The position numbers were made by a program, and so were the translations under genes. Positions 1-38,308 of a stretch of 38,308 bases of DNA are shown here, piece after piece; the first letter of the stretch is position 1, and each line of letters begins with the position of its first letter. The notes beneath the pieces were generated by a model. That model ran no database searches. It was not told where the DNA came from and saw only the letters and a program-made list of their open reading frames with translations. Source of the DNA: Prevotella sp. (lineage in GTDB: Bacteria > Bacteroidota > Bacteroidia > Bacteroidales > Bacteroidaceae); contig JAFVFY010000041.1 of the NCBI GenBank assembly GCA_017475265.1, forward strand, positions 1-38,308. The letters are read 5' to 3'.

Positions 1-1
1 C

Positions 2-115
2 ATCACCTACGCGCTGCCACGCTCCAAACAGGTCAAAAGGGCGTACCTCGGCATGGACGAGGAACAGTCGGAGCTATGCAGGCTGGCGGTGCCGGGATGG
101 GGGCAAAACACATGA
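2..115 (+). CDS. C-terminal fragment of an unidentified protein (5' end outside window)
   Basis: An open frame enters from the left edge and stops at TGA 113-115, giving 37 residues that begin ITYALPRSKQ and end PGWGQNT. Its GC content is higher than the AT-rich sequence that follows, and a strong hairpin terminator lies 24 bp after the stop, as expected at the end of a real transcription unit. I do not recognise the family. Its position beside mobile-element-like remnants suggests it may be the last gene of an integrated element, but that is inference. Confidence 0.45.
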   Translation: MTYALPRSKQVKRAYLGMDEEQSELCRLAVPGWGQNT

Positions 116-124
116 GTGACCCAA

Positions 125-274
125 CGCGGAAAACAGGAAAAAGTCCTGGTGCTCGCGCACCGGGACTTTTCGCTTCCTAACCAAACAGCCGTTTTAGTTC
201 GTCCTGAAAGTCGAGCGACCGCTTTTTGCTGAGTGCTAACCCCGATTTGGGTCACCCCGTTGCGGAAAACAGGA
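125..274. repeat. Direct repeat GCGGAAAACAGGA bracketing the terminator
   Basis: The 13-mer GCGGAAAACAGGA occurs at 126-138 and again at 262-274. The first copy is preceded by GTGACCC and the second by GGGTCACCCC, so the flanks are partly inverted relative to each other. This could be part of an attachment or transfer-origin region of an integrated element, but no recombinase gene is visible in the window to support that. Confidence 0.4.
139..170. terminator. Hairpin terminator after the left-edge gene
   Basis: A 14-bp stem (139-152 pairing with 157-170, one G-T pair) closes a TCGC loop. It starts with AAAA and ends with TTTT, so it could act on both strands. It follows the stop codon at 115. 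Confidence 0.7.
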
Positions 275-293
275 TAAATAATGTATAGGAATT

Positions 294-386
294 CTACCCC
301 TTGAACACGGTATCTTTGTGATACTCCAGATACTTCTTGCTGGTTTCAGCCCCACAGCAAGATTTTTTTTTGGAAGAATAATACCA
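294..386 (-). pseudogene. Possible C-terminal gene remnant, minus strand
   Basis: On the minus strand a short frame ends at TAG (294-296) and reads ...CCGAETSKKYLEYHKDTVFKG. It has no start codon and closes upstream after about 30 codons, just beyond a run of nine A that could hide a frameshift. The composition looks protein-like, but I cannot name a family. It may be the tail of a gene whose body was lost when the neighbouring repeat region formed. Confidence 0.25.
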
Positions 387-478
387 CTATCACCACTTTC
401 GCTTTATCTTTCTGATTGTCTGTATGTTACATAGTGGTATTAATAGTGGCGGAAGTGGTATTATATTACCACTTCAGT
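382..478. repeat. Cluster of AGTGGTAT / ATACCACT repeats
   Basis: About six copies of an AGTGGT(A)-type motif occur here in both orientations: ATACCACT and CACCACTT near 383-400, then AGTGGTAT, TAGTGGCG, AAGTGGTAT and TACCACTT between 431 and 475. The interval has no convincing gene and is AT-rich. The arrangement could be a set of protein-binding sites or the end of a mobile element. Confidence 0.5.
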
Positions 479-611
479 AGATTTTGCGACAAAATTAGCA
501 GTTTTCTCTCAAATAGAAGGTCAATACCCCGACTCTCATGAACAGATTACAGTCAATCATGGCCATCTCCTGTGCTGTGAATATGACTTGCTTGAAAACA
601 GTGTTGAGCAG

Positions 612-743
612 ATGCAGGTGCAGGCGGCATTTGCTTTCCGAAAGAATGGCGAAAATGTTAATCTGGAGCAGATAGCCCAGTTCCGGAAAATCGTGAACAA
701 CTATCTTGAGATGACAAATGAGCTTGAGAAATACTACCATTAA
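612..743 (+). CDS. Short protein overlapping the ImmA/IrrE-type gene
   Basis: From the only ATG in this frame, 43 residues are encoded (starting MQVQAAFAFRKNGENV), with a helical, charged C-terminus ending ELEKYYH. The frame is open further upstream to 447 without another ATG, so the true start could be a non-ATG codon or the gene could have lost its 5' end. It overlaps the metallopeptidase gene by 26 bp, typical of translational coupling. ImmA/IrrE-type peptidases usually follow a small regulator or antitoxin, and this protein holds that position, but no helix-turn-helix motif is evident. Function unknown. Confidence 0.4.
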   Translation: MQVQAAFAFRKNGENVNLEQIAQFRKIVNNYLEMTNELEKYYH

Positions 744-1449
744 ATTGGAAAACCTGGCAAACCAATTGCGTCAGGAACTCCAGATACGCTTTACAGCTCC
801 CGTCAGCATCCATCAGATTTTGAAGGAAAAGGGTATCATTGGCTATTTCCGTCCTTTGCAGGGCTTGTCGGGAATGGCTGTCAAGATTGCGCGTAATGAA
901 TTTACAGTTCCTAAGCTTTTTATGCTTGTAAATACCAGTGAGCAATATTGTAAACAACGATTCACAGCCTGCCATGAACTATATCATTTGCTGTATCAGG
1001 AAAAGTTTTCTGTATCTTATGATGATGATATTTTCCAACCTGTTGACACTGAAGAACGTAATGCCAATATCTTTGCTACATTCTTGCTGATGCCAGAGGC
1101 GGGAATTAAGTATCTGACCCCTGCCAATGAGCAACGCAGGAATGCTATTCGTTTGGGTACTGTGCTCATGCTGGAGCAGAATTTCAGATGCTCCCATCAG
1201 GCTATGCTTATCCGTCTTAGGGAATTGGGCTGGATAACTGAGGATTATATGGAAAATCTGAAAGGGGAGGTAAGGCGAAATGCACAGGAGTATGGGTACG
1301 ATACTCGGCTTTATGAACCGACAAATAATACAGAACTTGTGGGCGATTATAATCTGAAAGCCCGTGAGCTATATGACCTTAATCTGATTTCACAGGCAAA
1401 GTATTTCAGTTACCTTCGCGATATGGATATCTATAAAAGCACAGACTGA
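718..1449 (+). CDS. ImmA/IrrE family metallopeptidase (COG2856)
   Basis: A 243-residue protein with the zinc-peptidase signature HELYH (residues 86-90), followed about 20 residues later by EERNANIFATFLLMP, the typical ImmA/IrrE (DUF955) third-ligand helix. Characterised members cleave or inactivate a partner repressor (ImmA on ImmR, IrrE on DdrO), or act as antitoxin-like components. The N-terminal 60 residues look like a substrate-binding extension. The start at 718 overlaps a short upstream frame, suggesting a two-gene unit. The codon usage is AT-richer than that of the chromosomal genes downstream, consistent with an accessory module. The family call is firm; the partner and trigger are unknown. 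Confidence 0.85.
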   Translation: MSLRNTTIKLENLANQLRQELQIRFTAPVSIHQILKEKGIIGYFRPLQGLSGMAVKIARNEFTVPKLFMLVNTSEQYCKQRFTACHELYHLLYQEKFSVSYDDDIFQPVDTEERNANIFATFLLMPEAGIKYLTPANEQRRNAIRLGTVLMLEQNFRCSHQAMLIRLRELGWITEDYMENLKGEVRRNAQEYGYDTRLYEPTNNTELVGDYNLKARELYDLNLISQAKYFSYLRDMDIYKSTD

Positions 1450-1456
1450 TGGTTAG

Positions 1457-1585
1457 AAAGAAGGTTTTTTTGATGAAACGGAGTGTAATAAGTTCATCCA
1501 TGATGCCATAGTGATAAATGAAGCCAAGTTCCCTGTATATGAAATAGGAAAATATAAGCCAAGCAGGAATCTTGATGAGTTTTAG
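1457..1585 (+). pseudogene. Gene remnant after the ImmA-type gene
   Basis: Immediately after the peptidase gene, a frame with no start codon reads KEGFFDETECNKFIHD and ends NLDEF before TAG 1583-1585, 42 residues in all. Its amino-acid composition is protein-like, but there is no start codon or RBS. It may be the C-terminus of a third gene of the ImmA module whose front was deleted. I do not recognise the family. Confidence 0.3.
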
Positions 1586-1678
1586 CCTCGGACTAAATTC
1601 GGAGTTTTCTGCTTTTCCCATAATGTCTCGAATGTTTTTGGGCGGTCGCAGCATATCGCCATGCCGACCGGTTGAATA

Positions 1679-2467
1679 TTACGATACTGTGGGCTTAGCA
1701 TCCTTGTTTGCCTCTTCTATTATGCTACTGATCAGGCGCGAGTATTCCTGGCCTGTGGGCAGCTCCATATCGATGTGCAGCGTGCGTCGCGTGCAGACGG
1801 TCGTCTCCTGGGTCATGGGGTTGTAGCCTTGACGCTGCTCGTCGCGGTAGTATATGCCCACACCCCGCTTTTGCCAAGGGGGGAGGTTGTTGTAGTTGAT
1901 GCCCCTCTGGAAAAGCAGCTCGTTCTTCTCACTGTTCGATATTCCCGACATCCTTTTCTGTGCCTCGTCTGCCGACACGCCCTCTTTGCGTAGTGTCCAG
2001 TAGCAGTGGGAGTTCAGGGAGTTGCGGTGGGCATCCTCCTGTCGCCAGCGGAAATAGTCCACCACATTCTCTATTGTGGGAAGGGGCACGAGCCTGTTGT
2101 CGAACGCTGCGGCTCTTCCCGTGTGCATGGAGAAGGTCACCGAAGCCTCTGCGGCCAGGATGGAAAGCAACTTTCGCTCCTTCCTGCCGAAGGTGTCGTC
2201 CTTCAGGTGGAACAGCAGCGATATCTCGTCGCTCTGCGTGTAGCCATATATCATGCGGAAGCCGCAGTCCATCAGGTGCCGGGTAGTCGCGGTCATGGCG
2301 TCGCGGAAGGTGATGTCGAAAGGCTTCTCCAGGTTCCACTCCTTCTTGGTCAGTCGTGTGAATCCGTGGCCGTCAAGGCGAGCCACGACGTATATCCCTT
2401 CGAGCATCGTCCTGTCAAGCGACTGCTCGAAGCGGCGCATCTGTCTGTCAAGTGTGTCAAAGTCCAT
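1679..2467 (-). CDS. Thg1-like 3'-5' RNA polymerase (tRNA-His guanylyltransferase family)
   Basis: A 262-residue protein starting MDFDTLDRQM. A longer reading from 2521 adds 18 residues, but the ATG at 2467 gives the usual family N-terminus and sits 24 bp from the -7 box. The Thg1 signatures are present: the first metal aspartate in RLDGHGFTRL (D32), the second carboxylate pair in YTQSDEISLLF (D80, E81), and the downstream block WRQEDAHRNSLN. Eukaryotic Thg1 adds G-1 to tRNA-His; bacterial Thg1-like proteins repair 5'-truncated tRNAs by templated 3'-5' addition. Bacterial tRNA-His normally encodes G-1, so a repair role is more likely here. The gene is divergent from a phosphoribosyltransferase-like gene. 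Confidence 0.9.
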   Translation of the reverse strand: MDFDTLDRQMRRFEQSLDRTMLEGIYVVARLDGHGFTRLTKKEWNLEKPFDITFRDAMTATTRHLMDCGFRMIYGYTQSDEISLLFHLKDDTFGRKERKLLSILAAEASVTFSMHTGRAAAFDNRLVPLPTIENVVDYFRWRQEDAHRNSLNSHCYWTLRKEGVSADEAQKRMSGISNSEKNELLFQRGINYNNLPPWQKRGVGIYYRDEQRQGYNPMTQETTVCTRRTLHIDMELPTGQEYSRLISSIIEEANKDAKPTVS

Positions 2468-2490
2468 AGCAAAGGAATTATAATTGACTG

Positions 2491-2522
2491 CAAAATTAAA
2501 AAGAAAACATGAGAAATGCAAA
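2491..2522 (-). promoter_or_regulatory. Promoter of the Thg1-like gene
   Basis: On the minus strand there is a -7 box TAATTTTG (2491-2498) with a TTTG element (2519-2522) 20 bp upstream, the Bacteroidetes promoter pattern. It lies 24 bp from the ATG at 2467. Confidence 0.7.
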
Positions 2523-2536
2523 TAATATGAAGAAAG

Positions 2537-2568
2537 TTTGTTGATTAAATTATAAATGCTTAATTTTG
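2537..2568 (+). promoter_or_regulatory. Promoter of the phosphoribosyltransferase-like gene
   Basis: TTTG (2537-2540) and TAATTTTG (2561-2568) are separated by 20 bp, giving a Bacteroidetes-type promoter 27 bp before the ATG. It forms a back-to-back divergent pair with the Thg1-like promoter, with the -33 elements only 14 bp apart, so the two genes may be co-regulated. Confidence 0.7.
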
Positions 2569-2595
2569 CACACGGGTATTTAATGACTAAACATT

Positions 2596-3399
2596 ATGGG
2601 CGTAACATTCGACAATAAGGAGCAGCGTTTCGTGTTCGACTTTGAACATGATGGGAAGGATGACATCGTCAGCCTGACAGGCGACGGCTATCAGGTGGAA
2701 GCATTCGGCAGATGCTTCTACTACGGCTATGAGTTCTCCGACCAGGTCGATGGCAGCGTCCGCTCGGCTTTCATCAAGCACGTCAAGTTTACTGAAGACT
2801 TGCAGAATAATCCAGACTTGACGCATTTCATCAAGAAAGCCATAGACAACCTCAACCGCCGTATCAACCTCTACGACTTTAATCTAGTGGTCATGCCTGA
2901 GTCGTCGAGCAAGGTTAACCAGTACATGCTGCGCTACATCTACCGCTTTGCCCAGCCGATGCTGAGGAAGATGGAGTTGGTTAAGTCTCTTCCTGCAAGA
3001 ATCTCTTTCGATATGGATGCCTACGAGCAGTCGTATCTTAATGATGTCCTGGAGAATGGCCGTCCGCGATATACTCAGGCACAGAAGGACGAGGTGAAGC
3101 AGTCGATTGCAAAGATGCTCGACTTGATTCACCAGAAAGACTATTTCACCATAGCGCGTGACGTAAAGAAGAGCCGTTTCCGCCCATACATGATGAATTT
3201 CCTTCGTTTTGCCACGGAGCAGGACAAGGAGTTGTGTGCCACTATCCGTAAGCAGAACATCCTTGTGATGGATGACGTGACGACAAGTGGCTCAACGCTG
3301 AACGAGGTGCTGAGGGCCCTCCGTATTCTCAATGACGACAACGAGATAACCATCTTCAGCCTGATAGGCCGTAAAGACTTGATGGCTGAGACCATGTAG
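2596..3399 (+). CDS. Phosphoribosyltransferase-like protein
   Basis: A 267-residue soluble protein whose C-terminal third carries a clear PRPP-binding loop, NILVMDDVTTSGSTLNE (residues 221-237, with D226 and D227), preceded and followed by the hydrophobic strands of a type I PRTase fold. The N-terminal 200 residues do not resemble a known purine or pyrimidine salvage enzyme; residues around 96-105 (LVVMPESSSK) could be the strand and loop that open the Rossmann-like core. ComF-type and stress-linked PRTases share this architecture. The substrate cannot be assigned. Divergent, probably co-regulated transcription with the Thg1-like gene suggests a nucleotide or RNA-related role. Its 3' end overlaps pgeF by 44 bp in convergent orientation. 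Confidence 0.75.
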   Translation: MGVTFDNKEQRFVFDFEHDGKDDIVSLTGDGYQVEAFGRCFYYGYEFSDQVDGSVRSAFIKHVKFTEDLQNNPDLTHFIKKAIDNLNRRINLYDFNLVVMPESSSKVNQYMLRYIYRFAQPMLRKMELVKSLPARISFDMDAYEQSYLNDVLENGRPRYTQAQKDEVKQSIAKMLDLIHQKDYFTIARDVKKSRFRPYMMNFLRFATEQDKELCATIRKQNILVMDDVTTSGSTLNEVLRALRILNDDNEITIFSLIGRKDLMAETM

Positions 3400-4180
3400 T
3401 ACTCTCTACTATGATACCCGTGAAGATGCGGCCGCTGTTGATGCCTAAGCGGCGGGCGGAGAAGTAGTCGGCTGACTGATGAAAGGTGCAGATGGGCGAG
3501 ACCCTTATGTTATGAGGTTCCAAGCCGGCGGCGATGAGTTGCTGACGGTTACACTCGGGCAGGTCGATATGCCACTTCTCTTTCTTTACACAGATGGCTG
3601 TCATGTCGAAACCCGCCTGAGCGAAGGCCTCATAGACCTCGTCGCCCACCTCAAAACTGTCAAGATGTATGCCTGGGCCAATCTGGGCCTTGAGGTCACA
3701 GGGGTGGGTGCCGTAGGTGGCCTTCATATCTGCGATGGCTTTCTCCGCGATACGTGCTACGGTGCCACGCCACCCGGCGTGGATGGCGCAAATGGCGTAA
3801 TGAGCTTCGTCGTAGAGCAGAATCGGGATGCAGTCGGCAGTAGATACACCTATGCACACGCCGCGTAAATCGGTCATCAATGCGTCGTAGCCTTCCAATG
3901 CCTCGCGTCTTTTCTCTTCTGACAACGATAGCAACGCCTCGTCTATTCGCGCCGTTTTCGTCAGATGTACCTGATGGGGCATCAGCAGACGGTCATCGTT
4001 GATGCCGAGCAACAAGCACAGCGCCTCGCGGTTTTTGCGGATACAAACCTCGGTGTCGCCACAATAGCGGTTGATGTTAAATTCCGTATAACTGCCTGTA
4101 CTACATCCTCCGTGGCGAGTCGTGCTAAACGCCGTCACATCAGCCCCCATATCGTAATAGTCCAGTTTCGGTATTATCAT
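3356..4180 (-). CDS. pgeF: Peptidoglycan editing factor PgeF / polyphenol oxidase family (DUF152, YfiH)
   Basis: A 274-residue protein with the family's conserved blocks: TRHGG near residue 21, VSTADCIPILLYD, AIHAGWRGT, IGPGI, the C-terminal histidine motif CTFHQSADYFSARR and GINSGRIFTGII. These supply the His/Cys metal site of the multicopper-oxidase-like fold. Family members have been described as purine nucleoside phosphorylases/adenosine deaminases and, in E. coli, as factors removing wrongly incorporated L-Ser from peptidoglycan precursors. The last about 16 residues form a tail beyond the usual end and overlap the 3' end of the convergent PRTase-like gene. No clear -7 box is seen in the 68 bp before it, so it may be read through from the XRE gene. 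Confidence 0.88.
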   Translation of the reverse strand: MIIPKLDYYDMGADVTAFSTTRHGGCSTGSYTEFNINRYCGDTEVCIRKNREALCLLLGINDDRLLMPHQVHLTKTARIDEALLSLSEEKRREALEGYDALMTDLRGVCIGVSTADCIPILLYDEAHYAICAIHAGWRGTVARIAEKAIADMKATYGTHPCDLKAQIGPGIHLDSFEVGDEVYEAFAQAGFDMTAICVKKEKWHIDLPECNRQQLIAAGLEPHNIRVSPICTFHQSADYFSARRLGINSGRIFTGIIVESTTWSQPSSLYGLSG

Positions 4181-4248
4181 TCAAATAAGAATCTCTGCAA
4201 AGCAATTTGATGAATTACATTGTGACATTAAGGAATTTCCTTGTTCAG

Positions 4249-4455
4249 CTAGTTTGCTACGTACTCAAGTATGTCGCCAGGCTGGCAGTTGAGTGCCTGA
4301 CAAATGGCCTCCAAGGTGGAGAAGCGGATGGCCTTGGCCTTGCCCGTCTTCAGGATGGAGAGGTTGGCTTGGGTGATGCCGATTTTCTCGGCCAGTTCCT
4401 GTGATGACATCTTGCGCTTGGCCATCATCACGTCTACGTTTACGATGATACTCAT
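4249..4455 (-). CDS. XRE-family HTH regulator, YozG type
   Basis: A 68-residue protein consisting almost wholly of a Cro/C1 helix-turn-helix: AKRKMSSQELAEKIGITQANLSILK, then the recognition-helix continuation and CQPGDILEYV. Compact regulators of this type are commonly encoded next to DUF2975 membrane proteins, as here: the start is 13 bp after the DUF2975 stop, on the same strand. It is probably an autorepressor acting on the inverted repeats upstream of the DUF2975 gene; that is inference from position. Confidence 0.88.
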   Translation of the reverse strand: MSIIVNVDVMMAKRKMSSQELAEKIGITQANLSILKTGKAKAIRFSTLEAICQALNCQPGDILEYVAN

Positions 4456-4468
4456 GATGGTTCAATGG

Positions 4469-5182
4469 TTAGACTGTCAGTTCTTGTTCTTCCTTCAGTT
4501 CCTTGCCCATGAGGATGATTTGCGAGATAATCATCAGGGCCAAGCCAGTAATGATGTACATGTTGTTGCTCTCATTCCTGAACACGATAAAATAGTCGGC
4601 CAGATAAATGTTCTTGGCACAGAACCAGTAGAAAATATATGAAATCGCCAAATCGTAAAGATAAAGAGCGGACAGAAGTATGCCTGTGGTTTCCAGATAT
4701 TTGGCCACTTGCGCCACAAAGATATTCCCCTTTCGGATGCTACGGATAAGCCTGTACACCATATATAATATCCAGATGAGCACTATCGTGATGACTATGA
4801 TTGATGTGACCACAAATATGATGGGGAATAGTTTCCATGAGGTTTGGGATGCGGGAACCGTCAGCCTAACCTTCTGCATGTCTATTTTGTAAGTCTGTCC
4901 GAGCGAAGTGGAAATGAGTTCCTTTCGTCCTGGCGTCAGTTTCGGCTGAACGAAGACGTCGTATGAAAACGTACGGTAGTTGGTACTATGGGTGGTTCTT
5001 TTGACGACTCCATTTTCCAGCGTGTCACAAGTCACAAATCCTTCAGAATTCTCCACCAACTCCAGTTTGTCATCGTCTCGCTCAGTCCATGTGTAAGAGT
5101 CGTAATGGAAAATGCTGGCTACTCCAAAAACAATGAGCACTACCACAAACAGCGTGCTGTAGATTTTAAGCTTTTTGTTCAT
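4469..5182 (-). CDS. DUF2975 family membrane protein
   Basis: A 237-residue protein starting MNKKLKIYS (an ATG 45 bp further upstream is possible but would lie across the predicted operator). It has an N-terminal membrane segment (about residues 8-26), a periplasmic stretch of about 90 residues, then three hydrophobic segments near 120-145, 170-190 and 205-225. This topology and the immediate downstream YozG-type XRE gene match the DUF2975/XRE pair. The function of the family is unknown; a membrane sensor controlling the small regulator is plausible. Promoter and operator-like inverted repeats lie upstream. Confidence 0.8.
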   Translation of the reverse strand: MNKKLKIYSTLFVVVLIVFGVASIFHYDSYTWTERDDDKLELVENSEGFVTCDTLENGVVKRTTHSTNYRTFSYDVFVQPKLTPGRKELISTSLGQTYKIDMQKVRLTVPASQTSWKLFPIIFVVTSIIVITIVLIWILYMVYRLIRSIRKGNIFVAQVAKYLETTGILLSALYLYDLAISYIFYWFCAKNIYLADYFIVFRNESNNMYIITGLALMIISQIILMGKELKEEQELTV

Positions 5183-5194
5183 AATTGATATAAT

Positions 5195-5213
5195 TTTATT
5201 GTTAAACGATAAA
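5195..5213. promoter_or_regulatory. Operator-like inverted repeat, proximal copy
   Basis: TTTATTGT-TAA-ACGATAAA, arms with one mismatch, located 13 bp upstream of the DUF2975 start and downstream of its -7 box. The distal copy at 5271-5289 has the same architecture. Candidate binding site for the XRE regulator. Confidence 0.55.
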
Positions 5214-5224
5214 TAATTTCGGTG

Positions 5225-5232
5225 CAAAGGTA
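5225..5232 (-). promoter_or_regulatory. -7 box of the DUF2975-XRE operon
   Basis: TACCTTTG on the minus strand, with a TTG element about 20 bp upstream. It lies between the two operator-like repeats. Confidence 0.6.
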
Positions 5233-5270
5233 AATGATTTATTTCAAACCTCCAAGAGAAACGATGTTAA

Positions 5271-5289
5271 TTTATCGTAAAACGATATA
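5271..5289. promoter_or_regulatory. Operator-like inverted repeat, distal copy
   Basis: TTTATCGT-AAA-ACGATATA; the inner TATCGT/ACGATA arms are perfect. Its centre is 76 bp from that of the proximal copy, and the two bracket the promoter. An extra half-site ACGAT occurs at about 5261. Confidence 0.55.
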
Positions 5290-5329
5290 TTTTTATCAGA
5301 AAAAGGATAACAGAGGGGGTAAAAGAAGC

Positions 5330-5364
5330 AAAAAAGCACCTAAGAAGAAATCTTCAGAGGTGCT
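5330..5364 (-). terminator. Terminator of the first RND operon
   Basis: On the minus strand AGCACCT...AGGTGCT, with further pairing of GAAGA and TCTTC inside, is followed by TTTTTT. It lies 31 bp after the stop of the RND pump. Confidence 0.8.
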
Positions 5365-5394
5365 GTTATGGAAACGAGCCTTTGCTTTACAGAA

Positions 5395-8300
5395 TCAAGA
5401 AGAGCGTCGTTTGACCTTCTCTTCTATTGTCTGGAAGATGACGAAGAGGACGGGAACGATGAAAAGCAGGGCGATGGTGCCGATGACCATGCCGCCGATG
5501 GTTCCCACGCCCAGAGAATGGTTACCGTTGGCTCCGACACCTGTTGCCAGAGCGAGTGGCAGCAAACCGAACACCATCGTCATGGAGGTCATGAGGATGG
5601 GGCGCAGTCGGACGGCGGCGGCATCGAGGGCGGCTTCGACGATGCCCAATCCCTGACGTCGGCGCGTTGTGGCGTACTCAGTCAGCAGGATGGCGGTCTT
5701 CGAAAGAAGTCCGATGAGCATGATAAGTCCTGTCTGCATATAGATATTATTCTCCAACCCCCACAGATGGGCGAAGAGGAACGAGCCGGCAAGTCCAAAT
5801 GGCACACTCAGGATGACAGCCAATGGGATGAACAGACTTTCGTAGAGGGCGCAGAGGATGAGGTAGATAAAGATGATGCAAATGACGAAGACCAGCGCGG
5901 TGGTGTTCTGCGACGATGCCTCTTCACGCGTCATACCGCCAAATTCATAGCCGTAGCCCTCAGGTAGCACCTCGGCGGCCACTTCACGGATAGTGTTGAT
6001 AGCCTGTCCGCTGCTGTAGCCCTCGGCGGCAGTACCACCGACCTGGATGCTGGGGAAGAGGTTGAAGCGTGAGAGCGTCTCGGAGCCATAGACACGTGTC
6101 AGCGTGAGGTACTGACCGATGGGCGACATCTCACCTTGGTTGTTGCGCACGAAGATGTTGTTCAGCGACTCCGTGTCGAGACGATATTCAGGCGAGGCCT
6201 GTACCATGACACGGTAGAGCTTGGTGAAGCGTACGAAGTTGGAGGCATAGTTACCGCCTACGTAGCCACTGAGGGCCGACAGGACATCGCTGGGCGAGAC
6301 ACCGCGACGCTTACACAGGGCGGCATCGACTTCAACACGGTACTGCGGGTACTTCAGCGAGAAGTTGGTGAAGGCGCGGCTGATCTCCGGGCGCTCGTTC
6401 AGGGCAGCGATGAGGCGGTTGGTGTAGTCGTATAGCTCCTGTATGGTGCCGCCGTGCTTATCTTGCACGTGTAACTCAAAGCCGTTGATGCGTCCGAAGC
6501 CAGGAAGCATATTCTGAGTGTTCACCTGAATCTTCGCGTTGGCGATGTCTGCGGTGCGACGATAGATTTCCTGCACCACGCTCTGGTCGTCGTCGCCCTT
6601 GCCTTTGCGCTCGTTCCACTTCTTTAGCTTTAGCGTGAAGTTACCATTCGACGAGGACTGCTCGAAGCTGTTCGAGTTGCCGGCGATGAGCGAGTAGATG
6701 CGTACCTGCGGAATGTCTTTGATGCGCGCCTCTACTTCCTTTAGTATGCCGTAGGTCTGCTGGAGGCTGCTACCAGGCGATGCCTGTACATTAATAAATA
6801 CGGTACCCATGTCCTCGTTTGGCACGAGACCGGTCCTAGTGGTGCGCATCATCCAACCGAGGGCGACGATAGCCACTACGACGAGGATGCCGGCCAAATA
6901 CTTTCTGTGGGTAAAGCCAGAGACGGCATGCTTGTATTTGCCAGAAAACGCCATAAAGAAACGGTTGAAGCCAGCTTGGAAGCGGTTCAGCTTCGAGTCG
7001 CGCATAATGATGGCGCTCATAGCTGGTGAGAGCGTCAGGGCATTGAACAGCGAGATGGCTACGGCAATGGCCATCGTAAGTCCGAACTGCGTATAGAAAG
7101 TTCCCGTAACGCCGCCGATGAAGCAGACGGGTACGAACACAGCCATAAAGACAAGGGTTGTGGTGATGAGGGCCGAGGTGATGTTGTGCATGGCCTCCTC
7201 CGTCATCTGCTTAGCATCGGTTGTTCCCTCCTTGCTCTCTAATCTGGCTTGCACCGCCTCGACCACCACGATGGCATCGTCTACCACCGTACCGATGACC
7301 AATACGAGCGCGAAGAGCGTCAGCATGTTGAGTGAGAAGCCGATGGCATAGATAACAGCCAGCGTGGCGATGAGCGAGACGACGATGGCAATGGCAGGGA
7401 TAATGGTAGCACGCCAGCTGCCTAGGAAGAGCCACACTACGAGGATGACCAACAGCAGCGCCTCAAGCAATGTTTCGACCACGCTGGCGATAGAGGCATC
7501 GAGGAAGTCCTTTTTGCTCTCCAGGTCTTCGATGACGATGCCTGGGGGTAGCGACCCGCGTATCTCCTCCACTTCTCGGTCAATCTCTTTGATAATCTCA
7601 TTGGCGTTCGAGCCGGCCACTTGGTTGATGCTGATGTTCACGCCAGGACTGCCGTTGGTCTCGCCAATGATGTTATAGTTCTGCGAACCCAGTTCCACAC
7701 GGGCGATATCACCAATACGCAGCACGTCGCCGTCAGGCAGTGAGCGGATGACGAGGTTCTCATATTCCTGCTCCTCCTCGTAGCGTCCACGGTATTTCAG
7801 CACATACTGGAACGTGTTTTGGCTTTCGGCACCCAGCGTACCCGTTGCCACCTCTACATTCTGCTCGTTCAGCACCTGCGTCACATCAGAAGGTGTCAGG
7901 CCGTAGCGTGCCATCTTCAGCGGGTCGAGCCAGATGCGCATGGAATAGTCAGCACCCATCACGTTCACCTCGCCCACACCAGGAATACGGCTCAGACGCG
8001 GCTCAATGTTGATTTTCGTGTAGTTGGCCAGGAAGGCACGGTCAAAAGTACTGTCAGGACTGTAGACGGCAATCTGCTTGATGTTCGATGTCTGGCGCTT
8101 GCGTACAGTTAGTCCGCTCTTCACCACGTCGCTCGGCAGACGGCCTTGCACAGTGGCGGCCCGGTTCTGCACGTTCACCATTGCCATGTTGGGGTCGGTG
8201 CCTTGGCGGAAAAAGATACCGATGGAAGCGGTTCCGTTGTTCGAGGCCGATGAGGTCATGTACATCATGCCCTCTACACCGTTGATGGCTTCTTCGAGAG

Positions 8301-8493
8301 GCACGATGACGCTCTTTTGAACCGTCTCGGCATTGGCACCAGTATATGATGCAATGATGCGCACAGTGGGCGGTGCTATCTCTGGAAACTGCTCCAATGC
8401 CAGCTGGCTCAGCCCAATGATGCCTACCAGCACCATCAGTACCGAAATCACTCCAGAAAGGATAGGTCTATCTATAAAAGTTCTAACGTTCAT
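5395..8493 (-). CDS. RND efflux transporter, HAE1/AcrB type
   Basis: 1032 residues, normal for AcrB/MexB-type pumps. It starts MNVRTFIDRPILSGVIS, has the first membrane helix at about 10-30, the two large periplasmic loops, and the central helix bundle with GTVVDDAIVVVEAV (TM4 proton-relay aspartates, near residue 405). The C-terminal bundle includes LIGLLSKTAILLTEYA. HAE1 family members use proton motive force to export hydrophobic and amphiphilic drugs, with a periplasmic adaptor and an outer-membrane factor. The adaptor gene is 49 bp upstream; no outer-membrane factor is encoded in this operon, so it would have to borrow one (for example the one at 34944). The neighbouring 51-bp gap contains four ATAACG repeats. 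Confidence 0.95.
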   Translation of the reverse strand: MNVRTFIDRPILSGVISVLMVLVGIIGLSQLALEQFPEIAPPTVRIIASYTGANAETVQKSVIVPLEEAINGVEGMMYMTSSASNNGTASIGIFFRQGTDPNMAMVNVQNRAATVQGRLPSDVVKSGLTVRKRQTSNIKQIAVYSPDSTFDRAFLANYTKINIEPRLSRIPGVGEVNVMGADYSMRIWLDPLKMARYGLTPSDVTQVLNEQNVEVATGTLGAESQNTFQYVLKYRGRYEEEQEYENLVIRSLPDGDVLRIGDIARVELGSQNYNIIGETNGSPGVNISINQVAGSNANEIIKEIDREVEEIRGSLPPGIVIEDLESKKDFLDASIASVVETLLEALLLVILVVWLFLGSWRATIIPAIAIVVSLIATLAVIYAIGFSLNMLTLFALVLVIGTVVDDAIVVVEAVQARLESKEGTTDAKQMTEEAMHNITSALITTTLVFMAVFVPVCFIGGVTGTFYTQFGLTMAIAVAISLFNALTLSPAMSAIIMRDSKLNRFQAGFNRFFMAFSGKYKHAVSGFTHRKYLAGILVVVAIVALGWMMRTTRTGLVPNEDMGTVFINVQASPGSSLQQTYGILKEVEARIKDIPQVRIYSLIAGNSNSFEQSSSNGNFTLKLKKWNERKGKGDDDQSVVQEIYRRTADIANAKIQVNTQNMLPGFGRINGFELHVQDKHGGTIQELYDYTNRLIAALNERPEISRAFTNFSLKYPQYRVEVDAALCKRRGVSPSDVLSALSGYVGGNYASNFVRFTKLYRVMVQASPEYRLDTESLNNIFVRNNQGEMSPIGQYLTLTRVYGSETLSRFNLFPSIQVGGTAAEGYSSGQAINTIREVAAEVLPEGYGYEFGGMTREEASSQNTTALVFVICIIFIYLILCALYESLFIPLAVILSVPFGLAGSFLFAHLWGLENNIYMQTGLIMLIGLLSKTAILLTEYATTRRRQGLGIVEAALDAAAVRLRPILMTSMTMVFGLLPLALATGVGANGNHSLGVGTIGGMVIGTIALLFIVPVLFVIFQTIEEKVKRRSS

Positions 8494-8542
8494 TCTGATC
8501 CTTTTCGTTATAACGTTATAACGTGATTACGACATAACGACT

Positions 8543-9646
8543 TTATTTCTTGATTTCAATTCCCTCCTTGAGCAATCCGGCACCCTCGGCGATGATAGTG
8601 TCACCCTCACTAATGCCGTCCTCCACGATGTACTCGTGACCGTTGTTCTGCGGGAACAGCGTGATAGGAGTAGCCTTCGTCTTGCCGTTGACCACGCGAT
8701 AGACGAACATGCGATTCTGCAACTCGTAGGTGGCCTCCTGCGGAATGACAATGCAATCCGAGCGATGCGTGGGCACCACCACCGTAGCACTACCGCCGTT
8801 ATGCAGCAAATGACCATTGTTAGGGAATGTAGCACGCAGCGTGACAGCACCCGTCTGGACATCGACGGTTCCGCTGATGGCACTGATACGTCCCGTTTCC
8901 TCGTACTCTTTGCCGTTGCTCAGTCGAAGAGACACCTCGGGGGCTTCTTTGATGAACGTCTCAATGGAACCGTATTGACCGATAAGGTCGAGGGTTTGAT
9001 TCTCGCTTATGCTGAAATAGACATACATCTCTGTGTCGTCGGCCACCGTCACCAGCGGCTCACTGATGTTGCTGCTGACGAGCGAGCCTACATGCCAGGG
9101 AATCATCGATGCCACACCGCTGACGGGGCTCTTCACCTCCGTATACGAAAGATTGTTGCGGGCGTTCACCTCTTGTGCCTTTGCCTGTGCCAATGCCGCC
9201 TCAGCCTCTAAAAGGGCGTTGCGTTTCGTCTCTACTGAGAAATCGCTCACGACGTTGCCATCCTTCAGTTGTGTCTCGTTCTCAAAGTTCATCCGCGCCG
9301 TCGCCAACCGTGCCTCCGCACTCTTGCGTGTTGCCTCTGCGACCTCCAGGGCAGCACGATAAGGCACTTGGTCGATGATGAACAGTGTCTGCCCTTTGTG
9401 CACGGCCTCGCCTTCGCCAGTCAGGATACGTGTGATGCAGCCCGATACCTGTGGGCGCACCTCCACAATCTGACGACCCGTAAGCCGAGCACTATAGTGG
9501 CGCTCAAGCGTCATGTCCTTCCGCCCAACCACCATCGTTTGGTACTGCGCTGCATCGTTTGCTTTGGGCTTTTCCTCACCACACGAAAACAACAGCAGTT
9601 CAACAAATGATGCGAGAATGACAACGAAGTATCTCCTAAGTCTCAT
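8543..9646 (-). CDS. RND periplasmic adaptor lipoprotein (MFP family, AcrA/MexA type)
   Basis: 367 residues with a lipobox LLFSC (acylated Cys22). The half-lipoyl motifs VRPQVSGCITRIL and KGQTLFIIDQVPY flank the alpha-helical hairpin (about 85-150), followed by NLSYTEVKSPVSGVASM and the beta-barrel/membrane-proximal domains. It bridges pump and outer-membrane factor in the periplasm. It is transcribed with the pump directly downstream. It lies 40 bp after the GH53 fusion gene, so it is likely read from that gene's promoter; no separate -7 box was recognised. Confidence 0.93.
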   Translation of the reverse strand: MRLRRYFVVILASFVELLLFSCGEEKPKANDAAQYQTMVVGRKDMTLERHYSARLTGRQIVEVRPQVSGCITRILTGEGEAVHKGQTLFIIDQVPYRAALEVAEATRKSAEARLATARMNFENETQLKDGNVVSDFSVETKRNALLEAEAALAQAKAQEVNARNNLSYTEVKSPVSGVASMIPWHVGSLVSSNISEPLVTVADDTEMYVYFSISENQTLDLIGQYGSIETFIKEAPEVSLRLSNGKEYEETGRISAISGTVDVQTGAVTLRATFPNNGHLLHNGGSATVVVPTHRSDCIVIPQEATYELQNRMFVYRVVNGKTKATPITLFPQNNGHEYIVEDGISEGDTIIAEGAGLLKEGIEIKK

Positions 9647-9686
9647 GTTTAGTTATTGGTTTAATGATTCTTTATATATAAAATGA

Positions 9687-11768
9687 TTACTGCACAACCA
9701 CTTTTCTGCCCTGAACGATGTAGATACCCTTGGGTAGCTGGTGGTAGTTTGTGATGCGACGGCCGGTAATAGTGTAGATATGTGGGGATTGCAAATCCCC
9801 TCCAACAGAGGACTGCAAATCCTCTCCAACCACTGTCACCTCTTTGATGCCATCGGCCCATTCCTCAGAATGACGGAGGCCGAGGAAGGCATCAAGGGCG
9901 ATGGAGGGTTTTCGTGTGAGAGGGTTCCAGGCACCCATGTCATAGTCATCGGCCAGTTCTGGCTCCCAATAGTACAAGCCAGAGGCACCTGCATCCATTA
10001 ACAGTTGTAGGAAGTCACACAGCCATTGGTTAGCCTCCAACGCACGGTCGTTATAGTAGCCTGTCTCAACGATGAGCACGGGCTTGCCGTAGCGCTCCTT
10101 CAGCGTCCTGACATTCTGTGCCACCTTCTTGATAAGTGAGTCGGGGGACAGTTTCGATGCCTTCACATGCACGGAGAGACCGATGGCATCCCATCTGGCT
10201 CCGGCCACCTGAAGTGTGTCGAAATAGTCGGTGAGCCACTGCGTGTCCACACATTCGCTGACGTGGATAACGGTCTTCACCTCTGGGTTGATGCCCTTGA
10301 TGGTATCGTGGGCAGCGTTGATGAAGCTCACGAAAGCAGGGGTTTGTCGGCCCTCTTCCCATAGGAAGCCGCCGTCCACCTCATTGCCTATCTGCACCCA
10401 GCGCAGCTTGCCCGTAGAATTAAAGCTCTTCACGGTTCTGCCCGTATACTTGGCGACGTCGGCGACGAGCATTTCTGCTGTATGCGATGCCCATAAGCTC
10501 GATTTGACATTGTCGCCCCACCAGTCGCAATAGTGCATGTCGAGCATGATGTTCAAATCCTGGTCCTTGGCTGCGTTGGCCAGTGCCTTAGCGTAAGAGG
10601 TGTTGAAGTCGGAGGGCGTAGGACTGACCAGCACACGCAGACGGACGCTGTTGATGCCCTGCTCTTTCAGGATAGACATGAACTCCTTCTTCTGTCCTTC
10701 ACGGTTGTAGAACACCTTTTTCTGCTGGGTCTCTAGCGTCAGCGAACTGACATCGGCACCAAAGTCGAAGATACCTTCGGCCTCATCACGGTTGAACACG
10801 TTGTTGGTGACTGTCTCAATATCGGTGAACGGACCATCGTAGTTCATCTCTTCCTCCGAGAAGTTGCGTGTCTTCACCGTCCAGTTACTGGAGAAGCCTT
10901 TGAGGTCGGGCTTCAGGAAGATACGAGCGTTCTGCTTGTAGCCCTTCAGGTGCCAGTCCATCCATTTTAAGGCGAGCTTTCCGAACTGGCCGCCATATTG
11001 GTCCCAATAGGTGCCACCATGCCCGGCATCCGACAGGTCGGCCCATGCCACCTGCTTCTTCACTTTGCCGAAGTCGGTCTTGGCGTTATCGTAGGCCACA
11101 TCACCTGTTCCTCCTGTCATATAGATGATAGGACAGTGGAGCGAGTTCAGCGACTGTGGCGAGGCACCACCCATTGACATGCCACCCATACCGGCGTTCA
11201 TGATGAGCAGCGTCTTTACACGTGAGTTGGCACAGTTGGCGATGGCCTGTGCACCACCACAGGAATGGCCAGAGAGGGCGATGTTATTCAAATCGATGGC
11301 ATGATAGTAGTCGCTGGTGGCCAATTTCTCCTGCTTCAACAGCCAGCTGATGGCCGTGCCGACCATCTTCTCGTCGGAACCGCCGTCGTCGCGCTCGTCG
11401 TCCGTCATCTCGAAAGCGCCGATACCCACTACGACATAGCCATGCGAGGCCATCTCGTTGAGCATACGCTCATAGCCGATTGACGAGCCCGAGCAGGCAC
11501 CGTTACACCAGATGAGAATGGGTAGCGGACCTTCACGACGGGCAGCATACTGCACGTTGCGGGGACGGTAGACGGTGAAGTCGGGCAATGACTTCTCGCT
11601 GACGATGATAGCGCGGTAGCGTCCGCTTCCACCATTGTCCACTTCCTTCTGACGGGCTACTTGGTCGTTGATGGTCTCAGTGTCAGCACCAAAGGCTGTC
11701 ATGGGCACCATGGTCAGCACTACGAAAGATAAAAGTGCTGCGATTCGTTCAAATGGTTTCAGTTTCAT
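9687..11768 (-). CDS. Secreted fusion: alpha/beta-hydrolase (esterase-like) + GH53 endo-galactanase + T9SS-like tail
   Basis: 693 residues. Residues 1-27 are a signal peptide (MTAFGA, then DTET). About 45-290 is an alpha/beta-hydrolase of the dienelactone-hydrolase/chlorophyllase type: oxyanion region WCNGACSG, nucleophile elbow GHSCGG (S169), and likely D223 and H250. About 330-635 is a GH53-like barrel: RLRVLVSPTP, LDMHYCDWWGD, acid/base E463 in QIGNEVDGGFLW, nucleophile E568 in LIVETGYY, and YYWEPE. The C-terminus IYTITGRRI...LPKGIYIVQGRKVVVQ resembles the T9SS sorting tail common in Prevotella. GH53 cleaves beta-1,4-galactan of pectin; the esterase could remove acyl groups from the same polymer (inference). 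The linker at 649-661 is encoded by palindromic repeats. The gene leads the first RND operon, an odd pairing. Confidence 0.88.
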   Translation of the reverse strand: MKLKPFERIAALLSFVVLTMVPMTAFGADTETINDQVARQKEVDNGGSGRYRAIIVSEKSLPDFTVYRPRNVQYAARREGPLPILIWCNGACSGSSIGYERMLNEMASHGYVVVGIGAFEMTDDERDDGGSDEKMVGTAISWLLKQEKLATSDYYHAIDLNNIALSGHSCGGAQAIANCANSRVKTLLIMNAGMGGMSMGGASPQSLNSLHCPIIYMTGGTGDVAYDNAKTDFGKVKKQVAWADLSDAGHGGTYWDQYGGQFGKLALKWMDWHLKGYKQNARIFLKPDLKGFSSNWTVKTRNFSEEEMNYDGPFTDIETVTNNVFNRDEAEGIFDFGADVSSLTLETQQKKVFYNREGQKKEFMSILKEQGINSVRLRVLVSPTPSDFNTSYAKALANAAKDQDLNIMLDMHYCDWWGDNVKSSLWASHTAEMLVADVAKYTGRTVKSFNSTGKLRWVQIGNEVDGGFLWEEGRQTPAFVSFINAAHDTIKGINPEVKTVIHVSECVDTQWLTDYFDTLQVAGARWDAIGLSVHVKASKLSPDSLIKKVAQNVRTLKERYGKPVLIVETGYYNDRALEANQWLCDFLQLLMDAGASGLYYWEPELADDYDMGAWNPLTRKPSIALDAFLGLRHSEEWADGIKEVTVVGEDLQSSVGGDLQSPHIYTITGRRITNYHQLPKGIYIVQGRKVVVQ
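9784..9825. repeat. Two tandem palindromic units inside the GH53 gene
   Basis: GGGGATT-GCA-AATCCCC (9784-9800) and AGAGGACT-GCA-AATCCTCT (9807-9825), each followed by TCCAAC. They belong to the same palindrome family as those at 27097-27207 and 38126-38188. Here they are in frame and encode the repeated DLQS linker between catalytic and sorting domains. Confidence 0.75.
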
Positions 11769-11818
11769 AACTCGTTGATTATATCAACCTGACGATAAGT
11801 GATTTCGCAATAATGCTG

Positions 11819-11826
11819 CAAAGATA
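11819..11826 (-). promoter_or_regulatory. -7 box of the GH53-RND operon
   Basis: TATCTTTG on the minus strand, 50 bp upstream of the fusion gene start, in an AT-rich intergenic region. Confidence 0.6.
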
Positions 11827-11946
11827 GACATATTTTTCAATTCTACCAAAAAAATTCTCAAAACTTGCTCACATTATTCTCAAAACAGTTAATAAATATT
11901 GTTCATTCCTATTTGAACGGCCAAAGAAATCGGTAAAATAATAAAA

Positions 11947-11981
11947 GCGGCAGCCGTGAGAAACTTGCTCACGGCTGCCGC
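11947..11981 (-). terminator. groESL operon terminator
   Basis: A perfect 14-bp GC-rich stem (GCGGCAGCCGTGAG and its complement) with a 7-nt loop is followed on the minus strand by TTTTATTATTTT. It starts 25 bp after the groEL stop. Confidence 0.9.
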
Positions 11982-12006
11982 AAATAAGGTATTTAGTGGT
12001 TTGCTA

Positions 12007-13759
<1,753 letters not shown>

Positions 13760-14029
13760 TTAACAGATAACGGCCAGCACATCTGATTGGCGCATCATGA
13801 GGAACTTCTCGCCATCGAGTTCAATCTCGGTGCCGCTGTACTTGCCATAGAGCACCTGGTCGCCCTCCTTGAGAATCATCTCTTCGTCCTTGGTTCCTTT
13901 ACCTACGGCCTTGATGGTGCCGCGAAGTGGTTTCTCCTTGGCGGTGTCAGGAATGATAATGCCGCCTACTTTCTCTTCAGCCGGTGCGGGGAGAACGAGC
14001 ACGCGGTCTGCTAGTGGTTTGATAGTCAT
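13760..14029 (-). CDS. groES: Co-chaperonin GroES (Hsp10)
   Basis: 89 residues, the usual length. It starts [28 protein letters not shown], with the mobile loop near residues 17-32, and continues [33 protein letters not shown]. It caps the GroEL ring. It is the first gene of the operon. Upstream lies a long AT-rich leader and, about 120 bp away, the palindrome TGACATTTTGTCA, a candidate control site; no CIRCE element was found. Confidence 0.98.
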
Positions 14030-14151
14030 AGTGTTTGTTTTTTTTATTATTGTAAATAAATTAATTGTGTTTCAGTTTGAGCTTATGAGCCGTCTGAGGC
14101 TTATAATGGCTCACCGATGGTTTTGCGAAAAGCGTGCCAAAACACTATGAC

Positions 14152-14164
14152 TGACATTTTGTCA
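14152..14164. promoter_or_regulatory. Palindrome TGACATTTTGTCA upstream of groES
   Basis: Perfect 5-bp arms with a TTT centre, in the 246-bp region between groES (leftward) and the DUF4923 gene (rightward). It may be a regulator site for the heat-shock operon or simply chance in AT-rich DNA. Confidence 0.3.
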
Positions 14165-14236
14165 CTAAAAGGAGATAATTTTGCCCTTTTTTACATTTTT
14201 TGTGGGCTTGGATGTTTTTGTTCCAAGAATTATGAC

Positions 14237-14244
14237 TACCTTTG
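14237..14244 (+). promoter_or_regulatory. -7 box of the DUF4923 gene
   Basis: TACCTTTG, 31 bp before the ATG at 14276, with a TTTG element 16 bp further upstream (shorter than the usual 19-20 bp). Confidence 0.6.
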
Positions 14245-14275
14245 CCGAATAAAAATACCAACAAACCAATAACTT

Positions 14276-14887
14276 ATGAAAAAGAAAACATTAATCTTTA
14301 TGGCAACCGTCGTACTGGTGCTCAGCGGTTGCATGTCCGGCCAGTCGGGCCTGAGCGGCATCTTAGGCACCGTTACCAACGGCGAGACCATCGGTAATGT
14401 CATCACTAGCGTTCTGGGTTTGACTAAGGTGACCCAGCGTGACATCCTCGGCACGTGGAAATACTATCAGCCAGGCTGCGCCTTCACTAGCGAACAGTTA
14501 TTGAAGAAGGCTGGCGGCGAAGTGGTGGCTGCCGAAATCAAGACAAAGGTGAAGCCCTACTACGATAAGGCCGGTGTGAGCTCGTCGAATACGCAGATTA
14601 CTTTCAGCGAGGATGGAAAGTTCAGCGCCATCGTTGCTGGAAAGCAATTCAGCGGCACCTATACCTACGACGAGGCATCGGCAAAAATCAGCATGAAGAC
14701 GTTATTGTTCACCGTAAACTGCTATGCCAAGAAGAACGCCGGCAGCATGGGATTCCTTTTCGAGGCATCGAAGCTCCTCAACGTCCTTCAGATGTTGTCG
14801 GCCTTGAGTGGCAGTAGTGACCTGAGTGCCATCGGCGACCTGGCTAAGCAGTACGACGGAGTGCGCATAGGATTCGACATGAAGTAA
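14276..14887 (+). CDS. DUF4923 family lipoprotein
   Basis: 203 residues with a lipoprotein signal peptide ending LSGC (Cys19). The body has a lipocalin-like feel: the DILGTWKYYQPGCAF opening, then KISMKTLLFTVNCYAKK, resembling the Bacteroidetes DUF4923 family in which a small beta-barrel is exported to the membrane. Its role is unknown. It is monocistronic: own promoter upstream and opposing minus-strand genes downstream. Confidence 0.8.
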   Translation: MKKKTLIFMATVVLVLSGCMSGQSGLSGILGTVTNGETIGNVITSVLGLTKVTQRDILGTWKYYQPGCAFTSEQLLKKAGGEVVAAEIKTKVKPYYDKAGVSSSNTQITFSEDGKFSAIVAGKQFSGTYTYDEASAKISMKTLLFTVNCYAKKNAGSMGFLFEASKLLNVLQMLSALSGSSDLSAIGDLAKQYDGVRIGFDMK

Positions 14888-14944
14888 AAAATGTCGGACA
14901 TGCCGTAGGTATGTCGAAATGGCTGTCAAGTAACGCCGATGCTC

Positions 14945-15124
14945 CTAGGGGTTGTACAGGTCCTTACAGTAGAAGTTCATGATGTCTTCCAGCATGTGCC
15001 GGGCCTCCACGGCAGGACTGCCGGGATCCAGTCGCTCGGCCTCCAGATAGCTGTTGATAGCCTCGTGGAAGAGGCCCTGCCGGCGATGCTCATTGCCCTG
15101 CCGGTATAGTTCGTCTGCGGTCAT
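14945..15124 (-). CDS. Small TPR-like protein coupled to the Fur-family gene
   Basis: 59 residues, starting MTADELYRQGNEHRRQG and ending FYCKDLYNP. The central part (QGNEHRRQGLFHEAINSYLEAERLDPGSPAVEA) fits one TPR repeat with its A-x-x-x-Y and P-x-x-x-x-A spacing. Its ATG overlaps the TGA of the upstream Fur-family gene as ATGA, so translation is probably coupled. Very small single-TPR proteins of this kind are found in Bacteroidales. Function unknown. Confidence 0.75.
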   Translation of the reverse strand: MTADELYRQGNEHRRQGLFHEAINSYLEAERLDPGSPAVEARHMLEDIMNFYCKDLYNP

Positions 15125-15549
15125 CGTTCAATTTTTTTATAACAGTCAGGACAATTGCCTTTGACGACAAACGACACAGAGTGTGGCACGAAACCCTCTG
15201 GCAGCACTATCTCTGGCAGTGGAACATCGTCAAGGCAAAAGGAGCGCTGACAGCTCTCGCAGTAGAAGTGTAGGTGCCCGTCATCGTGATGGCACTGTCC
15301 GTCATCGTGGCACAGTTCATAGTGTACCACGCCGCGTCCGTCGGTGAAGGAGTGTACCACGTCGTGCTCCTGGAAGAGCGTCAGCACACGGAAGATGCTC
15401 GACTTGTCCATCTGAGGCATGATGTCTTCCATGTCTGCCAGGCTCAGAGGACAGCCTTTGGCCACCAACTCCCTGTATACTAGGATGCGGTTGGCCGTGG
15501 CTTTGATACCCTTCAGCTCCAGTCGTCGTGTCGTTTCCGTCGTGTTCAT
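15121..15549 (-). CDS. Fur-family metalloregulator
   Basis: 142 residues. The N-terminal winged helix (RRLELKGIKATANRILVYREL...DKSSIFRVLTLFQEHDVVH) is typical of Fur/Zur/PerR. The C-terminal half has a His-rich loop (CHHDDGHLHFYCESC) and a second Cys pair CPDC, forming the structural zinc site. Which metal or signal it senses cannot be decided from sequence; the HLHFYC-x2-C and CPDC arrangement is shared by Zur- and PerR-like members. It is the first gene of a two-gene unit with the tiny TPR protein and has a -7 box 25 bp upstream. Confidence 0.9.
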   Translation of the reverse strand: MNTTETTRRLELKGIKATANRILVYRELVAKGCPLSLADMEDIMPQMDKSSIFRVLTLFQEHDVVHSFTDGRGVVHYELCHDDGQCHHDDGHLHFYCESCQRSFCLDDVPLPEIVLPEGFVPHSVSFVVKGNCPDCYKKIER

Positions 15550-15574
15550 ACGTATGAGGTCAATATGTGTGCTG

Positions 15575-15582
15575 CAAAGGTA
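15575..15582 (-). promoter_or_regulatory. -7 box of the Fur-family gene
   Basis: TACCTTTG on the minus strand. Upstream of it TTACGGCA occurs twice (15596-15603 and 15650-15657), with TTCCGTAA between them, and ATAATTGTT is mirrored by AACAATTA; these could be autoregulatory sites. Confidence 0.55.
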
Positions 15583-15775
15583 TAAAAAAAACGAGTTACG
15601 GCATAATTGTTTTTTAAAAATATTGTTCCGTAAGTGTCTTTTTTAACAATTACGGCACAAAGAATATGAAGGTCGTGTGTAATATAGCATCATATACGAC
15701 ATGATTGTGACGGAAATACGTGCAAAAGGTCACTAAAGGCCGTTATGTCTCGCAGAGAGCCTAGGGGTAAAGTTA

Positions 15776-15859
15776 AAATACCGTCGGTATTCATTAAAAT
15801 CCCGTCGGTATTTGTTTAAATCCCGTCGGTATTTGATAAAATCGCGTCGGTATTTGATA
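15776..15859. repeat. Four 21-bp iterons upstream of ychF
   Basis: The core CGTCGGTATT starts at 15782, 15803, 15824 and 15845, exactly 21 bp apart, embedded in units of the form AAAATcCCGTCGGTATTTGA. A 21-bp period puts all copies on the same DNA face (two helical turns). No gene is seen in 15550-16029 apart from this array and the flanking promoters. Confidence 0.85.
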
Positions 15860-15991
15860 GTTTTTTTGAATACGACTTACGCTAGATATGAGACCCATAT
15901 ATAGAAACGGCCTATCCCGTCTTTGCGAAGCCTGTAATAAGGCAGTCGCATTTTTTATGGCCAGATTTTATGTTGTTTCGTTTTTTCTTTG

Positions 15992-15999
15992 TACCTTTG
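15992..15999 (+). promoter_or_regulatory. -7 box of ychF
   Basis: TACCTTTG, 30 bp before the ATG at 16030. Confidence 0.65.
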
Positions 16000-16029
16000 C
16001 ACCCGATTATATAAATAATGTAAAGAGAA

Positions 16030-17130
16030 ATGGCATTAAAATGTGGTATAGTGGGCCTTCCCAATGTGGGTAAGAGCACACTCTTTAACTGTCTGTCTAG
16101 TGCCAAGGCACAGGCAGCAAACTTCCCCTTTTGTACGATAGAACCCAACGTGGGCGTCATCACCGTCCCCGACGAGCGGCTAGGCAAACTGGCTGAGCTG
16201 GTGCATCCTGGGCGCATCGTCCCCGCCACTTGTGAGATAGTGGACATCGCCGGATTGGTGAAAGGAGCGTCGAAGGGCGAGGGACTGGGCAACAAGTTCC
16301 TGGGCAACATCCGAGAGACCGATGCTATCATCCATGTGCTGCGCTGCTTCGAGGATGAGAACATCACGCACGTGGATGGCACCATCGACCCCATACGCGA
16401 CAAGGAAATCATCGACACTGAGTTACAATTGAAAGACTTGGAGACCATTGAGGGTCGTCTGGCCAAGACCGAAAAGGCCGCTGCCGCCGGCAACAAGGAC
16501 GCAAAGGTGGAGTTAGGCGTGCTGAAGGCCTACAAGGAGGTGCTCGACCAGGGCAAGAACGCTCGCGTGGTGGAGTTTGAAACGAAGGACGAACAAGACT
16601 GTGCCCGTAACCTTTTCCTGCTCACGGCAAAGCCCGTGCTCTATGTCTGCAACGTGGCAGAAGCTGATGCCAAGAGCGGCAATGACTTTACAAAGAAAGT
16701 GGAGGCACTGGCTGCCGAGGAGGGTGCGGAGATGATGGTCATCGCTGCCAAGACGGAGGAAGACATTGCCGAACTGGAGTCTTACGAGGACAAGCAGATG
16801 TTCCTCGAGGAGCTAGGACTGGAGGAGAGCGGCGTGAACCGCCTCATCAAGAAGGCCTACGCCTTGCTCAACCTTGAGACATTCATCACCGCCGGAGAGA
16901 TGGAGGTGAAGGCCTGGACCTACCGCAAGGGATGGAAAGCCCCACAATGCGCCGGCGTTATCCATACCGACTTTGAAAAAGGTTTTATTCGCGCCGAGGT
17001 TATCAAGTACGACGACTACATAAAGTACGGTTCTGAGGCTGCCGTCAAGGAAGCAGGAAAGATGGGCGTGGAGGGAAAGGACTATGTCGTTCAGGACGGA
17101 GACATCATGCACTTCCGCTTCAACGTCTGA
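16030..17130 (+). CDS. ychF: Redox-regulated ATPase YchF (Obg-like ATPase)
   Basis: 366 residues, normal for the family. The P-loop is GLPNVGKST (residues 8-16), the G2/G3 region NFPFCTIEPNVG and DIAGLVKGASKGEGLGN, followed by the coiled-coil insertion (about 130-165), NVAEADAK near the degenerate G4, and a C-terminal TGS domain ending VQDGDIMHFRFNV. YchF binds ATP rather than GTP and associates with ribosomes; it is linked to stress and antioxidant response in E. coli. Monocistronic-looking, with the prfB promoter downstream. Confidence 0.98.
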   Translation: MALKCGIVGLPNVGKSTLFNCLSSAKAQAANFPFCTIEPNVGVITVPDERLGKLAELVHPGRIVPATCEIVDIAGLVKGASKGEGLGNKFLGNIRETDAIIHVLRCFEDENITHVDGTIDPIRDKEIIDTELQLKDLETIEGRLAKTEKAAAAGNKDAKVELGVLKAYKEVLDQGKNARVVEFETKDEQDCARNLFLLTAKPVLYVCNVAEADAKSGNDFTKKVEALAAEEGAEMMVIAAKTEEDIAELESYEDKQMFLEELGLEESGVNRLIKKAYALLNLETFITAGEMEVKAWTYRKGWKAPQCAGVIHTDFEKGFIRAEVIKYDDYIKYGSEAAVKEAGKMGVEGKDYVVQDGDIMHFRFNV

Positions 17131-17167
17131 AGATGTGTAAAAGAAATATAAGTTTTTCCTTTTATTA

Positions 17168-17198
17168 TTTGTGTTTTCGCAAAGAATGATTAATTTTG
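17168..17198 (+). promoter_or_regulatory. Promoter of the prfB operon
   Basis: TTTG (17168-17171) and TAATTTTG (17191-17198) with a 19-bp spacer; the -7 box ends 7 bp before the prfB ATG, so the leader would be very short or absent. Confidence 0.65.
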
Positions 17199-17205
17199 CA
17201 GCCGA

Positions 17206-18324
17206 ATGATAACGCAAGAGCAACTGAAGGATATTCTGGACCGCACCGACAAGCTGCGCCACTACCTCCGCATCGACGAGCGGCAGGTGGAGTACGAGGA
17301 GGAGGATTTGCGCACGCAAGCCCCCGACTTCTGGGAAGACCCCAAGCGTGCTGAGGAGCAGATGAAGAAGGTGAAGGACATCAAACGGTGGCTCGATGGG
17401 TATAAGGACGTGCGTCAGAAGGCCGATGAGCTGCAGCTCGCCTTCGACTTTTATAAGGAGGAGATGGTGACGGAGCAGGAGGTCGATGACGACTACCGTC
17501 AGGCCCTGCAGGCCATTGAGGAACTGGAGCTGATGAATATGCTGCGCCAGAAGGAAGACCCAATGGACTGCGTGCTGAAGATTAACAGTGGGGCCGGAGG
17601 TACTGAGAGTCAGGACTGGGCACAGATGCTCATGCGAATGTATATGCGGTGGGCAGAGGCTCACGGCCACAAGGTGTCGATAAGTAGCCTGCTCGAAGGC
17701 GACGATGCCGGTATCAAGAGCGTCACCATGCAGATAGAGGGTGGCGAGTATGCCTATGGATTCCTGAAGAGCGAGAACGGCGTTCACCGCCTCGTGCGTG
17801 TAAGTCCGTTTAATGCACAGGGAAAGCGTATGACCTCGTTCGCATCGGTCTTCGTCAGTCCGCTCATCGACGATACCATCGAGGTGTATGTCGACCCGGC
17901 GAAGCTCTCGTGGGACACCTTCCGCAGCAGCGGTGCGGGCGGTCAGAACGTGAACAAGGTGGAGTCGGGTGTGCGCCTGCGCTACTGGTATACCGACCCT
18001 GATACGGGCGAGGAGGAGGAAATCCTCATTGAGAACACCGAGACACGCGACCAGCCGAAGAACAAGGAGCGCGCCATGAAACTGCTCAAGAGCCAGCTCT
18101 ATGACCGCGCCTTGAAGAAGCGCATGGAGGCACAGGCAAAGATTGAGGCAGGGAAGAAAAAGATAGAGTGGGGTAGTCAGATACGCAGCTACGTCTTCGA
18201 TGACAAGCGCGTGAAAGACCATCGCACGAACTATGAGACCCGCGACGTGGAAAGCGTTATGAATGGGAAACTCGACGGATTCATCAAGGCATATCTAATG
18301 GAGTTCCCGGAAACCGACGAATAA
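17206..18324 (+). CDS. prfB: Peptide chain release factor 2 (RF2)
   Basis: 372 residues. It has the SPF anticodon-like motif (RVSPFNAQGKRMTSFASVF, about 204) and the catalytic GGQ loop (SSGAGGQNVNKVESGVRL, about 246). RF2 reads UAA and UGA. In many bacteria prfB carries an in-frame UGA near codon 25 with programmed +1 frameshifting; here the corresponding stretch (LRHYLRIDE) is open and uninterrupted, so that control is absent. The start at 17206 gives the conventional N-terminus. It heads a tight same-strand series: next gene after 29 bp. Confidence 0.98.
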   Translation: MITQEQLKDILDRTDKLRHYLRIDERQVEYEEEDLRTQAPDFWEDPKRAEEQMKKVKDIKRWLDGYKDVRQKADELQLAFDFYKEEMVTEQEVDDDYRQALQAIEELELMNMLRQKEDPMDCVLKINSGAGGTESQDWAQMLMRMYMRWAEAHGHKVSISSLLEGDDAGIKSVTMQIEGGEYAYGFLKSENGVHRLVRVSPFNAQGKRMTSFASVFVSPLIDDTIEVYVDPAKLSWDTFRSSGAGGQNVNKVESGVRLRYWYTDPDTGEEEEILIENTETRDQPKNKERAMKLLKSQLYDRALKKRMEAQAKIEAGKKKIEWGSQIRSYVFDDKRVKDHRTNYETRDVESVMNGKLDGFIKAYLMEFPETDE

Positions 18325-18353
18325 ATAAGTTAAACAATTAAATACTCAAGAAA

Positions 18354-18512
18354 ATGGCTAAACAGGAAAAAGAAAAGAAGCTCAATGCAAAGCAGCGGGC
18401 TTATGTGAAGAAGCAGGAACAAGAAGGCCGTAAGGTGGTGAACTGGATTTTCGGCGTGCTCATCGTCGTAGCTGCCGCCTTCTGCCTCATGTCCATCTAC
18501 ATGTACGGATAA
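18354..18512 (+). CDS. Small single-pass membrane protein
   Basis: 52 residues, starting MAKQEKEKKLNAKQRAYVKK. A very basic N-terminus (about 30 residues) is followed by one hydrophobic helix (WIFGVLIVVAAAFCLMSIYMYG). It has an ATG with an AAGAAA leader and lies 29 bp after prfB and 16 bp before the CYTH gene, so it is probably part of the operon. Positive-inside topology would place the N-terminus in the cytoplasm. Function unknown; conservation of this position would be the best evidence that it is real. Confidence 0.75.
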   Translation: MAKQEKEKKLNAKQRAYVKKQEQEGRKVVNWIFGVLIVVAAAFCLMSIYMYG

Positions 18513-18528
18513 TATTTAATACTTAGAA

Positions 18529-19005
18529 ATGTTGGAGATTGAGAGGAAGTTCCTGGTGCGTGACGACAGCTACAAACGTCTCGCTAAGAGGAGCTACCAC
18601 ATCAAGCAGGGCTATATCTGCAGCGGCCACGGACATACCGTACGTGTTCGTTTGCGCGACGAGCAGGGATTCCTTACCATCAAGGGACCTTCGCTCGACG
18701 GAGGCCTCAGTCGCTATGAGTTCGAGAAGGAAATCACCGTAGAGGAGGCAGGACAGCTGTTTCACCTTTGCCAGCCCGGCATCATCGACAAACGACGCTT
18801 CCTTGTGCCTGTCGCTGATGGGCATACCTTCGAGGTTGATGAGTTCTACGGTGACAACGAGGGACTGGTCATCGCCGAGGTGGAGCTGTCTGACCCTGAC
18901 GAGTCTTACGACCGTCCGTCTTTCCTGGGAGAGGAAGTCACCGGCGACCATCGCTACTACAACTCCCATTTAAGAGTGAATCCATACAAGCAATGGAGTG
19001 AGTGA
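18529..19005 (+). CDS. CYTH domain protein (triphosphate tunnel metalloenzyme)
   Basis: 158 residues with the CYTH signature ExExK at the N-terminus (LEIERKF), then paired basic residues lining the tunnel ([16 protein letters not shown]), [20 protein letters not shown] and [11 protein letters not shown]. Family members hydrolyse inorganic triphosphate or thiamine triphosphate, and rarely make cAMP. A short single-domain bacterial version such as this is most likely a tripolyphosphatase-type enzyme; the substrate is not determined by sequence. In the prfB-dut operon. Confidence 0.9.
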
Positions 19006-19024
19006 AAGAGTCGATAGTAATAAA

Positions 19025-19459
19025 ATGAAGATAGAAATCGTAAACTGTGGCCACCAGCCGCTGCCGCAATACGCTACGGAGCAGAGTGCGGGTTTGGACC
19101 TTAGGGCAAACATCGACGCTCCCATCGTGCTTCGTCCTCTGGAACGTCGGCTCATCCCCACGGGTCTGCATATCGCCTTGCCACCAGGGTATGAGGCGCA
19201 GGTACGCCCCCGCAGCGGTCTGGCTCTAAAGCATGGTATCACCGTGCTCAACGCCCCTGGCACCATCGATGCCGACTACAGGGGCGAAATTGGTGTGGTG
19301 CTCATAAACCTCTCCGACCAGGACTTTACCGTCAACGACGGCGAGCGTATCGCCCAGATGGTCATCGCCCGTCACGAAACCGCCGAATTCATTGAGGTGG
19401 AAGTCCTCAGCGAGACCGAACGCGGAGAAGGTGGCTACGGCCATACGGGGATAAAATAA
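19025..19459 (+). CDS. dut: dUTP diphosphatase (dUTPase)
   Basis: 144 residues, starting [18 protein letters not shown], with the five trimeric-dUTPase motifs: SAGLDLRA (I), [10 protein letters not shown] (II), the substrate-pocket hairpin [14 protein letters not shown] (III), ERIAQMVI (IV) and [11 protein letters not shown] (V). It hydrolyses dUTP to dUMP and PPi, preventing uracil incorporation and supplying thymidylate synthesis. An ATG 27 bp upstream would overlap the CYTH gene and adds non-family residues, so 19025 is preferred. Confidence 0.97.
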
Positions 19460-19466
19460 TGTGTAG

Positions 19467-19487
19467 GGGCAGGCTTCGTGCCAGCCC
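19467..19487. repeat. Imperfect hairpin between dut and the TPR gene
   Basis: GGGC-A-GGC-TTCGT-GCC-A-GCCC, a 7-bp stem with one A-A mismatch, 7 bp after the dut stop codon. It resembles the GGGGCAGAC hairpin at 26152-26175 and may belong to a dispersed GGGGCAG palindrome family, or be a weak attenuator. Confidence 0.4.
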
Positions 19488-19506
19488 GATAAAACATATC
19501 GTGTTA

Positions 19507-21246
19507 ATGACTGCGCGTAACATACTACTGTCTGTCGTGCTGGGATTGTTCTCGCTTGCGGGATTTTCTCAGACCTCTGTTCCGTATGCTGCGCTAGATG
19601 CGCAGCCCTCTTCCCAGCGCGACTATGACATCCTCTTCCACGAAGCCATGCTCCAGCGGCAGAAAGGCCATCACGATGCCGCTTTCGACCTGCTTTCTCG
19701 CTGCCGTGAACTGAGGCCCGATGCCTCGGAAGTCTATTTCTTCCAGGCCCAATACCTCGGTGAGATGAAGCAGCAGGATAGCGCACAGTGGTGCATCCGT
19801 CGTGCCTATGAGCTGGAGCCTGACAACATGACCTACATGGAGACGCTGTCACAGGCTTACGTTGAGAGCAACAACTACTCCGATGCCATCGAGGTCGTGG
19901 AAAAGATGTACGCCACGGACAAGAGCCGGCAGGAGCTGCTCGAAATCCTCTACCGCCTCTACTTGCAGCAGCAGGACTTCGACAAGGCCATCGAGATGCT
20001 GGAGCGCATGGAGGCCATCGACGGACGTTCCGAACGGCTGTCGCTGACAAAGAGCCAACTATACCTGCGCATGGACCAGCGTGACAAAGCTGTCAGTGAG
20101 GTGGAGGCACTTGCCAAGGAGCATCCCAACGACGTGGGTTATCAGGTGGTCTATGCAAACGGACTCCTCGCTGCCGACCGTAACGATGAGGCCCGAGACG
20201 TGCTGAGGCGTGTCCTCACTGAGGAACCCAATAACGCCCGTGCCCAGGCTGCCTTGCGCGGCTACTACCAGAACGTGGGCGACTCGCTCGCCGTGGACTC
20301 CATCACGGAGCGCATCCTCCTTAACCCTACGGCTCCTACGGACATCAAGATTTACCAGCTGCGCGAGCTCATCGCCGAGAGTGAGCAAAACCTCGACGGC
20401 GACAGCACGAAGATACTACGGCTCTTCGACAACATGATGGCCCAAGAGGACGTTGACCCCGACATCGCTGAGCTGCGCGCCGCCTACATGGACCTGAAGA
20501 AGATGCCCCGTGACACCATTGCTGCAGCCTTCAGGAAGGTACTCGAACTGGCTCCCGACCGCGCATCGTCACGACTGCACCTTGTACAGATGGCGTGGGA
20601 TGACGATGACAACCAGCGCATCATTGAACTCTGCCAGCCGGCACGTGAGTACAACCCCGAGGAAATGGTCTTCTACTACTATCAAGGCATGGCCTACTTC
20701 CGGCAGGATGATGTGGACAACGCCCTGGAGACCTTCCGCAACGGCATCAACGTCATCAACGAGGACAGCTCGCCACTCATTGTCTCCGACTTCTACGCCA
20801 TTATGGGCGACCTCCTTTTCCAGAAGCACCGTGAGCGCGAGGCATTCGAAGCCTACGACTCCTGCCTGCAATGGAAGCCCGACAACGTAGGCTGCCTGAA
20901 CAACTACGCCTACTACCTCAGCCTTCAGGGCACCCGCCTCGACGAGGCAGAGCAGATGAGCTTCAAGACCATCAAGGCAGAACCCAAGAACGCCACCTAC
21001 CTCGATACATACGCCTGGATTCTCTTCATGCAGCAACGCTATGAGGAGGCACGCATCTATATAGACCAAGCCATAGAGAACGACTCCACAGGCAACAGCG
21101 TGGTCACCGAGCATGCTGGAGACATCCATTTCATGTCTGGCGACATGGAGGGTGCCCTCGACCTGTGGCAGAAAGCATTTACCGACGACCCTACGAACAA
21201 AATACTCGCAAGGAAAATCAAACGTAAAAAATACATCAAACAATGA
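19507..21246 (+). CDS. Secreted TPR repeat protein
   Basis: 579 residues. The start MTARNILLSVVLGLFSLAGFSQ gives a signal peptide cleaved near residue 22; a longer start 48 bp upstream would spoil it. Ten or more TPR-like helical pairs follow (for example AMLQRQKGHHDAAFDLLSRC, YFFQAQYLGEMKQQDSAQWC, LNNYAYYLSLQGTRLDEAEQ). It ends in a basic tail (RKIKRKKYIKQ). Its stop overlaps the next start (ATGA), so it is translationally coupled to the DUF4292 lipoprotein. Exported TPR proteins of this type act as scaffolds in the periplasm or at the outer membrane; a specific role is unknown. Confidence 0.85.
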   Translation: MTARNILLSVVLGLFSLAGFSQTSVPYAALDAQPSSQRDYDILFHEAMLQRQKGHHDAAFDLLSRCRELRPDASEVYFFQAQYLGEMKQQDSAQWCIRRAYELEPDNMTYMETLSQAYVESNNYSDAIEVVEKMYATDKSRQELLEILYRLYLQQQDFDKAIEMLERMEAIDGRSERLSLTKSQLYLRMDQRDKAVSEVEALAKEHPNDVGYQVVYANGLLAADRNDEARDVLRRVLTEEPNNARAQAALRGYYQNVGDSLAVDSITERILLNPTAPTDIKIYQLRELIAESEQNLDGDSTKILRLFDNMMAQEDVDPDIAELRAAYMDLKKMPRDTIAAAFRKVLELAPDRASSRLHLVQMAWDDDDNQRIIELCQPAREYNPEEMVFYYYQGMAYFRQDDVDNALETFRNGINVINEDSSPLIVSDFYAIMGDLLFQKHREREAFEAYDSCLQWKPDNVGCLNNYAYYLSLQGTRLDEAEQMSFKTIKAEPKNATYLDTYAWILFMQQRYEEARIYIDQAIENDSTGNSVVTEHAGDIHFMSGDMEGALDLWQKAFTDDPTNKILARKIKRKKYIKQ

Positions 21247-22103
21247 AAGCAACTACATTCCTGAAAATGGCGGCACTCGTTTTGCCGCTCATGTTGGCCT
21301 CCTGTCACTCCAAGAAACAGGCGGTGGTAGAAGAACCTAAGCCCATCACGCAGCAGCAGATTGAACAGAACGAGTTTCTGCAGATGGTGCAAGACAACTC
21401 TGTGCAAAAGCTCTTTGTTACCTCTAAGTTGAAGTTCACCGTGGAGATGGGCGACCGCAAGATGACCCTCACGGGTAACCTCCGCATGAAACGCGACGAC
21501 GTCATTATGCTCCAGCTCATGGCCTTCGGATTCGTCGAGGCAGGGCGACTGGAGTTCACCAAGGACTATGTCCTCATCATGGACCGCGTGAACAAGCTCT
21601 ACCTCAAGACCCCTTACCGCAACGTCTCCTTCCTGCGCAACAGCGGCATCAACTTCCACACGCTGCAGGCGCTCTTCTGGAATGAGCTCTTCCTGCCCAA
21701 CGAGGAGGCTGTAGACACAACCATGTTCACCCGCTTTGCCACTACACGTGGTGGCGAGGAGGTTATCATTAACTTCGAGGAAGAAGGCAGCAAGATGAAC
21801 TACACTTGGCTCGCCAACGACAAGACGGGTCAAATCAAGATGGCTAACATTGCCTACCGCGACCACCTCAAGGGTAACACGCAGCTGAACTGGGATTATC
21901 AGGCTTTCGAGAAGATGGGCAAGCAGCAGTTCCCCTCCGAGATGAACGTCACGCTCACTACGCCTGAGAAGGAAGTGATGCTGGGCATCAAGCTCACCTA
22001 TCTCGACAACAAGAGTGACTGGGAGACGCGCACTAAGGTCTCCGACAAGTATCGTCAGGTAACTGTCGACGAAATATTACAGCGATTTCTCTCACTCGGA
22101 TAG
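21243..22103 (+). CDS. DUF4292 family outer-membrane lipoprotein
   Basis: 286 residues with a lipobox LASC (Cys21). The body has long amphipathic strands such as KFTVEMGDRKMTLTGNLRMKR and MNVTLTTPEKEVMLGIKL, consistent with the LolB/LppX-like open beta-barrel fold assigned to DUF4292. Such proteins bind lipid or lipoprotein acyl chains; LolB-like function in lipoprotein sorting is a reasonable guess, as Bacteroidetes lack an obvious LolB, but is unproven. It lies between a TPR protein and an EnvC-like factor in what looks like an envelope-biogenesis operon. Confidence 0.82.
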   Translation: MKATTFLKMAALVLPLMLASCHSKKQAVVEEPKPITQQQIEQNEFLQMVQDNSVQKLFVTSKLKFTVEMGDRKMTLTGNLRMKRDDVIMLQLMAFGFVEAGRLEFTKDYVLIMDRVNKLYLKTPYRNVSFLRNSGINFHTLQALFWNELFLPNEEAVDTTMFTRFATTRGGEEVIINFEEEGSKMNYTWLANDKTGQIKMANIAYRDHLKGNTQLNWDYQAFEKMGKQQFPSEMNVTLTTPEKEVMLGIKLTYLDNKSDWETRTKVSDKYRQVTVDEILQRFLSLG

Positions 22104-22157
22104 TCTTTTCTAGGGGAGTGAAGAAGGAATGAAAGGGGAGTGAAAGGGACGATAGTA

Positions 22158-23726
22158 ATGAGGAAGTTTTTTTTGCTTCTGATGTTTGGCATCGTGCTCT
22201 CGTCTGCGGCCCAAAAGCCACAGACGAGAGCTTCGTCGCGTCCCAAGACCCAGAAGACCCAGTCTTCCCAGAAGCCCAAGACTTCCCAGAAAACCCAGTC
22301 TTCCCAGAAATCCAAACCCTCCCAGAAATCCCAGAAGTCTCAGAAGACCCAGAAAAAGCCCACCCAGAAGCAGCAACTCCAGGCCCAGCAACAACAGCTG
22401 AAGAAAAATATCGCCGCCAATAAGCGACAGAAGGCTGAGCTGGAGCAGAAGGTGAAGAAGCAGCTCGAGGAGGCCTTCATCCTTGGCACAGAGATTGACG
22501 AGCAGAAACGCGTCATCGACACCATCCGCGTCAGCCTCGACTCCTTGGAGCAACAGATTGTACATCTCAACGCCGAGAAAAAGAAGCTGGAGGGTGAGTT
22601 GCGCGACCGCCAGGCACGCTATGCCAGCTCCGTTCGCTACATGCACCGCAACCGCAAGATGCAGTCGCGCATGATGTTTGTCCTCTCGGCGAAGAACATC
22701 AATCAGATGTACCGTCGTACCCGCTTCATGAACGAATACTCCACCTACCAGCGTGCCCAAGGCGAGGCTGTGAAACAGAAGCAGGCGCAGGTGGACCAAA
22801 AGCAACAGGAAATCACTCAGGTAAGGGATGCCCGCAAAGCCATGCTTGCCCGTGAAGAGAAGGAGCGTCAGACCCTACAAAAGCAGCAAGACCAGAAACA
22901 GCAAATGGCCAAGGAGCTGCAGAAGCAGCAGCGCACCGTTACCGCCCTCATCGACCAGCAGCAGAAGGAGGAGGCTAAGATTAACGCAGAGATTGATCGC
23001 ATCATTGCCGAGGAGATAGCACGCGAACAGGCACGCCTGGAGGCTGAGCGAAAGCGCAAGGCCGAGGAGCAGGCACGGCTGGAACGCGAGCGTCAGGAGC
23101 GTGAACGACTGGCCCGCGAAAGAGAGAAAGAACAGAAGAAACAAGAGAAACAGAAAAAGAAACAGGAAAAGGCCATTGAGAAGCAGGTGCGTAAGGAGAC
23201 AAAGGAGATGGCCCGTTCTTCCTCTTCTCGTAGGGAGTCTAGCTCGTCTAATTCCGCTAGTTCCGAATCCCGTAGGGTATCTAGTTCGTCTAATTCCTAC
23301 ATCGCCGCCGACCCCGATGCTCGTCTCACCGGCAGCTTTGCCAGCAACAAGGGGCGTCTGCCCATGCCCATCACTGGTTCCTACCAGCTGGTGCGCGGAT
23401 TTGGCGAAAATGTCGTTGACGGCACACGAGGCGTGCACCTCTCCAGTAAGGGCATCTATCTTAAGGGGAAGCCCGGTGCACAGGCTCGCTGCGTCTTCGA
23501 TGGTGAGGTGAGTAAAATCTTCAACACTGGTAACTCATACGTCGTCATGGTGCGTCACGGACGTTTCATCTCTGTCTACAGCGACATCGCATCCGTCAGC
23601 GTCAGGGCTGGCCAGAGGGTTTCCACTAGTCAGATTCTCGGAAACCTCGGCCCCACTAGCATCATGCAGTTCCAGCTCCGCAATTGGACTGAACTGCTTA
23701 ATCCCCGCCTCTGGCTCCGCAGGTAG
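22158..23726 (+). CDS. EnvC-like murein hydrolase activator (degenerate LytM/M23 domain)
   Basis: 522 residues, starting MRKFFLLLMFGIVLSSAAQ (signal peptide). A Lys/Gln/Ser-rich repetitive segment (about 24-75) is followed by a long coiled coil (about 75-350, including repeated EARLERERQERERLA-type heptads), a Ser-rich linker, and a C-terminal LytM domain (about 395-522). The LytM zinc ligands are not conserved: the HxxxD site reads GVHLSSKGI, and the terminal HxH reads MQFQLR. Catalytically inactive LytM domains are the hallmark of EnvC/NlpD-type activators that switch on amidases at division. No amidase gene is next to it. Confidence 0.85.
   Translation: MRKFFLLLMFGIVLSSAAQKPQTRASSRPKTQKTQSSQKPKTSQKTQSSQKSKPSQKSQKSQKTQKKPTQKQQLQAQQQQLKKNIAANKRQKAELEQKVKKQLEEAFILGTEIDEQKRVIDTIRVSLDSLEQQIVHLNAEKKKLEGELRDRQARYASSVRYMHRNRKMQSRMMFVLSAKNINQMYRRTRFMNEYSTYQRAQGEAVKQKQAQVDQKQQEITQVRDARKAMLAREEKERQTLQKQQDQKQQMAKELQKQQRTVTALIDQQQKEEAKINAEIDRIIAEEIAREQARLEAERKRKAEEQARLERERQERERLAREREKEQKKQEKQKKKQEKAIEKQVRKETKEMARSSSSRRESSSSNSASSESRRVSSSSNSYIAADPDARLTGSFASNKGRLPMPITGSYQLVRGFGENVVDGTRGVHLSSKGIYLKGKPGAQARCVFDGEVSKIFNTGNSYVVMVRHGRFISVYSDIASVSVRAGQRVSTSQILGNLGPTSIMQFQLRNWTELLNPRLWLRR
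22245..22375 (+). repeat. Imperfect CCCAGAAG/TCTTCC repeats in the EnvC-like gene
   Basis: Purely coding low-complexity DNA built from CCAGAAG and TCTTCCCAGAA units, giving repeated SQK/TQK codons. Replication slippage here would change linker length without breaking the frame when whole codons are gained or lost. Confidence 0.6.
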
Positions 23727-23731
23727 ATATG

Positions 23732-23739
23732 TATCTTTG
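23732..23739 (+). promoter_or_regulatory. -7 box of the GH35 gene
   Basis: TATCTTTG, 28 bp before the ATG at 23768, directly after the EnvC-like stop codon. It indicates a separate transcription unit. Confidence 0.65.
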
Positions 23740-23767
23740 CGACCAAGTTAACCTTATACATATTATT

Positions 23768-26137
23768 ATGGAAACAAAGAGAATCCTAAAGTTGTTTGCG
23801 CTGTCGGCCATGCTGCTGACGGCCACCGCCACAGCTAATGCCGCCACTACTGTGTCTGGCGGTTCTCCCGCCGGAACCTTCACCACCGGTGACAAGACCT
23901 TCCTGCTCAACGGTCAGCCCTTCATCGTGAAGGCGGCCGAAGTTCACTACCCCCGAATCCCACGTCCCTATTGGGAGCACCGCATCCAAATGTGTAAGGC
24001 ACTGGGCATGAACGCCGTGTGCATCTACATCTTCTGGAACATCCATGAACAGCGCGAGGGCGAGTTCGACTTCACGGGCAATAACGACGTGGCGGAGTTC
24101 TGCCGCATCGCCCAGAAGAATGGCCTCTACGTCATTGTGCGCCCAGGTCCCTACGTCTGTGCAGAGTGGGAGATGGGTGGTCTTCCCTGGTGGCTACTGA
24201 AGAAGAAGGACATAAAGCTCCGCGAGCGCGACCCCTACTTCATGGAGCGCGTGAAAATCTTTGAGGAGAAGGTGGGTGAGCAACTGAAGCCGCTGACCAT
24301 CCAGAATGGCGGCCCCATCATCATGATTCAAGTGGAGAATGAATATGGCTCATACGGAGAGGACAAGCCCTACGTCTCTGAGATTCGTGATTGCCTCCGT
24401 AGCATTTACGGCAAGGAACTCTCGCTCTTCCAGTGCGACTGGTCTAGCAACTTTGAGAAAAATGGACTCGATGATCTGACCTGGACGATGAACTTCGGCA
24501 CGGGTGCCAACATCGATGATCAGTTCCGCCGCCTCGGCGAGCTGCGTCCCAATGCCCCGAAGATGTGTTCCGAGTTCTGGAGCGGATGGTTCGACAAGTG
24601 GGGAGCACGCCATGAGACGCGTCCCGCCAAGGATATGGTCGAGGGTATGGACGAGATGCTCTCGAAGGGCATATCCTTCTCGCTCTACATGACCCACGGC
24701 GGTACAAGCTTCGGCCATTGGGCAGGTGCCAACTCGCCCGGCTTCGCCCCCGATGTCACCTCCTACGACTACGACGCCCCCATCAACGAGTATGGTCTGG
24801 CTACCCCGAAGTTCTGGGAGTTGCGCAAGATGATGGAGAAGTATAATGACGGCAAGAAACTTCCCGCCGTGCCCAAGGCTCCCATGCCCATCATCACCGT
24901 GCCGAAGTTCGAACTGACAGAGTTCTGCCATCTTTGGACTTGTATAACTACCGAGATTGAAAGCCGTGACCTGAAAACTTTCGAGGAACTTAATATGGGT
25001 TGGGGTTGCGCCTATTATCGCACGCAACTACCTGAAATTCCCGTGCAGAGCGTACTTACGCTCGAGGTTCACGATTACGCTCAAATCTGGATTGGTAACA
25101 AGTTCATCGGTAAGATTGACCGTGTAAAGAATGAAAAGAGTATCACACTGCCGCCTGTCAAAAAAGGCGAGCAGCTGACCATCCTCGTCGAAGCCATGGG
25201 GCGCATCAACTTCGGCCGTGCTATCAAGGACTTTAAGGGACTGCCTGGCAATGCTATTGTTGAGGCTGAGGTAGATGGCAACGAAGTTAATTGGAATCTG
25301 AAGAACTGGCGCATACAGCCTATCCCTGATGACTACGATGCCTTTGCTCATCAGGTAACAACCACTGATATTAAGGATGTAATTGTTCCTAGTGATGGTA
25401 AGAAAGCCCTTGGATATTACCGCGGCTACTTCACGCTGAAGAAGGTGGGCGACACCTTCCTGAACTTCGAGACGTGGGGCAAGGGACAGGTCTGGGTGAA
25501 TGGCCATGCGATGGGTCGCATCTGGTCGATAGGCCCGCAACAGACGCTCTACGTGCCTGGTTGTTGGCTGAAGAAAGGCAAGAACGAGGTCATTGTCCTC
25601 GATATCGTCGGCCCTCGTGAGGCTGTCGTCTGGGGACAGGCCGAGCCTGAGCTCAACAAACTGCAGTTAGAGAAATCGAACAAGCACAACAACATCGGCG
25701 ACAAGCCCGACCTGAACAGCGCTACACCTGTGAGCACAGGCAGCTTCAAGGCTGGCAACGGCTGGCAGGCCATCAAGTTCGGCGGACAGAAGAAAGGACG
25801 CTATTTGGCTATAGAATGTCTAAGCACACAGAGGGACGGCGATCGCGTGGCCATCGCCGAGCTTTATCTGCAAGGAGCCGACGGCAAGCGTTTGAGCCGT
25901 GAGCCCTGGACTTGCAAATACGCCAACAGCGAGGAGGAGAACGGAAACCACACTGGCGACAAGGTCTTCGACCTGCAGGAGTCTACCTATTGGCAGACGG
26001 AGAAGGGTGCTTCCGCTCCCCATCTGCTCGTCATCGATCTCGGCTCCGAACAGACGGTCAGTGCCCTCGAATACCTCCCCCGTGCCGAACAGGGAGCACC
26101 CGGTAGCATACGCGACTTCAAGGTCTATCTTTACTAA
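23768..26137 (+). CDS. Secreted GH35 beta-galactosidase with C-terminal discoidin-like module
   Basis: 789 residues, starting METKRILKLF; signal peptide to about residue 25 (ATANA). GH35 catalytic core about 35-370: NIHEQREGEFDF, VRPGPYVCAEWEMGG, acid/base E192 in QVENEYGSYG, nucleophile E269 in CSEFWSGWFDKWG. Beta-sandwich domains follow (KGQVWVNGHAMGRIW is the family's conserved jelly-roll motif), then an F5/8 type C-like module (about 655-789). GH35 releases terminal beta-galactose from galactans and related glycans in the periplasm, fitting with the GH53 galactanase at 9687 although they are not co-transcribed. A central segment (24930-25420) has AT-richer third codon positions than the rest. 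Confidence 0.95.
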   Translation: METKRILKLFALSAMLLTATATANAATTVSGGSPAGTFTTGDKTFLLNGQPFIVKAAEVHYPRIPRPYWEHRIQMCKALGMNAVCIYIFWNIHEQREGEFDFTGNNDVAEFCRIAQKNGLYVIVRPGPYVCAEWEMGGLPWWLLKKKDIKLRERDPYFMERVKIFEEKVGEQLKPLTIQNGGPIIMIQVENEYGSYGEDKPYVSEIRDCLRSIYGKELSLFQCDWSSNFEKNGLDDLTWTMNFGTGANIDDQFRRLGELRPNAPKMCSEFWSGWFDKWGARHETRPAKDMVEGMDEMLSKGISFSLYMTHGGTSFGHWAGANSPGFAPDVTSYDYDAPINEYGLATPKFWELRKMMEKYNDGKKLPAVPKAPMPIITVPKFELTEFCHLWTCITTEIESRDLKTFEELNMGWGCAYYRTQLPEIPVQSVLTLEVHDYAQIWIGNKFIGKIDRVKNEKSITLPPVKKGEQLTILVEAMGRINFGRAIKDFKGLPGNAIVEAEVDGNEVNWNLKNWRIQPIPDDYDAFAHQVTTTDIKDVIVPSDGKKALGYYRGYFTLKKVGDTFLNFETWGKGQVWVNGHAMGRIWSIGPQQTLYVPGCWLKKGKNEVIVLDIVGPREAVVWGQAEPELNKLQLEKSNKHNNIGDKPDLNSATPVSTGSFKAGNGWQAIKFGGQKKGRYLAIECLSTQRDGDRVAIAELYLQGADGKRLSREPWTCKYANSEEENGNHTGDKVFDLQESTYWQTEKGASAPHLLVIDLGSEQTVSALEYLPRAEQGAPGSIRDFKVYLY

Positions 26138-26208
26138 ATCGTCAAATAATAGGGGCAGACTCTTGTGTCTGCCCCGCAAAATCGTCAAATAGTAAATCGT
26201 CAAATAGT
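26136..26208. repeat. Triplicated AAATCGTCAAATA with a GGGGCAGAC hairpin
   Basis: AAATCGTCAAATAgT-type units at 26136-26150, 26179-26193 and 26194-26208. Between the first two lies the perfect 9-bp hairpin GGGGCAGAC-TCTTGT-GTCTGCCCC (26152-26175). The first copy overlaps the GH35 stop codon; the last ends 8 bp before the nrdG start. Confidence 0.7.
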
Positions 26209-26216
26209 AAAATTCC

Positions 26217-26702
26217 TTGGTTTCCGTTCTCTCGATAATCGAGGACACGATGGTCGACGGCCCGGGGTTCCGCACGTCTATCTACTGCGCGGGCTGCCGT
26301 CACCAGTGTGAGGGCTGCCATAACCCGCAGTCCTGGGACTTCAGCGGCGGCCATGCCATGACCACCGACGAGATTATGCGTATCATCGAGGCCGACCCAT
26401 ACGCTAACGTTACCTTTAGCGGTGGCGACCCCATGTACCAGCCCGAAGGATTCGCCGAGTTGGCTCGTGCCATCCGCCAGAGGACGCAGAAGACCATCTG
26501 GTGCTACACTGGCTTCACCTTCGAGCAGCTGTTGCACAACCCCCGTCAGCGTGCCCTGCTGGAACTAATCGACGTGCTCGTGGACGGACCTTTTATGCGT
26601 AGCCTCCGCGACGAGACCCTCCATTTCCGTGGCTCACGCAACCAGCGAATAATAGACGTGCCCCGCTCGTTAGAGCAGGGCGAGGTCGTAGAGTTAAGCT
26701 GA
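26217..26702 (+). CDS. nrdG: Anaerobic ribonucleotide reductase activating protein (radical SAM)
   Basis: 161 residues. The radical-SAM cluster motif is CRHQCEGC (C-x3-C-x2-C, near residue 27), within the family signature DGPGFRTSIYCAGCRHQCEGCHNPQSW. FSGGDPMYQP is the SAM-binding GGE-like motif. NrdG activates the class III reductase NrdD by forming its glycyl radical under anaerobiosis. The only usable start in frame is TTG at 26217, because an in-frame TAA lies 6 bp upstream; a family member would start at this point. No nrdD precedes it, unlike the usual nrdDG pair. Confidence 0.9.
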   Translation: MVSVLSIIEDTMVDGPGFRTSIYCAGCRHQCEGCHNPQSWDFSGGHAMTTDEIMRIIEADPYANVTFSGGDPMYQPEGFAELARAIRQRTQKTIWCYTGFTFEQLLHNPRQRALLELIDVLVDGPFMRSLRDETLHFRGSRNQRIIDVPRSLEQGEVVELS

Positions 26703-26730
26703 CAAACTGCGAAAATTGTTTATGATCAGT

Positions 26731-26821
26731 GATCAGTGGGGACGGTTCTCCGTGATCACTTATTTCTTAATGAGCAAAATCTGAACGAAAAAATGATCAA
26801 GGAGAACCGTCCCCACTGATC
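26731..26821. mobile_element. MITE-like inverted repeat after nrdG
   Basis: 91 bp with 28-bp terminal inverted repeats (26731-26758 and 26794-26821) differing at one position. Each end begins GATCAGTGGGGACGG; a further partial copy CGTCCCCACTGAT follows at 26824. It encodes nothing. Such units are often mobilised in trans or belong to REP-type families. Confidence 0.7.
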
Positions 26822-26938
26822 CGCCGTCCCCACTGATACGGGCAAACCGGGAGGAAGCTACGAGAGGAGTGGGCAGAAGGTTCCTTCTGGGCGGGATGGA
26901 AGTCCGTCCTCGCCGGTTTTTACCTAACGGCACAAGAC

Positions 26939-27001
26939 CTTTTGCCCAGTGGCAAAAGATGTTTTGCCCCTTGGCGCAAGATCTCACGCCAAGGGGCAAA
27001 A
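26939..27001. repeat. Two adjacent hairpins of a TTTTGCC family
   Basis: CTTTTGCC-CAGT-GGCAAAAG (26939-26958), then a perfect 15-bp stem (26962-26976 with 26987-27001; TTTTGCCCCTTGGCG arms, 10-nt loop). Both are downstream of the leftward promoter at 27035-27066. The long stem could also terminate transcription. Confidence 0.75.
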
Positions 27002-27034
27002 ACTTAAATCAGAGAATCATCGGGATTCCGTTTG

Positions 27035-27065
27035 CAAAGTTACAACTTATTTTTTAATATGCAAA
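27035..27065 (-). promoter_or_regulatory. Leftward promoter without an evident gene
   Basis: On the minus strand, TTTG (27062-27065) and TAACTTTG (27035-27042) are separated by exactly 19 bp, an ideal Bacteroidetes promoter. Transcription would run left through the hairpins at 26939-27001 and toward the MITE; no convincing reading frame lies in that path. Confidence 0.6.
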
Positions 27066-27096
27066 ATTTCTGAGCAAAAAAATTCGCGTCTTTCCG

Positions 27097-27207
27097 TTGG
27101 GCTGGATTTGCAATCCAGCCCAAGTGAATATAAGCATTTGTAATGCTGCTCCTTTCAGGACTGCAAGTCCTTATACTCACTTCCGCAGGATTGCAAATCC
27201 TGCGGAA
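27097..27207. repeat. Four consecutive palindromic units
   Basis: Palindromes at 27097-27123 (12-bp arms), 27133-27147 (6-bp), 27157-27171 (6-bp) and 27181-27207 (12-bp). Each has a 3-nt centre of TGC, TGT or GCA. The two long ones contain GGATT-TGC-AATCC or its complement. They fill the gap before the outer-membrane protein's stop codon; same family as inside the GH53 gene and the terminal lipoprotein gene. Confidence 0.85.
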
Positions 27208-27245
27208 CGGGGTTCTTCTGCCGCAAAAACTGGCGGAACGGGAAA

Positions 27246-28016
27246 CTAAAGCGAGAAGCGGTAGCCAATCGTCAGCTGTAGCATGTTGTCGCGGGCGTCG
27301 TCACGCCATACACTTACTCTGCTCTGAGTCATTATTAACGCCGTAGACTGTTCTCTTCTCTCCGTCCACTGGTTGCCCTTCAGGCTGAAGTGGTAGCGCA
27401 GGTCAGCCATCCAGCGGCGGTATTCGTAGGTGATGCCCACAGGCACGTACCAGTGTACACGCTCGAAGTCGTACTCTACTGTGCCCTTCTGTTGAAGGGA
27501 CATCATAACCGGCGAGTTGTAGTTGTACTCCCACTCCGCCGTGTTGCCGTGCAGCGTCAGGCCAAGCTGTATGCCGGAACGCAAGCTCAAGCCGTCCCAA
27601 ACCCTCACACCCAGCAGCAACGGAAACCATGCGCGGCCGGCGGCTACCGTGCCCCGGCTGTAGTCTGGCTCCGCATTGATGTAAGCAATGATGTCCGTGT
27701 CGCCGCCCCGCGCCATAGAACCTGAGAGAGGCTCTAACGTGGCAAAGCGTTGCAGCGCGTAGTCCACGCCTACCGACAGGCTCACCCGCGGCACCACCTC
27801 GCAGCCCAGCTCCACGCCGGCCGTCAGCCCCGGCCGTTTGTCCATCGTCAGCGTCTCTCCGGGCGAGTGGTAGATGTCATAGCGCGCAAACCAGAGGTTC
27901 GCACCCACATGGGGAGTCACGCTCCAGCGGCTTTCCTTCTTCACTTCTCCTTCCTGCGCCCTTCCCACGGCAACTGCCAGCAGGAACAGGGCTAGTAAAA
28001 ACATTCGTCTTTTCAT
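27246..28016 (-). CDS. Outer-membrane beta-barrel protein
   Basis: 256 residues with a signal peptide (MKRRMFLLALFLLAVAVGRAQ). The body alternates amphipathic strands, for example VTPHVGANLWFARYD, LSVGVDYALQRF, LSLRSGIQLGLTLHGN, WYVPVGITYEYRRW and NMLQLTIGYRFSL, ending in a C-terminal aromatic-containing strand as in outer-membrane proteins assembled by BamA. It resembles the porin-like/PorT outer-membrane barrels of Bacteroidetes, with about 8-10 strands. No specific function is indicated. It has its own promoter with a leader of about 120 nt. Confidence 0.75.
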   Translation of the reverse strand: MKRRMFLLALFLLAVAVGRAQEGEVKKESRWSVTPHVGANLWFARYDIYHSPGETLTMDKRPGLTAGVELGCEVVPRVSLSVGVDYALQRFATLEPLSGSMARGGDTDIIAYINAEPDYSRGTVAAGRAWFPLLLGVRVWDGLSLRSGIQLGLTLHGNTAEWEYNYNSPVMMSLQQKGTVEYDFERVHWYVPVGITYEYRRWMADLRYHFSLKGNQWTERREQSTALIMTQSRVSVWRDDARDNMLQLTIGYRFSL

Positions 28017-28140
28017 AAATGTTTTTTCATAAATGATTAATTATCTAAATGCTTAGGGGTGTCATTCTATGTTTCTTTCACCCTCAGACGATATCAATTC
28101 TTTTAGTAGTGCTATGAATAACACGAAGAAACTGGAGGAC

Positions 28141-28148
28141 CAAAGATA
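28141..28148 (-). promoter_or_regulatory. -7 box of the outer-membrane protein gene
   Basis: TATCTTTG on the minus strand, 125 bp upstream of the ATG at 28016. No other TAnnTTTG is closer. The 277-bp gap 28017-28293 holds this box and a C-rich palindromic remnant near 28217-28245, but no convincing gene. Confidence 0.45.
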
Positions 28149-28293
28149 ATAGCCAAGCATTTTTTCTCCGATTACTCATGAGCTTGTTGCTACTTTCTCA
28201 TTGACAAGAAGTTGGAACCCCTCTCCCCACCCCTTGAAGGGAGGAGATTGGCTGTGCGATCTTTTTTGGCAGTATGGACTTTTCGGAGTAGAC

Positions 28294-28929
28294 TCATATA
28301 TCAAATTTTTCAGGTATTACAAAATTCTCAAAGGTTATACAGTCTATCTTGAAAGAACAATCTACAGACAATACGACACGTGTTCCCATCAATTTCATCA
28401 CCTTCATGTCAAATACGTGTGGTGGACTCTGCCTGCACAATATCTCTAATGAGTCTTTATCCAAAAACCTACACAGTCGTAGTTGTGACCTATCGGCAAG
28501 GCTAAGATTATTTCTCTTACTCTTTGTCGCTTCTATAACAGGATTGTTTCGCGCGTCTATGTCACATATTCGATAGAGACACACGGAATCCCTTTCGTTA
28601 GCTATCCATGCGAGACTCATCAAAGTCCAGGGCTTGGTGGTTAATCCGACTATAGGCTCAATAAATACTATAGTGTCGCCTGCCAAGGCATTATTAGAGA
28701 GGAAATGTAAAAAGTTTTTGTTGCGCTTTGCTTCTCTAAGCTGTCCAATTACGTCAGAAACAAAAGGCGCAGTTTTTAATTGCACAGCCATCATGGAGTC
28801 TGAAATTACATTCCAATCAGATTGAACGGTTGATGTACTATCTTTAACAGATTGCAATTCAAAGCCAGATGATAATGACAACGATGCAATAACAATTAGT
28901 ATCAAAAAGGATAATATGAATCTCTCCAT
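28294..28929 (-). CDS. Exported protein of unknown function
   Basis: 211 residues with an N-terminal hydrophobic segment (MERFILSFLILIVIASLSLSSG) that reads as a signal peptide or anchor. The remainder is soluble-looking, with two Cys-containing segments (CLYRICDIDA and LCRFLDKDSLEILC). I recognise no family. It is AT-richer than the flanking chromosomal genes, suggesting a recently acquired pair together with the gene 15 bp upstream, with which it is probably co-transcribed. Confidence 0.6.
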   Translation of the reverse strand: MERFILSFLILIVIASLSLSSGFELQSVKDSTSTVQSDWNVISDSMMAVQLKTAPFVSDVIGQLREAKRNKNFLHFLSNNALAGDTIVFIEPIVGLTTKPWTLMSLAWIANERDSVCLYRICDIDARNNPVIEATKSKRNNLSLADRSQLRLCRFLDKDSLEILCRQSPPHVFDMKVMKLMGTRVVLSVDCSFKIDCITFENFVIPEKFDI

Positions 28930-28944
28930 AATGTCATAGGTTGC

Positions 28945-29565
28945 CTAATGATTGTCCTGTGCTGAAATGGTGATTGAGTTAGTATCTGGAATTTCCTTCA
29001 GTATAAAATAGTCATCGCCACTTATTCCACCATAATCAAAATGGTAGCCATTCTGCCATAGAAAATAAGCGATGGTTAATTTCTCACCGTGGGTATAGTC
29101 TTTCCTGAAAACTAATTTTTTATGTTCATCTTCTTTACAATAGAGCAGTCTAAATGAATCATATTCCATCTTTTTGTAAGATTCTGAAATCACACTATCC
29201 AGTTTGAATTTTTCCTCAAAACACGGAAGCTCATACCCATTATCTTCTTTTATATAGAAGTCAGAAAGTAAATTCCCGTTCAACACATCTTTTTTAAATT
29301 CATAATAGTTATTGTAGTCCTTCATGTATTTTAATCTCCATATAGTCTGAATGTTTAATCCATAAATCAGGTATATTAGACCGTCTGTTTTATTCTTAAT
29401 GAAAAACTGGTATTCTTCGTCGTATAAAGTATCAGTTTCAGGAATTAACCCTACGACAATCTCTTGATTATACTGAGATGTAGCACCTTCCTTTCGGACT
29501 GCAGCACATGCCAGCAAAAGAAAGGAGACAATAATCAAAGTAATGCAAAATCTTATTAATTCCAT
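28945..29565 (-). CDS. Lipoprotein of unknown function
   Basis: 206 residues with a lipoprotein signal (lipobox LLAC, Cys20). The body includes NKTDGLIYLIYGLNIQTIWRLKYMKDYNNYYEF and ends FDYGGISGDDYFILKEIPDT. Tyr- and Asn-rich, AT-rich codon usage; no family recognised. It is the first gene of a two-gene leftward unit, and a promoter with both -33 and -7 elements lies 127 bp upstream. Both members are exported, so a surface-associated accessory function is likely. Confidence 0.6.
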   Translation of the reverse strand: MELIRFCITLIIVSFLLLACAAVRKEGATSQYNQEIVVGLIPETDTLYDEEYQFFIKNKTDGLIYLIYGLNIQTIWRLKYMKDYNNYYEFKKDVLNGNLLSDFYIKEDNGYELPCFEEKFKLDSVISESYKKMEYDSFRLLYCKEDEHKKLVFRKDYTHGEKLTIAYFLWQNGYHFDYGGISGDDYFILKEIPDTNSITISAQDNH

Positions 29566-29691
29566 ATCGTAACTTTTCCCCAGATATCAGATGGTATTTC
29601 GAATGTATATTTAGTTCTCAAAGGATTTCTTTTTCATAAGTTATTTCTTTTTTCCATAAATAATAACATTATTAAGAGATAATTCGGGGTG

Positions 29692-29723
29692 CAAAATTAC
29701 GCATCTTTTATTCTTACGTCAAA
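29692..29723 (-). promoter_or_regulatory. Leftward promoter of the unknown exported pair
   Basis: TAATTTTG (29692-29699) with TTTG (29720-29723) 20 bp upstream on the minus strand. The -33 element abuts the inverted repeat at 29724-29766. Confidence 0.65.
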
Positions 29724-29766
29724 TAACAGGCCGTAAACTTTGTTAAATATATTTTGCGGCCTGTTA
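29724..29766. promoter_or_regulatory. Inverted repeat between divergent promoters
   Basis: TAACAGGCCG and CGGCCTGTTA, perfect 10-bp arms 23 bp apart, lying between the leftward promoter (29692-29723) and the -7 box of the RND operon (29786-29793). Candidate shared operator; it could also be a hairpin terminator. Confidence 0.45.
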
Positions 29767-29785
29767 CTATAATGTGGAATTTTCG

Positions 29786-29793
29786 TAATTTTG
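29786..29793 (+). promoter_or_regulatory. -7 box of the second RND operon
   Basis: TAATTTTG, 60 bp before the adaptor ATG. No good TTTG at the -33 position, so the promoter may be weak or activator-dependent. Confidence 0.5.
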
Positions 29794-29852
29794 CAGCCTA
29801 TTATATACGTATGCGGAATTAGCAAAATTAATTTTGTAATTATAAAATAGGT

Positions 29853-31034
29853 ATGAAACAGAAAAAGATTCTTCTATCCATTGCCGCCAGTGCGCTCCTC
29901 GTGGGCTGCGGCGGTGGTGGCGGTCGCCCCAACTTTGGCGACAACGAGTATCCTGTGACGACGGTGCAGACAAGCTCGGCTGACATGCAGAGCAGCTACC
30001 CCGCCACCATCTACGGCATCCAGGACGTGGAAATCAGGCCGAAGGTTTCAGGATTCCTCACTCAGATTAACGTAAAGGAGGGGCAGACGGTAAACGCCGG
30101 CCAGGTGCTCTTCGTCATCGACAACGAGACCTACCAGGCCACCGTGCGCCAGATGCAAGCCTCCGTGAACACGGCGCAAACCGCCGTGAACACGGCCAAG
30201 CTGACCTACGAGAACACCAAGCAGCTGCACCAAAACCGCGTGGTGGGCGACTACGAGCTACAGACAGCCGAGAACGCCTACGAGAGCGCGAAGGCCGGGC
30301 TCGCCCAGGCACAGGCCGGACTCGCTAACGCCAAGGAGAACCTCAGCTTCTGCTACGTGAAGAGCCCCGCCAAGGGTGTCGTGGGCACGCTGCCACTCAA
30401 GAAGGGTGCCTTGGTGAACACCAACAGCGTGCTGACCCACGTGGCCGACATCAGCCAGATGGAGGTTTACTTCTCCATGACCGAGAAGGACATGCTCGCA
30501 CTGTCGAAAGCCGAGGGTGGCCTGCGCGGGGCCGTGGATGCCCTGCCCGCCGTGAAACTGTTGCTGGCCGACGGTACGGAATATGGTTATGAGGGCAAGG
30601 TGGTGACCGCCAGCGGCGTCATCGACCAGGCCACAGGCTCGGTGCAGCTGAAGGCACACTTCCCCAACCCCGACCATCTGCTGAAAAGCGGCGGGAGCGG
30701 CTCCATCATCATCCCCCGCACGGAAAGCGAGGCCATCATCATACCGCAGAGCGTCGTAGCAGAGGTGCAGAACAAGAAATTCGTCTATCTGCTGGGTGAC
30801 AGCAACAAGGTGATTTACCACGAGATAAAGGTGGACCCGCAGAACGACGGCAACAACTACATCGTCACCGAGGGGCTCAAGCCTGGCGACAAGTACGTCA
30901 CCAACGGCATCACCAAGCTAACCGACAAGATGGAGATTGTGCCCATCACGCCGGAGCGATACCAGCAGAAAATACAGGAGCAGGCCAAGGCCATGACTGC
31001 CGGCGACATAGTGAATGCGATGCAGAAGAAATAG
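29853..31034 (+). CDS. RND periplasmic adaptor lipoprotein (MFP family)
   Basis: 393 residues with lipobox LVGC (Cys19) followed by a Gly-rich stretch. Lipoyl half-motifs VEIRPKVSGFLTQINVKEGQTV and AGQVLFVIDNETYQATV flank the hairpin helices (about 90-160), then NLSFCYVKSPAKGVVGTLPL and the beta-barrel domain. It is the first gene of a complete tripartite efflux operon; the pump starts 38 bp later. More GC-rich than the unknown pair to its left. Confidence 0.95.
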   Translation: MKQKKILLSIAASALLVGCGGGGGRPNFGDNEYPVTTVQTSSADMQSSYPATIYGIQDVEIRPKVSGFLTQINVKEGQTVNAGQVLFVIDNETYQATVRQMQASVNTAQTAVNTAKLTYENTKQLHQNRVVGDYELQTAENAYESAKAGLAQAQAGLANAKENLSFCYVKSPAKGVVGTLPLKKGALVNTNSVLTHVADISQMEVYFSMTEKDMLALSKAEGGLRGAVDALPAVKLLLADGTEYGYEGKVVTASGVIDQATGSVQLKAHFPNPDHLLKSGGSGSIIIPRTESEAIIIPQSVVAEVQNKKFVYLLGDSNKVIYHEIKVDPQNDGNNYIVTEGLKPGDKYVTNGITKLTDKMEIVPITPERYQQKIQEQAKAMTAGDIVNAMQKK

Positions 31035-31072
31035 TTTACTCACCGACCCCATACTCCCCAACTTCTTAAAAA

Positions 31073-34000
31073 ATGACATTTACCAACTTTATAAAGAGGC
31101 CTGTCCTTTCGACGGTGATTTCCATCCTCATCGTCCTGTTAGGTGTCATCGGACTGGTCTCGCTGCCTATTGAGCAGTACCCCGATATTGCGCCGCCCAC
31201 GGTGGCCGTCTGGACCAGCTATCCCGGCGCCGACGCAGAGACGGTGAAGAACTCCGTCATCACGCCGCTGGAGGAGAGCATCAACGGCGTGGAGGGCATG
31301 GACTACATCTCTTCGACCGCCTCGACAGGCTCGGCACAGATCAGCGTGCTCTTCCGCCAGGGTATGAACCCCGACATGTGTGCCGTCAACGTGCAGAACC
31401 GCGTGCAGCAGGCGCAGGCACTGCTGCCCGCAGAGGTGACGCGCATGGGCGTGACCGTGCAGAAACGACAGACCAGCCAGGTGCTCATGTTCTCCCTCAC
31501 GTCCGTGGACGGGCGCTACGACGACGAGTTCCTCACCAACTACAACAACATCAACATCATCCCCGCCATCAAGCGCATACAGGGCGTGGGTGACGTGCAG
31601 AGCCCCGGTCTGAAGACCTACTCCATGCGCATCTGGCTGAAGCCTGACGTGATGAAGCAGTACGGGCTGATGCCCTCGGACATCAACAACGTGCTGGCCG
31701 AGCAGAACGTGGAGGCCGCCCCGGGCACCTTCGGCGAACAGAGCGACGTGGCCTACGAGTATGCCATGCGCTACACCGGCCGACTGAAGACCGCCGAGGA
31801 GTTTGGCGACATCATCATCCAGAGCAACCCCGACGGAACGACGCTCAAGCTCAAAGAGGTGGCGCGCATAGAGCTGGGCGGACAGCAGTACTCTGTGTCG
31901 ATGAAGAACAACAACCTGCCATCGGTATTAGGCATGGTGCAGCAGATTGCCGGCTCCAACGCCAACGAGATAGCCAAGCAGGTGAAGGCCGAGCTGGAGG
32001 AGCAGGCCAAGCTCTTCCCGCCGGGCATGATATACAAGATTAACTATGACGTGACGGAGTTCCTCTACGCCTCGATCGAGGAGGTGGTATTCACCCTCAT
32101 CTTCACCCTCATCCTGGTGTTCATCGTCATCTACATCTTCCTGCAGGACTGGCGCTCTACGCTCATCCCGCTCATCGCCGTGCCCGTGTCGCTCATCGGT
32201 ACGTTCTTCTTCCTCGAGGTGTTCGGCTTCAGCATCAACCTGCTCACGCTGTCGGCCCTGCTTTTGGCAATTGCCATCGTCGTGGACGATGCCATTGTGG
32301 TGGTCGAGGCCGTACACGCGAAGCTCGACCAGGGCTACAAGTCCACGCTGACGGCCTCCATCGACGCCATGAACGAGATCTCGGGCGCCATCATTTCCAT
32401 CACGCTGGTCATGGCCTCAGTGTTCATCCCCGTGTCGTTCATCGGCGGTACCAGCGGAACATTCTACCGTGAATTCGGCGTGACCATGGCCGTGAGCATC
32501 TTCATCTCGGCCCTCAACGCCCTGACGCTGTCGCCGGCCCTCTGCGCCATCTTCCTGAAGCCGCACGACAAGGATGGGCATGAGAAAAAGATGTCGGTGG
32601 TGGACCGCTTCCATGCCTCGTTCAACACGGCCTACGACGGCATCCTCGGCAAGTACAAGAAGGTCATTGAGAAGTTTGTGCGCCGCCCGGTGCTCATCAT
32701 GGTGGTGGTCATCATCGGCATCGTCGCCCTCGTCGGCTCGCTACTGACCACGAAGACCGGCCTCGTGCCCGACGAGGACACTGGCACCATCTTCTGTACC
32801 ATCTCCATGCCACCCGCAACGTCGGTGGAACGCACCAAGCAGGTCATCAGCGAGGTGGACTCCATCCTCGGGGCCGACCCAGCCATACAGAGCCGCGAGC
32901 AGATACAGGGCTACAACTTCATTGCTGGTTCCGGTTCCGACCAGGCCACGTTCATCATGAAGCTGAAACCGTTCAGCGAGCGACAGAAAGGCTTCTGGTG
33001 GAAACTCTCAGGCCTGTGGGAGGGCGACGGTATCTACCGTTTCTTCCTGAACCCATTAGAGTCGAATGGTGTCATCGCACAGATCTTCATCAAGACGGCC
33101 CACATCAAGGATGCGCAGATACTGGCCTTCTCCCCGCCTATGATTCCGGGCTTCTCGGCCAACAGCGGCGTGTCCATCGTGATGCAAGACCGCACGGGCG
33201 GCTCCTTGGACAAGTTCTTCGGCATCGTCAAGGACTACCTCGCCGAGCTGAACAAGCGGCCAGAGTTCCAGACGGCACAGACATCGTACAACCCTAACTA
33301 CCCGCAATACATGGTTCATGTGGACGTGGCGAAGTGTAAGCAGAGCGGCATATCCCCCGCCACCATACTCTCCACCCTACAGGGCTACTACGGCGGACTC
33401 TACGCCTCTAACTTCAACGCCTACGGCAAGCTGTACCGCGTGATGATACAGGCATCGCCAGAGACGCGCAAGACACTGGAGTCGCTCAATAATATATATG
33501 TACGCACGAACAGCGGCGAGATGGCCCCCATACAGGAGTTCTGCCAGCTGGAGCGCGTTTACGGCCCGTCAAACATCAACCGCTTCAACCTCTTCACCAG
33601 TATCAACGTGACGGCGACAGTGGCCAACGGCTACTCCACCGGTGAGGCCATCAAGGCCGCACAGGAGGTGGCAGCCGAGATGCTGCCCACGGGCTACACC
33701 TACGACTACCAGGGACTGACACGTGAGGAGGCAAAGGCATCGAACTCCACGGGCATCATCTTCCTGCTCTGCCTCATCTTCATCTACCTCATACTCTCCG
33801 CGCAGTACGAGAGCTACATTCTGCCGCTGGCCGTCATTCTCTCCGTGCCCTTCGGACTGGCAGGCTGTTTCCTCTTCACCAACGTCTTCGGACACGCCAA
33901 CGACATCTACATGCAGATCTCGCTCATCATGCTCATAGGCCTACTGGCAAAGAACGCCATCCTCATCGTGCAGTTCGCACTGGAACGCCGACAGACGGGC

Positions 34001-34339
34001 ATGGCCATCTCATGGTCGGCCACGCTCGGAGCAGCCGCACGTCTGAGGCCTATCCTCATGACATCGCTGGCCATGATCATCGGTCTGCTGCCACTGATGT
34101 TCGCATCGGGCGTGGGAAAGAACGGTAACCAGACGCTCGGTGCAGCCGCCGTGGGCGGTATGCTCGTGGGCACGTTGCTCCAAATCTTCGTGGTGCCTAC
34201 GCTGTTCACACTCTTCCAGACACTACAGGAGAAAGTATCGCCCATGAAGTTCGACGACGAAGAGGGTAACGAAGACGTGGCTGCCGAGCTGCAACAGTAT
34301 GCACATTCGACTCCAGTAGATTATACTATAGAGAAATGA
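31073..34339 (+). CDS. RND efflux transporter, HAE1/AcrB type
   Basis: 1088 residues. It begins MTFTNFIKRPVLSTVISIL. TM4 carries LLAIAIVVDDAIVVVEAVHAKL (proton-relay aspartates near residue 405). The C-terminal bundle has LIGLLAKNAILIVQFAL. An extra loop around 640-660 (ERQKGFWWKLSGLWEGDGIYRF) enlarges it compared with the first pump (1032). The acidic tail (DDEEGNEDVAAELQQYAHSTPVDY) is unusual. Same architecture as AcrB/MexB; substrates unknown. The TGA stop lies inside the first unit of the heptad array that follows, so the gene's 3' end is directly joined to that element. Confidence 0.96.
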   Translation: MTFTNFIKRPVLSTVISILIVLLGVIGLVSLPIEQYPDIAPPTVAVWTSYPGADAETVKNSVITPLEESINGVEGMDYISSTASTGSAQISVLFRQGMNPDMCAVNVQNRVQQAQALLPAEVTRMGVTVQKRQTSQVLMFSLTSVDGRYDDEFLTNYNNINIIPAIKRIQGVGDVQSPGLKTYSMRIWLKPDVMKQYGLMPSDINNVLAEQNVEAAPGTFGEQSDVAYEYAMRYTGRLKTAEEFGDIIIQSNPDGTTLKLKEVARIELGGQQYSVSMKNNNLPSVLGMVQQIAGSNANEIAKQVKAELEEQAKLFPPGMIYKINYDVTEFLYASIEEVVFTLIFTLILVFIVIYIFLQDWRSTLIPLIAVPVSLIGTFFFLEVFGFSINLLTLSALLLAIAIVVDDAIVVVEAVHAKLDQGYKSTLTASIDAMNEISGAIISITLVMASVFIPVSFIGGTSGTFYREFGVTMAVSIFISALNALTLSPALCAIFLKPHDKDGHEKKMSVVDRFHASFNTAYDGILGKYKKVIEKFVRRPVLIMVVVIIGIVALVGSLLTTKTGLVPDEDTGTIFCTISMPPATSVERTKQVISEVDSILGADPAIQSREQIQGYNFIAGSGSDQATFIMKLKPFSERQKGFWWKLSGLWEGDGIYRFFLNPLESNGVIAQIFIKTAHIKDAQILAFSPPMIPGFSANSGVSIVMQDRTGGSLDKFFGIVKDYLAELNKRPEFQTAQTSYNPNYPQYMVHVDVAKCKQSGISPATILSTLQGYYGGLYASNFNAYGKLYRVMIQASPETRKTLESLNNIYVRTNSGEMAPIQEFCQLERVYGPSNINRFNLFTSINVTATVANGYSTGEAIKAAQEVAAEMLPTGYTYDYQGLTREEAKASNSTGIIFLLCLIFIYLILSAQYESYILPLAVILSVPFGLAGCFLFTNVFGHANDIYMQISLIMLIGLLAKNAILIVQFALERRQTGMAISWSATLGAAARLRPILMTSLAMIIGLLPLMFASGVGKNGNQTLGAAAVGGMLVGTLLQIFVVPTLFTLFQTLQEKVSPMKFDDEEGNEDVAAELQQYAHSTPVDYTIEK

Positions 34340-34422
34340 CCATAGATAAGTTGACTATAGACTATAGACTTTAGACTATAGACTATAGACTTTAGACTAC
34401 AGACTACAGACTACAGACTTTA
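34338..34422 (+). repeat. Heptad array, left arm, locus 1
   Basis: Ten exact-register 7-bp units (GACTATA, GACTTTA, GACTACA) from 34353 to 34422, preceded by GACCATA at 34338, which overlaps the pump's stop codon, and one 8-bp unit. The array fills the gap up to the GxxExxY gene. Confidence 0.95.
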
Positions 34423-34436
34423 GACTTGTAACTGTT

Positions 34437-34832
34437 ATGGACACAATAGAGTTGATTGAGACGATAGTTGATCGGGCTAAAATAGTAAGAGCACATTTTG
34501 TGCCTGGCTATGAAGAGAAAGTGTATAAGAATGCTTTGTACATAGAATTAGTGGAAGCTGGTCTTTCTGTGGAGACTGAAGTTCCTTTCAACGTGTCGTA
34601 CAAAGGACATGTTATCGGGTCATATAAAGCCGATATGATTGTGGAGAAAAAAGTGATCGTGGAGTTGAAGGCCATCACCACCCTTTCGCCTGTCAATGAG
34701 GTGCAACTCGTGAACTACTTAGCCGCCACCGGCATTGATGATGGCATCCTTCTTAACTTCGGCTCTGAGCGCATCCAGATACGCCACCGCACCCGCCTCT
34801 ATTGCCCCAAAGCCGTCATTACCGACATCTAA
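34437..34832 (+). CDS. GxxExxY protein (PD-(D/E)XK nuclease-like)
   Basis: 131 residues starting MDTIELIETIVDRAKI. The signature GYEEKVY occupies residues 24-30. The stretch from D66 (KADMIVE) to E76-x-K78 (VELKA) matches a PD-(D/E)XK core, with Q90 in NEVQLVNYL as the following helix. The family is widespread, often in several copies per genome, and has no established function; it is expected to be a nuclease or nucleic-acid-binding protein. It interrupts the pump/outer-membrane-factor pair of an efflux operon and is flanked by oppositely oriented heptad arrays. The first two-thirds have AT-rich codons and the last third matches the host, so the gene may be chimeric. No hydrophobic segment. 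Confidence 0.9.
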   Translation: MDTIELIETIVDRAKIVRAHFVPGYEEKVYKNALYIELVEAGLSVETEVPFNVSYKGHVIGSYKADMIVEKKVIVELKAITTLSPVNEVQLVNYLAATGIDDGILLNFGSERIQIRHRTRLYCPKAVITDI

Positions 34833-34837
34833 TGCCC

Positions 34838-34936
34838 AAAGTCTAAGGTCTGAAGTCTAAGGTCTAAAGTCTAAAGTCTGAAGTCTAAGGTCTAAAGTCT
34901 AAAGTCTGAAGTCTGAAGTCAAAAAGTACTATAGTC
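34838..34936 (+). repeat. Heptad array, right arm, locus 1
   Basis: Eleven exact-register units (TAAAGTC, TGAAGTC, TAAGGTC) at 34844-34920, with a partial unit before and TATAGTC at 34930-34936, just before the outer-membrane-factor start. These are the reverse complement of the left arm's general form (GACTTTA-like), so the two arms are opposed around the GxxExxY gene. Confidence 0.95.
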
Positions 34937-34943
34937 AAAGAAA

Positions 34944-36344
34944 ATGAAATATATGAAAAAAATACTTCTTACTTTTTCCGCAGTCTTGTTACTGTCAAGT
35001 TGCGGTGTTTACAACAAGTACGAGCGTCCGGATGTGGTCACCGATGGTCTCATCCGCGATGCTGTGGTCGATGGCGACACGTTGGCCGTTGCCCCGCAGG
35101 ACACTGCGTCCTTCGGCAACCTGCCGTGGCGCGATGTGTTCACCGACCCGCAGCTGCAGTCGCTCATTGAGCAGGGTCTGGAGCGCAACGCCAACCTGCT
35201 GAACGCCACGCTCAACGTGCAGATGTATGAGGTCATGCTGAAGGCCGCTAAGCTGGCTTTCCTGCCCGCTGTCAGCTTCGGCACACAGAACATGGCGTCC
35301 ATTTCGACGGTCTATACCGACCCGTCGTCGACCACGAAGAGCTATTCGTTTCCAGTTACGGCATCGTGGACGCTAGACCTCTTTGGCAACATCCTGTCGA
35401 AGAAACGTTCCACGCAGATGAAGTTGCTGGGCTTAAAAGACCATCAGATGGCTGTCCGTGCCCAGGTCGTCAGCGGCATCGCCAATGCCTATTACACGTT
35501 GCTGATGCTCGACGAGCAGTTGCGCATCGTCACTGAGATGCAGGCAATGGCGAAGGAGACATGGGAGATGATGCAGCTACAGTACAACCTTGGTCGTGTG
35601 CGTTCCACCAACGTGCAGAGTGCCCAGGCTGCCTATCTCTCCACACAGACGCAGATGAACGACTTCCGCCGTCAGATACGTGCCACAGAGAATGCCCTCT
35701 CGCTGCTCCTCGGCCAGCAAGGTCAGCAAATTCCCCGCACGACTTTGGCACAGCAGTCGCTGCCCTCGCAGTTCAAGACCGGCGTGGGTGTCGCCCTGCT
35801 GAAGAACCGTCCCGACGTGCACAACGCCGAGATGACGCTGGCCGCCTGTTTCCACGACGTGCAGACGGCTCGCTCGCAGTTCTACCCCAACATCACCGTG
35901 GGTTTCACGGGGGCTTTCAGCAACATGAGCGGAGCCATGAACCCCGGAAAGTGGCTTACCACGCTCTTCGGCTCGCTCACGCAGCCCATCTTCCAGCGCG
36001 GAGCTCTGACGGCCAACCTCAAGGTGTCGAAGCTACAGTATGAACAGGCGTTCAACACCTGGCAGAACCTTATCCTGCAGGCAGGCAACGAAGTGTCGAA
36101 TGCGTTGGTGAACTACAACGGCTACGATGATAACTCGAAGGTGGAGAGCGAGCGCGTGGAGGTGCTTACAAAGAACGTGGAGGACACCCGTGCCCTCTAC
36201 AAGAGCAGCGGCTCAACGTACCTCGAAGTACTTACCGCACAACAGCAACTGCTCTCCGCACAGCTCAACAAGGCATCTGCCGACTTCAACAAGATGCAGT
36301 CGGTGGTATCACTCTACACTGCCCTCGGCGGTGGTGGGAAATGA
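34944..36344 (+). CDS. Outer-membrane efflux protein (OprM/NodT family lipoprotein)
   Basis: 466 residues, starting MKYMKKILLTFSAVLLLSSC with the lipobox at Cys20 (an internal ATG at 34953 is also possible). The two OEP repeats are seen: PWRDVFTDPQLQSLIEQGLERNANL and LKNRPDVHNAEMTLAACFHDVQTARSQFYPNI. The paired helical hairpins (for example LEVLTAQQQLLSAQLNKASADF) build the periplasmic tunnel, and the beta-barrel strands lie between them. It completes the tripartite pump begun at 29853. The stop TGA at 36342-36344 overlaps the next heptad array, as does the pump's stop. Confidence 0.95.
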   Translation: MKYMKKILLTFSAVLLLSSCGVYNKYERPDVVTDGLIRDAVVDGDTLAVAPQDTASFGNLPWRDVFTDPQLQSLIEQGLERNANLLNATLNVQMYEVMLKAAKLAFLPAVSFGTQNMASISTVYTDPSSTTKSYSFPVTASWTLDLFGNILSKKRSTQMKLLGLKDHQMAVRAQVVSGIANAYYTLLMLDEQLRIVTEMQAMAKETWEMMQLQYNLGRVRSTNVQSAQAAYLSTQTQMNDFRRQIRATENALSLLLGQQGQQIPRTTLAQQSLPSQFKTGVGVALLKNRPDVHNAEMTLAACFHDVQTARSQFYPNITVGFTGAFSNMSGAMNPGKWLTTLFGSLTQPIFQRGALTANLKVSKLQYEQAFNTWQNLILQAGNEVSNALVNYNGYDDNSKVESERVEVLTKNVEDTRALYKSSGSTYLEVLTAQQQLLSAQLNKASADFNKMQSVVSLYTALGGGGK

Positions 36345-36489
36345 CCATAGAACAATGACTTCAGACTATAGACCACAGACTACAGACTATAGACTTCAGA
36401 CTATAGACCACAGACTACAGACTATAGACTTCAGACTATAGACTATAGACTACAGACTATAGACTACAGACTGCACATTACAGATTATA
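36343..36489 (+). repeat. Heptad array, left arm, locus 2
   Basis: Twenty-one units in register, the last two degenerate, starting with GACCATA overlapping the stop codon. A 35-bp super-unit (GACTTCA, GACTATA, GACCACA, GACTACA, GACTATA) occurs twice in tandem, pointing to recent expansion. Confidence 0.95.
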
Positions 36490-36506
36490 GATTAACAAAT
36501 AAAGCT

Positions 36507-36709
36507 AAAAGTCTAAGGTAAGAAGCCAAAGTTCAAAAATCTGAGGTCTGAAGTCTAAAGTCTAAAGTCTGAGGTCTAAAGTCTAAAGTCTAAAGTCTGA
36601 GGTCTAAAGTCTAAGATCTGAAGTCTGAAGTCTAAAGTCTGAGGTCTAAAGTCTAAAGTCTAAAGTCTAAGGTCTGAAGTCTAAGCTCTAAAGTCAAACA
36701 ACTAAAGTC
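36507..36709 (+). repeat. Heptad array, right arm, locus 2
   Basis: Twenty-nine units in one register, 22 of them well conserved (36542-36695): TAAAGTC, TGAAGTC, TGAGGTC, TAAGGTC. It is the opposed partner of 36343-36489, with only 17 bp of AT-rich sequence between the arms and no gene. It ends 18 bp before the LpxA-like ATG. Confidence 0.95.
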
Positions 36710-36727
36710 ATAAATAAACTAAAGTTA

Positions 36728-37510
36728 ATGAATATGTCAGAGATAAGTCCAAAAGCTGAGGTCAGCCCAAAGGCTCGTATCGGCAACAACTGTAAGATAT
36801 TCCCCTTCGTTTATATCGAGGACGATGTGGAGATAGGCGACAACTGCATCATCTTCCCCTTTGTCAGCATCCTTGACGGTTCGCGCATCGGCAATAGCAA
36901 CAAGATTCACCAAGGCTCGGTCATTGCCGCCCTGCCACAGGACTTCAACTATCGTGGTGAGAAGTCGTACGTGAAGATAGGTGACAACAACGTTATCCGT
37001 GAGAACGTGGTCATTAACCGTGGCACGTATCGTGACGGCTGTACCGTTATTGGCGACCACAACTTCATCCTTGAGGGCGTACACATCAGTCACGACACCG
37101 TTGTAGGCACACATTGTGTCTTCGGCAACGGTGTGGAGATTGCCGGCGACTGCGTCATAGGCAACGGTGTCATCTTCTCCACGGGAGCCATTCAGAATGC
37201 CAACACCCGTGCCGGCGACCTTTCGCTGATCCAGGCCGGATGTGCCTTCTCCCACGACGTGCCACCCTACGTTATCGCCGGCGGCACCCCCATGGAGTAC
37301 GGCGGACCGAACACCACGGTGATGGATTTTGCCAAGATAGACAAGAAGGTACAGAAGCACATCGCCAACGCCTACCGTCTGCTCTTCCACGGTAAGATCA
37401 GCGTCTACGACGTTATCAAGCAGATTAAAGACCAGGTGCCTGACAGCCCCGAGATAAGGAACATCATCACCTTCCTCGAGAACACCAAGCGAGGCATCAT
37501 GTGTAAGTAG
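36728..37510 (+). CDS. LpxA-like acyltransferase (left-handed beta-helix)
   Basis: 260 residues. Hexapeptide repeats (IGDNCIIFP, IGNSNKI, IGDNNVIREN, VINRGTYRDG) form the beta-helix up to about 190, followed by a C-terminal helical domain (KVQKHIANAYRLLFHGKISVYDVIKQI). The HISHD motif (H119, H122, D123) matches E. coli LpxA H122/H125/D126, the catalytic region for O-acylating UDP-GlcNAc in lipid A synthesis. It lacks the HQF block that canonical LpxA has after the catalytic region (here AIQNANTRAG), and it is not next to lpxD, lpxC or fabZ. It may be a paralogue with altered acyl or sugar specificity. Start could be 36728 or 36734. No promoter box was seen in the repeat array upstream. Confidence 0.75.
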   Translation: MNMSEISPKAEVSPKARIGNNCKIFPFVYIEDDVEIGDNCIIFPFVSILDGSRIGNSNKIHQGSVIAALPQDFNYRGEKSYVKIGDNNVIRENVVINRGTYRDGCTVIGDHNFILEGVHISHDTVVGTHCVFGNGVEIAGDCVIGNGVIFSTGAIQNANTRAGDLSLIQAGCAFSHDVPPYVIAGGTPMEYGGPNTTVMDFAKIDKKVQKHIANAYRLLFHGKISVYDVIKQIKDQVPDSPEIRNIITFLENTKRGIMCK

Positions 37511-37591
37511 ATGAGGGCAACAAGGAACTAAAAATCTCAAAAAGTGCCATCAGCCATCATTGATGGTATTAACTTGCAGAATACCAGACGA

Positions 37592-37922
37592 TTATCCTAT
37601 GACGGCTTGCCTCTGAAGCCGTCATAGAGCCGTCATAATTCAGGCTCTCCTTACTTTTCTCCTACCATCATAGCCGTCATCTCACAGCATAAGAACGTCA
37701 GTTCCCCATAGTTTCCACGGAGGAAACTAACTGTTTCCATGGGAGAAACAAACTGTTTCTCCCATGGAAACAATTTGTTTCCGTTATTATTGTTATCATG
37801 AAACTCCGTTTAAACCAGTAGGTTACCTTACTATTTCCTACATTTTTGACTACTTATCCATTAAAAATGAGGGCTATATGACAGCATTATGACGGCTCAA
37901 AGAGCAAACCGTCATAGGATAA
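37592..37922. mobile_element. Non-coding palindromic element with ATGACGG repeats
   Basis: Terminal inverted repeats 37592-37610 and 37904-37922 match at 18 of 19 positions (TTATCCTATGACGG core). Seven GACGGCT/AGCCGTC-type motifs occur in and around it. The centre is a perfect palindrome (37732-37772). No ORF; 331 bp, in a 568-bp gap. Confidence 0.7.
37732..37772. repeat. Perfect 19-bp-arm palindrome
   Basis: The arms 37732-37750 (starting TGTTTCCATGGGAG) and 37754-37772 are exact complements with only AAC between. A smaller hairpin GTTTCC-ACGGA-GGAAAC flanks it at 37711-37727. Such a structure can extrude as a cruciform and would form a very stable RNA hairpin. Confidence 0.9.
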
Positions 37923-38024
37923 CGTTTTATAAATCAGTAATATAACTATAAGAATGACGGCTTGACCCTATTTTTCAAAAAAATTCTGAGAAATACTTTG
38001 CAAGTATCATTTTCTTCCTAATAT

Positions 38025-38055
38025 TTTGCTGTAAGAAAATTATTGTGTAACTTTG
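38025..38055 (+). promoter_or_regulatory. Promoter of the terminal lipoprotein gene
   Basis: TTTG (38025-38028) and TAACTTTG (38048-38055) with a 19-bp spacer, 23 bp before the ATG at 38079. Confidence 0.7.
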
Positions 38056-38078
38056 CCCCTTACTTACATAAATGCGAA

Positions 38079-38308
38079 ATGAACTATAACCGCCTTCCTC
38101 TTTTCCTGACCCTTGTCCGCTGGCTGGGATTTACCCGCTGGCTAGGATTTGTAATCCCTGCTCGTTGGGTATTGGGATTTGCAATCCCCCTCCTGTTGCT
38201 CACGGCTTGCGACGCTGACCGCCATGAACGTATGCAGCAGGAACTGCTCCGTGCCCGTAAGATGAACAAGGAGTACGTCGACTTCACCACCGACTCCGTG
38301 ATGAAGGA
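38079..38308 (+). CDS. Lipoprotein with repeat-derived signal peptide, possible TPR sensor (3' end outside window)
   Basis: The 76 visible residues start MNYNRLPLFLTLVRWLGF. The hydrophobic N-terminus runs to the lipobox LTAC (Cys44), longer than a usual lipoprotein signal. Within it WLGFTRWLGFVIPARWVLGFAIP is encoded by three palindromic repeat units, so the signal peptide appears to have been lengthened by repeat insertion. The mature start (DADRHERMQQELLRARKMNKEYVDFTTDSVMK) resembles the opening of Bacteroidales TPR-containing lipoproteins/sensors. The remainder is beyond the window. Confidence 0.7.
   Translation, partial: MNYNRLPLFLTLVRWLGFTRWLGFVIPARWVLGFAIPLLLLTACDADRHERMQQELLRARKMNKEYVDFTTDSVMK
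38126..38188. repeat. Palindromic units inside the terminal signal peptide
   Basis: Units GGATT-TGT-AATCC (38145-38157) and GGGATT-TGC-AATCCC (38174-38188), plus a truncated copy GGGATTTACCC at 38126. The first two share the direct repeat CCGCTGGCTgGGATTT (38117-38132, 38135-38150; 18-bp period). Frame is preserved. Confidence 0.8.

Follow-up and report, generated by a model that had tools for sequence, protein, structure and literature searches.

Inverted arrays of gene-specific short words around GxxExxY genes: a candidate selfish module dwelling in bacterial operons

Genes of the GxxExxY family are commonly bracketed by short tandem words that face each other in inverted orientation. The word varies among genes and is shared by both arms of a given gene, and it follows the relatedness of the proteins. 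Copies of the words without a gene are dispersed in the genome, and the element is present at some orthologous gene junctions and absent from others. With modest confidence, the heptad arrays and the GxxExxY gene of the window (the whole stretch of 38,308 nucleotides of Prevotella sp. DNA that was analysed) are interpreted as one selfish module, which dwells in an operon and is organised like REPIN-RAYT systems around an unrelated protein.

The window element lies in an efflux operon on the + strand, identified by profile matches to a membrane-fusion protein of the HlyD family (29853..31034), an RND pump (ACR_tran; 31073..34339), and an outer-membrane efflux protein (OEP, the OMF of this locus; 34944..36344). 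The GxxExxY gene (34437..34832, + strand) codes for a putative minimal PD-(D/E)XK nuclease of 131 aa (PF13366 at 1.7e-32; TIGR04256 at 1.4e-35). Its left arm on the + strand (34353..34429) consists of about 10-11 heptads of the type GACTNNA (GACTATA, GACTTTA, GACTACA), which are strict at 34353-34422 and fade to about 34429. The right arm (34837..34920, - strand) has 12 heptads in the opposite orientation, i.e., TNNAGTC on the + strand. The left and right arrays reached TRF scores of 106 and 118, and the arms match inverted at 34359-34427 / 34839-34907 (82.6%). Opposed heptad arrays around a GxxExxY gene between pump and OMF, as reported in a preliminary description of this DNA, are therefore borne out by coordinates, TRF and PF13366. 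The left array was also said to begin inside the stop codon of the pump. It does not: a lone GACCATA (34338-34344) overlaps the stop, one base out of register, and the array starts at 34353, 13 nt past the stop.

A second and longer opposed pair, absent from the preliminary description, lies past the OMF stop and ahead of the gene that follows, which codes for an LpxA-like hexapeptide acyltransferase (36728..37510, + strand; Hexapep, Acetyltransf_11). Its left arm has 17 heptads (36357..36475, + strand), its right arm spans 24 heptad lengths (36542..36709, - strand), and there is no gene inside. Such arrays are not due to chance, because the pattern GACYNNRGACYNNRGACY gave 184 and 155 matches in the whole 4.75-Mb genome, far more than the 15 and 2 of the reversed control. 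No Rfam match was obtained at the gathering score in 33000-38308, and neither a CRISPR nor a helicase partner was seen among the operon genes beside the GxxExxY gene. The two arms differ at heptad position 5. In the two window pairs and in the pairs at loci L097 and L098, position 5 is A in 7/10, 13/17, 5/11, and 7/14 heptads of the left arms and in 1/13, 0/21, 0/10, and 5/20 heptads of the right arms. In 16 single heptad arrays elsewhere, lying in either orientation to genes, position 5 is mostly T (exceptions are, e.g., L050, L052, and L057). The asymmetry noticed earlier is thus genuine and is seen in each of the four opposed pairs that were counted, but alone it does not show separate roles of the arms, as had been proposed.

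The GxxExxY protein of the window matched PF13366 (PDDEXK_3) with 112.6 bits at a cut-off of 22, and TIGR04256 (NCBIfam, GxxExxY) with 122.1 at a cut-off of 35. It carries the motifs G24xxE27xxY30, D66, E76xK78, and Q90xxxY94. In the two alignments (A1 and A2), D66, E76, K78, and Y94 are invariant; Q90 is invariant in A1 and conserved at 90% or more in A2. The combination of D...ExK and QxxxY is presumably the RecB/Cas4-type motif. An AF2 model based on 43 natural sequences reached a pLDDT of 90.9. The best PDB match of this model in Foldseek was 4ic1 at 2.1e-4, i.e., SSO0001, which we take to be a Cas4 protein, and only SSO0001 chains lay below an E-value of 0.001. The next matches, above 0.001, were lambda exonuclease, LHK-Exo, AdnA, and MGME1 as well as tRNA splicing endonucleases, with TM-scores of about 0.5 or less. 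At the sequence level, 2f8l (0.1) was the only PDB match up to an E-value of 1. The PD-(D/E)XK-like core attributed to the family in the preliminary description agrees with PF13366, the conserved residues and the predicted fold. The conserved residues suggest an active nuclease of the RecB/Cas4 type. Assignment to a defence system was considered and rejected, as PADLOC gave nothing beyond weak matches to Cas4 (0.011 and 0.019) and AbiEii. The window protein had no match in 50,697 phage records, and eight of 72,556 plasmid records matched a Planctomycetes member of the GxxExxY family.

Heptads are by no means confined to the GxxExxY gene. Around heptad sites in 27 other stretches of the genome, 29 further arrays were found; 20 of them lie outside called ORFs, mostly between genes of the same direction, and nine inside called ORFs. 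The GACTATA-type unit forms intergenic 7-nt tandem arrays of one consensus, GACTNNA, and not TAACTGA. Bacterial heptanucleotide repeats have been linked with the STRR of cyanobacteria. Among those read, the heptad arrays elsewhere in the genome are single arrays without an inverted partner. A GH95 gene holds an in-frame array. In the alignment with the homologue 2rdy, residues 5-494 of 2rdy pair with residues 62-551 of the query, and residues 497-756 with residues 589-859; the 37 query residues in between face only two of 2rdy and are the translation of the heptads. The array thus sits inside a conserved enzyme whose homologues have none. Six other conserved ORFs contain in-frame heptad arrays, and all seven, GH95 included, are read in the GACTNNA sense. 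These are the seven analysed of the nine ORF-internal arrays; at the other two, L045 and L060, array and called ORF run on opposite strands.

Conversely, none of the four GxxExxY paralogues that are whole (L031, L032, L034, L035), and neither of the weak or broken matches L036 and L038, has heptads within about 1.5 kb. In the genus, the strict heptad pattern occurs in 8/120 genomes and a GxxExxY gene in 74/120. Seven genomes besides this one bear heptads, and among the 25 GxxExxY genes read in them, heptad-flanked ones were found in G059 and G101 only; in the other five, some of these genomes being incomplete, none of the GxxExxY or IVP genes read (IVP, see below) is flanked by heptads. This survey covered 53 of 60 fetched loci, three having no ORF, and left out seven weak matches in long frames (L356, L360, L379-L382, L386). 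The heptad-free paralogues, the 29 arrays elsewhere and the survey rule out that the heptad is the specific partner of GxxExxY. Related GxxExxY genes mostly lack heptads, and heptads occur at 29 other sites, so the tie between gene and literal heptads assumed in the preliminary description does not stand. The opposite reading, that arrays are unrelated to the gene, looked for heptads alone and is ruled out by the other words found in inverted arms.

To score such arms, the 200 nt upstream of each gene were compared with the reverse complement of the 200 nt downstream, and an arm score of 15 or more was taken as threshold. Matched inverted arms were found in 27/33 GxxExxY genes of the genus vs 3/49 neighbouring ORFs at the same loci, in 38/76 genes at named loci from many phyla vs 3/245, and in 9/29 genes of a phylum sample vs 1/38. 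The family is present in 51 of the 99 genomes of the phylum sample. The loci given numbered 34, 80, and 30, respectively; the genus set includes the window gene, counts L116 and L117 with their identical flanks separately, and never contained L036, L037, and L038 (degenerate or weak). Since the genus and named sets overlap by a few species, distinct flanks were also counted, and 84/154 distinct GxxExxY loci reach a score of 15. Bracketing of GxxExxY genes by inverted words is common and specific, and it is not universal by arm score. Direct-repeat flanks reach 15 in 7/33, 14/76, and 9/29 genes (genus, named, phylum) vs 2/49, 6/245, and 2/38 neighbours. Both observations, arms that are not universal and direct-repeat flanks, count against a module. 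In 30 genus loci and four paralogues of the genome itself, the words in inverted arms include GACGAATG facing CATTCGTC, ACAGGAGTAC facing GTACTCCTGT, and GGCACGGATTACACGG facing its own reverse complement. A few loci have direct rather than inverted words (e.g., L102 and L108), and a few have no clear word (e.g., L099).

The arms belong to their gene. After re-pairing of arms between loci (32, 74, and 29 loci after removal of duplicates and short flanks), a gene's own arm scored highest within its row in 22/32 genus, 27/74 named, and 15/29 phylum GxxExxY genes. For neighbouring ORFs, this was the case in 1/49, 2/80 (80 drawn from the 245), and 0/38. Moreover, the word follows the protein. For pairs of different genes, protein identity correlates with the best arm-to-arm similarity among the 33 genus genes (rho 0.336; maximum of 2,000 permutations 0.273) and among 74 named genes (rho 0.337; permutation maximum 0.125). 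At 0.60-0.85 protein identity, 50% (genus) and 47% (named) of the pairs share a word; below 0.50, it is 0-3%. Even between phyla, with labels assigned from record titles, rho was 0.262 vs a within-phylum permutation mean of 0.092 and maximum of 0.221. The three heptad-flanked genes, i.e., those of the window, of G101 (67% identity), and of G059 (62%), took the first three ranks in the genus search. G101 carries its gene at the same RND locus as the window, and G059 elsewhere, in a 3.4-kb locus without a pump or OMF match. The five GxxExxY paralogues of the genome are 24-64% identical, unlike the near-identical multicopy gene of a classical transposon or IS. Because the word varies between genes, agrees between the arms of one gene, and tracks protein relatedness, array and gene behave as a unit. 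The unit proposed earlier therefore holds when generalised to gene-specific words, but not for heptads literally.

A second protein family shows the same layout. PF05635, termed IVP here, is the four-helix-bundle family encoded in intervening sequences (IVSs) of 23S rRNA; the complementary borders of IVSs were the reason for testing it. In the phylum sample (30 loci given, 28 counted for arm score and 26 for re-pairing), an arm score of 15 or more was reached by 5/28 IVP genes vs 1/50 neighbours, and the own arm was the best of its row in 12/26 vs 2/47. All six clear IVP genes of the genome are bracketed, each with its own word. In the heptad genomes, 21/25 IVP genes read reach an arm score of 16 vs 14/25 GxxExxY genes. 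Both in these genomes and in the IVP phylum sample, some ORFs were picked with rough motif criteria, and a few of the picks are apparently incorrect. The relation of IVP protein and word is weak: rho was 0.069, inside the permutation maximum of 0.094, and 32% of pairs share a word at 0.60-0.85 identity. Co-phylogeny of word and protein was therefore rejected for IVP. Because PF05635, which is not an obvious nuclease, is bracketed alike, a nuclease cannot be the whole story. An unrelated ORF of 286 aa (L321) is also bracketed by inverted words.

Inverted pairs without a gene were sought for 11 gene-bearing modules of the genome (five GxxExxY and six IVP) in 1.14 Mb, made up of 654,065 bases outside the heptad-picked sites, some of them on contigs that also hold such sites, and 482,186 heptad-picked bases including the window. 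The word GGGGAGTGAAA, which forms the arms of one IVP gene, had seven gene-less inverted pairs, and the heptad had one, that of the window. None were found in these stretches for the nine other modules. Reversed control arms passed the threshold for 3/53 pairs. That gene-less pairs were found in these stretches for only two of the 11 modules, those of the heptads and of GGGGAGTGAAA, counts against a module. So do the single, unpaired heptad arrays read elsewhere in the genome and the five heptad genomes in which none of the GxxExxY or IVP genes read is flanked by heptads.

A comparison of the RND locus with and without the gene, as advised in the preliminary description, was made at 29 loci out of 113 other genomes with a match. 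The gap between pump and OMF is 20 nt or shorter in 17/29 relatives. In 9/29, it holds CCCTCCC-type inverted arms without such a gene, the right arm lying close to the start of the OMF gene or within it. The remaining gaps hold ACGAATT-type arms without a gene (1/29), a short GTGAATA heptad array (1/29), and heptads with a GxxExxY gene (1/29), the latter in G101, which alone among the 29 has the element at this junction. From these mixed gap contents, elements seem to come and go at the pump/OMF junction. Neither a target-site duplication nor an excision or an empty site could be seen at base level among the relatives compared, which include no near-identical empty site; this, too, counts against a module.

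How the module would work can be outlined. The inverted arrays around a small nuclease of the Cas4/lambda-exonuclease type would consist of the word recognised by this nuclease, and arrays of that word without the gene would arise elsewhere in the genome. The nuclease may act on its own word, probably while replication exposes it as a hairpin or in single-stranded form. Such action could trigger copying or template switching, by which arrays would be lengthened, homogenised and re-seeded. Recognition of the word, cleavage, the copying route, and spreading by the nuclease are what we infer from the distribution of words and genes.

A different scenario places the element at the RNA level. The arms would pair in the operon transcript with the ORF in the loop, RNase III or a similar enzyme would cut the stem, and the operon could thus tolerate the insert and express it. 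The S23-encoding IVS of 23S rRNA would be the precedent. The long RNA stem that the preliminary description offered as an alternative finds some support, as the element transcript folds strongly (z -10.2, 20 shuffles). Placement also fits: the ORF is co-directional with both neighbours in 109 genes (90 GxxExxY, 19 IVP) and opposed to both in five (three and two), while 38 have one neighbour each way and 12 are at the locus edge. Furthermore, the IVS family PF05635 is itself bracketed alike, and IVSs have complementary borders and are excised by RNase III according to the available part of PMC4990558. The mismatches between arms tell otherwise. Under selection for pairing, G-U should outlast A-C, and it does not in either family (127 vs 141 in GxxExxY; 41 vs 91 in IVP, where the A-C excess is unclear by element, sign 15 vs 8), so a selected RNA stem is disfavoured and was rejected as a candidate. 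Purine-purine mismatches exceed pyrimidine-pyrimidine ones in GxxExxY (350 vs 208) and are even with them in IVP (84 vs 75), where the excess is not clear. In addition, the position-5 asymmetry sets A opposite A in all four heptad pairs counted, and the heptad arrays read elsewhere in the genome have no inverted partner. From the mismatch types and the A-A opposition, which are unlike a stem under selection, action on DNA is favoured, with placement in operons serving expression and tolerance. The RNA scenario is thus considered rather unlikely.

The genes could also be passengers. Generic slippage, or dispersed repeats of an unknown maker, would gather in operon gaps, and GxxExxY and IVP genes would tolerate or prefer such gaps. 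Heptads and other words far from these genes, the CCCTCCC-type arms that fill the same pump/OMF gap in nine of the 29 relatives without such a gene, and the inverted words around the 286-aa ORF are all in line with this. Passengers would not be expected to show own-arm matching or a protein-word relation, the latter across phyla too, and matched arms are rare at neighbour ORFs; hence, the passenger explanation seems distinctly unlikely. Finally, the arms may be regulatory sites without any mobility, either operators or mRNA-stability stems that would let the small protein regulate its own gene or the operon. Co-directional placement in operons and arrays near stop and start codons would suit such a role. 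It is made very improbable by words that vary from gene to gene within one genome, by copies inside the coding sequences of unrelated enzymes, and by the absence of the element from most orthologous junctions read. The selfish module acting on DNA remains the preferred explanation.

More broadly, GxxExxY nucleases and IVP-type proteins could account for a large part of those short tandem repeats of words (heptamers etc.) in bacterial genomes that lack an explanation, each protein lineage making and spreading its own word. They would form a selfish class spanning phyla, comparable to REPIN-RAYT and mechanistically different. This wider proposal is tentative and should be met with some doubt. 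If the specific pairing of protein and word is true, it would give a testable biochemical role to the widespread GxxExxY family and a candidate maker for bacterial heptamer repeats, and it would connect the protein family of the IVSs with elements of this kind. No report tying matched inverted words to GxxExxY or IVP genes was found in the open-access literature, covered mostly by titles and abstracts. Six word strings for the GGATT and CGCAGAG words were not found in the open-access literature searched, and the heptad strings occurred there in contexts not about such repeats, as judged by titles and the starts of abstracts. A mention of GxxExxY in the accessible text of PMC8934634 concerns reverse-transcriptase annotation. 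Gene-less heptamer arrays and modules of the REPIN-RAYT type are already known; the matched words at GxxExxY and IVP genes suggest an overlooked kind of selfish element.

Among known repeats, the TAACTGA repeats are mostly intergenic tandem heptamers in arrays of up to 43 copies, also found in some Bacteroidetes (PMC4679880). They differ from the window arrays in their word. According to the part of that article available, they are direct repeats with a single inverted one in the main genome; binders of the S1, Csp or CsrA type were proposed, and its author considered that a repeat-binding protein might be the mobile element. XisH/XisI and BOGUAY_0693 are given as similarly distributed, and the same part of the text does not mention GxxExxY or four-helix-bundle genes (PMC4679880).

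As for the protein, PD-(D/E)XK nucleases of the Cas4/RecB and lambda-exonuclease types resemble it in predicted fold and motifs, and it differs from them in being a minimal stand-alone protein of 131 aa. The IVS of 23S rRNA, with its S23p or four-helix-bundle ORF, is described in the accessible text as an insertion of about 430 nt into a transcribed region; its borders are complementary, it carries a single small ORF, and RNase III excises it (PMC4990558). The window element shares the complementary borders, the single small ORF and the transcribed setting, and PF05635 itself is bracketed alike between ordinary genes. In contrast to the IVS, the window element is located between RND pump and OMF genes and not in rRNA, its protein is nuclease-like, and it shows no sign of selected RNA pairing. 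Modules of a gene with inverted repeats are known as REPIN-RAYT or TnpA-REP (PMC3116915, as far as the text available goes). There, as here, the gene is flanked by inverted short repeats, and each gene has its own repeat class. Inverted pairs and singlets are dispersed in extragenic space in REPIN-RAYT systems; here, singlets are, and gene-less inverted pairs were found for two of the 11 modules in the 1.14 Mb read. The RAYT is a tyrosine transposase (HUH/Y1), whereas a PD-(D/E)XK nuclease or a four-helix bundle takes its place here. The REPs are palindromic, whereas the elements described here consist of tandem arrays of words of about 7-11 nt with non-palindromic units such as GACTATA, and these arrays, in contrast to REPIN-RAYT, also occur inside coding sequences.

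Heptad arrays, built of the 7-nt word GACTNNA, are also found in frame within conserved genes in seven stretches of the window's genome (L042, L044, L051, L058, L059, L062 and L063). The genes that host them code for a GH95 protein, an M28 peptidase, a DUF58 protein, a sensor kinase, a TonB receptor, a CbiG/CobJ fusion and a helicase. In L062, for instance, the array at 8736-8854 lies in frame in the ORF at 7093-9705. Peptide repeats such as RPQTSDF are the translation of these arrays.

At the junction between the RND pump and outer-membrane factor (OMF) genes, where the window carries its GxxExxY element, relatives hold an inverted pair of the CCCTCCC/GGGAGGG type (L069, L070, L072, L073, L077, L080, L081, L086 and L095). 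One arm sits at the stop codon of the pump gene; the other falls within or close to the opening codons of the OMF gene, whose signal peptide it apparently recodes. The window itself contains another inverted pair, CCCCCTAAGTTAGGGGG...GGTCTGAACAAGCG (13640-13763), which recurs in nine further stretches of the same genome among those read, and a 9/18-bp tandem repeat, CCCAGAAAACCCAGACTT (22245-22354), close to the beginning of a long ORF with an M23 peptidase domain at its end.

Plasmids seldom carry GxxExxY genes: a query from locus L187 had matches in 8 of 72,556 records, and the window's GxxExxY query gave no match among 50,697 phage records.

Modules can be nested. In L126 (3084-3591), the outer arms are heptads and the inner arms are of the GACATCAA type, a word that also flanks a GxxExxY gene (L100) in the genome to which L126 belongs. 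Several arms bracketing PF05635 four-helix-bundle (23S-IVS-type) genes have at their inner ends a common tail of the kind TTTGCTACCGC or AGCTGCGC (L367, L368, L385 and L391), which is possibly a fixed boundary box.
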